A DNA stretch of 64,000 bases from Rhizobium lentis (GTDB lineage: Bacteria; Pseudomonadota; Alphaproteobacteria; Rhizobiales; Rhizobiaceae). Made by a program: the position numbers and the translations under genes. Below are positions 1 to 64,000 of this stretch, piece by piece (position 1 is the stretch's first letter; each line of letters begins with the position of its first letter). The stretch is from NCBI RefSeq assembly GCF_014200175.1, contig NZ_JACHBD010000011.1:124001-188000 (forward strand), written 5' to 3'. A model generated the notes under the pieces. It searched no databases. It was not told the origin of the DNA and saw nothing but the letters and a program-made list of their open reading frames with translations.

Positions 1-197
1 TCCTGGCGATCGAGCTGATGGCCGCGGCCCAGGCGCATGATTTCCTCGCGGCGACGGCGCCGCGGGCAGCGGGCACGGATATCCTCTACCGGGCAGTGCG
101 GCAGCGCATCTCCCATTATGACGACCAGCGGCCGCTGAACGGTGATATCGAGGCCGTGCGCAGCCTGATCCGCGAGACCGCGCCGCCGGCTATCTAG
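1..197 (+). CDS. hutH: Histidine ammonia-lyase family protein, C-terminal end (partial)
   Basis: The window opens inside this gene: reading from base 3 the frame is open to a TAG at 195-197 and gives about 64 residues. The piece IELMAAAQAHDF followed by DILYRAVRQRIS and LNGDIEAV resembles the C-terminal helical end of HAL/PAL-type ammonia-lyases. HutH removes ammonia from histidine to give urocanate, the first step of histidine breakdown in the cytoplasm. The MIO-forming Ala-Ser-Gly lies upstream of the window, so the substrate cannot be checked; another aromatic amino acid ammonia-lyase is possible. Confidence 0.75.
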   Translation, partial: LAIELMAAAQAHDFLAATAPRAAGTDILYRAVRQRISHYDDQRPLNGDIEAVRSLIRETAPPAI

Positions 198-207
198 GCG
201 AGGGCTG

Positions 208-750
208 TCAGAAGGGTTTACTCGTTGCCGAATCCTGCTTGGCCGGCCCGCTGGCCTCGAGCCGTTTGAGGCACTGGGCGAAGGTCGGATAGAGCTGGTC
301 CACCCGCGAAAGCGGCAGCGTCCAGTCGCCTTCGTCGCCGGCAAAGGTCAATTGCACGTCAGGCGTTCCGGCAAAGGAATTCTTGATGATCTTCTTCAGA
401 CCGCCGCTTCCTTTGCTGCCTTTGGGCCAGAGGCGAAGCGTGGTCTTGTCGAAGAATTCGGCGGCGACCACTTTGGTTGCCGCCCGATCGGTCAGCGTCA
501 CCTCGGTCGTGGTGCCGGCCGGAATGTCCCATGTGTTCTTCGAGACCAGCCAGAAGGTTTCGGTGGCGCTCTGACGGAATTCCATCGTCTTGCCCAGTTC
601 GCTGTCCCACACCAGCCGGCAGTAGGCAGGATGTTCGCTGGCAAAACCGACCGACCATTGTCTCGCCTCGCCCATCCATTCGGTCTCGCCGAAGGCCGAG
701 ACTGGCGGCAGGACGGCTGCCATCAGAACCATCGCGGTCAGAATTTTCAT
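208..750 (-). CDS. Secreted/periplasmic protein of unknown function
   Basis: 180 residues. The ATG at 748-750 was chosen because GGAGAGG lies just upstream and the protein then begins with a signal peptide (MKILTAMVLMAAVLPPVSAFG, cleavage near residue 20); a longer open frame reaching 915 adds a tail with no coding character. Two cysteines (in AYCRLVW and FAQCLKRL) could form a disulfide. Overall size and layout recall the invasion-associated locus B group of alphaproteobacterial periplasmic proteins, but I see no decisive motif and do not assign it. It ends 10 bp from the convergent ammonia-lyase gene and is divergent from the PAP2 gene. Confidence 0.75.
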   Translation of the reverse strand: MKILTAMVLMAAVLPPVSAFGETEWMGEARQWSVGFASEHPAYCRLVWDSELGKTMEFRQSATETFWLVSKNTWDIPAGTTTEVTLTDRAATKVVAAEFFDKTTLRLWPKGSKGSGGLKKIIKNSFAGTPDVQLTFAGDEGDWTLPLSRVDQLYPTFAQCLKRLEASGPAKQDSATSKPF

Positions 751-941
751 CGCCGAAACCTCTCCAGATCGATCGCTCCAACGATAGCAAAAGAAGGTTG
801 AGCTTTTGCTACCGAGCCGCCGGGACGGGCGCCGCATGCCTTCATGTACGGCTCTCAAAATGTCGCAAGGGCTTGAATTTGCGGCTGACCTTGCCGATCT
901 GGCGGGGAATGGCATGATCAGAAGGGAGTTCGACCTCAGGG

Positions 942-1679
942 ATGAGCGAGGTTCAACGACGCGGATTTTGGGCGAGACTCAGCGCATATGAGCCGCTGAC
1001 ATTGATTACCATGGCATCGATCGCCGGCGGGCTGTTCGTGCTGCAGCGGCTGACGAGCGAGGTGCTCGAAGGCGAAACCTTTCGTTTCGACGAGACGATC
1101 CTGCTGGCGCTGCGGCGGGCGAACGATCTCGCCGTGCCGATCGGTCCCGCCTGGCTGACGCATGCCGTCGACGACATCACCAGTCTCGGCGGCGTCACCG
1201 TTCTCTCGCTGTTGACGGGGCTCATCACCATCTATCTCCTTCTCGACCGCCGTTGGCCGATCGCGCTCTTCATCTTTTCCTCGGTGCTAACAGGATGGCT
1301 GGCGAGCACGACGCTGAAAATCCTGATCGCCAGGCCGCGTCCGGATGTCGTGCCGCATCTCGTCGAGGTGAGCGACCTCAGTTTTCCCTCAGGTCATGCG
1401 ATGGTTTCGGCGGTCACCTACCTGACGCTCGGCGCGCTTTTGGCCCGCACGCAGCGTTACCGCTCGACGCGGATCTTCGTCATGGCCGCCGGCGTTTTTC
1501 TCGCCGTCATCATCGGCTTGAGCCGAATCTATCTGGGCGTTCACTATCCCACCGACGTCTTCGCCGGGTGGTGCGCGGGCGCGATCTGGGCGCTCGGCTG
1601 CTGGCTGATCTCGAAACGCTTCGTCCCGAGCAGAGCCCCGGGCGATGGCCTCGAAAACGGCAGCGGCGACGGTGACTAA
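942..1679 (+). CDS. PAP2-family membrane phosphatase
   Basis: 245 residues with several hydrophobic segments. The three parts of the PAP2 phosphatase signature are present in order: KILIARPRP (126-134), PSGH (149-152) and SRIYLGVHYPTD (194-205), which hold the Lys/Arg, the acid His and the nucleophile His plus Asp. Such enzymes remove phosphate from lipid phosphates, undecaprenyl diphosphate or phosphatidylglycerol phosphate at the outer face of the inner membrane; the lipid substrate cannot be read from sequence. Spacing from GAAGGGAG to the ATG is long (about 13 nt), so initiation may be weak. The next gene is convergent, with a perfect hairpin between. Confidence 0.9.
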   Translation: MSEVQRRGFWARLSAYEPLTLITMASIAGGLFVLQRLTSEVLEGETFRFDETILLALRRANDLAVPIGPAWLTHAVDDITSLGGVTVLSLLTGLITIYLLLDRRWPIALFIFSSVLTGWLASTTLKILIARPRPDVVPHLVEVSDLSFPSGHAMVSAVTYLTLGALLARTQRYRSTRIFVMAAGVFLAVIIGLSRIYLGVHYPTDVFAGWCAGAIWALGCWLISKRFVPSRAPGDGLENGSGDGD

Positions 1680-1698
1680 AGCATAGGCGTAGAACGAC

Positions 1699-1722
1699 TG
1701 TGGCGCCCGCATGGGCGCCACA
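1699..1722. terminator. Bidirectional hairpin between convergent genes
   Basis: TGTGGCGCCC and GGGCGCCACA form a perfect 10-bp stem with a 4-nt loop (GCAT). It lies 20 bp after the PAP2 stop and 12 bp after the end of the leftward dehydrogenase gene. Neither side has a long T run, so it may work as a weak intrinsic terminator or as 3'-end protection for both mRNAs. Confidence 0.65.
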
Positions 1723-1734
1723 AGGATTTGGCGC

Positions 1735-4296
1735 TTAGGTGCGCGGCTTCAGGTTTTCCGGGTCGTAGATCGGCTTGTAGCCAACGCCGACAACCTCCAC
1801 CGGATAGGTCTCGGCAAAGTACTCGACATTCAGCTTGCGTCCGACCTGGCAATAAGACCAGGGCAGGTAGGCCAGTGCAATGTTCTTGCCGACCGTCGGG
1901 CCGTAGGCGATCGAGGTCGTGTAGGAGCGGCGGCCGAGCTCGTCGATCAGGACCTCGCCGGTGGCGGGATCGACGACCGGCAGGTTGCCGACGGGATAAC
2001 GCTTGACGCCCGACTTGTCGGTATTCTCGGTCATCACGAGCGTGCAGAGCATGGCCGGCTGGTGCTCACGCGCCTTGTATTCGAGATGTTTCGCCTTGCC
2101 GCGGAAATCGGCTTCCTTGACCTTCGGACGGGCGAGATCGGCTTCGATCAGGTTGTACTGGGTCAGGAGGTCGGCGTTCTGCAGGCGCAGGCTCTTTTCC
2201 ATGCGGCGCGAGTTTGCATAGGTCTCGACGCCGAAGGCCATCACGCCGGTCGAGCGCAGCGCATCCCAGACGGCGAGGCCGTCCTCGTACTTCATATGCA
2301 GTTCCCAGCCCTGCTCGCCGACATAGGAGATGCGGAAGGCGGTGACCGTCTTGCCGGCGATTTCAATCGGCTTGATGGCTGCGAAGGCGAAGTTTTCCTG
2401 ATCGAGCCCGGCCGGATCGGCAACGACCTTCTTCAGCGTCTCGCGGGCATTCGGTCCCCAGATGCCGATGGTGATGTATTTCTCCGAGACATCGGAGATC
2501 GTCACATCAAGGCCGCGATCCTGGGCGACACGCCGCATATAATGCAGGTCACGCGGGCCGGCATCGGCGCCGTTGACGAGACGGCAGCGGTCGGCCATGC
2601 GGAAGACGGTGAAGTCGGCGCGGACCATGCCTTCGTCGTCGAGGAAGTGGGTGTAAACACCCTTGCCGATGTTGGCATCGCCGCCGATCTTGGCGGCGCA
2701 CAGCCATTCCATCAGCTCGACATGGTCAGGTCCTTCGATATCGACCATATGGAAGTGGCTGAGATTGACGATACCGCAATCCTCGCTCATCGCCAGATGC
2801 TCGGCATTCGAGACGCGCCAGAAATGGCGATTGTCCCATTCATTCTCGCGCACCGGCACGCGGTCGCCATATTTTTCCAGAAGGTGCTCGTTGGCGGCGT
2901 AGCCGTGCGCACGCTCCCAGCCGCCCAGTTCCATGAAGTAGCCGCCCAGCTCCTTTTCGCGCTCGTAGAACGGCGAGCGCTTGACGTTGCGGCTGGATGC
3001 ATAGGGTTCGCGGGTGTGAACGGCCGGGAAATAGATCTTCTGGGCGGCTTCGAAGCAGCGGTTTTCGATGAATTCTTCCGTCAACTGATGCGGATAGAAG
3101 CGGGCATAGTCGATGCTGTTGTGGTCGATTTCGGTGCGGCCGTCGGTCATCCAATCGGCGATCAGCTTGCCGTAGCCGGGGCCGTCCTTGACCCAGATGG
3201 CGACGCAATACCAGAGGCCGCGCACTTTCTGGCTCTCGCCGCAGGATGGGCCGCCGGCGGCAGAAACCTGCAGCAGGCCGTTGAAGGAGTGACCTTCGTT
3301 GTAGCCGAGTTCGCCGAGGATCGGCGTCAGTTCCATGGCGCGCTCGAGCGGCTCGAGGATCTGTTCCATCTCGAGATCACGCTGCGAGGGCGAAAGGCGG
3401 GCTTCGTGTCTTTCGAGAAGATCGCGCGGGTGGCACATGCGCGGATTGGTCGCTTCGTAATAGCCCCACTCGATCTGGCCGCCCTCGGTCGTCGCCGGGT
3501 CGCCGGTATCGCGCATATAGGCGGAGTTGCCCTGGTCGCGCAGCAGCGGGAAGCCGATCTCCTTGCCGGTGCCTTCAAACTCGTTATAGGGACCGAAGAA
3601 GGTGAGCGGGTGGTCGACCGGCATGACCGGCAGGTCTTCGCCGACCATCTCGGCGATCAGGCGTCCCCAGAGGCCGGCGCAGACGATGACGTGGTCGGCC
3701 ATAATAGTGCCGCGATGGGTGACGACGCCCTTGATCCGGCCGTTCTCGACGATCAGCGACTTCGCCGGCGTGTTGCCGAACACCTTAAGCTTGCCGGCCT
3801 TTTCCGCGGCGTCGACCAGCTTGCCGGCAACGGTCTGCGAGCGCGGAATGACCAGGCCGGCATCCGGATCGAAGAGGCCGCCCATTACCTGATCTTCCTC
3901 GATCAGCGGGAACTTTTGCTTGATCTCGGAGGGGCTGACATAATGGGCGCGCGTGCCGAAAGCGCGGGCCGAGGACAGCTTGCGCTTGATTTCCTCCATC
4001 CAGGCATGGTCGCCGGTGCGCGCCACTTCGAGGCCGCCGATGCGGGCGTAGTGGCCCATCTTCTCGTAGAAATCGATCGAATATTGAGTCGTCCAGACCG
4101 ACAGATAGTCGTGGCTCGTGGTGTAACAGAAGTCCGAGGCATGGGCTGTCGAGCCGATATCGGTCGGGATGCCCGACTTGTCGATGCCGACGATATCGTC
4201 CCATCCCCGCTCGACGAGATGATGCGCGATGGAGGCACCGACGATGCCCCCGAGCCCGATGATGACGACCTTTGCCTTTTCCGGAAATGCTGCCAC
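1735..4296 (-). CDS. Dimethylglycine/sarcosine dehydrogenase-like FAD oxidoreductase with GcvT domain
   Basis: 853 residues starting at GTG 4296, with AAGGA about 8 nt upstream. The N-terminal half is a DAO-type FAD oxidoreductase: the dinucleotide-binding GLGGIVG is at 14-20. His52 in GSTAHAS sits where DMGDH-family enzymes attach FAD covalently. The C-terminal half is a GcvT/aminomethyltransferase fold that in relatives passes the released one-carbon unit to tetrahydrofolate. The expected role is oxidative N-demethylation of dimethylglycine, sarcosine or a related N-methyl compound during betaine/choline breakdown. Paralogs with different substrates are common in rhizobia, so the exact substrate is unknown. 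I looked for a glycine riboswitch in the upstream gap and did not recognise one. Confidence 0.88.
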   Translation of the reverse strand: MAAFPEKAKVVIIGLGGIVGASIAHHLVERGWDDIVGIDKSGIPTDIGSTAHASDFCYTTSHDYLSVWTTQYSIDFYEKMGHYARIGGLEVARTGDHAWMEEIKRKLSSARAFGTRAHYVSPSEIKQKFPLIEEDQVMGGLFDPDAGLVIPRSQTVAGKLVDAAEKAGKLKVFGNTPAKSLIVENGRIKGVVTHRGTIMADHVIVCAGLWGRLIAEMVGEDLPVMPVDHPLTFFGPYNEFEGTGKEIGFPLLRDQGNSAYMRDTGDPATTEGGQIEWGYYEATNPRMCHPRDLLERHEARLSPSQRDLEMEQILEPLERAMELTPILGELGYNEGHSFNGLLQVSAAGGPSCGESQKVRGLWYCVAIWVKDGPGYGKLIADWMTDGRTEIDHNSIDYARFYPHQLTEEFIENRCFEAAQKIYFPAVHTREPYASSRNVKRSPFYEREKELGGYFMELGGWERAHGYAANEHLLEKYGDRVPVRENEWDNRHFWRVSNAEHLAMSEDCGIVNLSHFHMVDIEGPDHVELMEWLCAAKIGGDANIGKGVYTHFLDDEGMVRADFTVFRMADRCRLVNGADAGPRDLHYMRRVAQDRGLDVTISDVSEKYITIGIWGPNARETLKKVVADPAGLDQENFAFAAIKPIEIAGKTVTAFRISYVGEQGWELHMKYEDGLAVWDALRSTGVMAFGVETYANSRRMEKSLRLQNADLLTQYNLIEADLARPKVKEADFRGKAKHLEYKAREHQPAMLCTLVMTENTDKSGVKRYPVGNLPVVDPATGEVLIDELGRRSYTTSIAYGPTVGKNIALAYLPWSYCQVGRKLNVEYFAETYPVEVVGVGYKPIYDPENLKPRT

Positions 4297-4555
4297 GTGC
4301 TGTTCCTTCTACTTATGGCACGAATTAAATAACCTAGCCGCGCTTGGTTTGCGCTTCACGCATGAGATCCAAGAGCCATGTCAGCCTCGTAAGCGTGTCA
4401 CGTTTACCGAAGCTGCAAAACCCCCAGGCCTCTTCGCAAGGAAGCTGAGATGAGGGCATTATGCCTAAGGCTCATGATCGTCATTGGTCCTACGCCGCCG
4501 AGTAACGGCGCAATTGCGCTAGTCCGGATCGCCGCTGAAGCAAAGCGCTTCCTCG

Positions 4556-4795
4556 TCACGGCGCCGAAATCGCCTTGAGCCGGTCGATATCCACGAGCAC
4601 GATATCTTCCGACACAGGCTCGCGATTGTGCAGCCGGAACCATTCCATCGCTTCGCGCACGCGCTCGCCATGCGGCGATGGATAGGCGCCCAGTCCAAGG
4701 ACCCATTCGCGCACGGTTTCGCGCTCCATCCGCCCGGCCCGGTATCGGTCACAGACGGTTTTCGCCGAGGCGACGAGATCATTGATGCTTTTCAC
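4556..4795 (-). CDS. Small protein of unknown function, third gene of XRE operon
   Basis: 79 residues from a GTG at 4793-4795, preceded by GAGGGG and located 10 nt after the stop of the previous gene. Longer in-frame starts would run into that gene, so the GTG is preferred. The protein is charged and mainly helical in character, with two tryptophans (REWVLGLG, AMEWFRLHN). No known domain recognised. The tight arrangement with the two upstream genes argues for co-expression. Confidence 0.6.
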   Translation of the reverse strand: MKSINDLVASAKTVCDRYRAGRMERETVREWVLGLGAYPSPHGERVREAMEWFRLHNREPVSEDIVLVDIDRLKAISAP

Positions 4796-4805
4796 GGGCT
4801 GCCCC

Positions 4806-5066
4806 TCAATGCACGGAAGGTTCTTCGTCTTCGAGAAGGGACCGGATGCCGTCGCGCGCCACCACCGCGAGGAATTCGTCAAAAGCCTCCCGGTCGGTCG
4901 CGAAGGGCTCGTCCCAGCGGATCAGATCTTCAGACTGGGTGACGACTTCCATCGTCCAGTCTTCGTTGCTGCCGGCGGTTCGAAAAATATCGACGAGCAC
5001 GGTGATGCCGTCGTCGGTGAATTCTCCGGCCAGTTCGGAGTGCTCAATCTTCTGCTTCTTTGTCAT
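4806..5066 (-). CDS. Small acidic protein of unknown function, second gene of XRE operon
   Basis: 86 residues, strongly acidic. Its ATG (5064-5066) directly follows the TGA of the XRE gene (5067-5069) with no gap, so translation is probably coupled. No domain recognised. Sandwiched between a regulator and another small gene, it could be a partner of the regulator, but nothing in the sequence proves that. Confidence 0.65.
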   Translation of the reverse strand: MTKKQKIEHSELAGEFTDDGITVLVDIFRTAGSNEDWTMEVVTQSEDLIRWDEPFATDREAFDEFLAVVARDGIRSLLEDEEPSVH

Positions 5067-5384
5067 TCAGCCGCCAGCGCCGGGAGGGGCGTCGTTTTTG
5101 AGATATTCTTCATATTGGACCGTCTCGGTCTCGTCCGTGTCTATAGAAGCCGACGCCGGTTTTGCCAAGCGAACGCCGGCGCCGCCGCCATTCTCCGCGA
5201 TGAAAAGCACGCCGGCGTCTTCCAGGGCGCGCTTGATATGCCGCAGCGTTCGCTCGTCAGGGGAAAGCCTTCCTGCCTCGAAACCGGCAATCGTCGCCTT
5301 GGTTATCTGAGAGGCTGCGGACAGATCCTGCTTGGACCAGGCGATGAGAGCACGCGCGGCACGGCATTGGGCTGGAGACAGCAT
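5067..5384 (-). CDS. XRE-family transcriptional regulator
   Basis: 105 residues. A Cro/C1-type helix-turn-helix fills residues 1-60 (AARALIAWSKQDLSAASQIT followed by a recognition helix around TIAGFEAGR). The tail is glycine-rich, then acidic. AGGTGG precedes the ATG. It heads a compact three-gene unit running left and is divergent from the methyltransferase gene, so the gap 5385-5581 probably contains promoters for both. Confidence 0.85.
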   Translation of the reverse strand: MLSPAQCRAARALIAWSKQDLSAASQITKATIAGFEAGRLSPDERTLRHIKRALEDAGVLFIAENGGGAGVRLAKPASASIDTDETETVQYEEYLKNDAPPGAGG

Positions 5385-5522
5385 TAATATCCACCTGGCA
5401 TTGAGACTCTGATCTGGCGCTGGGGCAGCTCTATAAAAATGTGAACGCGCCCGCAGAAGGCAAGCCGATGCAATTGCTCCGACCTTCGATGCCTAGCCTC
5501 ATTGGGCGATGGGGTGGGTTGA

Positions 5523-5550
5523 TTGACTGCATATTATTAGAGTCTAATTT
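5523..5550 (+). promoter_or_regulatory. Candidate promoter overlapping a 13-bp palindrome
   Basis: TTGACT (5523-5528) and TAATTT (5545-5550) are separated by 16 bp, about 30 bp before the methyltransferase ATG. The perfect palindrome ATTAGA-G-TCTAAT (5536-5548) overlaps the -10 box and could be a repressor site, possibly for the divergent XRE protein. Read by eye only. Confidence 0.4.
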
Positions 5551-5581
5551 ACTGCCCTTTTATCACGCCCGGGAGGCAACG

Positions 5582-6643
5582 ATGCGTGAGCCAGATATGC
5601 AGAAACTCGATGCACTTGTCGGTCGTCTCGTCGGCGATGTCGGCGCCGCCATGTCAGGTGCCTTGGTCGTGCTTGGCGACAAGGTGGGGCTCTTCAAGGC
5701 GATGGCCGACGGGAAGCCGGTGAGCGTTGAGCAGCTTGCCGCCAAGACCGGGATCAAGGAGCGCTATGTCCGGGAATGGCTGAGCGCCCAGGCGGCTGCG
5801 GATTATATCGTTTACGATGAAAAGACCGATCGCTTCAGCCTGACGGCGGAACAGGCGATGGTGTTTGCCGAGGAAAACAGCCCGGCCTTCTTCGTCGGCG
5901 CCTTCGAGGTCGTGCAATCCATGTGGATGGACGAGCCGAAGGTCACCGAAGCCTTTCGCACCGGCAAGGGTCTCGGCTGGCACGAACACAGCACCTGCCT
6001 GTTCCGCGGCACCGAGCGGTTCTTCCGTCCTGGCTACAACAGCCATCTCGTCAATGAATGGATTCCGGCGCTTGCCGGGATGGAGGAGAAACTGAAGGCC
6101 GGCGCTAATGTCGCCGATGTCGGCTGTGGTCACGGCGCCTCGACCATCCTGATGGCGCAGGCCTATCCCGCCTCGCATTTTACCGGCTTCGACTATCACA
6201 GCCCGTCGATCGAAAGAGCCAAGGCCGCCGCCAAAGAGGCCGGCGTCGCCGACCGCGTCACCTTCGAGCAGGGCAAGGCGGCGGAATTTCCGGGGCGCGG
6301 CTATGATATGGTCGCCATGTTCGACTGCCTTCACGACATGGGTGATCCGGTCGGCGCCGGCCGGCACGTCAAGGAGACGCTGGCGCCGAACGGCACCTGG
6401 CTAATCGTCGAGCCTTTTGCCCATGACCACCTCAAGGACAATCTCAATCCTGTCGGACGCGTCTATTACGGCGCCTCGACGATGATCTGCACGCCGGCAT
6501 CGCTCTCCCAGGAGGTGGGGCTCGGGCTTGGCGCCCAGGCGGGGGAAATGAGGTTGCGCAAGGTGGCGCTCGACGCCGGCTTCAAGCATTTCCGCCGGGC
6601 GACCGAAACACCGTTCAACATGGTGTTCGAAGTCCGGGCCTGA
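5582..6643 (+). CDS. SAM-dependent methyltransferase with N-terminal winged helix
   Basis: 353 residues from ATG 5582, which has GGGAGGC at proper spacing; the frame is open further upstream but that part lacks a ribosome site and contains the probable promoter. Residues up to about 110 form a winged-helix/dimerisation region (MSGALVVLGDKVGLF, then AAKTGIKERYVREWL). The methyltransferase fold follows, with the SAM-binding loop ADVGCGHGAST near residue 175 and the acidic FTGFDYHS strand end. Similar proteins methylate small molecules; the substrate is unknown. Confidence 0.85.
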   Translation: MREPDMQKLDALVGRLVGDVGAAMSGALVVLGDKVGLFKAMADGKPVSVEQLAAKTGIKERYVREWLSAQAAADYIVYDEKTDRFSLTAEQAMVFAEENSPAFFVGAFEVVQSMWMDEPKVTEAFRTGKGLGWHEHSTCLFRGTERFFRPGYNSHLVNEWIPALAGMEEKLKAGANVADVGCGHGASTILMAQAYPASHFTGFDYHSPSIERAKAAAKEAGVADRVTFEQGKAAEFPGRGYDMVAMFDCLHDMGDPVGAGRHVKETLAPNGTWLIVEPFAHDHLKDNLNPVGRVYYGASTMICTPASLSQEVGLGLGAQAGEMRLRKVALDAGFKHFRRATETPFNMVFEVRA

Positions 6644-6668
6644 GAAGCCGGCGGCGCGGCGGCCGGCG

Positions 6669-7544
6669 CTATTTCGGCCGGCCGATGCTGGCATACATGC
6701 CAGTCGTGCGGAATTCGGTGGGATTGGTGCCGTAGACGCGGCGGAAGACCTTCGAGAAATAATTGGCGTCTTCGAAGCCGCACATGATGGCGACTTCCTT
6801 GACAGGCAGGAAGTCCGCCTTGGTCAGCAGCTTGACGGCGCGCTGCAGCCGCTGCTGCAGCACGAATTCGGCCGGCGGCACGCCTTCGCTCTCGGCGAAG
6901 CTGCGCGAGAAATGGGCGCGGCTGAGGCCGACGATGGCGGCGAGTTCATTGACCGGCAGCGGCTTGTCGAGATTGGCGTTGATATGGTCGATCACTGGCT
7001 GCATCAGGCTGAGCTCGGCGGCAAAGGCCGATGAGCCGAAGACGTCGTCATAGAGCGCCATCGCCGCTTCATAGGCGATCGCCGAGGCAGCACCCGGCGA
7101 AGTCGCGCCCTTGACGAGGCGCAGGCTGCAATCGGCAAGATGATCGATGGTCGAAGGCTGCAGCTTCAAGACCGGGCCGGCGGTGGACAGCACTAGCTGG
7201 TGGATGCGCAGGGTTTCCTCGCCATTCATCGAGATCCAGAAATACTCCCAGCGCTCGCCCTTCTCCAGCCAGTAGCGGTGATTGTGCGGGACGAGCACCA
7301 AGAGCGTGTCGCCGCCCTGGAGGTGATAGTTGCGATTCAAATAGCGTAGCCGGCCGCTGCCGCTGATCGTGTGCTGCAGCACGGTGAACGGAGTCTGGCC
7401 GCGTTTTCGGCCGTCCCAGTCATAGGTCTCGTTCTCCCGCACTTCGTAGCCGGCGCTGGTCGGCATGGCGTGCAGACGCTGGCGTCCGCGGGGCAGCGAA
7501 ACCGTCCTCATCGACTGTCCGCTGGCGATCAAATCCTGCAGCAC
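6669..7544 (-). CDS. agpT: AraC-family activator of the alpha-galactoside operon
   Basis: 291 residues from GTG 7544 (AGGGG upstream); an internal ATG at 7511 is an alternative start. The N-terminal half is a cupin-like effector domain. The C-terminal 100 residues carry two AraC helix-turn-helix motifs (NELAAIVGLSRAHFSRSF and VKEVAIMCGFEDANYFSKVF). It is divergent from the agp genes. In Sinorhizobium meliloti an AraC-type protein, AgpT, is needed for induction of the agp operon by alpha-galactosides. Matching position and family make the same role likely here. Confidence 0.85.
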   Translation of the reverse strand: MLQDLIASGQSMRTVSLPRGRQRLHAMPTSAGYEVRENETYDWDGRKRGQTPFTVLQHTISGSGRLRYLNRNYHLQGGDTLLVLVPHNHRYWLEKGERWEYFWISMNGEETLRIHQLVLSTAGPVLKLQPSTIDHLADCSLRLVKGATSPGAASAIAYEAAMALYDDVFGSSAFAAELSLMQPVIDHINANLDKPLPVNELAAIVGLSRAHFSRSFAESEGVPPAEFVLQQRLQRAVKLLTKADFLPVKEVAIMCGFEDANYFSKVFRRVYGTNPTEFRTTGMYASIGRPK

Positions 7545-7560
7545 AAAATTACCCCTGAAA

Positions 7561-7605
7561 GCATAATCCTTCTCTGGTCGGCCTGCCGAATTCGGGCATA
7601 ATCCC
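7561..7605. promoter_or_regulatory. Direct repeat GCATAATCC, possible AgpT site
   Basis: GCATAATCC occurs at 7561-7569 and 7596-7604, 35 bp apart, in the gap between the AraC gene and agaL1. AraC-type activators usually bind directly repeated half-sites, so this is a candidate operator. The spacing is not a clean multiple of the helical turn, which weakens the case. Confidence 0.25.
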
Positions 7606-7755
7606 GCTCAACAAAAAGAGGAGAACGCGGCCGATACAGCGGCCGGGAGGAAAACAGGCAGGTTTTACGGCCCTTTCAACCACATGCGCCGGCATGCGGC
7701 CTGATCCCTCACAACCATATTTTCTCTAGCATTCCATCGGGTCGAGGTGAAGATC

Positions 7756-9222
7756 ATGAGTTTCAAAATCGCTATCATCGGTGCGGGCAGCGTCGGTTTC
7801 ACCAAGAAGCTGTTCACCGACATATTGTGCGTTCCGGAGTTCCGCGACGTCGAATTCGCGCTGACCGATCTCAGCGAACACAATCTCGAAATGATCAAGG
7901 CGATCCTCGACCGTATCGTCGAGTCGAACGGGCTGCCGACCAAGGTGACGGCAACGACCAACCGGCGCCAGGCGCTGGAAGGCGCGCGCTACATCATCAG
8001 CTGTGTGCGCGTCGGCGGGCTCGAGGCCTATGCCGACGATATCCGCATTCCGCTGAAATACGGTATCGACCAGTGCGTCGGCGATACGATCTGCGCCGGC
8101 GGCATCCTCTACGGCCAGCGCAACATCCCCGTCATTCTCGATTTCTGCAAAGATATCCGGGAGGTCGCCGAGCCGGGCGCGAAATTCCTGAACTATGCCA
8201 ATCCGATGGCGATGAACACCTGGGCGGCGATCGAATATGGCAAGGTCGACACCGTCGGTCTCTGCCACGGTGTCCAGCACGGCGCCGAACAGATCGCCGA
8301 GGTGCTCGGCGCCAAATCGCTTGGCGAGCTCGACTATGTCTGCTCCGGCATCAACCACCAGACCTGGTTTATCGACCTGCGCCTCAACGGCCGCAAGATC
8401 GGCAAGGATGAGCTGGTGGCCGCCTTCGAGGCGCATCCCGTCTATTCGCAGCAGGAGAAACTGCGCATCGACGTGCTGAAGCGTTTCGGCGTCTATTCGA
8501 CGGAGAGCAACGGCCACCTTTCGGAATACCTGCCCTGGTACCGCAAGCGGCCGGAGGAAATTACCCGCTGGATCGACATGTCCGACTGGATCCACGGCGA
8601 GACCGGCGGTTATCTCCGCTATTCCACCGAAACGCGCAACTGGTTCGAGACGGAATTCCCGCAATTCCTGGAATCCGCCGGCAAGCCGATCGATCCAGCC
8701 AAGCGCTCGAACGAACATGCGAGCCATATTCTCGAGGCGCTGGAGACCAACCGGGTCTATCGCGGCCATTTCAACGTCAAGAACAATGGTGTCATCACCA
8801 ACCTGCCGGCCGATGCGATCATCGAATCGCCCGGTTTCGTCGACCGCTTCGGCATCAACATGGTCTCCGGCGTCACCCTGCCGGAAGCCTGTGCGGCCAC
8901 CTGCATCGCCTCGATCAACGTCCAGCGCATGTCGGTGCATGCGGCGATCTCCGGCGACATCGACCTTCTGAAGCTCGCCGTGCTGCACGATCCGCTGGTC
9001 GGCGCCGTCTCGACGCCCGAGGAGGTCTGGCAGATGGTCGACGAGATGGTCGTTGCCCAAGCGCGCTGGCTGCCGCAATATGCCGAGGCCGTGCCGGCCG
9101 CCAAGGAGCGGCTGTCGAAATCCAAGGTGCAGACCCGAGACTGGGCCGGGGCCGCACGCCGCAGCGTCCGCTCGATCGAGGAGTTGCGCGCGGAAAAGGC
9201 GGCGCTGAAACAGGCCGGCTGA
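7756..9222 (+). CDS. agaL1: Family GH4 alpha-galactosidase, first copy
   Basis: 488 residues from ATG 7756, with GAGGTGA just upstream; a GTG at 7747 is possible but lies inside that ribosome site. GH4 enzymes use NAD and a divalent metal: the Rossmann loop GAGSVGF is at 9-15, and the metal-ligand Cys and His lie in GLCHGVQHG and GINHQTW. It hydrolyses alpha-galactosides such as melibiose or raffinose in the cytoplasm after import. First gene of the agp operon; agaL2 at the far end is a diverged paralog. Confidence 0.9.
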   Translation: MSFKIAIIGAGSVGFTKKLFTDILCVPEFRDVEFALTDLSEHNLEMIKAILDRIVESNGLPTKVTATTNRRQALEGARYIISCVRVGGLEAYADDIRIPLKYGIDQCVGDTICAGGILYGQRNIPVILDFCKDIREVAEPGAKFLNYANPMAMNTWAAIEYGKVDTVGLCHGVQHGAEQIAEVLGAKSLGELDYVCSGINHQTWFIDLRLNGRKIGKDELVAAFEAHPVYSQQEKLRIDVLKRFGVYSTESNGHLSEYLPWYRKRPEEITRWIDMSDWIHGETGGYLRYSTETRNWFETEFPQFLESAGKPIDPAKRSNEHASHILEALETNRVYRGHFNVKNNGVITNLPADAIIESPGFVDRFGINMVSGVTLPEACAATCIASINVQRMSVHAAISGDIDLLKLAVLHDPLVGAVSTPEEVWQMVDEMVVAQARWLPQYAEAVPAAKERLSKSKVQTRDWAGAARRSVRSIEELRAEKAALKQAG

Positions 9223-9241
9223 TTTACGTGAAGGATGGGTC

Positions 9242-9272
9242 GTCATGGATTTCCGGGAGGGAAATCCATGAC
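9242..9272 (+). other. Perfect 13-bp stem-loop between agaL1 and agpA
   Basis: GTCATGGATTTCC and GGAAATCCATGAC pair perfectly around a GGGAG loop, 20 bp after the agaL1 stop and 75 bp before agpA. There is no T run. It could stabilise the 5' end of an agpA transcript or trim the agaL1 mRNA; it could also be a protein-binding inverted repeat. Confidence 0.55.
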
Positions 9273-9346
9273 ATCAACCCGCCGTCACGCCGTTCGAGGA
9301 GAAAGGAGCCGGCTGCCCCCGTGCTCCGAAACAAGAGGGAGAAACG

Positions 9347-11434
9347 ATGATGAATTTCCGCAAAGCAGGCATTCTGGCCGGACTGGCGCTCGGCGTCTCG
9401 GTCTTGGCGCTGCATGCCCATGCTTCCGAACCGACCGTGCCGCCGGTGCCGCCGGAATTTCCGGCCGAAGGCAAGATCAACTATGTCGCGCGCGACTCCA
9501 TTCTGGAGTTCAAGGCGCTGCCCGAATATCACGAGCCCGACTGGGTGACGAAGAATTTCGTCTCCGCCGGCAAGCTTCCCCCCGTGAAGGATCGTCTGCC
9601 GAAGGAGCCGATGGTCTTCAAGACGGGCAATATGCCCGATGGCGTCGGCGTCTACGGCGATACGATGCGCCATGTCATCGGCGGCCGGCCGGAAGGCTGG
9701 AACTACGGCGCCGGCCAGACGCAGGGCTGGGGCGGCATCGATATCGGCCTATCCGAATGCCTGACGCGCACCGCGCCGCTGTTCCAGGTGAAAGCCCAGG
9801 ACACCGAGCCGCTGCCGAACCTGGCCAAGAGCTGGGATTGGTCCGAGGACGGCCACAAGCTGACCATGCATCTGATCGAAGGCGCCAAATGGTCGGACGG
9901 CGCGCCCTTCAATGCCGACGACATCATGTTCTACTGGGACGACGAAGTGATCGACCCGAACGTCTCGCCGCTCGGCGGCGGCGCATCGCCTGAGGCTTTC
10001 GGTGTCGGCACGACGCTGAAGAAGATCGACGACTACACGGTCGAATGGACCTTCAAGGAGGCCTTCCCGAAGCAATATCTCTACACGATGGCCTATCCGA
10101 ACTTCTGCCCGGGTCCGTCGCATATCCTGAAGCCCCAGCACCCGAAATACTCGAAGAACACCTACGACCAGTTCAAAAACGCCTTCCCGCCGGAATATAT
10201 GAACATGCCTGTGATGGGCGCCTGGGTGCCGGTGGAATATCGCTCCGACGACATCATCGTGCTGCGCCGCAACCCCTATTACTGGAAGGTCGATGAGAAG
10301 GGCAACCAGCTGCCTTATCTCAACGAGCTGCACTACAAGCTCTCGACCTGGGCTGATCGCGACGTTCAGGCCGTGGCAGGCTCCGCCGATATCTCCAACC
10401 TCGAGCAGCCGGAAAACTTCGTCGCCTCGCTGAAGCGGGCCGCCGAAAAGACCGCGCCGGCCCGGCTTGCCTTCGGGCCGCGCCTGATCGGCTATAACCT
10501 GCGGATGAACTTCTCCGCCAATGGCTGGGGCAACCCGGATGAGCGCGGCCAGGCGATCCGCGAGCTCAACCGCAACGAGGACTTCCGCAAGGCCGTCACC
10601 ATGGCGCTCGACCGCAAGGCGATCGGCGACTCGCTGGTCAAGGGACCGTTCACGGCGATCTATCCCGGCGGGCTTTCCTCCGGCACCAGCTTCTACGACC
10701 GCAACTCCACCGTCTATTATCCCTTCGATCTCAAGGGCGCCAAGGCCGAACTCGCTAAGGCCGGCCTCAAGGATACCGACGGCGACGGCATCGTGAACTT
10801 CCCGGCCGGCACGGCCGGCGGCAAGAATGTCGAAATCGTCATGCTGGTCAACAATCAGTACACGACCGACAAGAGCCTTGCCGAAGGTGTGGTCGGCCAG
10901 ATGGAGAAGCTCGGGCTGAAGATCGTCCTCAATGCGCTCGACGGCGCCAAGCGTGACGATGCGCATTATGCCGGCCGCTTCGACTGGCTGATCCAGCGCA
11001 ACACCACGGAACTGTCGTCGGTGGTGCAGAATACCGAGCAGCTTGCCCCGGTCGGCCCGCGCACCAGCTGGCAGCATCGCGCCGGCAAGGATGATCAGCT
11101 CGATCTGATGCCCTTCGAAAAGGAACTGGTCGACGTCGTCAATAAGTTTACGACGAGCCAGAACAATGACGAGCGCGTCAATCTGATGAAGCAGTATCAG
11201 AAGATCTCGACCGAGCACGTCAACACCGTCGGACTGACGGAATATCCGGGCGCGCTCATCATCAACAAGCGCTTCTCGAACGTCCCCCAGGGCACACCGA
11301 TCTTCATGTTCAACTGGGCTGAAGATTCGGTGATCCGCGAACGCCTGTGGGTGGCCGCCGACAAGCAGGGCAAATACGAGCTGTTCCCCGAGCAGCTGCC
11401 CGGCAAGCCCGGCGACAAGGGTCCGATCAACTGA
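9347..11434 (+). CDS. agpA: Alpha-galactoside ABC transporter, periplasmic binding protein
   Basis: 695 residues; tandem ATG codons at 9347 and 9350 follow GAGGGAG. A signal peptide ends near ALHAHA (residue 26). The rest is a family-5 extracellular solute-binding protein (oligopeptide/nickel type), longer than usual, with the typical segment GYNLRMNF and the C-terminal part in which ligand-binding lobes close. S. meliloti AgpA, required for growth on melibiose and raffinose, belongs to the same family and sits in the same gene order. Stem-loops on both sides fit the usual excess of binding protein over permease. Confidence 0.9.
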   Translation: MMNFRKAGILAGLALGVSVLALHAHASEPTVPPVPPEFPAEGKINYVARDSILEFKALPEYHEPDWVTKNFVSAGKLPPVKDRLPKEPMVFKTGNMPDGVGVYGDTMRHVIGGRPEGWNYGAGQTQGWGGIDIGLSECLTRTAPLFQVKAQDTEPLPNLAKSWDWSEDGHKLTMHLIEGAKWSDGAPFNADDIMFYWDDEVIDPNVSPLGGGASPEAFGVGTTLKKIDDYTVEWTFKEAFPKQYLYTMAYPNFCPGPSHILKPQHPKYSKNTYDQFKNAFPPEYMNMPVMGAWVPVEYRSDDIIVLRRNPYYWKVDEKGNQLPYLNELHYKLSTWADRDVQAVAGSADISNLEQPENFVASLKRAAEKTAPARLAFGPRLIGYNLRMNFSANGWGNPDERGQAIRELNRNEDFRKAVTMALDRKAIGDSLVKGPFTAIYPGGLSSGTSFYDRNSTVYYPFDLKGAKAELAKAGLKDTDGDGIVNFPAGTAGGKNVEIVMLVNNQYTTDKSLAEGVVGQMEKLGLKIVLNALDGAKRDDAHYAGRFDWLIQRNTTELSSVVQNTEQLAPVGPRTSWQHRAGKDDQLDLMPFEKELVDVVNKFTTSQNNDERVNLMKQYQKISTEHVNTVGLTEYPGALIINKRFSNVPQGTPIFMFNWAEDSVIRERLWVAADKQGKYELFPEQLPGKPGDKGPIN

Positions 11435-11464
11435 TGCATTGGCATCAGGAATGAAAGAGCCAAA

Positions 11465-11489
11465 GCGCGTCGCAGGTGATGCGACGCGC
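11465..11489 (+). other. Stem-loop after agpA
   Basis: GCGCGTCGCA and TGCGACGCGC form a perfect 10-bp stem with loop GGTGA, 30 bp after the agpA stop. There is no T run. Together with the next hairpin it probably limits read-through into the permease genes or protects the agpA 3' end. Confidence 0.6.
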
Positions 11490-11521
11490 GGGAAAAAGTT
11501 CCCTCCCAGCTGAAGCGAGAG

Positions 11522-11548
11522 TCAGGCCGCGCGTGGCGCGCGGCCTGA
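11522..11548 (+). other. Second stem-loop between agpA and agpB
   Basis: TCAGGCCGCGCG and CGCGCGGCCTGA form a perfect 12-bp GC-rich stem with a 3-nt loop (TGG), 64 bp before agpB. Such a strong hairpin between the binding-protein and permease genes is typical of differential expression inside ABC operons. Confidence 0.65.
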
Positions 11549-11612
11549 TATGACCAACAAGCCGGCCGCGCCGACAAGGAGCGACTGGCGGCAAGGAGAA
11601 GCGGACCGTCCG

Positions 11613-12620
11613 ATGTTACGATTCCTGCTCGTGCGCATAGCCTCCGCGATCCCCGTTCTGTTCATCCTGAGCGTGGTGACCTTCGCGATCATCCAGGCTC
11701 CGCCCGGTGACTATGCCGATTACATAAGATCGCAGCTGATCAACCAGGGCGGCGCCTCCTACGCCCAGGCCGAAGCGCAGGCGCAGGCCTACCGGGTCGA
11801 GCACGGCCTCGACAAGCCGATGGTCGTGCAATACGTCAACTGGATCGGCGGCATCGTCACCCGCGGCGATTTCGGCTACAGCATGTTCTACAACAAACCG
11901 GTTGCCGACGTCGTGGGCGAGCGCCTGCCGCGCACCCTGCTTCTGGCGCTCGTCTGCCACATCTTCGCTTCCGTGCTCGGCATCGGTTTCGGCATCTGGG
12001 CGGCGACGCGCCAGTACAGCTGGATCGACAGCCTGCTTTCGGGAATTTCCTTCCTCGGCATGACGGTGCCGCGCTTTCTGATGGCACTGATCATCGTCTA
12101 TCTCCTGGTCTTCCAGTTCAACGTGTCCGAAATCGGCAGCTTCTTTTCGCCGCAATATGGCGGCGCGCCCTGGTCCTGGGCGAAATTCGTCGATCTCGTC
12201 CGCCATGTCTGGCCGGTTGTGGCGATCGCCACCTTCGGCGGGCTTGCCTACAATATGCGCGTCATGCGCGGTAATCTGCTCGACACGCTGAATGCCCAAT
12301 ATGTCGAAACCGCCAAAGCCAAAGGTCTTACGGGCGGGGCGGTGGTGATGCGCCACGCCGTCCCGAACGCGCTGCATCCGCTTGTCATGTATCAGGGCGT
12401 CGTGCTGCCCTACATGCTGACCGGTGAGATCGAAACCGCGATCATCTTCGCGCTGCCGACCGTCGGGCCGGCGATCGTCGGCTCGATGGCGGTCGGCGAC
12501 GTCTATGTCACCGCGACCTTCATGATGGTGCTGTCGGCAACGCTGATCGTCGGCAATATCATCGCCGACATGCTGCTCGCCTTGCTCGATCCACGTGTAC
12601 GCCAATTCGGAGGAGCCTGA
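11613..12620 (+). CDS. agpB: Alpha-galactoside ABC transporter permease (DppB type)
   Basis: 335 residues from ATG 11613: the canonical DppB beginning MLRFLLVRI starts here, and AAGGAG lies about 14 nt upstream. An in-frame ATG at 11550 lacks a ribosome site and directly follows a hairpin, so it is not preferred. Six predicted membrane spans; the ATPase-contact loop is ETAKAKGLTGGAVVMRHAVP. Inner-membrane partner of AgpC. Its stop is one base before the agpC ATG. Confidence 0.88.
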   Translation: MLRFLLVRIASAIPVLFILSVVTFAIIQAPPGDYADYIRSQLINQGGASYAQAEAQAQAYRVEHGLDKPMVVQYVNWIGGIVTRGDFGYSMFYNKPVADVVGERLPRTLLLALVCHIFASVLGIGFGIWAATRQYSWIDSLLSGISFLGMTVPRFLMALIIVYLLVFQFNVSEIGSFFSPQYGGAPWSWAKFVDLVRHVWPVVAIATFGGLAYNMRVMRGNLLDTLNAQYVETAKAKGLTGGAVVMRHAVPNALHPLVMYQGVVLPYMLTGEIETAIIFALPTVGPAIVGSMAVGDVYVTATFMMVLSATLIVGNIIADMLLALLDPRVRQFGGA

Positions 12621-12621
12621 G

Positions 12622-13758
12622 ATGCTTGCTTTCGACTCTTCCGACACGCCGCCGACAACCGAGCACGCGATCAGGAAGCCTCCGCACGGCAATGAGAGCT
12701 ATCTGGCGCTCGTCTGGCGCCGGCTTAGGCGCTCCTGGACCGGCATGGCCGGGCTGGTGCTCGTCGGGCTGCTGCTCCTGATGGCGGTCTTTGCCGATTT
12801 CTTCGCGCCGATGGATCCGAAGGCGACCGATGTCGGCTTCGCGCCGCCGCAGGTGATGAGCTTCCACGACAAGGACGGCAATTTCGTCTTCCAGCCGCGG
12901 GTCTATGCGCTTTCGGATTCCGAGGAGCTCGACCCGGTCACCTTCCAGCCGATCGTCGGCATGGATTACGACAATCCGCGCCTGCTCGGCTTCTTCGTCA
13001 AGGGCGCCGAATACAAGCTGTTCGGCCTCATTCCGGCCGACCGCCACTTCTTCGGCTCGACCGACGGCCAGCCCGTGCATTTCCTCGGCACCGACAAGTT
13101 CGGCCGCGATGTGCTGTCGCGCGCCATCATCGGCTCGCGCATCTCGCTGATGATCGCGCTGACCGTCGTCTTCATCGTCACCCTGATCGGCACGACCGTC
13201 GGCATGGTGTCGGGCTATTTCGGCGGCACCTTCGATATCTGGTTGCAGCGCTTCGTCGAGCTGGTGCTCGCCTTCCCGCAGCTGCCGCTCTATCTGGCGC
13301 TGACCTCGCTGATCCCGGTGACGGCGCCGACCAATGTCTTCCTCGGCTTCGTGATCGTCGTGATGTCGGCGCTCGGCTGGGCGCAGATGTCACGCGAGGT
13401 GCGCGGCAAGACCCTGGCGCTCGCCCGTATCGATTACGTCAGGGCGGCGATGGCCGTCGGCGCCACCGACCGGCGCATTATCATGCAGCATATTTTCCCG
13501 AATGTGATGAGCCACGTCATCGTCGCGGTGACGCTGGCCATACCGAGCGTCGTGCTCCTGGAATCCTTCCTCGGTTTCTTAGGCTTTGCCGTCAAGCCGC
13601 CGCTGATCTCCTGGGGGTTGATGCTGCAGGATACGGCGACCTATTCGGTCATCGGCTCCTATCCCTGGATTCTCGCTCCCGTCGGCTTCGTGCTCGTCAC
13701 CGTCTTCGCCTTCAATGCGCTCGGCGACGGACTGCGCGATGCAGTCGACCCCTATTGA
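12622..13758 (+). CDS. agpC: Alpha-galactoside ABC transporter permease (DppC type)
   Basis: 378 residues from ATG 12622 with GGAGGAG upstream; an open extension into agpB is ignored. The DppC-type permease has an unusually long periplasmic segment (about 90 residues) between the first and second membrane spans, containing repeated aromatic and acidic stretches up to GTDKFGRDVLSR. The EAA-type loop is around ARIDYVRAAMAVGATDRRII. The long insert may serve recognition of a sugar-loaded binding protein rather than a peptide one; that is inference. Confidence 0.88.
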   Translation: MLAFDSSDTPPTTEHAIRKPPHGNESYLALVWRRLRRSWTGMAGLVLVGLLLLMAVFADFFAPMDPKATDVGFAPPQVMSFHDKDGNFVFQPRVYALSDSEELDPVTFQPIVGMDYDNPRLLGFFVKGAEYKLFGLIPADRHFFGSTDGQPVHFLGTDKFGRDVLSRAIIGSRISLMIALTVVFIVTLIGTTVGMVSGYFGGTFDIWLQRFVELVLAFPQLPLYLALTSLIPVTAPTNVFLGFVIVVMSALGWAQMSREVRGKTLALARIDYVRAAMAVGATDRRIIMQHIFPNVMSHVIVAVTLAIPSVVLLESFLGFLGFAVKPPLISWGLMLQDTATYSVIGSYPWILAPVGFVLVTVFAFNALGDGLRDAVDPY

Positions 13759-13768
13759 GGTGATCGAT

Positions 13769-15436
<1,668 letters not shown>

Positions 15437-15458
15437 TTATCGAATGCCGGAGGCACTA

Positions 15459-16829
15459 ATGGCAGCAAATCCCAAAATCACCTTCATCGGAGCAGGTTCC
15501 ACCGTCTTCATGAAGAACATCATCGGCGACGTGTTGCAGCGTCCGGCGCTCTCGGGCGCAACGATCGCCCTTATGGACCTCAATCCGCAGCGGTTGGAAG
15601 AAAGCGGCATCGTCGTCAACAAGCTGATCTCGACGCTCGGCGTCAAGGCCAGGGCCGAGACCTATTCCGACCAGCGCAAGGCGCTGGCCGGCGCCGATTT
15701 CGTCGTCGTCGCCTTCCAGATCGGCGGCTATGAGCCTTGCACCGTCACCGATTTCGAGGTGCCGAAGAAATACGGCCTGCGCCAGACGATCGCCGACACG
15801 CTCGGCGTCGGCGGCATCATGCGCGGCCTGCGCACCGTGCCGCATCTCTGGAAGGTCTGCGAGGATATGCTCGCCGTCTGCCCCCAGGCGATCATGCTGC
15901 AATATGTCAACCCGATGGCGATCAACACCTGGGCGATTGCGGAGAAATACCCGACCATTCGCCAGGTCGGCCTCTGCCACTCGGTGCAGGGCACGGCGAT
16001 GGAGCTTGCCCACGATCTCGACATTCCCTACGAGGAAATCCGCTACCGCGCCGCCGGCATCAACCACATGGCCTTCTATCTCAAATTCGAGCATCGCCAG
16101 GCCGACGGCTCCTACCGCAACCTCTATCCCGATCTCTTGCGCGCCTATCGCGAGGGCAGGGCGCCGAAGCCCGGCTGGAACCCGCGCTGCCCGAACAAGG
16201 TGCGCTATGAGATGCTGACGCGGCTCGGCTATTTCGTCACCGAAAGCTCGGAGCATTTCGCCGAATACACGCCCTATTTTATCAAGGAGGGCCGCGATGA
16301 CCTGATCGAGAAATTCGGCATCCCGCTCGATGAATATCCGAAGCGCTGCATCGAGCAGATCGAGCGCTGGAAGGGCCAGGCGGAGGCCTACCGCAGCGCC
16401 GACAAGATCGAGGTTCAGCCATCGAAGGAATATGCCTCCTCGATCATCAACTCGGTCTGGACCGGCGAACCCTCGGTGATCTACGGCAACGTCCGCAACA
16501 ATGGCTGCATCACCTCGCTGCCGGAAAATTGCGCCGCCGAAGTGCCCTGCCTCGTCGACGCCTCCGGCATCCAGCCGACCTTCATCGGCGACCTGCCGCC
16601 GCAGCTGACCGCGCTGATCCGCACCAATATCAACGTGCAGGAGCTGACGGTGCAGGCGCTGATGACCGAAAATCGCGAGCACATCTACCACGCCGCGATG
16701 ATGGATCCGCACACCGCCGCCGAACTCGACCTCGACCAGATCTGGTCGCTGGTCGACGACCTGCTCGCCACCCACGGCGACTGGCTGCCGGAATGGGCCC
16801 GCACCTCCAAGAAAGTCCAGGCCGCCTGA
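15459..16829 (+). CDS. agaL2: Family GH4 alpha-galactosidase, second copy
   Basis: 456 residues from ATG 15459, preceded by GGAGGC; an ATG at 15444 is in frame but covers that site. GH4 marks: GAGSTVFMKN dinucleotide loop, and metal ligands in GLCHSVQGT and GINHMAF. It is clearly homologous to the first gene of the operon but well diverged, so the two may split substrates (for example melibiose against raffinose or stachyose). Last gene of the agp operon, followed by a terminator. Confidence 0.9.
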   Translation: MAANPKITFIGAGSTVFMKNIIGDVLQRPALSGATIALMDLNPQRLEESGIVVNKLISTLGVKARAETYSDQRKALAGADFVVVAFQIGGYEPCTVTDFEVPKKYGLRQTIADTLGVGGIMRGLRTVPHLWKVCEDMLAVCPQAIMLQYVNPMAINTWAIAEKYPTIRQVGLCHSVQGTAMELAHDLDIPYEEIRYRAAGINHMAFYLKFEHRQADGSYRNLYPDLLRAYREGRAPKPGWNPRCPNKVRYEMLTRLGYFVTESSEHFAEYTPYFIKEGRDDLIEKFGIPLDEYPKRCIEQIERWKGQAEAYRSADKIEVQPSKEYASSIINSVWTGEPSVIYGNVRNNGCITSLPENCAAEVPCLVDASGIQPTFIGDLPPQLTALIRTNINVQELTVQALMTENREHIYHAAMMDPHTAAELDLDQIWSLVDDLLATHGDWLPEWARTSKKVQAA

Positions 16830-16856
16830 CCGCCTCTCCCTGGTCGGGCATCAAGG

Positions 16857-16888
16857 AGCCCCGCGGTGGCAACAACCGCGGGGCTTTT
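16857..16888 (+). terminator. Intrinsic terminator of the agp operon
   Basis: AGCCCCGCGGT and ACCGCGGGGCT form a perfect 11-bp stem around GGCAACA, followed by TTTT (16885-16888), 27 bp after the agaL2 stop. Confidence 0.85.
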
Positions 16889-16925
16889 GCGTGGGGAAAC
16901 CCGTCGGCATCAAACGCCGGAAACT

Positions 16926-17225
16926 CTAGATCCCCGATCCATCGAGCTGCTCGTCGTCATCGCCTTCCCAGGGCGAGGGCATCGAGGTGCGATTGGCCGA
17001 GGGCATCGGCATCCAACACTTCAACTCCGGCTCGGCATATTCGATAATGTGCCCGGGCGAAGAATCCGAGGCGCGCCAGCCTTCTCCCGCGAATTGATCG
17101 CCATGCGACCAATAGGCGAGATCAACCTCCGCCGGCCCCTGCTCGGACGCCCGGATCGTCACCAGGATCCGGCTGCCGTCCTTCGGTGCGGTTGCCATAT
17201 TGCGCCAGCGGTCTGGTTCATCCAT
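16926..17225 (-). CDS. Small tryptophan-rich conserved protein
   Basis: 99 residues with a strong AGGAGG before the ATG. The segment MATAPKDGSRILVTIR followed by several tryptophans (YWSHG, GWRAS, CWMPMP) resembles the short DUF551-like fold found in phage and bacterial genomes. No function is known. It is convergent with the agp operon. Confidence 0.7.
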   Translation of the reverse strand: MDEPDRWRNMATAPKDGSRILVTIRASEQGPAEVDLAYWSHGDQFAGEGWRASDSSPGHIIEYAEPELKCWMPMPSANRTSMPSPWEGDDDEQLDGSGI

Positions 17226-17406
17226 CGATTTTCCTCCTGCCTTGCTGCTGGTGCAAGTGTTGCCTTGTCATCGAAGGCGGTCAACCCAAACTTTGCGGAG
17301 CCCGCCCTCGTCTGTCCGATCCAAAGAATCTTTCCTGATCAATTCTCTTCAAACGGAAGATGCAAATGCGGTATCTGAACCGATCTGGTCGTGCTACGCA
17401 TCGGAC

Positions 17407-18317
17407 ATGGGATTCGGGGTCTTCATCCACCGCTCAGATTCGATCTACGACGACAGCCCGGCAGAACAATATCAGTTCCCGACTCAATATCTCGGTCGCG
17501 TGCAAGCTTGCCTCGGAGACTGGATTATTTATTACGAGCCGCGCAAGGTTGCGGTGACCCGCGGCTATTTTGCTGTCGCCAAGGTAGCCAAGGTCATTCC
17601 GGATCCGAAGGCGTCCGGCATGTATCTGGCACTCATCGAGCCTGGCAGTTACCTCGATTTCGTCAATGCCGTTCCGTTTAGCGGGCCGGACGGTGTGATT
17701 GAGCGGGGGGTGCTGAATGAGGAGCGGCGGATTTCCGGTCGAGCACAGGCCGCTGTACGCCCGATATCCACTGCAGATTTCAATCGGATCGTGTTGATTG
17801 GCTTAGATGAGCATGAGCCTGAGCTGCCTCGGTTGGATGAGCCAGGAGCAGCGCCCCGTGCCGACGGATTTGAAGACAGAGCTCAAGCGCTCTTCACATT
17901 CGACCACGACCGCGATCGAGTTATGCAGCTGTCGTCGCGGATAGTGCGCAATCGGCTATTTCGTCGACTTGTGCTGCAGGCCTATGACAAACGGTGCGCA
18001 ATCACCGCCTGAAGCTGATAAACGGCGGCGGGCGTGCGGAAGTCGACGCTGCGCATATCCGCCCCGTGGAGGCAAATGGACCCGATATTCTCACGAACGG
18101 CATTGCTCTTTCTGGTACCGCACACTGGATGTTCGACCGCGGGCTGATCGGCCTCTCGGATGAACTCGATATCCTAATCTCCCGGCAAGCCAACGATCGG
18201 GAAAGCGTCCGAAGCCTGATCAACAAGTCTGGAAAGGCGATTGTGCCGCCCCGGCAGTTCGAGCGGCCACATCCTCATTTTCTCCAGTGGCATCGCCAAT
18301 ATTGCTTCAAGCAGTAG
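17407..18317 (+). pseudogene. HNH endonuclease gene broken by a frameshift
   Basis: From ATG 17407 (MGFGVFIHRSDSIYDD) the frame runs to KRCAIT and then hits TGA at 18010-18012. The expected continuation, LKLINGGGRAEVDAAHIRP, is in the next frame and runs to a stop at 18315-18317. Adding one base after ATCACC would restore CAITG-LKLINGG and the full HNH core (C, AAHIRP, NGIALSGTAHWMFD). So one base is missing near 18004-18007. Restored length would be about 303 residues. No good ribosome site is visible before 17407. The family is probably a putative restriction-type or housekeeping endonuclease of unknown target. Either a true decay mutation or a sequencing error. Confidence 0.8.
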
Positions 18318-18796
18318 CAAAGACAGCCCGGATCGTTTGAGCCGTTAGTGCCGAGAGAGCTACCTAAAAACCGCCGCTGCCGACGAGCGTTTTAGAGGCC
18401 TTCTGCCGCGCTATAGACCAAGTCATTTACCGCCCGCTTGCCAAAAAACCGTAATTGCGTCACCTAAATCACCCATCGACAGAGCTGGCATAAGAATTGG
18501 ATCCACGCTGAATGCGCATAGCATGCGTTTTTCTTGGTGCATTTCTTGTCATACGAAACGTCTATCGGCGCGGCGGCCTGCATATTGAGCAATCCTATCC
18601 TCCGATAGGTGCTAGTTACGACGTGCGGGAAGTCCAAATCCAATATCGTTGAGTTTCGATAGGCATTACTTATCGGGAGGCGTTGCCGCCAATCAGGTCA
18701 AAAGCGTTGTCAAACCGAACACCTCTGGCGCCTTGCAGCGGTTCAGGGCATCCTATGATGGCTGAAAATTGTGTTTTGGCAGTTGGAGGAATGCCG
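18318..18796. other. 479-bp gap holding a truncated copy of the protease gene start
   Basis: No gene of its own. Bases 18414-18548 match the promoter and first codons of the protease gene at 28.5 kb (listed separately). The copied start codon opens a frame (MRIACVFLGAFL) that soon leaves homology and ends. The rest, 18549-18796, shows only the inverted pair CTATCGG (18562-18568) / CCGATAG (18602-18608). Confidence 0.6.
18414..18548 (+). repeat. Left copy of a ~135-bp direct repeat (5' end of tail-specific protease gene)
   Basis: Aligned without gaps to 28455-28589 at a constant offset of 10,041 bp. The core 18433-18548 differs at 7 of 116 positions by my count; the 19 bp to the left are weaker (7 mismatches). 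The copy includes the promoter region, the ATG (18512-18514) and about 12 codons, then similarity stops abruptly. It is a relic of duplication or of insertion of the 10-kb stretch in between. Confidence 0.85.
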
Positions 18797-20758
18797 ATGC
18801 GCTGCTTTACCGTGCTTGGACCTTCGCAGACCGGAAAATCGACAGTCGTGGAAAAGCTCGGCTCGCTGGAGGGGACGCCGAGAAAATCCAGCTCCCCTTA
18901 CGGATTGAACCTCACAGAGTTCACCTTCGGAAACGAGGCGTGGTGTGCACTGGATGCGCCAGGACCCAACGAAGCGTTGGCGCATGCGCAGCACGCGCTT
19001 CTTGCCAGCGACGCCTGCATATTGTGCGTTTCATCGGCACCCGAGGAGGCTGTGCTCGCCGCGCCCTATCTCAGGATAATCGAGGCCTCGGGGACGCCTT
19101 GCATCCTCTTCGTCAACCGGATGGACGAACCGAGAGGGCGGTTGAGGGACGTGATCGCCGCGCTTCAAGACTACGCCAGCCACACCCTTTTGCTTCGCCA
19201 GATCCCGATCCGCGAGGGAGACAGGATCATTGGCAGTTGCGATCTGATTTCGGAGCGGGCGTGGCGCTACCGGGAAGGCCAGCCTTCGGCGCTTATCGCA
19301 ATCCCCGAAAGCACTGCCGAACGCGAGCACGAAGCGCGCACCGAGCTCCTGGAACACCTGTCCGAATTTGATGACTGGCTTCTCGAGGAACTGATCGAGG
19401 ACCGCGAGCCATCCAGCGACGCGCTCTATGCCATTTCATCACGGGTTCTCAGGGAAAACAGAATTATCCCGGTCCTCATCGGTGCTGCAAGTCACGGCAA
19501 CGGCATGATGAGGCTGATGAAAGCGCTGCGCCACGAGTCGCCGCCGGTCGGGATTCTCAGGCAGCGTCTCGCTCATGCGGGAACTGTCGATGAAGGCAAG
19601 CTGGTGGCCGTGAGCTTCCATGCCTATCATCGCCAGAATGTTGGCAAGACGGTGCTCGTGCGCGCACTTGGCGAGGGACTGCGGCAAGGCGCATCGCTCG
19701 GCGGCTCCAGCCTCGGCGCCGTCCAAAATCTCGCAAACGGGCGGTCCAATTCGGCGGTTCTGCCTGCGCCGGGAGATGTCTTCGCGGCGGTCAAGTCCGA
19801 CCATCTGCCCGTCCCTTCGCTGTTAGCCTCCGGCGCGGTGGTCGCCCCGCCTGAGTGGACGGAACCGCCGACGCCGATGCTTGAAAGGATCCTGGTTCCG
19901 GGCAGCGAGCGCGATGAAAACAAACTTTCCGAAACGCTAGCGAAACTGTCCGAGACGGATCGCGGTCTGAAAGTCTTGCAGGAGGAAGGCACGGGCGCTC
20001 AACTCGTCCGCGCCCAAGGACCGGTGCATCTGCGTGATCTCTGCCGAACGCTGGCGGAAGTCTTTCACATCACGGTGACCGACCGAACGCCAAGCCCGAT
20101 CTACCGAGAGACGATCGCGAAACCATCGGAGGTTCATTACCGCCATCGCAAACAGACCGGCGGTGCCGGGCAATTCGCGGATGTGAAGTTGAGCATTCAC
20201 CCCAACGAGCGCGGCCAGGGCTTCACCTTTGGCGAAACCGTCAAGGGCGGCGCCGTTCCGCGCAATTACTTCCCCGCCGTCGAAGCGGGGGCGCGCGAAG
20301 CGATGGAGAAAGGACCGCTAGGCTTCGAAGTCATCGATGTCGGCGTAACGCTGTTGGATGGTCAGCACCATGCCGTCGACAGTTCAGAACACGCCTTCCG
20401 GACTGCGTCGAAAATGGGGGTGCGACAGGCGCTTTCTGAAGGATCGCCCGTCTTGATGCAGCCGGTCTTCCGCACCGAGTTCCACATCCCGTCGGTCTAT
20501 TCAGGCAGCCTTGTCCAGATCGTCGCTGCTCTCAACGGTCAGGTTCTCGGCTTCGACCGTGATGAAACCGCCAAGGGATGGGACATCTTCCGGGCGCTCG
20601 TTCCGGGCGGCGCACTTGAAGATCTGGCGCGGGCGCTGCGCTCGGCGACGCAGGGCATTGGTTATTTTTCCAAGACCTTCGATCACTTCGAGGAACTATA
20701 CGGCAAGGAAGCGGACGCCATTGTGAAGGCAAAGGAGAAAGCAGGCACCGCCCACTGA
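18797..20758 (+). CDS. Elongation factor G-like GTPase
   Basis: 653 residues from ATG 18797, with GGAGGA six bases upstream. It has the EF-G domain order: a GTPase domain with P-loop GPSQTGKST (8-16), then a beta-barrel domain II, the RNA-facing domains III/IV (HYRHRKQTGGAGQFADV) and a domain V tail. The GTPase domain is reduced: the switch-I region with the canonical RGITI is absent, the G3 motif reads DAPGP instead of DTPGH, and G4 reads NRMD instead of NKMD. This matches the EF-G-like proteins that accompany normal EF-G in alphaproteobacteria. A canonical translocation role is doubtful; a ribosome-linked stress or recycling role is possible. Confidence 0.85.
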   Translation: MRCFTVLGPSQTGKSTVVEKLGSLEGTPRKSSSPYGLNLTEFTFGNEAWCALDAPGPNEALAHAQHALLASDACILCVSSAPEEAVLAAPYLRIIEASGTPCILFVNRMDEPRGRLRDVIAALQDYASHTLLLRQIPIREGDRIIGSCDLISERAWRYREGQPSALIAIPESTAEREHEARTELLEHLSEFDDWLLEELIEDREPSSDALYAISSRVLRENRIIPVLIGAASHGNGMMRLMKALRHESPPVGILRQRLAHAGTVDEGKLVAVSFHAYHRQNVGKTVLVRALGEGLRQGASLGGSSLGAVQNLANGRSNSAVLPAPGDVFAAVKSDHLPVPSLLASGAVVAPPEWTEPPTPMLERILVPGSERDENKLSETLAKLSETDRGLKVLQEEGTGAQLVRAQGPVHLRDLCRTLAEVFHITVTDRTPSPIYRETIAKPSEVHYRHRKQTGGAGQFADVKLSIHPNERGQGFTFGETVKGGAVPRNYFPAVEAGAREAMEKGPLGFEVIDVGVTLLDGQHHAVDSSEHAFRTASKMGVRQALSEGSPVLMQPVFRTEFHIPSVYSGSLVQIVAALNGQVLGFDRDETAKGWDIFRALVPGGALEDLARALRSATQGIGYFSKTFDHFEELYGKEADAIVKAKEKAGTAH

Positions 20759-20908
20759 AACGTTGGCGCCATTTCAAGGCGCTCAAGCACGGTCGGATCG
20801 AACCGAGTTCAAGAGCGGCAAGGCAGTCGGGAATCGGTGTCGGTGAATTGAGCAAGGAACCTTCGAAGGGGGCGAAACGTTATGCGCCTCATTGCTGGAG
20901 ACTGGCTA

Positions 20909-21772
20909 ATGTACATCGTTGTTGGCGGGACGGGCCACGTCGGTTCCGTCGTGGCGCAGACACTGCTCGATGAGGGCGAGGCCGTTACCATCGTCACGCG
21001 AGACCGTGAGAAGGCCGGCGGATGGCAACGGCGGGGCGCGGAGGTGGCCGTCGCCGACGTCCACGACGTAGCCTCGCTGCGTGAGGTGTTCCGCCGCGGG
21101 AAGCGGGCCTTCCTACTGAACCCGAACGCTGACATTTCGAGCGATACGGATCGGGAGGAACGCGAGACTGTGCGCTGCCTGCTTGAGGCGATCGAAGGGT
21201 CCGGACTGGAGAAGGTCGTGGCGCAATCAACCTTGGGCGCCCAGCCGGGCAAGGAATCCGGCGATCTCAACGTCCTTTACGAACTGGAAGTGGGCCTGAG
21301 GAGCCAGCCGATTCCTGCCAGTATCATCCGTGCAGCCTACTACTACAGCAATTGGGATAGGATGTTGGAGTCTGTCATGAGGGACGGGGTGCTATCGACC
21401 ATGCTCCCTGCCGACCTCAAGCTCCCGATGGTCGCGCCGGAGGATCTGGGAAGGGTGGCGGCGCGGCTCCTGCAGGCGCCGATCGAACAGATCGGCGTAT
21501 ACCCCGTAGAGGGGCCGGAACGGAACTCCCCCAATGATGTCGCCGCAGCCTTCGCTGCCGCACTCGGCCGGGCGGTTCGCGTCGACGTGATCCCGCGTGA
21601 AACCTGGGAAGACGCATACCGCAGCTTGGGCCTCTCCGACGCGGCGGCTCGATCATATGCAAGGATGACGGCTCTCACGGCTGACGGTCCCGAATATCCC
21701 GAGGATCCAATTCGAGGATCGATCTCGCTCCAGACCTACATAGGCAAGCTCGTCGCGGCTAAAATACCATAA
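20909..21772 (+). CDS. NmrA-like NAD(P)-binding protein
   Basis: 287 residues from ATG 20909, where the typical start MYIVVGGTGHVGSVVAQTLL begins and GGAG lies 8 nt upstream; an ATG at 20882 with GGGGG upstream is an alternative. The GGTGHVG loop binds the dinucleotide; the atypical SDR/NmrA fold lacks a Tyr-x3-Lys pair in the usual place. Relatives sense NAD(P) or reduce quinones or small molecules. The last codons and stop lie in a 24-bp stretch that matches the repeat at 28.5 kb. Confidence 0.82.
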   Translation: MYIVVGGTGHVGSVVAQTLLDEGEAVTIVTRDREKAGGWQRRGAEVAVADVHDVASLREVFRRGKRAFLLNPNADISSDTDREERETVRCLLEAIEGSGLEKVVAQSTLGAQPGKESGDLNVLYELEVGLRSQPIPASIIRAAYYYSNWDRMLESVMRDGVLSTMLPADLKLPMVAPEDLGRVAARLLQAPIEQIGVYPVEGPERNSPNDVAAAFAAALGRAVRVDVIPRETWEDAYRSLGLSDAAARSYARMTALTADGPEYPEDPIRGSISLQTYIGKLVAAKIP

Positions 21773-21782
21773 TTGCGCCACC
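21759..21782 (+). repeat. Short third copy of the repeat core
   Basis: Matches 28482-28505 at 22 of 24 positions, including the uninterrupted 17-mer ACCATAATTGCGCCACC. It spans the stop codon of the NmrA-like gene. Confidence 0.5.
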
Positions 21783-21830
21783 ACCGCCGCCAGCCCGTGG
21801 GGCTATCCTTTGAGGTGAGTGATTGCTGAC

Positions 21831-22142
21831 TCAATCCTTAAGGCGGTCCATATTGCGAGACCAAGGGAAAGAAATCACCGGTTTCTGCGCAACGGGCGTA
21901 TGTTCGCTTGGTGCTTCCTGTTCAGCAGATCCGGCATCGCGCAGTGCCTCGCGAAGGGCCTGACCTTGCGGATGATCGCCGAAGTGCTCCAGGAAGCTCG
22001 AAATCGGCCATCTCGTCTCCGTGCCGCCGGAGGCGTCGTTGGCGTGATGGATCACGATATGCTGGTCCGCGGTTTCGGTATGAGCGAGATACCATTTGTC
22101 TCCGTTTGCGCTCGCTGCGAATTCTTTTGGTGCTTCTGGCAT
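21831..22142 (-). CDS. Small conserved protein of unknown function
   Basis: 103 residues; GAGGAGG stands at good spacing before the ATG. The sequence (WYLAHTETADQHIVIHHAN, then TRWPISSFLEHFG) is compact and without transmembrane or signal segments. No domain assigned. It is convergent with the NmrA-like gene. Confidence 0.7.
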   Translation of the reverse strand: MPEAPKEFAASANGDKWYLAHTETADQHIVIHHANDASGGTETRWPISSFLEHFGDHPQGQALREALRDAGSAEQEAPSEHTPVAQKPVISFPWSRNMDRLKD

Positions 22143-22487
22143 TCCAGCCTCCTCTGATGGTGCCCATTATTGTGCCGCTTCCCGGCGCACTGTCGCCCAT
22201 TTATGGTTCGGCAAGTGCAGCAAAGGGGATCGAGTGAACGGCTTGGCCGCTCTGCCGGGCGACCCCGATGATATATCAAAGCAGCAGATACATCTGCCGG
22301 GGGCATTCCGACGCCGTGTCACTGAGTTGCAGGTAGTTCATGCGCGGAGAGTCGATGACTTCCTGCGCCGCCGACGCTTGCGCCAAGGGCGATGAGAAGC
22401 TCGTCCAGCTGTTCGAACTGCTCCGACATGCACCTGCCATCCGGGTGGCAATGGCTTCGTCGAATTAGTAACTCACCACGCGTCTGT
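22143..22487. other. 345-bp gap
   Basis: No convincing gene. It contains the probable promoter of the leftward 103-residue gene. Several frames are open but have no ribosome site and no recognisable family. Confidence 0.5.
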
Positions 22488-22796
22488 TCAAGCGCCGGTG
22501 GGCGACTTAACCACAACGGCTGATCGGATCCCCTGTACCCGCTTGCGATTTTTTTCGAACTCCGCGGATGATTTCGAGGACAGTGGTGTTTTTCCAAAGT
22601 GCCGGCTGAGTTCGATGGAAAGGGCGGCGGGCGAGGTCATTCCATCATTATAGAGATTGAACAGCAATTTGACCGCGATGTTGTAATATTTCGGATCTGC
22701 GAGGCTACTTGTGGAATCGTATCCGGCGTCGTCGAGGACGCCTTGCAATACAGCCAGGTCAGAGGTCCGCACGGAGATGTTGAGATTGGAAGACAT
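22488..22796 (-). CDS. Small protein of unknown function with shared leader
   Basis: 102 residues from ATG 22796; AAGGAGG lies 5-6 nt upstream, deciding the start over a frame open to 22829. It has a helical N-terminal part (LAVLQGVLDDAGY) and a basic end (EKNRKRVQGIR). Its leader and first three codons are nearly the same as those of the 40-residue gene at 23446, although the two proteins are otherwise unrelated. Unknown function; possibly a stress protein by context. Confidence 0.7.
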   Translation of the reverse strand: MSSNLNISVRTSDLAVLQGVLDDAGYDSTSSLADPKYYNIAVKLLFNLYNDGMTSPAALSIELSRHFGKTPLSSKSSAEFEKNRKRVQGIRSAVVVKSPTGA

Positions 22797-22826
22797 GCTG
22801 TCCTCCTTCAATTTGGGGCGAAGGGA
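22788..22826 (-). repeat. Leader repeat, copy A
   Basis: About 39 bp shared with 23438-23475 (four mismatches and a one-base indel): TCCCTTCGCCCCAA, a short variable part, AAGGAGGACA and the codons ATGTCTTCC. Covers leader, ribosome site and start. Confidence 0.6.
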
Positions 22827-23036
22827 CAACCGACCTCCACGCAGTAGCGCCCTGAGAAACAGCTACTGAAGATGCATCCTGCGCCTAATCAATGCGGCTG
22901 GCAAACTAAATATTCCGGGGTAGCAGGAAGCGGTCAGGCTTATGCGTTCGAATGTAGTTATTCTCGCAATCATCGTTTCCCGGTTCGATAGTCACCGCGC
23001 CAAAAGACGTTCCTCGCTGAATCGCCCGCGGCGTCA

Positions 23037-23336
23037 TCAATTTTTCTTGTCCGCAGGCGGGTGCACAGCTCGCGTGGCGCCTCCTTCGTTTTCCCATGAT
23101 GCCAAAGCCTCAGGATCGGCATGCAGCTTCCGCCGCCTCGAAGAGGGGTAGGTGGGCGCCGGGATCGTCGCCGCCCTGATGCGTCTAATCACCATCACCT
23201 CTTCGTGATGGTCGCCATTTTCCGAAGCAACGAGATCTGTCGTCGCATAGTCCGCTCGCTTGAGGATGGACCGCAGCCGCCAATTCTCGTCGCGTTTCGC
23301 AGCAGTTCCAGTCGTGATGATTACTACCATAACCAT
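23037..23336 (-). CDS. Possible small basic protein
   Basis: 99 residues, starting inside the end of the 40-residue gene (13-bp overlap). The start is hydrophobic (MVMVVIITTG) and the rest is charged, with many arginines. No domain, weak ribosome site; the open frame may be chance. The overlap hints at an operon with the upstream gene. Confidence 0.3.
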   Translation of the reverse strand: MVMVVIITTGTAAKRDENWRLRSILKRADYATTDLVASENGDHHEEVMVIRRIRAATIPAPTYPSSRRRKLHADPEALASWENEGGATRAVHPPADKKN

Positions 23337-23446
23337 CCTCTCAAAATTAAACTAATGATGACGGCGAAGCTCGCCAGGATGGAAGCCCTGAATAAGAAGT
23401 CGCCGTAAGCCACGGTATGGGAAGAGTGCTTGAAGGTGGAAGACAT
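23324..23446 (-). CDS. 40-residue single-span membrane protein
   Basis: ATG 23446 with AAGGAGG upstream, and the same leader as the 102-residue gene. The product is MSSTFKHSSHTVAYGDFLF followed by one hydrophobic helix (ASILASFAVIISLILRGWLW), so a small inner-membrane protein with its N-terminus probably inside. It resembles the class of tiny stress-linked membrane proteins; function unknown. Confidence 0.55.
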   Translation of the reverse strand: MSSTFKHSSHTVAYGDFLFRASILASFAVIISLILRGWLW

Positions 23447-23475
23447 CTTGTCCTCCTTTGATTGGGGCGAAGGGA
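23438..23475 (-). repeat. Leader repeat, copy B
   Basis: Partner of 22788-22826. Both copies place the same ribosome-binding site and the same first codons in front of different proteins. Confidence 0.6.
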
Positions 23476-23738
23476 GCCACCCTTTGATCGGCAGCGCCCG
23501 TTTCATTGGCTGCCGATATGCGAATATGCGCCTCCATTGCGCTTTATCCAAGGCAAAAGCGACGAACGCTGTGCAAGGCGCCTCTATAATTTTCCGTCCC
23601 GGGGCCACTCGGTCACGGGGCGAGAGGCTCGGGCTCTGTCTTAGCTCGTTCGGCGACGACAACAAGTTGACGGCCGCGATAATACCGGGCGGCCCCGAAT
23701 TGAATCCTACTTTCGCCGCCTGTGTGATATAGTCTCTT

Positions 23739-23954
23739 ATGACCTATTCTCCGAAGGACCTGGAACTCGCGCGCCGGCAAGTGATTGTCGACCGGCAGAT
23801 GATTTGCGCTCAGCAGGGCCTGATCGACGGAATGCTGGCGCGAGGCGAGCCTGCCGGGCTGGCCAGGGAAAGGCTGGTCAAGTTGACAGAGGATTTGCGC
23901 AACCACTGCTTCCATCAGGATCTGATTCAGGCGTCGATCCGATTGGAGCGCTGA
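23739..23954 (+). CDS. Small helical conserved protein
   Basis: 71 residues, nearly all helix, with a repeated charged pattern (LELARRQVIVDRQMICAQQG, then LARERLVKLTEDLRNH). No clear ribosome site before the ATG, yet codon use looks genuine. No function known. It is convergent with the gene at 24000-24365. Confidence 0.55.
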   Translation: MTYSPKDLELARRQVIVDRQMICAQQGLIDGMLARGEPAGLARERLVKLTEDLRNHCFHQDLIQASIRLER

Positions 23955-23999
23955 GCCAGCCGCCGCCCACGGGGGGCGGTCGGCGGGTCTAATCCTTGT

Positions 24000-24365
24000 T
24001 CACTCACCAGCTTTTTCGTCACGCTCCTCGGCACGCCTCTCGGATTCCCGGGTGGCGATCTTCCTGCTGTGATCGGTCCGCGCCTGCTCGAGTTCACCCA
24101 TTGTAGGAAGATCCCGGACAGCAAGACTCTTATCTTCGGCCTCAGGGCTTCGGCGCTTTGTGAACCGATGCCGCGGGTTCTTTGCTTCACGCAGTTCGTC
24201 AACTGCGCGCGCTTCCTCGGACGGCACGGCGAGGTCGGTGCGTGCGGCGACGGCATGGGCGATCAATTCCTTCGCGGAGGGATTGCCGTCCGGACGCTTG
24301 CCGTTAGCGCCGAAGTCGTTTCGGTCACTTGCGGTAGGGGGCTTGGCGTTGTTATGTCTCGACAT
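24000..24365 (-). CDS. Highly charged, probably disordered protein
   Basis: 121 residues from ATG 24365 with AAGAGGC upstream. It is rich in Arg, Glu, Asp, Lys and Ala and almost free of hydrophobic core residues, hence probably disordered or nucleic-acid/protein binding. The C-terminal half (RTDHSRKIATRESERRAEER) could form a charged helix. No family recognised. Confidence 0.6.
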   Translation of the reverse strand: MSRHNNAKPPTASDRNDFGANGKRPDGNPSAKELIAHAVAARTDLAVPSEEARAVDELREAKNPRHRFTKRRSPEAEDKSLAVRDLPTMGELEQARTDHSRKIATRESERRAEERDEKAGE

Positions 24366-24816
24366 TTGAAGGCCTCTTTTTCATGAAGTCATGAGCCTGC
24401 CGTTCGCGCGGGACGCGCTTTCGCGGCCGACTTCCTGCTTGTCGAGCAGGCGGGCGAAGGTAGTGTATATTTCTGCAAAATCCGATCTTTTGAATTGCGG
24501 TATCTTGTATTTCATGAAAATAGCGCAAGAAAAAGGCGAATAAGGCTCTATTGGATGGCTAGTTTAATTTAGATTTTCTACCAATAATATTTTAAACTTG
24601 ACCAATCGAGTCTAAATAAAACCTTCATTTTAGGATTTTGTCCCAGTTGTGACGCAATTGGGGCGTAAGAGTCCCCTGTCGTCGTTTGGCCCTGTGGTTC
24701 TCGTCCGTGTCAAAGAGTTGAACACCATCATCGCTCCGAATTCCGATCGCCATGCCAATGCCCTTTAGGAAGTATTAGCGGGCCTTGGCTAACCGCCTTC
24801 AACTGGAGCTGTCACC
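24366..24816. other. 451-bp AT-rich intergenic region
   Basis: No gene. Bases about 24470-24640 are clearly richer in A and T than the surroundings (runs such as AATAATATTTTAAACTTG). It probably holds promoters for both divergent neighbours, but I could not fix one. Confidence 0.5.
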
Positions 24817-25107
24817 ATGTCCGACCTATCCTCCACACGCACGACGGACACCATCGTTCACTTCTCCGCCCCTTTCGCGCTTCCCGATCTTGTTGGTGAG
24901 GTGCATCCGGCCGGCGATTACAAGATCGCGCAGGATGAGGAGCGGATCGAAGGCCTGTCGTGGCTTGCCTACCGCCGCACCGCAACCTACATTCATCTGC
25001 CGTCGATTGCGCAGGGCAACCGCTTGCGCAGGATCGTCCGGATCGAGCCGACGGCGCTCGCTGATCTCTTGGCGGCGACGAATGCGACGCAGGAGCTGTC
25101 CCGATGA
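24817..25107 (+). CDS. Small conserved protein upstream of zeta-like gene
   Basis: 96 residues, start preceded by GGAGCTG. It contains the pattern FALPDLVGEVHPAGDYKI and a middle part with Tyr/Arg (WLAYRRTATYIHLP). Its TGA overlaps the ATG of the next gene (ATGA), so the two are translationally coupled. Function unknown; probably acts with the DUF1476 protein. Confidence 0.72.
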   Translation: MSDLSSTRTTDTIVHFSAPFALPDLVGEVHPAGDYKIAQDEERIEGLSWLAYRRTATYIHLPSIAQGNRLRRIVRIEPTALADLLAATNATQELSR

Positions 25108-25427
25108 ACGCCATCGAAAACCGTGAGAAAGCGCTGGAGGAGATCTATTTCCTGAACTCGGAAATGGCCTTCAAGGTGCGATCGCGCCGCGACCGTCTAC
25201 TGGCGGTCTGGGTCTGCGGCATAACAGGCGCTGCCGATGTCAAAGCCTATGTCGGAGAGATCGTCGATCTCAGGATGTCAGGGGCTGACGATGAAGCCGT
25301 GATTGCCAAAATCCTTGCAGATTTGCGCTCGACCGGAAATGATCTCGATGAAAGAGCCTTGCGGGAGCGCATGAAGACTTTGAGCGTTGCCGCCACGCAG
25401 GATATCGCCCGGCAACCCTCTTTATGA
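25104..25427 (+). CDS. DUF1476 protein, paralog of the F1Fo-ATPase inhibitor zeta subunit
   Basis: 107 residues, the usual length of the family. It shows the DUF1476 order: ENREKALEEIYFLN, then KVRSRRDRLLAVWVCGITG, then a four-helix pattern ending in DDEAVIAKILADL. In alphaproteobacteria the zeta protein inhibits ATP hydrolysis by the F1 ATPase. This copy is away from any ATP synthase gene and has diverged at the N-terminus, where the inhibitory helix of zeta lies, so it is probably a stress-linked paralog rather than the housekeeping inhibitor. Confidence 0.78.
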   Translation: MNAIENREKALEEIYFLNSEMAFKVRSRRDRLLAVWVCGITGAADVKAYVGEIVDLRMSGADDEAVIAKILADLRSTGNDLDERALRERMKTLSVAATQDIARQPSL

Positions 25428-25533
25428 TCGGGAGATCCATCTGCCGCTGGCGAAAGCTGTCCCGGGTTTGGCTAGCGGCCGGGCCGGAATACGACGCAGC
25501 CGCGCCATGGAAATAGTGCCGGACGGACTTGCC

Positions 25534-25800
25534 TCATAAATCCGGCGACAGTTCATTGTGAACCTTGCGCACGCCGTTGGTTCTCAGTGTAATCTCCTCG
25601 GCCCGTGACACCTCCGCTTTCAAATGCACCCATCCGGCCAGCGTGATGTCGCGGCCGTGCGCGGTGACGAAGATATAGCTGGGGTCGAGATCGCCGGCAT
25701 GGGCGAGCGCGCTGTAGACGGCCGATTCAAGATCGCCCTGGTCGGGACAGCGGGTCGCCACGCGGCCCGCGACACTGAGGTGTTTTCTGTCGACTGACAT
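25534..25800 (-). CDS. BON-domain protein
   Basis: 88 residues from ATG 25800 with AGGAGC upstream. One BON domain: LESAVYSALAHAGDLDPSYI, the central glycine strand VTAHGRDITLAGWV, and EITLRTNGVRKVHNEL. BON domains bind membranes or lipids and are common in osmotic-stress proteins such as OsmY. No signal peptide is visible, so this copy probably stays in the cytoplasm. It lies 38 bp after the DUF1488 gene and is probably co-transcribed with it. Confidence 0.82.
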   Translation of the reverse strand: MSVDRKHLSVAGRVATRCPDQGDLESAVYSALAHAGDLDPSYIFVTAHGRDITLAGWVHLKAEVSRAEEITLRTNGVRKVHNELSPDL

Positions 25801-25838
25801 GGGTTCGGCTCCTGCACGGCCTTTCCGGGTGTAAAAGT

Positions 25839-26105
25839 CTACCGGCGTATATCCTGCGCCGTCAGGGTATATCGGTCTTTGCCGCTGCGGCCGTAGGCAT
25901 GGGTCGCCGCTTCCAGAATGATCTCGCGCGCCATGTCGAAGGCTCTCAGGCACTCGTCCTCGGAGCGGCCGGGCTGGCTCGCGGTCCGCAAGGCGTTAGC
26001 TTCGACCAAAAACCGCACTTCGAACATGCCGTCATAACCGGAGAAGCGGACCGCATTCCGGCTCTCATCAAAACTGCGGCTTTTATTGGGAAAGGTCAGT
26101 GTCAC
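25839..26105 (-). CDS. DUF1488 family protein
   Basis: 88 residues starting at GTG 26105, with GGGAGAG upstream. The start MTLTFPNKSRSFDESRNAVRFSGYDGMFEV has the family pattern FPN-x-SR...VRF-x-GYD, followed by VEANAL and a helix CLRAFDMAREIILEAA. The function of DUF1488 proteins is unknown. It forms a pair with the BON gene. Confidence 0.8.
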   Translation of the reverse strand: MTLTFPNKSRSFDESRNAVRFSGYDGMFEVRFLVEANALRTASQPGRSEDECLRAFDMAREIILEAATHAYGRSGKDRYTLTAQDIRR

Positions 26106-26398
26106 GCATTCTCTCCCGGATGGTCATTAATGCCATGCATTAGGACTGTAGCAAGAACATGTTGTTGGGGACGAAGTAGCCGGTCTCGCCTGAGGCGCGG
26201 CAAGGCTGCTCAAACTGCCGGTGTGCTACGGATGCACACCATCATCCTCGGGTCGCCCGAATTCCCGCGAACGGCTGCACTTCGCAGTTCCGCTCCTCTA
26301 GAAATATAGGGCGCGGCATTCGAATTGCAATGTAGGGGCCGGGTGGCCAGAATCTGCCGAGAGCGTGGGAGGCGCCGGACAGGGACTTCCGCTGCTCT

Positions 26399-27172
26399 TT
26401 AATCGCTCATGCAGGCACCACTGCGAAGCTGGTACGGACGATTGCAGTCCCAGCCGTTGCCCGCCGAGTTAAGATGTGCGTTTTCGGGAAGCTTGACCTG
26501 CAGGCATTGATTGCTCGTCATCTCGAAGCCTCGGTCGCATTTCCATTTTTGCCCGTGGGACGTGTCGACGAAGATGGCATTCTCCGGAACCTGGACGGCG
26601 GCACACGCCTGATCCTTCTTTTCAAAGCCTCTATCGCACCTCCACTCATTTCCGCCGGTTGTCAGATAGGCGCGGGCAGGGAGTTCGAGCTTGAGGCATG
26701 CTTGTTGTGTCGCGCGATAACCTCTTTCGCATTCCCAGCCGGATTCTGTGGTGTTATCGGACAGGAATGCTTTCTCCGGGACTTTAATAAGGTCGCAACC
26801 CACATTGGTTTGACGGTAACCACGCAGGCATTTCCAGCGGTCGCCGGAAGATGGGTCGAGATATGCATTGGTCGGGATTTGGACGGTGAGGCACTGGTCC
26901 CCCTTCTCGAGAAAGCCGTAATGGCAATCCCAGCCATTGCCAAAGGAGGAGTTCGTCAGAAACGCGTTGGCTGGAGGCTGCACCTCGAAGCAGGTGTCAT
27001 CCCGCCTTCGAAAACCACGATTGCATTCCCAGCCGGAGCCGTATCGGCTTGCCTGGGCATTTTCAGGCACCGGCCTTGCGGTCTGGCCGAACGCCGAGGA
27101 GCTGAGCCCCGATGCAGATTGCAGGAGGACGGTCATCGTGAGGGCCAGCGCCCTGTAATATGATTGGCGCAT
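26399..27172 (-). CDS. Secreted protein with seven Cys-containing tandem repeats
   Basis: 257 residues from ATG 27172 (GGAG 8 nt upstream); an upstream open stretch is ignored. A signal peptide ends near SSAFGQ (residue ~31). The rest is six complete and one partial repeat of 31-33 residues with the pattern G-x-x-W-x-C-x-R-G-[FY]...C-x-x-[VL]-x-[VLP]-P-x-[NKR]-A-[YFIH]-[LF]. Each repeat has exactly two cysteines, suggesting one disulfide each, so a rod of small units in the periplasm or outside the cell. I do not know a function. Confidence 0.75.
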   Translation of the reverse strand: MRQSYYRALALTMTVLLQSASGLSSSAFGQTARPVPENAQASRYGSGWECNRGFRRRDDTCFEVQPPANAFLTNSSFGNGWDCHYGFLEKGDQCLTVQIPTNAYLDPSSGDRWKCLRGYRQTNVGCDLIKVPEKAFLSDNTTESGWECERGYRATQQACLKLELPARAYLTTGGNEWRCDRGFEKKDQACAAVQVPENAIFVDTSHGQKWKCDRGFEMTSNQCLQVKLPENAHLNSAGNGWDCNRPYQLRSGACMSD

Positions 27173-27902
27173 GAGTTGTCTCCAAGGGCCTGCATCTGCA
27201 ATCTCCAGGTCCGGATTCCGAGATACAACGCTGATGGTTAAAGAGGGAAAGACAGATACGGTGCTACCAGAGCCTTGGCTTTTTCTCGGGAGCTTTCTGA
27301 GGAAAAATGGGCGTCGGCCGTATCTCATGACCGACAAGTGACGAGCCATGAAGTTGCCGTCTCTTGCGAACCATCGGAAAGGCTCTATGGACTTCCCGAT
27401 TGCCCGGATTGTGCTTGCTTTCGCCGTTGGCGTTCAGGAGCATTTTCTGGAAATAAAGCAGGAAGCAGGCATGTGAGGATCGGGACGTCATCGCGTCCTC
27501 CTCTTGTCGGGGCTAGGGCGCGCACATGTCCCTCAGGCGGCAGCGCCCTGACCAGTTGCAGCCGATATCGCACCCTGGACTTCATTTCCGCCTTTGGCAA
27601 GCAAGGTTTTGCGATTCATGTGGTGCGTTGAAAGAGGCTGATCAAACCCTTATATAAACTGCACGTTTTCAGCCTTTCGGCTACCTGATCCCGGCCGCGT
27701 CGGTTGCTTGGCAAATCCTGATTCTGCGAACGTTTCGAACTTCACCATACTGGCTGCAGCGGTTTGGAGGCGAGACATACGCCAAGATGCAGCAGCTTCT
27801 GTCGGAACGGTTGGCCTGACTTGTGTTTTCCCATGATACCGCAGACAGGACGGTGATGATCAAACTGTCCTCGACAATCGCTCCAATCGCAAGGATTAGG
27901 TT
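27173..27902. other. 730-bp region without a confident gene
   Basis: Several open frames exist but none has a ribosome site plus family support. At 27713-27819 one rightward frame gives a protein-like tail (LRTFRTSPYWLQRFGG, then ETYAKMQQLLSERLA, stop TGA 27817-27819) with no start codon, possibly the remnant of a lost gene. Confidence 0.5.
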
Positions 27903-28148
27903 ATGACCGTTTTTGACTATAGTGCCGGCGCGGGGCTTTACCCGTGCAAGACAATCAACAGAAAAAGCAGGCTCGGTTACATAAGGTTCGATTCCGTCGC
28001 CGAAGCCCTTCGCTTTGCGATCGAGGACATGCCGGCCTCGCTCCTTCGAGGATCCGTGCTCGAAGTCGAGGAGGCGCGCTTCGATGGTTTGCAGATGCGC
28101 AAACTCTATGAAGCCGAGGCATATCCGCTGACGCGCCGGAAGTCGTGA
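27903..28148 (+). CDS. Small conserved protein of unknown function
   Basis: 81 residues from ATG 27903, with AAGGATTAGG upstream. The sequence (MTVFDYSAGAGLYP, then INRKSRLGYIRFDSVAEALR) has a mixed alpha/beta look and ends basic. No domain known to me. It is the last small gene before the protease repeat. Confidence 0.65.
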   Translation: MTVFDYSAGAGLYPCKTINRKSRLGYIRFDSVAEALRFAIEDMPASLLRGSVLEVEEARFDGLQMRKLYEAEAYPLTRRKS

Positions 28149-28552
28149 GGCGGTGGTGCCAATGCGAGCTGCGGCGCGAACAAGAGGCGAGTATTATTAA
28201 CTCAGGTTGTGTTCGCTCTTGGCGTTTCCAGCTTCGAAGGCCAGCTGGTTTTGCGGCATTCCGGAACGACACCAGCTTGCTGCTTCGACAGCGGCCTCGC
28301 GCAGGTTTTTCAACATATCCATCATTGCAAACAGGTAAAAATTTCCAGGCTAGCCTACGAATTTATTACAGCAGAACCCGTAATAACGGGGTCGTTAGTC
28401 CTGGACGACTCGTTCCGGTTCATGGCCTCCCGGCCGAATACTAAAATGGCTCCCTAGACACACCCATTTGCTCCCCGCTTGCCAAAAAACCATAATTGCG
28501 CCACCTAAATCACCCATCGACAAAGCACGCATAAGAATTGGATCCACGCTGA
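28149..28552. other. 404-bp gap before the protease gene
   Basis: No gene. The last 98 bases belong to the right copy of the direct repeat and should contain the protease promoter; a CATAAT at 28491-28496 is a possible -10 box. Confidence 0.45.
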
Positions 28553-28589
28553 ATGCGCATAGCCTACGTTTTTCTTGGTGCATTTCTTG
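28455..28589 (+). repeat. Right copy of the ~135-bp direct repeat
   Basis: Intact parent copy: upstream region plus the first 12 codons of the protease gene. Partner of 18414-18548. Confidence 0.85.
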
Positions 28590-30670
28590 CAATTGCGCCG
28601 TCCGCATATGCTGAAGTTGCACCGCCGCCTGTTTTGAAGCCGCTGGAGCGGCAGGCGGATGCGGCTTTGTTGAGCGCGCAGTTTCTGTCGCGCTACAGCT
28701 ACAAGCCGGTTGCGCTCGATGACGCCTTGTCGGCGAGGGTGATGGATGGGTTCATCAAGTCACTGGATCCCGACCGCATGCTCTTCCTGCAGGCCGATAT
28801 CGACAAGTTCATGGCGGACCGCAGCAAGATCGACGATGCGATCGAACGGAAGGATCTGACAATCCCGTTTGCGATCTTCAATGCTTATGAGCAGCGCGTT
28901 GCCGATCGCATGACCTATGCGCGCAGCCTGCTGAAGCAAGGGTTCGATTTCAGCGTGAAGGAAGATTATGCGGTGCTGCGCGAGAAGGCGCCATGGCCGC
29001 AGTCAGAAGCCGAGAGCGACGAGCTTTGGCGCAAGCGCGTCAAGAGCGACTGGCTGCGGCTGAAACTCGGCGGCAAGACCGATGCCGCCATTCGCGAAAC
29101 GCTCGACAAGCGTTATGAAAACACGCTCGAGCGCGCCTACAAGTTCAAGAGCGACGATGTCTTCCAGTCGTTCATGGACGCCTATTCAAACGCGATCGAT
29201 CCGCACACGGATTATTTCGGAGCGGCCGCTTCGGCCGATTTCAATGTCTCGATGAAGCTGTCGCTGTTCGGTATCGGCGCGGTGCTGCAGGAGCGCGACG
29301 ATTACACAACGATCCGTGAGCTCGTGCCCGGCGGGCCGGCGCAGCTCTCCGGCAAGCTTGCCGTCGGCGACCGGATCACCGGCGTCGGCCAGGGCAAGGA
29401 CGGGCCGATCAAGGAAGTGGTGGGCACGCGCCTCGATGAAGTCGTGCAGATGATCCGCGGCAAGAAAGGCTCCGTCGTACGCCTGGATATACTGCCGGCC
29501 GATGCCGGCGCCGATGCCACGCATCGGGTCGTCAGCCTGGTGCGCGATAAGATCAGTCTCGACAAGCAGGCCGCCAAGAAGACGGTACTCTCAGTCAAGG
29601 CGGGCGAAGCCACCCGCAAGATCGGCATCATCACCCTGCCGGTTTTCTATGAGGATTTCGAAGCCAAGAACAAGGGCGACAAGGATTATAAGAGCGCCAG
29701 CCGCGACGTCGCCAAGCTGCTCGATGAACTGAGCCAGGAGAATGTCGACGGCGTCCTCATCGATCTGCGCAACAATGGCGGTGGCTCGTTGGACGAGGCG
29801 ATCGATCTCACCGGCCTCTTCATCGGCAAGGGCCCGGTCGTCCAGCAGCGCGCCAGCAATGGCAAGATCGCGGTGAAGAGCGCCGAGTTTGCAGCCCCCG
29901 CCTGGACAGGCCCGATGGGCGTGCTGATCAATCGCGGCTCGGCTTCGGCTTCGGAAATTTTTGCCGCCGCCATCCAGGATTACGGGCGCGGCGTCATCAT
30001 CGGCGAACCGAGCTTTGGCAAGGGTACGGTGCAGACGGTCGTCGATCTCGACGAGGTAGTTCACAACAGCAAGCCCGAGCTCGGCGAGCTGAAGGTGACG
30101 ATTTCGCAGTTCTTCCGGGTCAATGGCGGCACGACGCAGCTGCGCGGCGTCACCCCTGATATCAGCTTGCCGGGCTTGTCCGATCCGACGAGCTTCGGCG
30201 AGACGAGCTATGACAATGCCCTGCCTTGGGCAGAGATCAAGCCGGCGAAATATACCCCGGAAGACGATGTCACGGCTCTGCTGCCGGCCCTGCATAGCCG
30301 TCATGACGCGCGGGTCAAGAGCGATCCGGATTTCCAGCGTCTGATCGAGGACATTGCCGAGCTGAAGGCGCAGCGCGAAAAAGGCGTCGTGTCGCTGAAT
30401 GAAGCCGAGCGCCGCAAGGAAGCGGCGGCCCGCGAGAAGCGGTTCAAGGACCGGGCCGAGGCGAGCGACGGCGAGGATCCGACCGGCGATGACGGCCTGC
30501 AGTCGGACGAGCGTAGCCTGAGCGCCGATATCGCCATGGAAAACGCCCGCAAGAAGGCCAAAGACGTCCTGCTCGACGAGGCGGCCGCCATTGTTGGCGA
30601 CCAGGCGGATTTGCAGCAGGGCGGCGTCAAGGCAGCGACGACACAAACGGGAAAGCCCAAGGGAAAATAG
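28553..30670 (+). CDS. prc: Tail-specific (C-terminal processing) protease, S41 family
   Basis: 705 residues, close to the length of E. coli Prc. A signal peptide ends at SAYA (residue 20). An N-terminal helical domain follows, then a PDZ domain (about 240-330), then the S41 catalytic core with the Ser motif GSASASE near 463 and Lys in FGKGTVQ near 490; the glycine-rich IDLRNNGGGS precedes them. A charged C-terminal extension ends in Lys-rich sequence. It trims or degrades periplasmic proteins from their C-termini and affects cell-wall and osmotic tolerance. No clear ribosome site before the ATG. Its 5' end is duplicated 10 kb upstream. Confidence 0.92.
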   Translation: MRIAYVFLGAFLAIAPSAYAEVAPPPVLKPLERQADAALLSAQFLSRYSYKPVALDDALSARVMDGFIKSLDPDRMLFLQADIDKFMADRSKIDDAIERKDLTIPFAIFNAYEQRVADRMTYARSLLKQGFDFSVKEDYAVLREKAPWPQSEAESDELWRKRVKSDWLRLKLGGKTDAAIRETLDKRYENTLERAYKFKSDDVFQSFMDAYSNAIDPHTDYFGAAASADFNVSMKLSLFGIGAVLQERDDYTTIRELVPGGPAQLSGKLAVGDRITGVGQGKDGPIKEVVGTRLDEVVQMIRGKKGSVVRLDILPADAGADATHRVVSLVRDKISLDKQAAKKTVLSVKAGEATRKIGIITLPVFYEDFEAKNKGDKDYKSASRDVAKLLDELSQENVDGVLIDLRNNGGGSLDEAIDLTGLFIGKGPVVQQRASNGKIAVKSAEFAAPAWTGPMGVLINRGSASASEIFAAAIQDYGRGVIIGEPSFGKGTVQTVVDLDEVVHNSKPELGELKVTISQFFRVNGGTTQLRGVTPDISLPGLSDPTSFGETSYDNALPWAEIKPAKYTPEDDVTALLPALHSRHDARVKSDPDFQRLIEDIAELKAQREKGVVSLNEAERRKEAAAREKRFKDRAEASDGEDPTGDDGLQSDERSLSADIAMENARKKAKDVLLDEAAAIVGDQADLQQGGVKAATTQTGKPKGK

Positions 30671-30690
30671 GGTCCGCGCCGCGCGAGGGA

Positions 30691-30752
30691 TAGCGTAACG
30701 GCGATATCTTTGCGATGCTTGTAAAGATGGTGTCGTTACGCTATTTGTAAAG
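30691..30752. promoter_or_regulatory. Candidate operator of the toxin-antitoxin pair
   Basis: TAGCGTAACG (30691-30700) and CGTTACGCTA (30734-30743) are perfect 10-bp inverted arms 33 bp apart. TTGTAAAG is repeated directly at 30719-30726 and 30745-30752. The site ends 20 bp before the antitoxin start, where autoregulation by the antitoxin or the complex is expected. Confidence 0.55.
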
Positions 30753-30771
30753 CTCCACATAGGAGTTTTCC

Positions 30772-31559
<788 letters not shown>

Positions 31560-31688
31560 AGCCGGCGGCGGCGCGCTGTTTGTTGACGTTTCCGTAATCA
31601 CGGGAGGCGCCTTTGCTTGCCGCAGCCGGCCCTTTCCTCATAGGATTTCTGCGCCATGTCATGCCAGGACAACCAGACAGGGTACGGT

Positions 31689-32585
31689 ATGGACGCACAC
31701 GTCGAACAGCTTCTCAATCTTTCTGCACAGACCGAAACGCTGATTGCGGTCTATGATGGGGATGACCGGCTGCAATATGCCAACAGCGCCTTTCGTTCGG
31801 CCTATTTCATCGAGCCCGATGAGACGCCGCTCTGGCCCGATCTCATGCGGCGCAATTTCGAACTCGGCCGGGGCACCGTCCTGCGGACCGATGATTTTGA
31901 GGCGTGGCTGCGCTCGACCCAGTCGCGCCGCGGCAAGATCGGCTATCGCGCCTTCGAGACCGATTTGTGCGACGGCCGCTGGCTGTGGATGACCGAGGCG
32001 GTGCAGCAGAATGGTTGGATGTTATGCATTGCCAGCGACATCACCCGGTTGAGAGCGCAGGGCAGGACAGTCCGCCAGGATCGCGATCAGGCGATCAAGG
32101 CGTCCTATACAGACGAACTCACTGGCGTCGCCAACCGCCGCTTCGTCATGGCCCGCGTCGACGACATGCTGGCGGCCGCCCGGACTGGAGGCAGCGGCTG
32201 CCTCGCCGTCTTCGACATCGACAATTTCAAGCGCATCAATGATCGGCTCGGCCACCACGCCGGCGATCTCGTGCTGCGTGATTTCGCCCATCGCATTCAT
32301 CAGAATGTTCGCCGCAACGATTGTTTCGGCCGGGTCGGCGGCGAAGAATTCCTGCTCGTCATGCCGTCGACGAGCCCGGAAGATGCCTTGGCCATGGTCG
32401 AGCGCATGCTGACGGTGATCCGCTTTTCCCGGCCGCTCGCCGACTCGCCCGACTTCAGCTACACCTGCTCCGCCGGCATCGCCGCCAGTCTGCCGTCCGA
32501 CACCGCCTCGGAGCTTTACCGGCGCGCCGACCAGGCGCTCTATGACGCCAAGCTGAGCGGCCGCGATAGGGTGCGGGCGGCTTAA
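31689..32585 (+). CDS. PAS-GGDEF diguanylate cyclase
   Basis: 298 residues if started at ATG 31689 (AGGG upstream); an ATG at 31656 would add 11 residues. A PAS-like sensor domain (TLIAVYDGDDRLQYANSAF) covers about residues 10-130. The GGDEF domain follows with the signature GGEEF near residue 217. The inhibitory RxxD site (RRND) stands five residues before it, so product inhibition is probably intact. It makes cyclic di-GMP from two GTP. The sensor ligand is unknown; no membrane segment is visible. Confidence 0.9.
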   Translation: MDAHVEQLLNLSAQTETLIAVYDGDDRLQYANSAFRSAYFIEPDETPLWPDLMRRNFELGRGTVLRTDDFEAWLRSTQSRRGKIGYRAFETDLCDGRWLWMTEAVQQNGWMLCIASDITRLRAQGRTVRQDRDQAIKASYTDELTGVANRRFVMARVDDMLAAARTGGSGCLAVFDIDNFKRINDRLGHHAGDLVLRDFAHRIHQNVRRNDCFGRVGGEEFLLVMPSTSPEDALAMVERMLTVIRFSRPLADSPDFSYTCSAGIAASLPSDTASELYRRADQALYDAKLSGRDRVRAA

Positions 32586-32606
32586 TCCAGAGATCCGTAG
32601 AATTGG

Positions 32607-32960
32607 CTATGGACCAATCCGCTGTTTTATGGCCTCGATCTCTTCGGTAAGCTTGCCGATATCGCTTTGCGATACGGCGGCTGGCTTAGGGAAGGTGATT
32701 GTTCCGGTCGCATCGAGCTCAGCTGGAATTTTGTAGCTGGTAGGTATAGGAGTGGCACCTGCCACCGCTTCATCGATTATGACCTCACCTACGTTGTTTT
32801 TCTGTCCGATCAACACTTGGAAAGTGGCCGACTTTTTTACTACAACGTACTTGAGTTCTGTATCCGTCAGAATATCCATGCAGATGCTATCGCTAAGCCA
32901 GTCTTTCACTGTGATCGATGCGTAGGCTTTAGCAAAGTAAATACCAACTTTATATGGCAT
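32607..32960 (-). CDS. Unknown protein, last gene of the YcaO-TfuA unit
   Basis: 117 residues; GGGGAGCG precedes the ATG. The beginning (MPYKVGIYFAKAYASITVKD) is beta-like and the end (IGKLTEEIEAIKQRIGP) a short helix. No domain recognised. The DNA here is visibly less GC-rich than the agp or peptidase genes, hinting at a different origin. It could be an accessory factor or even the modified substrate, but no typical leader/core division is seen. Confidence 0.6.
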   Translation of the reverse strand: MPYKVGIYFAKAYASITVKDWLSDSICMDILTDTELKYVVVKKSATFQVLIGQKNNVGEVIIDEAVAGATPIPTSYKIPAELDATGTITFPKPAAVSQSDIGKLTEEIEAIKQRIGP

Positions 32961-32989
32961 AGTTACGCTCCCCTTGCTGTAGAACCAAT

Positions 32990-33466
32990 CTACTCGTTTG
33001 TGAGGCGACCATTGCGATGCGCCATCCTCAAGGTGATGGCGTAGGAACTAGGAGATCTCTTACCGGGCAACTGCGATTCCAGGATGAGGGTCCTTGCATT
33101 GCCAAAGGCCGTTGAAATTTCGAGGATTTGTTCAGATGCGGTGATCCGCCACATTTTGTAACCCAGCTTACGCAACTCGTCGTCAAAGCAGCAGCCCACT
33201 GCCTTCTCCGCAATCGGACCCGTAATAATAAAAATGCGGGTTGAATCCAGCCTGTAGCAGTGGCCTTCGAAGGCGTAGCCATAAGCAAGCACTGTGTAGC
33301 CGGTTACTATTCCAGCATCCAGTTTTACTTGCAGCTCTGCATTATTGACAAGCCCAACATCCAGATGGGCGACGCCCCTGGCGTCATTCAAGTCTATGCC
33401 ATAGAGTATGATCTCATCCGCGATATAGCGGGGTCCAGGCGGTGCTGGAACGCTGTCGTCTATCAT
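32990..33466 (-). CDS. Unknown protein in the YcaO-TfuA unit
   Basis: 158 residues from ATG 33466 with GGGAGGC five bases upstream, 19 nt after the peptidase stop, so the same transcript is likely. Two adjacent cysteines (VGCCFDDELRKLGYK) stand in the middle. No signal peptide, no known domain. Less GC-rich than its neighbours. Role unknown; a recognition or scaffold protein of the modification complex is one possibility. Confidence 0.62.
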   Translation of the reverse strand: MIDDSVPAPPGPRYIADEIILYGIDLNDARGVAHLDVGLVNNAELQVKLDAGIVTGYTVLAYGYAFEGHCYRLDSTRIFIITGPIAEKAVGCCFDDELRKLGYKMWRITASEQILEISTAFGNARTLILESQLPGKRSPSSYAITLRMAHRNGRLTNE

Positions 33467-33485
33467 CGATGCCTCCCGTCGTTGG

Positions 33486-34706
33486 TTAGAGAATGCCGCG
33501 CCACCTCATGCAATCGTCAATCTGGTCGATATAGGAGATCCCGCGCCCGCGGCTCGCCGCCTCGAGGAGGGCCAGGGCCGCCGCTTCGAAGGTCAGGCTG
33601 TCGGGATCGAGGTATTTCCAGGAGCGAATGAGCGCTTCGCCGATGATGTCGCGCGCCTCCTGCAGGGCGGCTTTCGCGGCGAAATGCATCAGCTCGTAGG
33701 ATGCTGGCGGTACGTGAAGTGCTTCTTCCATCAGGGCCGGCGCCATCTGCTGGCGCAGATCGCTGAAGCGCCTCGGGTCGATGTCCGACACGCCGCGCTC
33801 GAACAGCAGCGACTGGTAGACCTCGACGAGGCAGTCGAAGAGGGCTGCTGCAAAGGGTTTCGACCGGTCGTGCACTTCCTGGCTGACATCGCCGATGCGA
33901 AGCGAGTTGTTGAGCAATCTCAGCTGCTTCTCGTCGCTGAGTTCGGCAAATTTGTCGAGTTCGTTGTGCAGCAGCAGATTGCCGCCGGTCCGGCGCAGCA
34001 GCCGGTCGAGCGCCGTGTCGAAGCTCAGCAACCCGAGCAGCGAGATGAAATCGGCGATCGCTTCGTGATAGGCAAAGAAATCGCTGCCTGAGCCGTCGCC
34101 TTCGAGGACGCCGAGTTCGCTGAGCAGAATGAGATGGCCCATTTCGTGGGCGACCGCATCGAAATTCAGCGCGAAGCAGGATGCCCGGCCGTGCTCCTCG
34201 CTTTCGCCGAGTTCGAGAAAGCCGAAGCCGGACTGGGCGTTTTGCCAATGCGGGATGCGGGGAACGATTTCCAGCCGTTCCAGCGTCGGCTGGAAGAACC
34301 AGACGATCGAGCGGCCGAGATAGCCCTCGCAGATGTCGAGAACGCGGCGGGTGCAGGCATAGCTGTGGGTCGCAAGGAAGGCCGGTGAGCCGGGCCCGAT
34401 GTGATCGAAATGGCCGTCGGGGCCGGGCTCGGCCGGCGGCTGCAGCAGGCCGGGATAGGGCGGGATATAAGGCGCGGCATAGGGCGATTTCGCCTCGACC
34501 GGATTTGCCACATAGATGCGGCTGTCGGACGGCCCGGCCAGGATCGGCCCTGCCGAAGGCCCGATCCACACCACCTCGGGCTTTTCGTAACCGGGAATGA
34601 AGGATGGCTGGGGAAAGACGAGGAAACGCGTCCCAAGCGGCCGCTCTGGAGCTGCCTCGTGGCCTGCGCCCTCGGTATGCGTGATGGCATCCAATGCTGC
34701 CCCCAC
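33486..34706 (-). CDS. Thermolysin-like (gluzincin) zinc metallopeptidase
   Basis: 406 residues if started at GTG 34706; the start is uncertain because the ribosome site is weak. The zinc motif HEMGH is at 187-191, and the third ligand is Glu215 in HEAIADF (E-x3-D), 24 residues later, the layout of M4-type gluzincins. The N-terminal part lacks a signal peptide, so it probably works in the cytoplasm. It lies 42 bp after the TfuA gene. In modified-peptide clusters such a peptidase commonly removes the leader peptide, which is the proposed role here; protection against or degradation of the product is another option. Confidence 0.75.
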   Translation of the reverse strand: MGAALDAITHTEGAGHEAAPERPLGTRFLVFPQPSFIPGYEKPEVVWIGPSAGPILAGPSDSRIYVANPVEAKSPYAAPYIPPYPGLLQPPAEPGPDGHFDHIGPGSPAFLATHSYACTRRVLDICEGYLGRSIVWFFQPTLERLEIVPRIPHWQNAQSGFGFLELGESEEHGRASCFALNFDAVAHEMGHLILLSELGVLEGDGSGSDFFAYHEAIADFISLLGLLSFDTALDRLLRRTGGNLLLHNELDKFAELSDEKQLRLLNNSLRIGDVSQEVHDRSKPFAAALFDCLVEVYQSLLFERGVSDIDPRRFSDLRQQMAPALMEEALHVPPASYELMHFAAKAALQEARDIIGEALIRSWKYLDPDSLTFEAAALALLEAASRGRGISYIDQIDDCMRWRGIL

Positions 34707-34748
34707 CGCTCGTTGCCCAACGTCAAGCGATTGGCGACTATACCAGTA

Positions 34749-35513
34749 CTACGTGCCTTTCGACAATAGACTATCGATCATGTTGTAGTACTCCATGTCG
34801 TTGGCGAATGATTCCGTAAGTTCAAACTCGAAATGAACGCGTTCATTCGGCCGGTTGATCTTTTGATTAGCGAGATATGTCAGCAGATTTACCGCATCGA
34901 TCCGCTTCCGGCTTGCGGCGCCAGTTTTCAGCCAAGCCTTTAGTGCCTCGATTTCGCCCGCGGCGCCGCAATTGTTTTCGGCCGCCGCCAAAAGCTTCGG
35001 GAAGGACCTTTCGCTGAAGTGAAGCGCGCGCGCCAAGGATTCGAGCTCGCATCGCAGCCGTCTTTGAATGATGCCGATGCGTTCGGCTTTCTTGAGCGTC
35101 AGCCTGATGTCGACGAGGGCGTCGCCCAATGCGCGGGATCCGATTGCGGGGGGCGCCATCGGCACCGTCACATCTGCATCGTCGGCGAACGGGTGCCTCC
35201 TGTACCAGCGGTAGATCAGCCCGTGGCCGATCATGCCCTGCGGCGCGAGTTCGGCGGCCCGCAGCGCGCCGATGCTGGAGGCGCCATAGATGCGCACGCC
35301 GCGGACCATCGCCCACAGAATTTCCTGGTGGCGGACGGCCGGAAGCTGCCCGAAGACGCCATCGATCAGCACGATCGCCGCGGGCGCATATTTGGCCACG
35401 GCCCGCACGACATCCGCGCAGCCTACTGGAGGAAGATAGACGGCATCCAGATAGGTCCGGGCTTGCGGCTCGGAGAGGGTAGGGCCGAGAAAAACTACGA
35501 TGTCATCGCGCAA
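34749..35513 (-). CDS. TfuA-like protein
   Basis: 254 residues from a TTG at 35511-35513. GGAGG stands six bases upstream inside the end of the ycaO gene, and no in-frame ATG or GTG fits better. TfuA family marks: VVFLGPTL (6-13), DGVF (51-54) and GASSIGALRAAEL (77-89). TfuA proteins partner with YcaO enzymes; in thioamide-forming systems (methyl-CoM reductase glycine, thioviridamide-like peptides) TfuA is thought to supply sulfur or stimulate the YcaO. The family name comes from trifolitoxin production in Rhizobium. The gene overlaps the YcaO gene by 11 bases. Confidence 0.88.
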   Translation of the reverse strand: MRDDIVVFLGPTLSEPQARTYLDAVYLPPVGCADVVRAVAKYAPAAIVLIDGVFGQLPAVRHQEILWAMVRGVRIYGASSIGALRAAELAPQGMIGHGLIYRWYRRHPFADDADVTVPMAPPAIGSRALGDALVDIRLTLKKAERIGIIQRRLRCELESLARALHFSERSFPKLLAAAENNCGAAGEIEALKAWLKTGAASRKRIDAVNLLTYLANQKINRPNERVHFEFELTESFANDMEYYNMIDSLLSKGT

Positions 35514-36663
35514 GATCGGCCTCCGGATTGGTTTCCAGCGGCGGCGCAACGACGCGGACGACGTGCAGCGGAATGCGATCGTCCGAATGAAGAACCACAA
35601 GAACGGCCGCATGCGCGCCGGCGAGCTTCAATGCCTCGATGACGGGCGCAAGGGATCGCTCTTCGGCCGCAGAACAGTCCCGGGGGAAGGAACGGCCCGC
35701 TTTTGCGAGTTGCAGGCGCCAGGCGGCCAGTTCCCCGGCGTCGGCATGATTATAAAGCTCCGTCCTGATATCGTCGCGCGCTGCCGAAATGACGCCGAGG
35801 CGGGACTGGCAGGCTTCCAGCAAGGCGCTGGTCAGCGCGCGGTCATGGCTGATATCGCAGCCGAAACCTTCGGCCGGCAGCGGCGCAAAGGGGGCTCTGC
35901 CGCCATCTTCCATAATGTGGCACCAGTAGATCGGCAGGGCATGCGGCGCCGGGATCTGCCAGATGCCGACGACAAAACCGGCCTTGGAGAGTTGCCGCAT
36001 GATGTCGCCGGCGTTTCCCGATTGCACCGACCGGGCGTCGATCTGGCAGCGGTCGAAGAAATGCGGGATCTTCATCGCCGTGCAGCGGGCCTGTCGCTCG
36101 AGGATCTCCAGGCAGGCATGCAGAACAGCGCTTTGCAGGCTCATGCCGGCAGCGAGGCCCGTGGTGTCGCGGGCGATCCAATGGGGATGCGGCGACGGGA
36201 CGATGTAGGCGGTATCGACGAGGGCAAGCGGAACGGCCATTTGCCGCCCTGAAAGGAGATCCAGCCCGGCAATCCAGGAGAGCATCTCCTCGTCCCGGCC
36301 GATGCCGAGGTGCGACCAGTCTCCCCGTGCGTTCATGGCGCGCAGGCTTGCCGTGACGATGCGCTCCTGATCAATCCGCTCCGAGGCCCAGCCTTCCAGG
36401 GATTCCATCAGGCCCGATATCGCCGCCAGCGGAAAGGTCAGTCCTTTGCCCTGGCTGACGGCGACGGAGCGTGAGCGCGGCCGAACGACCTGGACGACCG
36501 GGACTCCGATCCAATCGAGCCCGGTGATCGAACCGAGCCTGGTGATGCCGTAATCCTGTCTGCGCGCAAGGATGCGCTGCACCGTCTGCCGGGGATCGGG
36601 AGGCGAGGGGACTTCGGCCTTCAGGATGATATCAAGGATGTTATCGAGCGTCGCTTCGTCCAT
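35503..36663 (-). CDS. YcaO-domain cyclodehydratase-type enzyme
   Basis: 386 residues from ATG 36663 (GGAAGG five bases upstream; a GTG at 36666 directly precedes). The three ATP/Mg-binding segments of YcaO proteins are present: ESLEGWASER with Glu87, Glu90 and Glu95; LEILERQA at 185-192; and LLEACQSRL with ARDD (281-298). The C-terminus lacks the Pro-x-Pro-x-Pro tail of azoline-forming enzymes, which fits a thioamide-type YcaO. It activates backbone amides with ATP; with TfuA next to it, conversion of a peptide amide to a thioamide is the likeliest reaction. The substrate is unknown. It is the first gene of the unit after a palindromic mosaic element. Confidence 0.88.
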   Translation of the reverse strand: MDEATLDNILDIILKAEVPSPPDPRQTVQRILARRQDYGITRLGSITGLDWIGVPVVQVVRPRSRSVAVSQGKGLTFPLAAISGLMESLEGWASERIDQERIVTASLRAMNARGDWSHLGIGRDEEMLSWIAGLDLLSGRQMAVPLALVDTAYIVPSPHPHWIARDTTGLAAGMSLQSAVLHACLEILERQARCTAMKIPHFFDRCQIDARSVQSGNAGDIMRQLSKAGFVVGIWQIPAPHALPIYWCHIMEDGGRAPFAPLPAEGFGCDISHDRALTSALLEACQSRLGVISAARDDIRTELYNHADAGELAAWRLQLAKAGRSFPRDCSAAEERSLAPVIEALKLAGAHAAVLVVLHSDDRIPLHVVRVVAPPLETNPEADLAR

Positions 36664-36682
36664 CACATCCTTCCATCTTTGC

Positions 36683-36797
36683 TAGAGCATGATGCCGAAA
36701 AGTGTGAGCGGTTTTCGGGCGACATCATGCTCTAACTCGTTAATTTAGAACAGGATTCAGATTTTAGGCCGACCGGGCCTAAAATCATTCTGTTCTA
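36683..36797. repeat. Rhizobial palindromic mosaic element (RIME-like)
   Basis: Two large palindromes side by side. First: TAGAGCATGATG (36683-36694) with CATCATGCTCTA (36723-36734) and inner CCGAAAA/TTTTCGG. Second: TAGAACAG (36746-36753) with CTGTTCTA (36790-36797) and inner GATTTTAGGCC/GGCCTAAAATC. This is the typical layout of repeated intergenic elements in rhizobia. Its right arm includes the stop codon of the cyclase-AAA gene (TAG at 36795-36797). Confidence 0.85.
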
Positions 36798-39700
36798 GGG
36801 CCGCGGCAGTCCGTCCAGGCTTTGCTTTGCTCGTTCCGCCAACCAGGCGGCCTTTTGTCCGTCGGCAATCTGGATGGCGCGTGTCAGGTCTCGTCTGATC
36901 GATGAGGGCGGCTCGTTCAGATCATGCTTCAGTTGGGCGCTGAGGCGGTAGAGTTCGGCAAGCCAGAACGATTGGCCGCTGCTGCGCCCGACATTGATCG
37001 CGTTCTGGACGGTCGTCAGGGCTTCGGCAGACCGGCCGCGGTGCCGCAGCACCTGCGCATGCATGTCGCTGTGCATGGAAAAATTGTCGTCGGTGCCCAA
37101 TTGCTGCTGGAGAGCCAGGCCGCCGGCAAAACGCTCTTCGCCGCCGGCTGCGGACGAGGTCATCAGCTCCGCCCAGCCGCAATACATGTTCGCCCGCGCC
37201 TGGCTTGCCGCCAGCCCGTGCCGCTCGGCGAGTGACAGCATCTGTTCGCCGAGCGCGTGGACCTCGTCATAGCGGCCCTGGCAGCGGGCAAGCACCATGG
37301 CGTAATAGAGCGCATGCACCATGCTGCCGGCGTGATCGGTCGCGCTTGCCCATTCCAGGCATTGTCCGATCGCAAGTTCGCTCGCCTCGGATTCGTCGAG
37401 CAGGAGGTAGGAAAGGGCGCTCTCGCCGAGCCCGCAGACCTTGGCGTCATGGCCGCCGAAGAAGGCCCGATTGCGCACCGCGCTTTCTGGATCGTAGAGC
37501 GCGAGGCCCTTGGCGACACAGTCGAGACAAAAGCCGTGTTCGCCGGCGTGGAAGCTCGTCGCCCAGCCGCAGTGATAGGATTGAAGCCGCGTCTCCCGAT
37601 CCTCGACGGCTTGCATGTCGGCCACGAGAATGCGCGCGCGTGACTGCTGGGTCAGAATGTTGGGGGCGGTGAACCACCATCCCCAATAGACCGGGAAATG
37701 TTTGACGCGCACGGCCGAGGGCTGTTTGCGCAGAAGCTGCATGGCGCGGGCATAGACCCGCCGCGCGCTCTCCGATCCCTCGCCTTCGAGTGCGCTTGCG
37801 ACGATGCCTTGAAGTTCGAACAGGCTGAGGGCGAGTTCGGTGCGGTCGGGGTGGCGCCGGGAAAGGCTGCCGACCGCCTCGGCACAGAGTTCGAGCGAGA
37901 CATTTGCCTCCCGCATTGCCGAGCGGAGGACGCTTGCCTCCGCCGCCGCCAGGGCAAATCGGGCGGCAGCGTCATGCAGGCCTGCCTCGGCACACTGCCA
38001 GGCGGCGATTGCAGCCGGCAGGCTGGGTTTTTCTTCGCCGACCAGGAGACGGGCGATCCGCCGGTGGATGCGGCGCCGGTCGCTCTTGAGAAGGCTGCTA
38101 TAGGCGGCTTCCTGCGCCAGCACGTGCCGAAACTGATAGGAGCCGTGCGAGGTGGTCGAACGCTCGATGATGCCTTGCGACAGAAGCTGCTCGATATCGA
38201 CGTCGACGCTGCGGCGGCTGACCCCTTCGAGGAGATAGGTGAGCAGCGAGATGCTGAATTCGCGGCCGATGACGCTGGCAAATTGCGCCGCCTGGCGTGC
38301 CGAACCGGTCGCAGCGAGCCTGGCCGACAGCAGATCGTTGAGCGAGGTGACGCCGCCTTCTCTGAGCAGTCCTTTCCATTCCGAGAGCGATTTGCCCAAT
38401 GGCTGCCTGCCGCGGAAGAAGCTGGCCAGTTCTTCCGCATAGAGCGGCATGCCGTCGCATTGGTCGAGAATGAAATCCGACAGGCCGGGCGGGGGACGCT
38501 CCCGCCAGATCGAGGCGACGAGATCGCGAACCGCGGCCGCGGTCAGCCCCGGCAAATCGATCTCGCTGGCGACCGCGAGAGATCGTCGGATTCTCGATGT
38601 CTGAATGACCAGGATCGGAAGCCTGGCCGCCAGCGATCCCAGCCTGTCGATCAGCTCCAGCGTCATGTCGTCGGCCCAGTGCACATCCTCGAAGATGAGG
38701 AGCGTCGGGAGACCGGCGGCCTTGCATGTCAGAATGTCGGCGGCGGCTTCGATGACCTTCCGCCTGAAGGCGCGCCCGGAGAGATCGGAAACGCGGATAT
38801 TGCGCGACGTCGCCGGCGAACGGTCGGCGGTGAACGCGAGGATCGTGTCGGCGGCGGATGCATCGAGCTGTCGGCCGGACGCTTGAAGAGCCCGCATGAA
38901 GGCGTCGTTGTCGCCATCCTTCAGGACCGAGGGTTCGGCGACCAGCCTCTCGAGAAATGAAACGAATGGATGCAGCGGCTGGCTCTCCAGGCGCCTGCCG
39001 CATTGGAAGACCACGGTCTCATGCGCGCTCTGCCGCAGACCTTCGGCGAATTCGCCGACCAGCCTGGATTTGCCGATACCGGGCTCGCCGACGACGGCGA
39101 TCAGACTTCCCTTGCCGCCGACGGCCGAATTCCAGGCGCTGGCGAGGGCGGCAAGCTCCTTTTCCCGGCCGCGGATCGGTCTGTCGTAGCCCTGGGACGG
39201 CGATGGCTCGGCGGTCGATCGATCGCGCTCCTGCGGGCGCCAGAGGGCAATCGGATGTTCGAAGCCCTTCAGCCTTGCCTCCCGCAGCAGGCTGTAATCG
39301 AATTTCTGCCGGGTGAGCTGGACGGTCGAATCGGCGACGAGGACGGAATTGGGGTCGGCCTCGGCCTGCAGCCGGGCCGCCAGAACCGGCGCCGTGCCGA
39401 CGATCTCATCGCCTTGCGTGGAGAAGACGACGAGCCCGGTGGCAACCCCGATCCGCAGCCGGAACGGCCGGCGCGCCTTGGCCTTGGCCTGGGTCGTGGT
39501 CTCGGCCCCTGCCGCGACGCGCAGCAGCTCCAGAGAAGCGCGCACCGCGCTTTCAGCTGCATCCTCGGACTGCTCGGGATAGCCGAAGAAGCAGCATCCG
39601 CCATCGCCGAGCCGCTGATGAAGAAATCCCCCGTGTTTCCTGATGACCGTCTCGGCGCTCTGATGTAACGCCGAGACCGACCGGAAGAATTTCTCCGGCT

Positions 39701-39803
39701 CGCTGCGCAACAAGAGCTCGGTGGAACCGACAATGTCATAGAAAAGGGCCGTGACCTGTCGCCGCTCACCTGTAAACCGAATTCGTGCGTCGAGGGTTTT
39801 CAT
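36795..39803 (-). CDS. Class III cyclase-like, AAA ATPase and TPR regulator
   Basis: 1002 residues. Order: nucleotide cyclase-like domain (1-170), ATPase with Walker A GEPGIGKS (239-246) and Walker B LLIFEDVHWADD, then a long helical repeat region of TPR type. The cyclase part keeps the two metal Asp residues (Asp23 in FYDIVGS, Asp67 in LGDGG). The Asn that stabilises the transition state is replaced by Val (140 in APVLAARL), while the following Arg is kept. Activity as a cyclase is thus doubtful; a signal-sensing regulator role is more likely. Same strand as the YcaO unit, separated by the palindromic element. Confidence 0.85.
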   Translation of the reverse strand: MKTLDARIRFTGERRQVTALFYDIVGSTELLLRSEPEKFFRSVSALHQSAETVIRKHGGFLHQRLGDGGCCFFGYPEQSEDAAESAVRASLELLRVAAGAETTTQAKAKARRPFRLRIGVATGLVVFSTQGDEIVGTAPVLAARLQAEADPNSVLVADSTVQLTRQKFDYSLLREARLKGFEHPIALWRPQERDRSTAEPSPSQGYDRPIRGREKELAALASAWNSAVGGKGSLIAVVGEPGIGKSRLVGEFAEGLRQSAHETVVFQCGRRLESQPLHPFVSFLERLVAEPSVLKDGDNDAFMRALQASGRQLDASAADTILAFTADRSPATSRNIRVSDLSGRAFRRKVIEAAADILTCKAAGLPTLLIFEDVHWADDMTLELIDRLGSLAARLPILVIQTSRIRRSLAVASEIDLPGLTAAAVRDLVASIWRERPPPGLSDFILDQCDGMPLYAEELASFFRGRQPLGKSLSEWKGLLREGGVTSLNDLLSARLAATGSARQAAQFASVIGREFSISLLTYLLEGVSRRSVDVDIEQLLSQGIIERSTTSHGSYQFRHVLAQEAAYSSLLKSDRRRIHRRIARLLVGEEKPSLPAAIAAWQCAEAGLHDAAARFALAAAEASVLRSAMREANVSLELCAEAVGSLSRRHPDRTELALSLFELQGIVASALEGEGSESARRVYARAMQLLRKQPSAVRVKHFPVYWGWWFTAPNILTQQSRARILVADMQAVEDRETRLQSYHCGWATSFHAGEHGFCLDCVAKGLALYDPESAVRNRAFFGGHDAKVCGLGESALSYLLLDESEASELAIGQCLEWASATDHAGSMVHALYYAMVLARCQGRYDEVHALGEQMLSLAERHGLAASQARANMYCGWAELMTSSAAGGEERFAGGLALQQQLGTDDNFSMHSDMHAQVLRHRGRSAEALTTVQNAINVGRSSGQSFWLAELYRLSAQLKHDLNEPPSSIRRDLTRAIQIADGQKAAWLAERAKQSLDGLPRP

Positions 39804-39911
39804 AGCGGGGCGCCCAACACCACTGAAGCCATGCTCAGGACATCCGATTTAATGCCTGCATGCAAGCTTTTCGTGCGGTGCTGCTAATATATTCTGCTGT
39901 TCGCTTGCAGT

Positions 39912-42524
39912 TCAGACAGTCTCCGCCATTACAGTACGTCCGCCCGTGCCGCGGGCCATTGCTATCCCACCAAGCAGATTGCGAAGGTCAGCCGCGATTT
40001 TGTTGGCGATGACGCCGAGCGCCAGGCCACCTGATATCGCCAGCAGATGAAAGAGGGGAACCGGCAGCATGGCCGCTGCCTGCGGCATCAGCAGTTCCGG
40101 AACGAAACGGTGCAGCAGGTAGGTGGGAAAGGCCGAGACGGCGATAAGCGTCACGAGACGCCCAAGCCGCACGGGTAGGTGAATGCGCGGCAGGTAGAGA
40201 AGGGCGAGAAGCGCTGCGAAGATCGTCAGATACTTGACCGTGGTTCCGATCCACAGCGTTTCCCAGAAGGCGAGATAACCGAGCACGGCGGCGGCAATCG
40301 ACGTCAGGATGATCCGCTGCGCCTGCCTGCCGGCCAGGCCCGCGCACCAGCCGAACATGCCGAGATGCAGGCCCCAGTAGATGGTGAAAATCTGCCGCCC
40401 GCCGATATCGAAGAGGGGCGGCAGAGAAAACCGCGCCGCGACCGCCAGCGCCAGGAGTGCGAGCGAGAAGGTAAAGGGTTGCGCCCGCGCGAGCCCGCGC
40501 ACCGCAGGCGCGGCAAAAACCAGCGAGAAAACCAGAAGCGTCTGCGCATAGGCTTCGATGAACCAGTAGAGATAGGGAAGCATCTCATGACGCTCCGGCT
40601 CGGCATAGCCGAAATTGCCGGTCAGCGTCACCGAGGCCCAGGGAATGGTCCGCCAGGCCAGCCCATAGGCGGCGACGATGAGGAAATAGGGAATGAGGAC
40701 ATTGATGGCAGGCCGCAGCGCATGGCGGAAATTGCCGGCGAGGAAATGGCCGGACTGAAAGCGCGCCAGGCTGAAGCCGACGAGGAGCAGCATCACGCCC
40801 GATCCGCCGGGAATGGGCCAGAGCATCTGGTGATGGGTCACGACGAGCAGGATGGCAATTGCCCTCAGAACCAGATCGGTCGGCAGCGTCCTGATCTCTG
40901 CGCTCCGGCCGGACGCGATAACCCGCGAGCCAATATCGAGTTCGGCGATCCGCTTTTGCTCCCAGCCTTCCGGCAGCTCGACGCCAAGCCGGTCGAGCTC
41001 CATCGTCAATTGCAGGAAGCGCAGCGAATCGCCGCCAAGCGAGACGAAGCTGTCGTTGCGGCTCACTTTGTGGGGATAGAAGACTTTGGCATAGGCATCG
41101 AGCACGCTCACCGCCACGGCGCGACTTGTCTCGCGAGCCGCCAGCATCTCGGCGCTGAGGCCTGCATAATCGATCTTGCCGGAGGCAAGCCTCGGAAGCT
41201 CGCTTCGCACCCTGACGGTAACAAGGCTCGCCGGAAGATGGCTCGCCTCGACGAGCACCTGGAGCGCCCGGTCGGCGTCACGCGCATCGGTCACACAGGC
41301 CTGCAGTCCGTGATCGTCGCCAACGACGGCGGCCGCGATCCCCACTTCGGCCAGAACCTGCTCTATGATGTCGAAGCCGATCCGGAGCCCCGCGACCTTG
41401 GCAAAACGGCTCTTGCGACCGACGATCCGGAAGAAACCGTCCTCATCACGCATGGCGATGTCGCCGGTGTGCAAGTCCGCGACCTCGGCGCCCCGCTGAA
41501 GATCGGCGCGATCGGTGCCGTAGCCCATCATCACGTTCGGGCCGGCATAGACCAGTTCACCGGCAACGTCCGGTCGGTCGAGCAAATGCCCGTCATCGTC
41601 GACGAGGCTGAGGCTGCCGCCGGGAATGGCGATGCCGATCCGCTCCTCATGGTCGGCCAGATCTTCCGGCGGCACGAAGGCGATGCGGGCGGCTGCCTCG
41701 GTCTGGCCGTACATGACGAAGAAGCGGCCGCCGTTCGCGCGCATATGGTCGCGGTAGAGGCGGATGAGTTCGGGCGCCAGCCGTCCGCCGGCCACCGTCA
41801 TGAAGCGCAGCGCCTTCAGTTCGTGGCTTCGGAAGCGCGTCCTTTCCATCAGCTCATAGGAATAGGGCACGCCCGAAAGATTGGTGCAGCCGCTTTCGCC
41901 GAGCAGTCTTGCAAAGTCCTCGCTCACCACGGAGACGCCTGGAACGAAGATGCTGCCGCCGGCAACGAGGTGCGAATGGAGGACGGAGAGACCGTAGGAA
42001 TAATGAAGCGGCAGAACGAGCGCGGTTCTGTCGGCAGGGGAGAGTTCGAGATAACCGGCAATCGCGCGCGCATTGGCGTCAAGATTGGCATAGGAAAGGC
42101 GCACAGCTTTCGCGAGCCCGGAACTGCCTGAGGTCATCAGCAGCAAGGCGAGATCCGGATGCGGCGGCGTGTCGCTTTGCTGAGGCCGGTTTTCCCGGAC
42201 GAGCCGCCAACGGCCGCCGGCGGGGCGGTAGGTGAAATCAGGCCGAAAGGCTGGGAGAAACTCTTGCCACAGCCTGTCATCGCAGGGCGGCAGCATGGCC
42301 ACAGCATGGCCGGCGCGCAGCGCGCCGAGATAGGCGACGATCACATGTTCCGAAACATCCGCCGAAATCGCCACAAGCCGCTTTTCCCCCCGCCCCAGCT
42401 GCTCGGCGAAGCGCAGCGTCCGGGCGTTGAGGTCGGCATAGGAGACCATCCGTCCGTCGGCGAAGACAAGGGCTGGGCGCTGATCGGCGCGAGTGATTTC
42501 AGAAAACAGGTCGGCGGGGATCAT
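39912..42524 (-). CDS. Adenylation / carrier / membrane acyltransferase fusion protein
   Basis: 870 residues. Residues 1-460 are an AMP-forming ligase with TSGSSGLAKA (131-140), YGQTE (272-276), TGD (353-355) and the catalytic Lys in SGK (450). Residues about 475-540 are a carrier domain with the phosphopantetheine Ser in LGGDS (500). From about 548 an OafA-type acyltransferase-3 domain begins (RAIAILLVVTHHQ) and spans the membrane about ten times. The chain could activate an acid, load it on its own carrier and hand it to a lipid, sugar or peptide at the membrane. The acid is unknown. The ribosome site is weak. Confidence 0.85.
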   Translation of the reverse strand: MIPADLFSEITRADQRPALVFADGRMVSYADLNARTLRFAEQLGRGEKRLVAISADVSEHVIVAYLGALRAGHAVAMLPPCDDRLWQEFLPAFRPDFTYRPAGGRWRLVRENRPQQSDTPPHPDLALLLMTSGSSGLAKAVRLSYANLDANARAIAGYLELSPADRTALVLPLHYSYGLSVLHSHLVAGGSIFVPGVSVVSEDFARLLGESGCTNLSGVPYSYELMERTRFRSHELKALRFMTVAGGRLAPELIRLYRDHMRANGGRFFVMYGQTEAAARIAFVPPEDLADHEERIGIAIPGGSLSLVDDDGHLLDRPDVAGELVYAGPNVMMGYGTDRADLQRGAEVADLHTGDIAMRDEDGFFRIVGRKSRFAKVAGLRIGFDIIEQVLAEVGIAAAVVGDDHGLQACVTDARDADRALQVLVEASHLPASLVTVRVRSELPRLASGKIDYAGLSAEMLAARETSRAVAVSVLDAYAKVFYPHKVSRNDSFVSLGGDSLRFLQLTMELDRLGVELPEGWEQKRIAELDIGSRVIASGRSAEIRTLPTDLVLRAIAILLVVTHHQMLWPIPGGSGVMLLLVGFSLARFQSGHFLAGNFRHALRPAINVLIPYFLIVAAYGLAWRTIPWASVTLTGNFGYAEPERHEMLPYLYWFIEAYAQTLLVFSLVFAAPAVRGLARAQPFTFSLALLALAVAARFSLPPLFDIGGRQIFTIYWGLHLGMFGWCAGLAGRQAQRIILTSIAAAVLGYLAFWETLWIGTTVKYLTIFAALLALLYLPRIHLPVRLGRLVTLIAVSAFPTYLLHRFVPELLMPQAAAMLPVPLFHLLAISGGLALGVIANKIAADLRNLLGGIAMARGTGGRTVMAETV

Positions 42525-42558
42525 GCTCGCGCTTCGAATGGCAGAAACTGGCGAAGCG

Positions 42559-42585
42559 CGTATAATCCTTGATAATGTCAGTCAA
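42559..42585 (-). promoter_or_regulatory. Candidate promoter of the fusion gene
   Basis: On the minus strand TTGACT (42580-42585) and TATACG (42559-42564) stand 15 bp apart, about 35 bp before the ATG. Good boxes but a short spacer. Confidence 0.35.
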
Positions 42586-42821
42586 GTAATTTGCGCCTGC
42601 ACAAGCTTGGGGCGACGCAATTTCGAGCTCGGGAAGGCGGCTTCGCGCCCTCAATACGGCTGTTTGGATCTCAGGTTTGTCATTCTTGGAGCTGCGGGGC
42701 ACCCGAACATTTGGACTAAGGATTAATGTCTGGCGGGAACGCGCCCTCGTTCGGCGAGAAAGCGTGGTGGGGCCGCTTCCCAAGAGCAGACGCTCCCTCC
42801 AGGCGATTCCCTCGACCGGCG

Positions 42822-43325
42822 CTACCCGCCTATGCTGGACAGCAATTCGTCGAGCTGCTCCAACTGCTCCGGCAAGGCGGCCGCCGAGCCCTGCAGGGCT
42901 TCCTCAAGCGCCTGCTTGGACGGATAGACTTCGTGGAAAGTCAGGAGTGTCTTGCCGCCTTGATCCGCGAAGGTCACGGTCGTGATCGCGCCTTCTTCGC
43001 CCTCGTCGTTGGTCCAGACGATGCGTTCGTTCGGCACCACATCGAGATATTTGCCGTAGAAGGCCATGGTGTCGGAACCGTCGGCGCCGAATTCCAGCCG
43101 ATATTTGCCGCCGGTACGCACGTCCACCTCGCATGAGACGAGCGAAATGCCGGATACCGATTTCGGCACCCACCAGCGCTGGAACAGCTCGGGCTGGCTC
43201 CACGTCCTGTACACCGTGCTCGGCGGCGCATTGAATATCCTGGTTACCAGGAGTTCGCGATCGCCTCTGCGCTCGACCGACGTGCGGTTCTCAGCACCCA
43301 CTGCACCGTTACCTCGCTCAGTCAT
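42822..43325 (-). CDS. AHSA1/SRPBCC-family protein
   Basis: 167 residues. START-like fold marks: LVTRIFNAPPSTVYRTWSQP, FQRWWVPK, GGKYRLEF, and FADQGGKTLLTFHEVY near the C-terminus. These proteins bind hydrophobic ligands and are often encoded with an ArsR-type regulator, as here: the start overlaps the regulator's end by 8 bases. Ligand unknown. Confidence 0.88.
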   Translation of the reverse strand: MTERGNGAVGAENRTSVERRGDRELLVTRIFNAPPSTVYRTWSQPELFQRWWVPKSVSGISLVSCEVDVRTGGKYRLEFGADGSDTMAFYGKYLDVVPNERIVWTNDEGEEGAITTVTFADQGGKTLLTFHEVYPSKQALEEALQGSAAALPEQLEQLDELLSSIGG

Positions 43326-43662
43326 CGCTTCCCTCCCGTTTCATTTCGCTGATGATCTCGTCCAATGCTTCGAAGCGGGCCTCGAAGAGCTTGCGATGCG
43401 CCTCGATCCACTCGGCCTCCGCCTTGAGGCCGCGTGTCCCAAGCTTGCAGGTTCTCACCCGTCCGACCTTGTGCGTGACGACCAGCCCCGCCCGCTCGAG
43501 AACCTGGACGTGCTTCTTCATGCCGGTCAGCGTCATCTGGAACTGATCCGCCAGACTGGTGATCGACGCGTCCCCCCGCCCCAGCTGATCGATGATCCCG
43601 CGGCGGGTCGCATCGGACAGCGCCGCAAACGAGAGGTCGAGGGGACTTTCATACTGAACCAT
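43318..43662 (-). CDS. ArsR-family transcriptional regulator
   Basis: 114 residues. A winged helix-turn-helix (FAALSDATRRGIIDQLGRGD, then SLADQFQMTLTGMKKHVQVL) without the metal-binding Cys pair, so it is of the type paired with AHSA1 proteins. No ribosome site is visible before the ATG. A perfect inverted repeat covers the start codon, suggesting self-repression and possibly leaderless translation. Confidence 0.88.
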   Translation of the reverse strand: MVQYESPLDLSFAALSDATRRGIIDQLGRGDASITSLADQFQMTLTGMKKHVQVLERAGLVVTHKVGRVRTCKLGTRGLKAEAEWIEAHRKLFEARFEALDEIISEMKREGSDD

Positions 43663-43672
43663 CTAGTTCAGT
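43653..43672. promoter_or_regulatory. Palindromic operator over the ArsR start codon
   Basis: ACTGAAC (43653-43659) and GTTCAGT (43666-43672) are perfect 7-bp arms with a 6-bp spacer, centred on the ATG of the regulator. Confidence 0.5.
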
Positions 43673-43889
43673 GTTTTAACCTGCTTGTGCAGGAAGCGCA
43701 AGCGTTCAGAACCTTCGATGCCGCAAATCGGTTACCGATCCGACCCTCAATCAATATCGCCAAGCGTTGCGTCTTCTCGGAAGAGAAGAAGCGCGGCTCC
43801 AATTGAGCTAAAAGCCCGAGTCCGGTGCCAGCGCGCGCTCGGTCGTGGTAAGATGTCCAGCTCCCTGTATCGAAAGGGTGGGCAGAGAA

Positions 43890-46052
43890 ATGGAGAGGCG
43901 TCTCGCCGCGATACTTTCCGCTGACGTGGTAGGCTATAGTCGTCTCATGGGAGTGGATGAGGGCGGCACGCTTGAGCGGTTGAAGGCCTGCCGTCGGGAG
44001 CTGGTCGATTCCGCCATCGAAGAGCACCATGGCCGCATCATCAAACTCATGGGTGACGGGGCGCTGGTCGAGTTTGCTAGCGTTGTGGACGCGGTTCAAT
44101 GCGCGGCCGTAATCCAGCGGGGAATGTCCGGCAGAGACCCGGGACTTCCCGCGGAACAGCGCATTCGATTTCGCATCGGGATCAATCTTGGCGACATTAT
44201 TGTTGAAGGAGATGACATCTATGGCGACGGCGTCAACATTGCCGCCCGTCTGCAGGGGATTGCCGAACCTGGCGGAATATTCATCTCCGGTACCGCATTC
44301 GACCACGTCGCGCACAAGGTCGATGTCGGTTTCTCCGCCCTCGGCGAACATCGACTGAAAAACATAGCGGACCCGGTTCGGGTATATTGCGTCCTGCTTG
44401 ACCCAGCCCACACTGGCAAAGTCGTCTTCTCCCCTCGGGCAAGGCCCCGGGATATGGCGCTGTTGGCGCTGGTAGGACTAGTGATCGCTGCCAGTGCAAC
44501 CGTCTTCGCATGGCAATGGCCGCATAAACAACGCGCATCGATCGCCGTACTACCCTTCTCCAATTTGAGTGACCAAACCCAGGATTATTTCGCCGATGGC
44601 ATTACCGACAACCTGATTACAGATCTCACTAGGTTGTCGAAATTTGATGTCATTTCCCAAAATTCCGTCTTTGCCTACAAGGATAAACCCCACGTGCTTG
44701 CGGAAATACGCCGTGATCTCGGCGTGCGTTATCTGGTGGAGGGCAGTGTACAGCGAATGGGCGACCTGATACGCGTCAACGCGCAACTGGTCGACACCGC
44801 GAGCGGCGACCGTCTGTGGGCCAATCGATTTGATCGCAGCGGCGCCGACGTGTTTGCTGTGCAGGATTCGATGAGCCGCCAGATCGCTAATGCGCTCGGT
44901 CTGGAACTCTCCCCGTCAGAGGCAGAGCGAATTGCCCGTCCGCCGACCGCCAATCTCGAGGCTTATGACTATTATCTGCGTGCCGAGCAGGCGGCCCGCA
45001 CCGGACGCCGTTCTCGGATGCTGGAGGCATTGGCGCTGTTTGACAAGGCCGAGGAACTCGACAGCGGCTTTGCCGAAGCCTTCGCGTCCGATGCGCATGC
45101 GACGGCCTATGTCTGGCGAAGCGCGTATGATGATGTCCTCCAGAGTGCCCTGGCGCGAAAAAGAGCCTACGATAAGGCAAGTCGCGCACTCGCCCTCGAT
45201 CCCGAACTACCGTCGCCTTATGCGGTCCTCGCTATCATGCAGGTCGTGGACCGACGTTACGAGCAGGCAATTGCCTCCGCGCAGAAGGCGGTGTCAATCG
45301 GCCCCGCCGACGCCGAAACCCACATGGCGGTTGCATATGTTCAATTGATATCGGGCAATCATGCCGATGCCGTTGCGGCTGTCGAGAAGGCGCTCAGGAT
45401 CGATCCGAACCCCTCTGCTGTCGACCGATATACGGCTGGCATGATCTTCTATCTGCAACGCGACTACGAGAGGGCGATCGACAGTTTCAAACGCGCGGGC
45501 TATGGCTCCCAAGGCAACGGCGAGTTCGTTACCGCTCTTGCCATGGCCTATGTCCGTGTCGGTCGCATTGATGAGGCTCGAGCGACTGTCGCCGAGGCTG
45601 AGCGCCTTCTCGGGGGGCGTGACTGCCTCGCTTCCTGGCGGCTCGGCAATGCCCATTTCAGGGACGAGGATTTGGCATTTATCCTGGACGCGTTGCGCGA
45701 GGCCGGACTGCCGGAATGGCCGTTTGGTTTCCAGGGGAATGAGCAAAATCGGTTGAAGGGTGCGGAGATCGCGGCCACGGTCATAGGCAAACTTCTGCGA
45801 GGAAAGACCGAACCGTCCGAAAGCCCTGCGTTAATGCAAGTCCAAATCGACGGTAAGGCCGCATTCCGCTCGGCATCCCAGATGATGACCGAGAAGATTT
45901 CCGTCAAAGGAGACCTGCTTTGCGAGCAAAGTGAAAACGCATTTGGCCGACCCGACTGCGGCCCGGTCTATAGACACCCAAACCCGGCCGATGAGACCAG
46001 CTATGCTTACGTAAATTCGACCAAGGTTTTTTACTTTTCGCCTGCCCAATAG
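43890..46052 (+). CDS. Class III adenylate cyclase with TPR repeats
   Basis: 720 residues from ATG 43890. The cyclase domain (1-180) keeps both metal Asp residues (Asp12 in SADVVGYS, Asp56 in MGDG) and the catalytic Asn116/Arg120 in VNIAARL, so it should be active. One membrane helix follows (about 188-207). Then comes a TolB-like/FlgO segment (IAVLPFSNLSDQTQDYFADG) and a TPR region up to the end. Such proteins make cAMP in response to unknown signals; rhizobia have dozens. Confidence 0.9.
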   Translation: MERRLAAILSADVVGYSRLMGVDEGGTLERLKACRRELVDSAIEEHHGRIIKLMGDGALVEFASVVDAVQCAAVIQRGMSGRDPGLPAEQRIRFRIGINLGDIIVEGDDIYGDGVNIAARLQGIAEPGGIFISGTAFDHVAHKVDVGFSALGEHRLKNIADPVRVYCVLLDPAHTGKVVFSPRARPRDMALLALVGLVIAASATVFAWQWPHKQRASIAVLPFSNLSDQTQDYFADGITDNLITDLTRLSKFDVISQNSVFAYKDKPHVLAEIRRDLGVRYLVEGSVQRMGDLIRVNAQLVDTASGDRLWANRFDRSGADVFAVQDSMSRQIANALGLELSPSEAERIARPPTANLEAYDYYLRAEQAARTGRRSRMLEALALFDKAEELDSGFAEAFASDAHATAYVWRSAYDDVLQSALARKRAYDKASRALALDPELPSPYAVLAIMQVVDRRYEQAIASAQKAVSIGPADAETHMAVAYVQLISGNHADAVAAVEKALRIDPNPSAVDRYTAGMIFYLQRDYERAIDSFKRAGYGSQGNGEFVTALAMAYVRVGRIDEARATVAEAERLLGGRDCLASWRLGNAHFRDEDLAFILDALREAGLPEWPFGFQGNEQNRLKGAEIAATVIGKLLRGKTEPSESPALMQVQIDGKAAFRSASQMMTEKISVKGDLLCEQSENAFGRPDCGPVYRHPNPADETSYAYVNSTKVFYFSPAQ

Positions 46053-46067
46053 AGCCTTGTCAGTCTG

Positions 46068-46571
46068 TCAGTGATACTGATCGCGTTCGAGATCGGCCGA
46101 GACCTTCGGCCATTTGGCATCGGCGTTGGCCACAGTGTCTGCGGGATGCGCGGCAAAGTCCTCCGCATCCGCCTTGTCATACATCAGGTAAAGCTTGCCT
46201 TCGACGATCTTGAAGGCTTCCGGATCGATGTTGACCGTGACAGACCCGCCACTCACCTCGCCCGTGCAGTAGCCGCCGTATTGAGGCGCGTATCTAAGCG
46301 GTTCGCTCATAAACATCTCGCGATGTTTGGCATTTGCGAAATGCCAGGGCGTCCCCATCCATTCGTAGGAGATTTTTTCCGAACCTTTCGTCGCTTTGCC
46401 TTCGGTAAAGTAGGCGACGGTATCGTATCCCATGATAGCGACGCCGCCGAAGTACCCCGTGTTTACCGAGTCGTCGGCCACGGCTGGCGATCCGCTGACA
46501 TCGCCTGCGACAGCTAGGCCGATCACTGCCAAAGATCGACCAATGCATTGTGTCCCGTTTCCAAGATGCAT
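46068..46571 (-). CDS. YHS-domain protein, secreted
   Basis: 167 residues with a signal-like start (SLAVIGLAVAGDVSGSPAVA). The YHS domain follows: GYDTVAYFTEGKATKGSEKI, then WHFANAKHREMFMSEPLRYAPQYGGYCTG, the pattern of YHS proteins thought to bind metal or an unknown ligand. It lies 15 bp after the ankyrin gene; the two are probably co-transcribed. Confidence 0.85.
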   Translation of the reverse strand: MHLGNGTQCIGRSLAVIGLAVAGDVSGSPAVADDSVNTGYFGGVAIMGYDTVAYFTEGKATKGSEKISYEWMGTPWHFANAKHREMFMSEPLRYAPQYGGYCTGEVSGGSVTVNIDPEAFKIVEGKLYLMYDKADAEDFAAHPADTVANADAKWPKVSADLERDQYH

Positions 46572-46586
46572 TTGCGCCTCCCGTTC

Positions 46587-47180
46587 TTATTTGTGTATTT
46601 CCATGCACTTAGCGTAATTACCCGCGCCGAGAACGCTAACCGGAGGGCACGACACACCATGTCGCTTGAAGAGACGGACGATATCGAAATTGCCTTTCCA
46701 CAAGGCCCTCGTGATTGGCGCGTAGCCGTGAACCTCGGCGTGGGTGACATCGGCCCCTTTGGCGAGGAAAAACTCCGCAAGGAGGACATGGTTCTCTTCG
46801 CCCGCAACCATGAGCGGCGTAACACCCGCTTTGTTGGACGCATCGTCGAGAATCGCTCCGTGATCTAGAAGCAGTTTGCTGATGGGTACGCTACCCGAAT
46901 ATGCCGCAGCGTGAAGGGGAGTAAAGCCGCCCGAATTCCTTGCCATAACATCGGCATTTCTTGTTATTAACAACTCGGCAACGGCAAGCTGCTTTGCAAG
47001 CGCGGCGTTGATGAGCGGTGTTGCCTGATCGCGCGTGCGGCTGTCGACATCGGCACCCGAAGCTAGAAACTCCTCCACAGCGACGGTGTTTCCTTCTGAA
47101 ACTGCATCGAACAAGGGATCACCGGCGGCCGCCGCGGTCGCTGAAAAAAACAACGCTACCGATGTAAGAAACCGGCGCAT
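46587..47180 (-). CDS. Secreted ankyrin-repeat protein
   Basis: 197 residues from ATG 47180 (AAGGTGA upstream); 15 in-frame residues upstream are discounted since the signal peptide MRRFLTSVALFFSATAAAAG starts here. Four to five ankyrin repeats follow (for example GFTPLHAAAYSGSVPISKLLL). It ends with two cysteines. Probably a periplasmic protein-binding partner of the YHS protein. Confidence 0.87.
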   Translation of the reverse strand: MRRFLTSVALFFSATAAAAGDPLFDAVSEGNTVAVEEFLASGADVDSRTRDQATPLINAALAKQLAVAELLITRNADVMARNSGGFTPLHAAAYSGSVPISKLLLDHGAILDDASNKAGVTPLMVAGEENHVLLAEFFLAKGADVTHAEVHGYAPITRALWKGNFDIVRLFKRHGVSCPPVSVLGAGNYAKCMEIHK

Positions 47181-47698
47181 AGCTTCACCTTGATATTTTC
47201 CGACAGAATAGCACGCCGTCGGCATGTAGGCTACCTAGCACCTGCTTCAGCTGCAACGGCGACCGCCGTAGGGGACATTTCTTTAGGGGTTATAGAAGGC
47301 AGAAATTTCCGCTTCTTTTAAGGCCAGAGCGGTTCAGCTTTGCATGCAAGCGCAGGACCGCTCCAACTTTCGTTTTTACGCGATCCCGACGGAAAAGCGC
47401 TTCACACTTTTGCTCGAATTTGCTCTGGGAGGAACATGTCGAAGGCGCTTTCTCAGTTCCCGCATCTATTGCCGGCGCGTTCAGCAACGGCTGTCAAATT
47501 GGCTCGCCAACGCCCGGAATTCGTTTTAAGAAAAGGGGCGAGAGCAGCCGCAAGGTGAGCAGTTCGTATCAGCTCAGCTGCGCCAGACGTAAAATGACGG
47601 AGGGCTGAAGGTCTCCCCCAAGCCAAGGCAACCAATTTCCAGGACTGCGCAGTTGCTTACTTTGTCGGTGAAAGATCCTCGCGCTTACCTACCACCAC
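47181..47698. other. 518-bp intergenic region with a mosaic element
   Basis: No gene found. It holds the repeat at 47324-47428 and, left of it, the promoter area of the ankyrin-YHS genes. The last ~250 bases up to the ABC ATPase gene show nothing recognisable. Confidence 0.5.
47324..47428. repeat. Second rhizobial mosaic element, partly degenerate
   Basis: Bounded by CCAGAGC (47324-47330) and GCTCTGG (47422-47428); an inner pair GAGCGGT/ACCGCTC (47327-47333, 47357-47363) encloses the palindrome TGCATGCA. The right half, with TTTTTACGCGATCCCGACGG and CACACTTTTGCTCGAATT, resembles a widespread rhizobial intergenic repeat. Confidence 0.55.
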
Positions 47699-48511
47699 TC
47701 ACGCCACCGCACTAAAATCCGCCGCCAGCACCGCATCTTTCAGCGCCCGCGAATAGGGATGCTGCGGGTTATCAAGCACGGGACGGGCCTGGCCGCGTTC
47801 AACGATTTCGCCCTTGCGCATAATGATGATGTTGTCGCTGATGTAATAGGCGGTGGCGAGGTCGTGGGTGATGTAAATGATCGAAAGGCCGAGCTCGTTT
47901 TTCAGGCGGCCGAACAGGTTGACGATCGCCATGCGCAGCGAGGCGTCGACCATGGAGACCGGCTCGTCGGCAACCAGCAGGCGGGGCTGCGGAATCAGCG
48001 CGCGGGCGATGGCGACGCGCTGGAGCTGACCGCCGGAGAGTTCGTGGGGAAAGCGGCCCTTCACCTCTTCCAGCGTGAGGCCGACGTGATGGAGCGCCGC
48101 ATCGGCCATGCGCTCGGCCTCTTTGCGGTCGGGCCGCTTTCCCGAGGTGTAGAAATTGCGCGCCGTCTCGAACAGGTAGCGATCGACCCGTTTCAGCGGA
48201 TTGAAGGCTTCGAAGGGGTTCTGGAGGACAGGCTGGACCTCCTTCATGAAAGCTGTGCGTTCGGATCGGCTATGGATGGAGACGGTCTTGCCGGCAAATT
48301 CCAGCCGCCCTTCCGTCGGCGTGGTCTGCCCGAGGATCATTGCCGCAATCGTCGATTTTCCGGAGCCGGATTCGCCGACGATCGAAAGGATCTCCGGTTC
48401 CGCCCCGACTTCGAAGCTGACGTCCTTGACCGCCGTGATCAGCCGCCGGCCGAGCATGCCGCCCTGGCGGTAGACTTTCGTGACATTCGAGAGGTGAAGC
48501 AGAGCAGTCAA
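47699..48511 (-). CDS. Oligopeptide/oligosaccharide ABC transporter ATPase (DppF type)
   Basis: 270 residues. Walker A GESGSGKST, signature LSGGQLQRVAIARAL, Walker B RLLVADEPVS. The ATP-binding half is slightly shorter than typical DppF proteins. Its ATG overlaps the end of the previous ATPase gene (ATGA), so both halves are made together. Drives import through the two permeases upstream. Confidence 0.88.
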   Translation of the reverse strand: MTALLHLSNVTKVYRQGGMLGRRLITAVKDVSFEVGAEPEILSIVGESGSGKSTIAAMILGQTTPTEGRLEFAGKTVSIHSRSERTAFMKEVQPVLQNPFEAFNPLKRVDRYLFETARNFYTSGKRPDRKEAERMADAALHHVGLTLEEVKGRFPHELSGGQLQRVAIARALIPQPRLLVADEPVSMVDASLRMAIVNLFGRLKNELGLSIIYITHDLATAYYISDNIIIMRKGEIVERGQARPVLDNPQHPYSRALKDAVLAADFSAVA

Positions 48512-49497
48512 AGCTGATCTCCCGTAACTGCAAAACAGGCCACGCGCCGCCCCGGCTCAACGGTGACGAGCGGCGGCACCTTCTGCGAGCAGATGTCCAT
48601 CCGCTTCGGACAACGCGGGTGAAAGCGGCAGCCTTCCGGCGGCACGGCGAGGTTCGGCGGCCGTCCTTCCAGCGAGGGCCGGGTGCTGGGGTCGCCGATC
48701 TTCGGCAGGCTGCCGACGAGATGCTGCGTATAGGGGTGGAGCGGCGCGCTGAAGAGCTTGGCCGTCGGCGCCTCCTCGACCAGCCGGCCAGCATAGACGA
48801 TGCCGATGCGGTCGGAGACGGTCGCATGCACGCCCATGTCGTGCGTGACGAACAGGAAGGATGAGCCCATCTCGCGCTGGATGTCGCGGATCATCGTCAG
48901 CACGTCGCGCTGCACGATCACGTCGAGCGCGGTCGTCGGTTCGTCGGCGATGATGAACTCCGGCGTCAGGATGGTGGCGAGCGCAATGGTCATGCGCTGG
49001 CGCATGCCCCCCGAGAGTTCGTGCGGATAGGCGTCGAGCAGTTGCGGATCGAGTTTCAGCCTTTGCAGGTGATTGGCGACCTTTTCGAAGAAGACTGATT
49101 TGCTCACCTTCATGTGGCGGAAGGCGAAATCGGTGAAGGAGTGGCGGATCCGGCGCACCGGATTGAGCACATTCATCGAGCCCTGCATGATATAGGAGAG
49201 ATGCTTCCAGCGCAGCGCCACGCGCTCCTCCGGCGTCATCGCATAGAGATCCTGCGTGCCGCCGCCGAAATGGAATTTGACGCTGCCGGAGACGACCCGC
49301 AGCGGCGGCCGGATGGCGCCGGCGATAGTCTTGATCAGCGTCGTCTTGCCGCTGCTCGATTCGCCGGCGACGCCATAGACCTCGCCGCGAGCGATGGTCA
49401 GGCTGATATCGTCGACGGCCCGCACCTCGCGATCAACGCCATAGAGGAAGGCGCGGTAATAGGCTTTCAGGTTCTCGATTTCGACCAAAGGCTGCAT
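48508..49497 (-). CDS. Oligopeptide/oligosaccharide ABC transporter ATPase (DppD type)
   Basis: 329 residues. Walker A GESSSGKTT (one Gly replaced by Ser compared with the usual GESGSGKS), signature LSGGMRQRMTIALAT, Walker B FIIADEPTT. The C-terminus has the DppD-type Cys-rich oligopeptide module (GCRFHPRCPKRMDICSQ), which in relatives holds an Fe-S cluster or structural cysteines. Confidence 0.88.
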   Translation of the reverse strand: MQPLVEIENLKAYYRAFLYGVDREVRAVDDISLTIARGEVYGVAGESSSGKTTLIKTIAGAIRPPLRVVSGSVKFHFGGGTQDLYAMTPEERVALRWKHLSYIMQGSMNVLNPVRRIRHSFTDFAFRHMKVSKSVFFEKVANHLQRLKLDPQLLDAYPHELSGGMRQRMTIALATILTPEFIIADEPTTALDVIVQRDVLTMIRDIQREMGSSFLFVTHDMGVHATVSDRIGIVYAGRLVEEAPTAKLFSAPLHPYTQHLVGSLPKIGDPSTRPSLEGRPPNLAVPPEGCRFHPRCPKRMDICSQKVPPLVTVEPGRRVACFAVTGDQL

Positions 49498-49498
49498 G

Positions 49499-50356
49499 CT
49501 AACTTCCCATCCGGTTCAGCCGGCTGCGCGGATCATTATATTCGTTCATCGACATGGAGAGCAGGAACAGCGCCAGGAAGAGAATGACGATGACGGCGAC
49601 GGGGGCTGCCACCCACCACCATATGCCCGAGATCAGCGCCGAATGCGCATTGGCCCAGTAGATCATCATGCCCATGGTCGGCGTCTCGATGTCGGTGAAG
49701 CCGAGCACCGAAAGGGTGATCTCCATGCCGATCGACCAGATCATGTTGTTCATCGTCGTGGCGAAGACGATCGGCAGCACATAGGGCAGGTGCTCCTCGA
49801 CGAGGATTTTGCGCATCGTCATGCCGGAATAGACGCTCTGGGTGGTAAACGGCCTGCTCTTCAGGCCGAGCGCCACCGAGCGGATCAGGCGTGCGTCATA
49901 AGACCAGCCGAGCGAGGCCATGATGACGATCAGCACGGCCCAGGTCATGTTGTCCTTCAGCACGAAATAAAACAGGATCAGCAGCGGAAATTGCGGAATG
50001 ACCATGACGCTGTCGTTGATCGCCATCAGCACCCGGTCGACCGCGCCGCCGGCATAACCGGCGACCAGCCCGACGACCAGCGATATGATGCGCGAGAGAA
50101 AGGCGACGCCGATGCCGAAGAACAGGGTGTTGCGAAGCGCGATGGTCAGCTGCCAGAACACGTCCTGGCCGCGCGAGGTGGTGCCGAGCCAGTATTCACT
50201 ACCCGGCGGCATGTCGGGCGGCAGGAGATAGATGTCGGTCGCGCCATAGGGCGAGAAATAGGAGAGGATGACGGCGGCGACGATGACGGCAAAGAGCAGC
50301 AGGCCGCAGAGGAATTCCATATTCTGGCGCGCGAGGTCGCGGATGATGGTAAACAT
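49499..50356 (-). CDS. ABC transporter permease (DppC type)
   Basis: 285 residues, six membrane spans; it begins MFTIIRDLARQNMEFLCGLL. The region before the core (DIYLLPPDMPPGSEYWLGTTSRGQDVF) is the usual DppC start of the transport domain. The stop is directly next to the ATPase start. Confidence 0.86.
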   Translation of the reverse strand: MFTIIRDLARQNMEFLCGLLLFAVIVAAVILSYFSPYGATDIYLLPPDMPPGSEYWLGTTSRGQDVFWQLTIALRNTLFFGIGVAFLSRIISLVVGLVAGYAGGAVDRVLMAINDSVMVIPQFPLLILFYFVLKDNMTWAVLIVIMASLGWSYDARLIRSVALGLKSRPFTTQSVYSGMTMRKILVEEHLPYVLPIVFATTMNNMIWSIGMEITLSVLGFTDIETPTMGMMIYWANAHSALISGIWWWVAAPVAVIVILFLALFLLSMSMNEYNDPRSRLNRMGS

Positions 50357-50360
50357 TGGC

Positions 50361-51365
50361 CTATTCCACCTTGATGCGCGGATCGATCAGCGGGCTGAGC
50401 ACGTCGATGATGAAGACAGCGGCGGCGACGCCGACGATCGACAGCGCGCCGAGGCCGAGCACCAGGCTGTAATCGCCGGCATGCACCGCCGAGATCAAAA
50501 GATTGCCGATGCCAGGATAGCCGAAGACGATCTCGGTGATGACGGTGCCGTTGAAGATCCCACCAAGCGACATGGCAAGTCCGGTAAATTGCGGCACCAT
50601 GGCGTTGCGGGCGATGTAGGAGCGCAGGATCTTTCCCTTCGGCACGCCGCCGAGCTCGGCGAAGACGACGTAATCGTCGGTAATGACGTTGGAAACGAGC
50701 GCCCGCATGCCGATCAGCCAGCTGCCGGCGCCGACCAGGATCAGCGATAAGGCGGGCAGGATCGAATGTTTGAGAATGTCGAGCACCAGGGCGAAGGAAA
50801 GGTTGAGATTGGCGTTCATCTCGTAGCCGCCATTGATCGGCAGCACCGGCCAGAGATAGCCGAAGATGATGAGAAGCACGAAAGCCAGGATATAATAGGG
50901 GATGGGCAGCAGGGCGATGAAGACAAGGCTGACGGCCTTCAGCACCATGGTCTTCCGGTAATAGCCGGCGAGCGCGCCGATTGCATTGCCGAGCACGAAG
51001 GTGATCAGCGTCGACACCGCCATCAGCCCGATCGTCCAGGGCAGCGAGCGCAGGATGATGGTGGTGACAGGCGTCGGGAAAGCCGAGAGTGACGGGCCAA
51101 GATCACCGGTCGCCAGCCGCAGCCAGAAATGCAGATATTGCTGCCAGATCGAGCCTTCCATCCCGTAGAGCTCGCGCAGTGACTGGCGCATCAGCTCGAT
51201 CGCGTTGGGATCGGACTGACCCATCTGGGTGATGGCGCCTATGCTTTCTTCGACCGGATCGATCGGGGTCAGGTGGGTGACGAAGAAGGTGATCGTCACG
51301 CCGAGAAAGACGACGAGCAGAAACTGACCAAACCGCTTCAGCACAAAGATCAGATAGGGCGTCAT
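50361..51365 (-). CDS. ABC transporter permease (DppB type)
   Basis: 334 residues, DppB type: it starts MTPYLIFVLKRFGQFLLVVF, and the ATPase-contact loop is FAELGGVPKGKILRSYIARN. It is separated by a stem-loop from the upstream binding-protein gene and by four bases from the next permease. Confidence 0.87.
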   Translation of the reverse strand: MTPYLIFVLKRFGQFLLVVFLGVTITFFVTHLTPIDPVEESIGAITQMGQSDPNAIELMRQSLRELYGMEGSIWQQYLHFWLRLATGDLGPSLSAFPTPVTTIILRSLPWTIGLMAVSTLITFVLGNAIGALAGYYRKTMVLKAVSLVFIALLPIPYYILAFVLLIIFGYLWPVLPINGGYEMNANLNLSFALVLDILKHSILPALSLILVGAGSWLIGMRALVSNVITDDYVVFAELGGVPKGKILRSYIARNAMVPQFTGLAMSLGGIFNGTVITEIVFGYPGIGNLLISAVHAGDYSLVLGLGALSIVGVAAAVFIIDVLSPLIDPRIKVE

Positions 51366-51439
51366 AAGGCGAAAGTTCCTCTCTGCTTCCTTTCTGGAAA
51401 GGATCGACGAGCATGGGGCACATGCCCGTCGATGAGGGG

Positions 51440-51464
51440 GCCGGCGCGATGGCTCCGCGCCGGC
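51440..51464 (-). other. Stem-loop between binding-protein and permease genes
   Basis: GCCGGCGCG (51440-51448) and CGCGCCGGC (51456-51464) form a 9-bp stem with a 7-nt loop, 10 bp after the binding-protein stop. Same arrangement as in the agp operon; probably lowers permease expression relative to the binding protein. Confidence 0.55.
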
Positions 51465-51474
51465 GTTGGGAGGG

Positions 51475-53379
51475 TTATTTCGGTTGAGCCGGCTTCAGCT
51501 TGACCATCATCAGCCTGGAGTTCGCCCAGTTCGGCACCGGATCCGTATAGGGGTCCTTGATGGTGGGATAGCCAGTCCAATAGGTCGTATCCATCGAGGT
51601 GAAGACGTTATAGGACATCAGCGGGATCGTCGGCATTTCACGGGCGACGAGCTTCAGATAATCCTTGCCGAGCTCGAGGCCCTTCGGATCGTCGGCGCTG
51701 ATGCCGCGGATGCTCTCGATGATCTTGTCGAGCTCCGGATTGGACCAGCGCTGCCAGTTGCGTGGCGGTTGAACCTCACCTTTCTTGGCGACGAACTGCG
51801 AGTGCCAGCTGTCGAGGAAGAAGGAGAGATCGGGATCGCCGCCCCAGGTCTCGACGCTCCAGGCGATCGCCACCTGGAAATCGCCGGGCTGCAGCGCCAC
51901 CTGCCACAGTTTCTCGGTGGGCACAGCTTTGGCGTCGATGCCGAAGGCAGCCCATTGCTGGGCGATCAGCGTGCCGGCCCGGGTGAAGACGGAGCGCGTA
52001 TCGCCCTCGACCGTGATCCGGATCTTGAACGGCTGGCCATCCGGGGTCATCCATTTGCCGCCCGACTTCTTGAAGCCCGCCTTCTCAAGCAGTTCACCGG
52101 CCGCTTTCGGATTCGGCTTCCACCAGCCATAGCCGAAGGCGTTGCTGATTGCCTGCGGGTCGGACGGGATCTGGTCCTTGAACTTCGGCTGCTTGCGCAG
52201 GAGATCGGCGATCTGCTGCCCGACCGTCGGGTCATAGGGCTTGATCTTGCTCTTGCCGGTATCGATCTCGAAGTTCTTCAGCCAGTCCTGCATCGGCTCC
52301 TGGTAGTCCTTCATCGTCGCTGCCGTCGGCGGCACACCGAGTGCGGAAAGCGTCGCCGTCCCGCGATAGCTCGCCATGTCCACCGCCTTGATGTCGATCA
52401 ACAGCGCCAGCGCCCAACGCACATCGGCATTGTCGAACGGCGGGTTCTGGGTGTTGAAGATCACCGCCGGCAGTGTCGGATCCGGATGGGCGAAGGGGAA
52501 GCCCGGGAACCAGGTCTCGATGGTCTTGGATTTCTCCTTGAGGGTGAACATGCCCTCCGGCGTATTGTCGTGAATGATATCGAGATTGTGCTCGAGCTGG
52601 GCGATCGTGCGTTTATCCGGCGGGCCGGGATCGGTGTAGGTCACATATTTCGGGGCCGGCTCGCCGAAGCGGGCAAGCGAGCTGCGCTGCCAGTCGTCGC
52701 GCTTCTCCCAGGTATACCATTTGCCCTGCGGGTCGTAGGCCTTCAGCTTGTAGGCGCCGAGCGAGACAGGGTTGGCGAAATCATAGCGCAGGGGATCGGC
52801 CACCTTCTCGAAGACGTGCTTCGGCATGATCCAGGCGCCGTTCCAGCGCACGGTGAAGATCGAATGGAAGCGCGCATTCGGCTTCTTCAGCTTGAACACC
52901 ACCGTATAGGGGTCGGTCGCCTCGACGCTGGCCACCTGCACCGAGAAGGCCGCACTCCAGATCATGCCGGGGTGGTCCATCTGGGTCTTGACAGTATAGA
53001 CCACGTCGTCGGCGGTGAACTCGGCGCCGTCGCTCCAGAAGAGCCCCTTGCGCAGTTTCACGGTCATCTCGGTGAAGTCGGCATTATATTGCGGCTTGTC
53101 GGCGGCGAGCGAATTGTCCCAGGTCGCGCCGCCAAGCCCTTGCTCGGGGTCGATATACCAGAGCGTATCCATGGTCAGCTGCTGCAGGCCAGTGGAAACA
53201 CCGCCGCCGCCATTGACCCAGATGTTGAACCAGCCGGGATTCTTGATCGTCCCTTCCGGATTTTCAACGATGAGCGTCTCCTTGCGCGGCAAGGAGGTAT
53301 AATCTTCGGCTGTGGCGACGGCGGTCATACCGAGCGTAGCCAGCACGAAGCCGAATGCGAACCTCTTCCACTTTTGCAT
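51475..53379 (-). CDS. Periplasmic substrate-binding protein, family 5
   Basis: 634 residues from ATG 53379, with GGAGGAG upstream; 18 further in-frame residues are discounted. A signal peptide ends at AVATA (residue ~25). The family-5 binding fold follows, with LRKGLFWSDGAEFTADDVVY typical of the first lobe. Placed between a GH51 arabinofuranosidase and a peptide-type permease set, it probably binds arabinose-containing oligosaccharides; sugar-binding members of this mostly peptide-binding family are known in rhizobia, including AgpA in this window. Confidence 0.87.
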   Translation of the reverse strand: MQKWKRFAFGFVLATLGMTAVATAEDYTSLPRKETLIVENPEGTIKNPGWFNIWVNGGGGVSTGLQQLTMDTLWYIDPEQGLGGATWDNSLAADKPQYNADFTEMTVKLRKGLFWSDGAEFTADDVVYTVKTQMDHPGMIWSAAFSVQVASVEATDPYTVVFKLKKPNARFHSIFTVRWNGAWIMPKHVFEKVADPLRYDFANPVSLGAYKLKAYDPQGKWYTWEKRDDWQRSSLARFGEPAPKYVTYTDPGPPDKRTIAQLEHNLDIIHDNTPEGMFTLKEKSKTIETWFPGFPFAHPDPTLPAVIFNTQNPPFDNADVRWALALLIDIKAVDMASYRGTATLSALGVPPTAATMKDYQEPMQDWLKNFEIDTGKSKIKPYDPTVGQQIADLLRKQPKFKDQIPSDPQAISNAFGYGWWKPNPKAAGELLEKAGFKKSGGKWMTPDGQPFKIRITVEGDTRSVFTRAGTLIAQQWAAFGIDAKAVPTEKLWQVALQPGDFQVAIAWSVETWGGDPDLSFFLDSWHSQFVAKKGEVQPPRNWQRWSNPELDKIIESIRGISADDPKGLELGKDYLKLVAREMPTIPLMSYNVFTSMDTTYWTGYPTIKDPYTDPVPNWANSRLMMVKLKPAQPK

Positions 53380-53534
53380 GAACTCCTCCCTTGAAAGCGA
53401 CGATGCGGCGGCCGCAGAGGCACGCATGGGCAAGTCGCGGTTGTCGGTTCGCAGAAGCCGGGCTTGCGAGCCCTCAGCTTCGGCGGACCATCCCTCCGGC
53501 TACCTGCCTCCTCGCAGGGAGCCGAACTCTCTCG

Positions 53535-53555
53535 GCCGGGCCGATCGGGCCCGGC
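53535..53555 (-). other. Stem-loop after the arabinofuranosidase gene
   Basis: GCCGGGCC and GGCCCGGC form an 8-bp stem with a 5-nt loop (GATCG), 9 bp after the GH51 stop and ahead of the binding-protein gene. Likely mRNA processing or partial termination. Confidence 0.5.
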
Positions 53556-53563
53556 GGCCGCTG

Positions 53564-55072
53564 TCACACCGACAGCCGGATCACATTATAGGACAGCGGC
53601 TTCAGCGGAGCACGCACCCGTCCGTCCTCGATTTTCGCGCTCTCGACCTTGGCGGGCACGACCGTCTCCGGCCGCCGCGCCGTGTTGACGGCCTCGAGAT
53701 CGCCATGGGTCATTTCCACCTGCTCGATCAGCCGGGCGCCGCCGAAGCCTTCCAGCCGCACGTCGAGATCGAGCGCCGTGTCCGGGTGGCGGTTGACGGC
53801 AAAGAAGGTGAGCGTCCTGCCGTCCTCGGAATGAACGGCCGAGACATCGAGATAGGGAACTTCGTTCTCCTCGTCGCTGTCATAGGTCGGGCCGTCGACG
53901 ACGAGCTGCAGCGCCGATCCGCGGCCATAGCGGGAGGCGTAGTAGAAGGGGTAATAGATCGTCTGGCGCCAGGCCGCACCGCCGTCCTCGGTCATGATCG
54001 GGGCGATGACGTTGACGAGCTGTGCGATGCAGGCGATCCGCACCCGGTCGGAGCGGCGGATAAAGGTGTTGAGGATGCCGCCGACCTGCAGCACGTCCTC
54101 GAAATTATAGATATCCTCAAGCAGATGCGGCGCATCCGGCCACTCGTCGCGCGCCAGGATCTCCTTGTCCTGCTGGTTGGAATGATACCAGACGTTCCAT
54201 TCGTCGAAGGAAATGCCGATCGTCTTCTTCGAGCGCTTCTTCGCCTTGATGTAGTCGATCACGCCGCCGATCGTGGTGATGTAGCGGTCGAGTTTCGTCG
54301 CCCGGGCGAGATAGTTCAGCGTGTTCTTCTCGCGGTTGGCGAAATACATATGCAGCGAGATATAGTCGGCGCTGTCATAGCACTGTTCCAGAACCTCGGC
54401 CTCCCACTGCGGATAGGTCTTCATGTCGGAATTGGAGGAGCCGCAGACGACGAGTTCGAGCGACTTGTCAAAGCCGCGCATGGCTTTCGCCGTCTCATCG
54501 GCCAGCCGGCCATATTCATAGGCCGATTTGTGGCCGACCTGCCAGGGGCCGTCCATCTCGTTGCCGAGGCACCACAGTTTCACGTCGTGCGGATTGGACC
54601 AGCCGTGTTTGCGGCGCAGGTCCGACCAGTAGGTGCCGCCGGGATGATTGCAATATTCCAGGAAATTGCGGGCGGCATCGAGGCCGCGTGATCCCAGATT
54701 GACCGCCAGCATCGGCTTGGTATTGGCCTTCTTGCACCAGTCGACGAATTCGTTGACGCCGATCTGGTTGGCTTCGCGGGTGCGCCAGGCAAGATCGAGG
54801 CGAACCGGGCGCTCCGAGCGCGGGCCGACGCCGTCTTCCCAATTATAGGCCGAGACGAAATTGCCGCCGGGATAGCGGCAGTAGGGTGTGTCGAGCTCGC
54901 GCACCAGATCGAGCACGTCACGGCGAAAGCCGTCCTCGTCGGCCGTCGGATGTCCTGGTTCGTAGATACCGCCATAGATCGCCCTGCCGAGATGCTCGAG
55001 AAACGAGCTGTACAGTCTGGCGTCAATGGTCGAGATGCGAAAATCGCGGTGGGCAACGACACTCGTCTTCAA
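53564..55072 (-). CDS. abfA: Alpha-L-arabinofuranosidase, family GH51
   Basis: 502 residues starting at TTG 55072, chosen because GGGAGGA lies a few bases upstream and the conserved start KTSVVAHRDF follows; an ATG at 55096 lies before that site. The catalytic acid/base is Glu172 in GNEMDGPW and the nucleophile Glu291 in SFDEWNVWYH. No signal peptide, so it acts in the cytoplasm on imported arabino-oligosaccharides, releasing L-arabinose. First gene of the leftward operon with the ABC transporter. Confidence 0.92.
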   Translation of the reverse strand: MKTSVVAHRDFRISTIDARLYSSFLEHLGRAIYGGIYEPGHPTADEDGFRRDVLDLVRELDTPYCRYPGGNFVSAYNWEDGVGPRSERPVRLDLAWRTREANQIGVNEFVDWCKKANTKPMLAVNLGSRGLDAARNFLEYCNHPGGTYWSDLRRKHGWSNPHDVKLWCLGNEMDGPWQVGHKSAYEYGRLADETAKAMRGFDKSLELVVCGSSNSDMKTYPQWEAEVLEQCYDSADYISLHMYFANREKNTLNYLARATKLDRYITTIGGVIDYIKAKKRSKKTIGISFDEWNVWYHSNQQDKEILARDEWPDAPHLLEDIYNFEDVLQVGGILNTFIRRSDRVRIACIAQLVNVIAPIMTEDGGAAWRQTIYYPFYYASRYGRGSALQLVVDGPTYDSDEENEVPYLDVSAVHSEDGRTLTFFAVNRHPDTALDLDVRLEGFGGARLIEQVEMTHGDLEAVNTARRPETVVPAKVESAKIEDGRVRAPLKPLSYNVIRLSV

Positions 55073-55234
55073 CGGATCCTCCCGTTTATGTATCAAGAAT
55101 TTTGTTTTCTTGCCTCTAACTTGATATCAGGAATCTCGTTCTGTCAACTGAGTGCCGCATTTAATCATACTAATGAGGATTATCCATAAAATCGTGAATT
55201 TACAACATGTTGATTAAAATTAGCGGGCACTAAA

Positions 55235-55273
55235 ATCGGAAATAAATGACTTTTTTAAATCAGGATATCCGAT
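55235..55273. promoter_or_regulatory. Possible regulator half-sites upstream of abfA
   Basis: ATCGGAA (55235-55241) and ATCCGAT (55267-55273) repeat, in opposite orientation, the arms found before the regulator gene (56221-56246). They lie about 160-200 bp before the abfA start in an AT-rich stretch. Confidence 0.3.
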
Positions 55274-55282
55274 ATGTTATTT

Positions 55283-56206
55283 TCAGACGTGCAGCCGCAT
55301 GATGATGTCGCGGCCGTGATTCCCAAAGCCGCGGCCAAAGATGTTGACCCCGCCGGTATGGCCGGCATTCTCGGCGATGCCGACGCGCAGCCGGATGGAC
55401 GAATGCTGGCCGAGAGCCAGGTCGCTAAGCGTGACATTCGATGCGGCGATGCCGTCGATGAAGGTGCCGCGGGTCGAGATCCGCCAGGTCTTCATCGTCC
55501 CGTATTGCGAACCCTCGAGCTTCCACCAGGCCGGCGTGAAGGCGCCGCGCTTGTCGCCGTAATCGCCCGGCGACGTCCAGGTGCCGATCGCCATGCCGTT
55601 GACCCAGAGCGTGATGTCGGAGGGCCAGTCCGGATTGGTGCCGGGCACCTCAGACGACAGCTCCAGCGAAAATTCGATCGCCCGAATTTCCTTGTTCAAC
55701 ACCTTGGCGTTGTTAGGAAATTTATATTCGACATAACCGCGGCCGAACCAGACGAGCCCCGCCTGCATGCGCTGCGGGTCGAGGAAATAGTCGGGCACAT
55801 CGAGCGGTCCGATGACGCTTTCGGTCGAGCAGAGACCGCAGGGCGCGTGCACGTCGCAGCTCGTATAGAGCCCCACCGGCATCTCGACCTCGATGATGTT
55901 GTTCGCCCGCTGCGCCGCACTTTCCTCGAAGCTGATCAGGATTTCACTATAGACCGCCGAGCAGATCTTCTGGTTGCCCCTGCGGGCCTTGGCCAGCCGG
56001 GCATCGACAAGTCCAGCATCTTCCAGGATCTGGATGCCGGTGGCAACGGTGGATTGCGGCAGGGAAAGCGTCTGGGCGATATCGTTGATGTTGAGCGGCC
56101 CCTTGGCGCAGAGCAGCTTGAGAATCTCGATCCGCGCCGGGGCAGAAAGCGCACGAATGGCGTCACTGTTCTCGCCGGCGGCGATCGTTAAAAACGAACG
56201 TTCCAT
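55283..56206 (-). CDS. ArsR-type transcriptional regulator of the arabinoside operon
   Basis: 307 residues from ATG 56206 (a second ATG is directly before, at 56209; GGGGG upstream). The N-terminus is a winged helix (AIRALSAPARIEILKLLCAK, then INDIAQTLSLPQSTVATGIQ). The remaining 200 residues form a beta-rich domain with several Cys (CDVHAPCGLCSTES), probably a ligand-binding sandwich. This is the architecture of ArsR-like sugar-response regulators in Rhizobiales. It lies directly upstream of, and in the same direction as, abfA. Confidence 0.8.
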   Translation of the reverse strand: MERSFLTIAAGENSDAIRALSAPARIEILKLLCAKGPLNINDIAQTLSLPQSTVATGIQILEDAGLVDARLAKARRGNQKICSAVYSEILISFEESAAQRANNIIEVEMPVGLYTSCDVHAPCGLCSTESVIGPLDVPDYFLDPQRMQAGLVWFGRGYVEYKFPNNAKVLNKEIRAIEFSLELSSEVPGTNPDWPSDITLWVNGMAIGTWTSPGDYGDKRGAFTPAWWKLEGSQYGTMKTWRISTRGTFIDGIAASNVTLSDLALGQHSSIRLRVGIAENAGHTGGVNIFGRGFGNHGRDIIMRLHV

Positions 56207-56220
56207 CATTCCCCCAATGA

Positions 56221-56246
56221 TTCCGATGAAATGATGTATATCGGAA
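56221..56246. promoter_or_regulatory. Inverted repeat before the arabinoside regulator gene
   Basis: TTCCGAT (56221-56227) and ATCGGAA (56240-56246), perfect 7-bp arms with a 12-bp spacer, 12 bp before the gene. Candidate autoregulatory operator. Confidence 0.45.
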
Positions 56247-56404
56247 ATTATGATGCATCAAGTAGGGGACTTGAAGTGACCGGAGGAATAATGCGACGCG
56301 GATCCCTATGGGAAGGACCCGCTGGCAGACCTGAATGAAGGTCGACTAGCAGCGGCTAGGTTTTGACAGCGCCCTCGGGATAATAGGGCCGCTCCATAGG
56401 CGGC

Positions 56405-56929
56405 CTATTTTGCGCTGCTTCGAACTTCCCCTGGAGTAATGTCGTGGGCATCCGAGGTGATGTCGGAAATGCGTTCGATCCATTGCCGGACATAGAGCTC
56501 CACGGCCTGCTTGCTCAAGCCGATTTGAATCGCACGATACGGTTTCGGCTGAAGTTGCAAGCCCCTATCGGGGTCCCACTGGATGCGCACGGGGGTAGTC
56601 TCTTTGACGCGCAGCCATTCGTCCTTGCTCATTGATGCGTCGGGATGGCTCTGGCAGCTATGTTTCAAGGCCCACTCAAAGCCTTCGCGCGAAATATCAA
56701 TCGCCAAAATACGGGCTTGCCCGACATCCTTCAGGCCCCATCCTGCGCGATACATCATCCACAGGAATGAAGGCTTGATCCAGGTCATGCGATCTATCTT
56801 AAAGGGCGGCGAAGCGAATGTGCCCTGACGCAGAGCCGCATCGGCGATCTGGTCGCTATAGGCTTGATACACCCGGATCGTTTATTCGTCGTAGACGGCT
56901 CGAATTTGATGTTCTGGAATCAGGTTCAT
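56405..56929 (-). pseudogene. DUF4291 gene interrupted by a nonsense codon
   Basis: From ATG 56929 the frame reads MNLIPEHQIRAVYDE, then TAA (56882-56884), then continues in the same frame as TIRVYQAYSDQIADAAL to a normal end at 56405. The later part has the DUF4291 signature FKIDRMTWIKPSFLWMMYRAGWG and a conserved C-terminal half. A single change (such as CAA to TAA) broke codon 16. A GTG at 56872 could restart translation and give a 155-residue protein without the conserved first strand. DUF4291 proteins have no established function. Confidence 0.8.
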
Positions 56930-57285
56930 CGGCCTCACTTAACAGATCTGGCTTCGGGAGCTGACCCGCGGCCGAATTTTCATCAGCGGCGATCAGCGCC
57001 TCGGCGGTGTGATTACGCCAGATGGCGAGGTGTAAGCAACCGGCGGAAATTCGAGGCCTTCCATCTTGCTCGGAGTTGCGTAAGTGGTTTTAGCAATGGT
57101 TGATGCATCAATAGGTGCGCTGCAAGCAATCGGGGGGAGGACAACGCTTTCATCGTTGCGCGGCGTTGGAGCCGGTCGCGACGATGCGGCATAATCAGGC
57201 GGAGCTGGCATCTGAGCGATCAATGTCGCCGAGATCGTTGTAATCCTTAGCCATTCAGTGGTAAGGCGGCGGTCGAAATTCTTCA

Positions 57286-57522
57286 ATGCCTGCGCCACCG
57301 CCTCCGGGTGTAAATCGGCATCCGTCAAGTGGCGACGGTGTCGCTGCCTATGGTGCCCGCCAGTCTTTGTCGGTCGATCATACCCAGTACGAGACGACCT
57401 CGATCATACGCCTCATCACTGGATCTGTCCTGCCGGGTATCGTCGCCCGCGACAAGGCGCTGAGCGATAATGGCCGTCCACCGATGGGCGACCTGACCGC
57501 CGCACTCGACCTGACGCATTAA
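57286..57522 (+). pseudogene. C-terminal remnant of a phosphoesterase (acid phosphatase AcpA type)
   Basis: The frame gives SVDHTQYETTSIIRLITGSV directly joined to LPGIVARDKALS and PMGDLTAALDLTH. This is the end of the phosphoesterase/phospholipase-C family, in which DHTQYDTTSI stands a few residues before a LPG-containing tail. The segment between SIIRLIT and LPG is shorter than expected, and everything N-terminal of about base 57330 is not family-like. So it is a broken tail with an internal deletion. Low but real similarity by memory of the family. Confidence 0.5.
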
Positions 57523-57571
57523 CCGCTGCGAGCGACTCCGGCAAACGGGGCCGCTCGCTTTAAACCTGCCG

Positions 57572-58330
57572 TCAACGGTGCAGGAGCGGCCGCAATGCGG
57601 CCTGCGTTTCCTTCAGCATTGGCAAATAGCGCGCCTTCATCTCCGCCGCCGGGACGAGGGCGGCCGGCGCGCCGATATTGATCGCCGCGACCGTTACGCC
57701 GCGGTCGTTCTCCACGGGCACGGCGATCGAGCAGAGACCGAGTTCGAGCTCCTGATCGATGACGGCGTAGCCTTCGGCGCGCACGCGCCGGAATTCGGCA
57801 ATGAGTTCCTCGGGATCGGTCTTGGTATTCGCTGTGTTTTGCCTCAGCTCGCTGCGGGCAAGGATGGCGCGGGCCTCGCTTTCGGGAAGAGCTGCGAGCA
57901 GCACGCGGCCCATCGAGGCGCAATAGGCCGGCAGGCGGCTGCCCGGGGTGAGATTGATTGACATGACCCGTCGTTGCGAGGCCCGGGCGACATAGACGAT
58001 TTCGATGCCGTCGAGCACGGAGGCCGAGGCGCTCTGGCCGGCGCGTTCCGAGAGATGATCGAGATGCGGCTGCAACAGCGCCGGCAACGGCGTCGCTGAG
58101 AGATAGGCATGGCCGAGCCGCAGGATCTTCGGCGTCAGGGTGAAGAACTTACCGTCATAATCGGCATAGCCGAGTTCGGCGAGCGTCAGCAGCGAGCGGC
58201 GCACGGTGGCGCGGTCGAGATCCGTCAGCTTCGAAGCTTCGGCAATGGAAAGCCGCTGCCGCGTCTCGCCGAAGGCTTCGATGACTTTCAGGCCGCGGGC
58301 AAAGCCGCTGACGAAATCGGTTTCACGCAT
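57572..58330 (-). CDS. pcaR: IclR-family regulator of the pca genes
   Basis: 252 residues from ATG 58330 (TTGGAAC upstream). An N-terminal winged helix (LSIAEASKLTDLDRATVRRSL) and a C-terminal effector domain (GQSASASVLDGIEIVYVARA, YCASMGRVLLAALPE, then GLCSIAVPVENDRGVTVAAI). It is divergent from pcaIJF. In Agrobacterium and rhizobia an IclR protein, PcaR, activates pcaIJ/pcaF in response to beta-ketoadipate; position supports the same role. Confidence 0.82.
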   Translation of the reverse strand: MRETDFVSGFARGLKVIEAFGETRQRLSIAEASKLTDLDRATVRRSLLTLAELGYADYDGKFFTLTPKILRLGHAYLSATPLPALLQPHLDHLSERAGQSASASVLDGIEIVYVARASQRRVMSINLTPGSRLPAYCASMGRVLLAALPESEARAILARSELRQNTANTKTDPEELIAEFRRVRAEGYAVIDQELELGLCSIAVPVENDRGVTVAAINIGAPAALVPAAEMKARYLPMLKETQAALRPLLHR

Positions 58331-58360
58331 GGGTTCCAATCTCAAATCGATGTTGGGATC

Positions 58361-58397
58361 ATGTGCGATATATGAACAAATGTCAAATATCGCACAT
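58361..58397. promoter_or_regulatory. Long inverted repeat between pcaR and pcaI
   Basis: ATGTGCGATAT (58361-58371) and ATATCGCACAT (58387-58397) are perfect 11-bp arms with a 15-bp spacer, 30 bp from the pcaR start and about 95 bp before pcaI. This is the best PcaR operator candidate. Confidence 0.65.
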
Positions 58398-58492
58398 ATG
58401 ATCTTGCAGAATGCCCCTGCTACGCTTTATCTCTGAACAAGAGGACGGCACAGGCAGGCGTCTGGCCGATCGAGTCAAGGAGATATCCGGCA

Positions 58493-59200
58493 ATGGACAA
58501 GACAGTCGGGAGCACGGCAGAGGCTGTCTCCGAGATTGGCGACGGCGCGACCGTCATGATCGGTGGTTTCGGCGGTTCGGGCGCGCCGATCGAATTGATC
58601 CACGCCTTGATCGACAAGGGTTGCAAGGATCTCACCGTCATCAACAACAATGCCGGCAACGGCCGTATCGGCATCGCGGCGATGATCGATGCCGGCATGA
58701 TCAGAAAGATGATCTGCTCGTTCCCGCGCTCGTCGGATCCGCGCGCCTTCACCGACAAATATCTGGCCGGCGAAATCGAGCTCGAACTGGTGCCGCAGGG
58801 AACGCTTGCCGAGCGCATCCGCGCCGGTGGGGCCGGCATTCCGGCCTTTTACACGCCGACGGCCTATGGCACCGAACTCGCCGAGGGCAAGGTCATCGCC
58901 GAATTCGACGGCCGCCATTATGTGCAGGAACGCTGGCTGAAGGCCGATTTCGCCATCGTCAAGGCCGCGGTCGGCGACACACACGGCAACCTCACCTACA
59001 ACAAGGCCGGCCGCAATTTCAATCCGCTGATGTGCATGGCGGCGGCGAAAACCATTGTCCAGGTTTCGTCGATCGTGCCGGCCGGCGGCATCGATCCCGA
59101 GCATGTGGTGACCCCCGGCATCTTCGTCGACCGCGTCGTCGCCGTTGCCAATCCGCAGCAGGAAGAAGAGCTCATTCGAGCCGGAGTGGCCTACGTATGA
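58493..59200 (+). CDS. pcaI: 3-oxoadipate CoA-transferase, subunit A
   Basis: 235 residues; AAGGAGAT precedes the ATG. Subunit A of the CoA-transferase family I: DGATVMIGGFGGSGAPIELI and the segment LVPQGTLAERIRAGGAGIPAFYTPT. With PcaJ it moves CoA from succinyl-CoA to beta-ketoadipate, the penultimate step in breakdown of protocatechuate and catechol. The stop overlaps the pcaJ start (ATGA). Confidence 0.92.
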   Translation: MDKTVGSTAEAVSEIGDGATVMIGGFGGSGAPIELIHALIDKGCKDLTVINNNAGNGRIGIAAMIDAGMIRKMICSFPRSSDPRAFTDKYLAGEIELELVPQGTLAERIRAGGAGIPAFYTPTAYGTELAEGKVIAEFDGRHYVQERWLKADFAIVKAAVGDTHGNLTYNKAGRNFNPLMCMAAAKTIVQVSSIVPAGGIDPEHVVTPGIFVDRVVAVANPQQEEELIRAGVAYV

Positions 59201-59886
59201 CCGTCGATACCAGAGAAGACATCAAGCTTTCCAATGCGCAGATCGCCTGGCGCGCCGCCCAGGACATCGCCGACGGCGCCTATGTGAACCTCGGCATCGG
59301 GTTTCCGGAAATGGTCGCCCGTTATCAGCCGCCCGGCCGCCAAGCGATCTTTCATACCGAAAACGGCATCCTTAATTTCGGCGAGCCTCCGGCGGAAGGT
59401 GAAGAAGACTGGGATCTGATCAATGCCGGCAAGAAGGCGGTGACGCTGAAGCCGGGCGCTGCCTTCTTCCACCACGCCGACAGTTTCGCCATGGTGCGTG
59501 GCGGCCATCTCGACGTCGCCATCCTTGGTGCATATCAGGTCGCGCAGAATGGCGATCTCGCCAACTGGCGGGTGGGCAGTAAGGGCGTCCCTGCTGTCGG
59601 CGGCGCCATGGATCTCGTGCACGGCGCCAAGCAGGTCTGCGTCATCACCGAGCACGTCACCAAGACGGGCGAGCCGAAGCTGGTGGAGAAATGCACATTC
59701 CCGCTGACCGGCGTGGCCTGCATCACCCGGGTCTACACCAGCCACGCTGTCATCGACATCGTCGATGGCCGCTTTGTCCTACGCGAAAAGCTGGCCGCCA
59801 TGTCTGAGGAGGAATTGCAGGCGATGACGGGTGCCCCGCTTCATGTCGAAGGGCCGGTTGCCGATCTCGTCGTTCCGAAACTCTAA
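59197..59886 (+). CDS. pcaJ: 3-oxoadipate CoA-transferase, subunit B
   Basis: 229 residues from ATG 59197. Catalytic Glu55 stands in FHTENGILNFG, the position that forms the glutamyl-CoA intermediate. Start coupled to pcaI; 10 bp to pcaF. Confidence 0.92.
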   Translation: MTVDTREDIKLSNAQIAWRAAQDIADGAYVNLGIGFPEMVARYQPPGRQAIFHTENGILNFGEPPAEGEEDWDLINAGKKAVTLKPGAAFFHHADSFAMVRGGHLDVAILGAYQVAQNGDLANWRVGSKGVPAVGGAMDLVHGAKQVCVITEHVTKTGEPKLVEKCTFPLTGVACITRVYTSHAVIDIVDGRFVLREKLAAMSEEELQAMTGAPLHVEGPVADLVVPKL

Positions 59887-59896
59887 AGGAAAAGCC

Positions 59897-61102
59897 ATGA
59901 CCGAAGCCTTTATCTGCGACTATGTCAGGACGCCGATCGGCCGCTTCGCCGGCTCGCTCTCGCAGGTGCGCGCCGACGATCTCGGCGCCATCCCGCTGAA
60001 GGCGCTGATGCAGCGCAACGGCGCCGTCGACTGGGAAGCCGTCGACGACGTTATTTTCGGCTGCGCCAACCAGGCGGGTGAGGACAACCGCAATGTCGCG
60101 CGCATGTCGGCGCTCTTGGCCGGCCTGCCGATCGCGGTGCCGGGCACGACGATCAACCGGCTGTGCGGCTCCGGCATGGATGCGGTGATCACGGCTGCAC
60201 GCGCCATCCGCGCCGGCGAGGCCGAACTGATGATCGCCGGCGGCGTCGAAAGCATGTCACGCGCGCCCTTCGTCATGCCGAAGGCCGAGACGGCCTTTTC
60301 GCGCGTGGCCGAAATTCACGACACCACGATCGGCTGGCGTTTCGTCAATCCTGTGATGAAGAAGCAGTATGGCGTCGATTCCATGCCGGAGACCGGCGAA
60401 AACGTCGCCGCGGATTATCATGTCAGCCGCGAGGACCAAGATGCCTTTGCGGTGCGCAGCCAGGCCAAGGCCGCCGCCGCCCAGGCAAGCGGACGTCTGG
60501 CGAAGGAGATTACCCCGGTCACTATTCCGCAGCGAAAGGGCGATCCCGTCGTCGTCGACAGGGACGAGCATCCGCGCGCGACGACGTTGGAAGCGCTGGC
60601 GAAACTTGCCACACCTTTCAAGAAAGAGGGGGGCACGGTCACCGCAGGCAATGCCTCCGGCGTCAATGACGGCGCGGCGGCGCTGATTGTCGCTTCGCAA
60701 GCGGCGGCGCGGAAATACGGCCTGACACCGATCGCCCGCATTCTCGGCGGCGCCACCGCCGCGGTTCCGCCTCGCGTCATGGGCATCGGCCCGATCCCGG
60801 CCTCGCGCAAGCTGATGGCCCGGCTCGGCATGACCCAGGAACAGTTCGACGTCATCGAACTCAACGAGGCCTTTGCCAGCCAGGGGCTGGCGGTGCTGCG
60901 CGCGCTCGGCATCGCCGATGACGATCAGCGGGTCAATCGGAATGGCGGCGCGATCGCGCTCGGCCATCCCCTGGGTATGTCGGGCGCCCGCATCACCGGC
61001 ACGGCGGCGCTCGAGCTTGTGGAGACCGGCGGAAAATATTCGCTGTCGACGATGTGCATCGGCGTCGGTCAGGGCATTGCGATCGCGCTCGAAAGGGCTT
61101 GA
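59897..61102 (+). CDS. pcaF: 3-oxoadipyl-CoA thiolase
   Basis: 401 residues from ATG 59897 (AAAGGA upstream); an upstream open stretch lies in pcaJ. Thiolase catalytic residues: Cys90 in NRLCGSG, His357 in GHPLGMSG, Cys387 in CIGVGQG. It cleaves beta-ketoadipyl-CoA to succinyl-CoA and acetyl-CoA, the last step of the pathway. Confidence 0.93.
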   Translation: MTEAFICDYVRTPIGRFAGSLSQVRADDLGAIPLKALMQRNGAVDWEAVDDVIFGCANQAGEDNRNVARMSALLAGLPIAVPGTTINRLCGSGMDAVITAARAIRAGEAELMIAGGVESMSRAPFVMPKAETAFSRVAEIHDTTIGWRFVNPVMKKQYGVDSMPETGENVAADYHVSREDQDAFAVRSQAKAAAAQASGRLAKEITPVTIPQRKGDPVVVDRDEHPRATTLEALAKLATPFKKEGGTVTAGNASGVNDGAAALIVASQAAARKYGLTPIARILGGATAAVPPRVMGIGPIPASRKLMARLGMTQEQFDVIELNEAFASQGLAVLRALGIADDDQRVNRNGGAIALGHPLGMSGARITGTAALELVETGGKYSLSTMCIGVGQGIAIALERA

Positions 61103-61144
61103 CACGCCGTTGCGCGCCGCGTCGTGCTTCGATAGAAACCGGGC

Positions 61145-61627
61145 ATGCTGATCCGACCTGCGAACAACGACGACCGAAGTGCCATCTGGAGGATCATCGG
61201 ACCGACGATCCGTGCCGGCGAGACCTATGCGCTCGACCGCGATCTCTCGGAAGCCGATGCGCTCGCCTACTGGATGGGGCCGGACAGCGAGACCTTCGTC
61301 GCTGAAGAGGATGGCGTCATCCTCGGCACCTATTATATCAAGGCCAATCAGGCCGGCGGCGGGCGCCATGTCTGCAATTGCGGCTACATGACCGATCCTG
61401 CCGCGAGCGGCCGTGGCGTCGCCCGCCGCATGCACGAACATTCGCTGGAGCATGCCCGCGCCAGGGGCTTCCGGGCCATGCAGTTCAATTTCGTTGTCAG
61501 CAACAATCGCCGCGCCGTTGCGCTTTGGCAATCGCTCGGCTTCGAGATCGTCGGCCGGCTTCCCGCCGTCTTCCTCCATCCGACCGAAGGTTATGTCGAC
61601 GCACTGGTAATGTTTCGAACCCTGTAG
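61145..61627 (+). CDS. GNAT-family N-acetyltransferase
   Basis: 160 residues. GNAT order: MLIRPANNDDRSAIWRIIGP, then YYIKANQAGGGRHVCNCGYM, acetyl-CoA loop SGRGVARRMHEHSLEHARARG, and C-terminal FNFVVSNNRRAVALWQSLGF. Substrate unknown. It starts 42 bp after pcaF, so it may be read with that operon by chance or for expression only. Confidence 0.87.
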   Translation: MLIRPANNDDRSAIWRIIGPTIRAGETYALDRDLSEADALAYWMGPDSETFVAEEDGVILGTYYIKANQAGGGRHVCNCGYMTDPAASGRGVARRMHEHSLEHARARGFRAMQFNFVVSNNRRAVALWQSLGFEIVGRLPAVFLHPTEGYVDALVMFRTL

Positions 61628-61753
61628 GATCGTACGGAAAAAAAGATGTGACGGCGCTGTCGAAATTGCAACGGTCCAAACGTCTTTGATCGTAGGCGAG
61701 ATGCGGCCGGCCGCATGCCTCGCGATCACTCCGTCGGCAGGGAGGTTTAAGCC

Positions 61754-62968
61754 ATGGGTGTTTCCTATCGTTGGGTCATCGTCGCCGTCGGCGCTTTGAT
61801 GTCGTGCGTGGCAATCGGCGCGATGTTCTCGCTGGCAATTTTTCAGGAACCGATCGCCAGCGCGACCGGCTGGTCGCATGTCGGGATTGCCAGCGCGATG
61901 ACGCTGAATTTCATCGTCATGGGCATCGGCGGCTTCCTCTGGGGTGCTGCCAGCGACCGCTTTGGTCCGCGGATCGTCGTGATGATCGGATCCGTGCTGC
62001 TCGGTCTGGCGCTGGTGCTCGCGAGCCGCGCTGACACGCTCATGCAATTCCAGCTGACCTACGGCATGCTCGTCGGATCGGCCGCCAGCGCCTTTTTCGC
62101 GCCGATGATCGCGGCGACGACCGCCTGGTTCGACGAAAACCGCGGGCTTGCCGTGTCGCTCGTCTCCGCCGGCATGGGCGTGGCGCCGATGACCATCTCG
62201 CCTTTCGCGCGCTGGCTTATTTCCGCATATGAATGGCGTCCCGCCATGCTGATCATCGGCATTGCCGTATGGGTTCTGCTGCTGCCTGCTGCCTTTCTGG
62301 TTCGGCGTCCGCCTGCTTCTGCCGCTGAAACCGATACCGAGTTCGCGGTCGATGGTGCCCGGCCACAGCTGTCGAAGGTCTTCCGCTCGCCGCAATTCAT
62401 CGTGCTCGGCCTGACCTTCTTTGCCTGCTGCGCCGCCCATTCCGGGCCGATCTTCCACATGGTGAACTATGCGACGATCTGCGGCGTCGCCCCGATGGCC
62501 GCCGTCAGCATCTACAGCGTCGAGGGCCTGGCCGGGCTCGGCGGTCGGCTGCTCTATGGCAGCCTCGCCGACAGGATTGGCGTGAAGCCGGTTCTGGTTG
62601 CCGGATTGCTGGTACAGGCGGCGGCGCTCGCGACCTACCTCCTCGTCAGTAGGCTCGGCGAATTCTACGCGCTCGCCATCATTTTCGGCAGCGCCTATGG
62701 CGGCGTGATGCCGCTCTATGCCGTCCTGGCGCGGGAATATTTCGGACAGCGCATCATCGGCACTGTCCTTGGCGCGGCGACGATGCTCTCCAGCCTCGGC
62801 ATGGCCTTCGGCCCTCTGATCGGCGGCTGGATCTTCGACACTTTCGCCAATTATTCCTGGCTGTTCATCGGCTCCGCGATGGTTGGGCTGGGTGCGGCGG
62901 CGATCGCGCTCGCCTTCCCGCCACTCGCCCGCCTGAAGCCGCAGCCGGCTTTTGACGTGTCTTCCTAA
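61754..62968 (+). CDS. Major facilitator superfamily transporter
   Basis: 404 residues, 12 predicted membrane helices; GGGAGG precedes the ATG. The MFS motif between helices 2 and 3 is present as GAASDRFGPRIVV and again as GSLADRIGVKPVL. Closest in style to oxalate/formate or monocarboxylate antiporter-like MFS proteins. The cargo cannot be read; aromatic acids would fit the neighbourhood. Confidence 0.88.
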   Translation: MGVSYRWVIVAVGALMSCVAIGAMFSLAIFQEPIASATGWSHVGIASAMTLNFIVMGIGGFLWGAASDRFGPRIVVMIGSVLLGLALVLASRADTLMQFQLTYGMLVGSAASAFFAPMIAATTAWFDENRGLAVSLVSAGMGVAPMTISPFARWLISAYEWRPAMLIIGIAVWVLLLPAAFLVRRPPASAAETDTEFAVDGARPQLSKVFRSPQFIVLGLTFFACCAAHSGPIFHMVNYATICGVAPMAAVSIYSVEGLAGLGGRLLYGSLADRIGVKPVLVAGLLVQAAALATYLLVSRLGEFYALAIIFGSAYGGVMPLYAVLAREYFGQRIIGTVLGAATMLSSLGMAFGPLIGGWIFDTFANYSWLFIGSAMVGLGAAAIALAFPPLARLKPQPAFDVSS

Positions 62969-62998
62969 CGATTTCTTTCAAGGGCCAGTGAACTTCCA

Positions 62999-63028
62999 TC
63001 AGCGGGCATCGGCGACGATGCCCGCTGA
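62999..63028 (+). terminator. Perfect 13-bp hairpin after the MFS gene
   Basis: TCAGCGGGCATCG and CGATGCCCGCTGA pair around GCGA, 30 bp after the stop. No T run follows, so factor-dependent termination or 3'-end protection. Confidence 0.6.
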
Positions 63029-63161
63029 AATGAATTCGAGCGTGTCGCAAGGACCTCGACTCTCGCTCTTTCGTGCATTGCCCTTGTTAGGTTTCGGCTG
63101 ATAGACTTCCCGTGCCTGTTTCATCACCTATGTCTTTGGTTTTTCGGGAGGCGTTATAGCC

Positions 63162-63956
63162 ATGACAGAACTTGCTCAAATGCTCGCATCCATCAAATTA
63201 CCGGATCTGTCAGGCAAGGCCGTGCTGATCACCGGCGCCTCGACCGGGATCGGGGCGGCGCTCGCCCGCGCCTTTGCGGCGCAGGGCGCCAAGGTAGGCG
63301 TGCATTATAACGCCAGCCGCGAGCCGGCGGAAAGGCTAGGCGAAGAAATCCGGACTGCCGGCGGCACGGTGCACCTGATCCAAGGCGACGTGTCGCGGGA
63401 AGGCGAGACGGAGCGGGTCGTCGAAGAAACGGCGAAGACCTTCGGTCATCTCGACGGCCTCATCAACAACGCCGGCGGCATGCTGGGGCGCAAGCCGACC
63501 TCGGAATATACCGATGCGCATTATGCGGCGGTCATGGACCTCAATGCCCGCTCGGTGCTGGCGGCGACGCGTGCGGCCCATCCCTGGCTGAAAAAGCAGG
63601 GCGGCTTCATCATCAACACTACCTCCATCGCCGCACGCAACGGCGGTGGGAACGGCGCGATTCTCTATGCGGCTTCCAAGGGCTTCGTCTCAACCATCAC
63701 GCGCGGCCATGCCAAGGAATTCGTCGGCGACAGGATTCGCGTCAATGCCGTGGCGCCGGGTGTCATCGCCACGCCCTTCCACGAGCGTTATACGGATGAC
63801 GAGCAGATGGAGCTGCAGCGCAAGTCGATCCCGATGGGCTTCGTCGGCACATCGGAGGATTGCGTCGGCGCTTATCTCTTCCTCGCCTCGCCGACACTGT
63901 CGGGCTATATCACGGGCCAGATCATCGAGGTCAATGGCGGCCAGCTGATGCCATAA
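63162..63956 (+). CDS. Short-chain dehydrogenase/reductase
   Basis: 264 residues; GGGAGGCG upstream of the ATG. Cofactor loop TGASTGIG (24-31), NNAG (102-105), catalytic Ser155, Tyr169 and Lys173 (YAASK). Ends with the usual GQIIEVNGGQLMP. NAD(P)-dependent oxidoreductase, substrate unknown. A bulged hairpin with CTCCGGAG arms (63964-63971 and 63993-64000) follows and is cut by the window end. Confidence 0.9.
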   Translation: MTELAQMLASIKLPDLSGKAVLITGASTGIGAALARAFAAQGAKVGVHYNASREPAERLGEEIRTAGGTVHLIQGDVSREGETERVVEETAKTFGHLDGLINNAGGMLGRKPTSEYTDAHYAAVMDLNARSVLAATRAAHPWLKKQGGFIINTTSIAARNGGGNGAILYAASKGFVSTITRGHAKEFVGDRIRVNAVAPGVIATPFHERYTDDEQMELQRKSIPMGFVGTSEDCVGAYLFLASPTLSGYITGQIIEVNGGQLMP

Positions 63957-64000
63957 AGCATACCTCCGGAGGCGCTCTCTTTCCTTTTGCCTCTCCGGAG

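Follow-up and report, generated by a model that had tools for sequence, protein, structure and literature searches.

Results

In this study we analysed a stretch of 64,000 nucleotides from Rhizobium lentis (contig NZ_JACHBD010000011.1, positions 124,001 to 188,000), here called the window, in which the 5' end of a protease gene is found twice. The intact gene, prc, encodes a protein of 705 amino acids with TSP_NTD, PDZ, Peptidase_S41 and DUF3340 domains (Pfam), and a truncated copy of its 5' end lies on the same strand about 10 kb upstream (Table 1; positions in prc are offsets, with the A of the ATG counted as 0). An earlier note on this DNA had described a gapless repeat at an offset of 10,041 bp with 7 differences in a core of 116 bases, and our alignment of 18433-18548 with 28474-28589 confirmed it; the flank at 18414-18432, which had been counted in the left copy, matches weakly only, and the start of the left copy as given by BLAST falls between 18401 and 18438, depending on the relative compared. 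The left copy has its ATG at 18512 and 37 coding bases, that is 12 codons and one base, after which the match to prc ends. The ATG and the 12 codons had been correctly noted; however, the promoter that had also been read there was not borne out, and a search for sigma-70-type promoters returned none in either copy. The roughly 75 bp before the prc ATG are nevertheless conserved across relatives. That the stump is a duplicated promoter which drives the EF-G-like gene downstream of it was considered and, given the lack of a sigma-70-like promoter in either copy, is no more than a possibility.

Chance is excluded as the source of the repeat, because the left copy matches prc with an E value of about 5e-45 in the search of the strain's own 6.59-Mb genome, where the 135-bp copy and the whole prc region each match two places only. 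The closest match to the left copy is the right copy (109/116), hardly ahead of R. binae (108/116), so that the left copy gives no clear pointer to another allele; for the same reason we rejected any use of the 7 differences to date the repeat or to prove a foreign donor.

Table 1. Features of the prc locus in the window (positions are those of the window; letters are used in the text)
Feature	Position	Strand	Remarks
F, left-flank block	16926..17302	-	gene for a hypothetical protein of 99 aa (16926-17225) plus the DNA upstream of it; bounds the hotspot on the left
H, HNH endonuclease gene	17407..18317	+	split by a frameshift; ORFs 17200-18012 and 17994-18317
P', truncated prc 5' end	18433..18548	+	offset -79 to +36; 109/116 identical to 28474-28589
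Seam, prc stump to spacer upstream of E	18549..18553		
E, EF-G-like module	18553..20776	+	CDS to 20758, start at 18797 if its length is as in relatives
N, NmrA-like gene	20852..21772	+	PF05368; relatives are homologous up to 21760
P'', 22-bp scrap of prc upstream DNA	21761..21782	+	offset about -69 to -48
S, small-gene module	21792..28171		ATPase-zeta homologue, BON, DUF1488, Cys-rich repeat protein, others
Right repeat copy, 5' end of intact prc	28474..28589	+	
P, intact prc	28553..30670	+	tail-specific (carboxy-terminal processing) protease; Pfam, NCBIfam

Between the two copies lie three modules, E, N and S. The EF-G-like GTPase noted earlier was confirmed (NCBIfam NF009379, 854.6 bits against a cutoff of 513), and the reported lack of an integrase or transposase held for the 14 ORFs between 18.6 and 28.2 kb that were given to Pfam, some short ORFs being left out. 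The small genes had been called orphans, which is true in part, since some of them do have families (ATPase inhibitor zeta, BON, DUF1488). At the joint of N and S lies a second piece of prc, a scrap of 22 bp that is identical to prc upstream DNA at 22/22 positions in three relatives (G015, G067 and BT03) and at 21/22 positions in the strain's own prc, and that supplies the last codons and the stop of the NmrA-like gene. On the left side of the stretch, a spacer homologous to the F-E spacer of R. bangladeshense 1002 (G008) begins at 18553; this spacer was found in two of 148 genomes, the strain's own and G008. At the seam itself (18549-18553) we saw no clear microhomology between prc and the E-side DNA.

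To the left of the stump stand F and the HNH gene H, the second ORF of which matches PF13391. An intact homologue of H is present in strain IE4771; the two frames are 94% and 89% identical to it, and identity over H is 92%. H follows F in both the window and IE4771, and the F-H pair also occurs in G084, G038 and G080, within the 1.5-kb flanks there.

We searched 148 genomes of the genus, of which 135 match the prc 5' region, and assembled 113 prc loci (95 from genomes and 18 from named plasmids), or 114 with the window. In this set L039 and L040 are two halves of one locus, that of G018; about 40 of the 135 prc-matching genomes, mainly more divergent ones, lie outside it; and 29 of 80 named loci were compared, the upstream extensions L065-L069 being left out. 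F was found upstream of prc in 39/114 loci, at distances of 528 to 24,188 bp, E in 24/114 and S in 9/114, and E and S mostly occur without prc stumps. In six loci (L051, L073, L077, L196, L200, L241) F stands directly beside prc, at 528-531 bp, and these represent empty sites. H lies upstream of prc in the window and IE4771 only (2/114), and IE4771 has a gene for a type IIG enzyme as well as fragments of prc and of F between H and prc. The earlier note had proposed to look in relatives for the HNH gene directly beside a single copy of prc; such an F-H-prc allele is absent from the 114 loci. Its reasoning that the duplication would be old and fixed if all related strains had the same arrangement does not apply here, as a stump from -79 to +36 beside E occurs in none of the 113 other loci.

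The stretch is made up of three modules, each with a distribution of its own in relatives: E without S is seen in G008, G055 and many R. phaseoli plasmids, and S without E in G004 and G018. Because E, N and S occur separately and because a second prc scrap lies inside, the stretch is composite, and judged from these distributions it is most likely an accumulation of separate pieces rather than a single mobile island.

Strong prc fragments outside prc itself (E below 1e-10) were present in five of the 113 other loci, so that prc stumps are visible as seams in 6/114 loci with the window included. They cover offsets 389-448 in BT03 (L036), 161-438 in G018 (L039), where the contig breaks inside the stump, -10 to 458 in G004 (L041), 309-458 in IE4771 (L165), and 38-248 and 309-428 in CIAT652 (L170). 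All have the orientation of prc and fall within offsets -10 to 458 of 2118, the first 22% or so of the gene, and all lie upstream of it, a restriction that was weakly tested, as most loci extend some 16 kb upstream of prc and no more than about 1 kb beyond it, and some are shorter. The ends of the stumps vary between loci (+36, about 454 and 458), as do their lengths, from 22 to 469 bp. Seven weak matches of 24-55 bp (E 2e-5 to 9e-4), at scattered prc offsets and in one case downstream, look like background.

Several of these strains retain joints that can be read. In IE4771 and CIAT652, prc continues to about offset 454, where a second and incomplete F (from about 17146) takes over, with E behind it; the bases TCGGA are common to prc (offset 450-454) and F at the joint, and among 200,000 draws of random prc and F pairs 0.57% shared at least five bases. 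By its gene order the locus in these two strains is evidently two concatenated versions of itself. The stump of G004 ends at offset 458; next to it stands S, which carries a flank from the thiamine-gene side, and the two sides of the joint share AGCC. That flank resembles S copies on other replicons, namely those of R. lentis p1, CFN42 and G107 and the second copy of G004 itself; on R. lentis p1, S adjoins thiamine-synthesis genes, and the prc site of that strain lies on a separate record and is empty (L196). In G004 the stump starts 534 bp from F, against 528-531 bp at the six empty sites, which places the stump at the position of the empty-site prc, and over 469 bp it is 99.4% identical to the intact prc, with gene conversion between the two copies being likely. 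The inserted S of G004 is 92.5% identical to that of Kim5, 89.8% to that of the window and 81.0% to its own second copy, and since it is nearer to Kim5 and the window it probably came from an outside source. A trimmed form of the same stump-S joint is present in BT03, and the window retains the S side of this joint next to the 22-bp scrap. Two different seams therefore lie at prc offsets 450-458, within a few bases of each other.

The cargo between F and E was compared with PADLOC models (E <= 1e-5). In all 11 strains, which had been picked by annotation, at least some of the cargo matched, in total 15/20 proteins, the models carrying no cut-offs of their own and some of the matches being weak; the other 5/20 had no PADLOC match. 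The matches comprise a type IIG enzyme in IE4771, IetA and IetS in R620, PbeC/DndD in N831, Dsr1 in R630, LmuB in R744, RdrA with a cytosine methylase in N841, RmrA in IE4803, Aga/Avs2-like and viperin-like proteins in CC511, and weaker ones in K102, Kim5 and N161. In N261, Bra5, G055 and G008, F adjoins E without such cargo. Judged by gene content, the locus has the properties of a hotspot, with different defence-like genes at one site between the same flanking genes across strains.

The nearest relative differs between the two sides of the locus. By similarity the DNA falls in the R. etli/phaseoli/sophoriradicis group. At positions 12000-16891 its identity is 97-99% with R. sophoriradicis CC511 and Kim5, and with the other strains compared it is mostly 94-97%; F is 92-95% identical to all compared, and positions 30000-32585 are 95-97% identical to the R. 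phaseoli-type strains R620, N261 and CIAT652 and 92-94% to CC511 and Kim5. These identities show the window as an apparent mosaic, the nearest relative of which changes inside the hotspot; because the change starts already at F, more than one exchange would be needed. As to the replicon, prc of CFN42 lies on a replicon of 505,334 bp (NC_007765), which we take to be p42e of that strain. Five Ku matches were found in the strain's genome, and two of these lie side by side on the contig of the window, about 23 kb to its right. Two adjacent ku genes are also described on R. etli p42e (PMC10932983), and because of this correspondence the contig is probably p42e-like.

Discussion

The explanation that we favour, and that we hold to be probable though not secure, is that the prc repeat is the scar of an unequal, illegitimate recombination between alleles of the hotspot, with a truncated prc left at the seam. 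According to this model, a left parent of the type F-H-prc was joined illegitimately to E-N-S-prc, the two being versions of the same replicon locus, and the left repeat would be the truncated prc of the F-H-prc allele that remained at the join. Homology in or beyond prc would anchor the exchange, by homology-facilitated illegitimate recombination or by a template switch, and the stumps may later offer homology to more incoming cargo. S may have been copied in from another replicon, by a template switch or by one-ended recombination, which fits with the presence of both S copies in G004. The stump, the separate modules, the empty sites, the five other stump loci, the short sequences shared at joints and the mosaic flanks are all consistent with the join of alleles; against it stand the absence of the F-H-prc left parent from the 114 loci and the lack of clear microhomology at the seam of the window, and for the window's own seam this origin is one that we infer. 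Of the two possibilities raised in the earlier note, an unequal recombination that leaves a gene stump is thus supported in kind, by other stumps with different break points and by the empty sites, while the other, a single insertion of 10 kb that duplicated its target, is not supported, as E, N and S are separate and a prc scrap lies inside the stretch.

The gene order in IE4771 and CIAT652, F-cargo-prc'-F'-E-prc, with TCGGA shared at the joint, is also what would be predicted if the region from F or a neighbour to the prc 5' end had been duplicated locally in tandem, by unequal sister exchange at short repeats, and if the left cargo had later been exchanged or deleted down to a stump. The order F-H-stump-E of the window is that of IE4771, so that the window may be a deletion product of such an array. 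However, in none of the stump-bearing loci do the two units have the same cargo, so that an exchange of alleles is needed anyway, a locus with two equal units is seen in none of the 114, and the duplication fails to bring S from another replicon; we therefore regard it as unlikely. The window could derive either straight from the joining of F-H-prc to E-N-S-prc or, by deletion, from an array like that of IE4771, and the left copy does not decide between them, because its distance to the right copy is nearly the same as that to R. binae.

If a segment of 10 kb had been inserted in one step upstream of prc and had duplicated 116-135 bp of its target, this would account for direct repeats on both sides of foreign-looking DNA in a locus that is rich in restriction and defence genes. 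Such an event fits G004 and G018, where S would have been inserted with a duplication of about 470 bp, the prc copies being near-identical. In the window, however, the segment is composite with another prc scrap within, E and S stand upstream of prc in other loci mostly without any stump, and the single-copy F-H-prc target was not among the loci surveyed, which makes such an insertion quite improbable here. A site-specific mobile element that integrates at the prc 5' end, with the repeats as its two attachment sites, would explain why the repeat spans the start of a conserved gene and why the gene downstream is intact, but we reject such a single island as very improbable, as no integrase is found among the 14 ORFs tested and the stump ends and lengths vary in a manner unlike a fixed att core. 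Ku/LigD end joining was also considered as the maker of the microhomology seams and is possible given the five Ku matches; we did not adopt it, because no microhomology is reported at the ends of R. etli NHEJ deletions in the accessible text of that study (PMC10932983).

A more far-reaching idea, which we put forward as doubtful, is that the prc stumps are functional parts of a transposase-free stacking cycle, in which they serve as homology arms for the next allele and prc offsets 450-458 are a preferred point of breakage or template switching. If this were true, incoming cargo-prc would pair with the stump, and defence cargo would pile up upstream of prc.

The locus shares features with several known systems, here described as far as the consulted parts of the sources go. 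Insertion with long target duplication has been described for restriction-modification genes of H. pylori (Nobusato et al. 2000, Gene; via PMC1643837, PMC3154945). As in that system, a large insert lies between long direct target repeats (116 bp with 109 identical in the window, 469 bp at 99.4% in G004), without a transposase and with a link to restriction-modification. Unlike in that system, the copies in the window differ at 7 of 116 positions, the insert is composite and not one unit, several stump lengths occur in different species and a single-copy site with the HNH gene is absent; the six F-prc loci provide suitable empty sites for G004, while the F-H-prc site needed for the window is missing. 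We propose a likeness to homology-facilitated illegitimate recombination, in which one side is homologous and the other is an illegitimate joint, without a mobile element (PMC3240628, PMC2884548); here we infer it from present-day seams, of which that at 18549-18553 lacks long homology and the others share 4-5 bp. In the T6SS effector-immunity arrays of V. cholerae, sequential allelic insertions leave remnants of displaced genes, and the authors suggest homology-facilitated illegitimate recombination (PMC5361080); the remnants there are immunity genes, whereas at the prc locus a housekeeping-type gene in the flank has left truncated 5' ends. Like the gene-exchange and defence hotspots between core genes (PMC5635113, PMC10250203), the prc locus combines constant flanks (F at one end, E and prc at the opposite end) with changing defence-like cargo, and unlike them it lies on a secondary replicon of Rhizobium and has prc stumps as seams in a small number of its loci. 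No published record of the prc-side hotspot or of its stumps was found in the open-licence literature.

Hotspots at which defence genes are exchanged between fixed neighbours are well known, but their joints are usually clean, so that the mechanism has to be guessed. At the prc locus, several strains have kept joints that can still be read, marked by truncated copies of one and the same flanking gene, and empty sites, partial arrays and a donor site on a different replicon accompany them. The steps of exchange can therefore be tested by sequence and by experiment in a tractable legume symbiont. The locus also carries a warning, in that a gene stump beside accessory DNA need not imply a mobile island.

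Break points in prc and prc-derived sequence

Two distinct seams, the joints at which a truncated piece of the tail-specific protease gene prc meets other DNA, fall only a few bases apart at prc offsets 450-458, counted from the A of the ATG as 0, at the loci of BT03, genome G004, IE4771 and CIAT652 (L036, L041, L165 and L170, respectively). In the window, the NmrA-like gene takes its stop codon from prc upstream DNA (21761-21782), and for this reason the C-terminus of the encoded protein is unlike that in relatives.

Modules and genes around prc

The interval between the left-flank block, which carries the gene for a 99-aa hypothetical protein, and the EF-G-like module holds defence-like genes that differ among 11 sampled strains (loci L165, L166, L167, L168, L169 and L231-L236). 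Short fragments of the EF-G-like gene are found elsewhere (see the table); the one in genome G002 is a 3' fragment, upstream of prc by a few hundred bases. Genome G004 carries two copies of the small-gene module, one of them upstream of prc; the flank of the second matches that of the R. lentis copy adjoining the thiamine genes. To the left of the repeat, a frameshift divides the HNH gene of the window (17200-18317), an intact homologue of which is present in IE4771. Five Ku matches were found in the window's own genome (G000).

Locations of features in the window and in surveyed genomes (G, genome; C, contig; L, locus of a relative)
Feature	Location	Remark
Small-gene module copies, sites concerned	G004:C5:201449-204520; G004:C6:101-110 kb; L243	
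F1 ATPase inhibitor subunit zeta homologue	window 25104-25427	in small-gene module
316-aa protein, repeated Cys-containing units	window 26399-27349	Pfam: borderline EGF-like match only
Short EF-G-like gene fragments elsewhere	G009:C1:3161225-3161749; G042:C22:27162; G109:C4:131236; G002:C4:269669	
TacA-like antitoxin (PF08681) and GNAT acetyltransferase pair	window 30772-31559	directly 3' of prc
Two neighbouring Ku genes	G000:C11:210853-212280	~23 kb right of window
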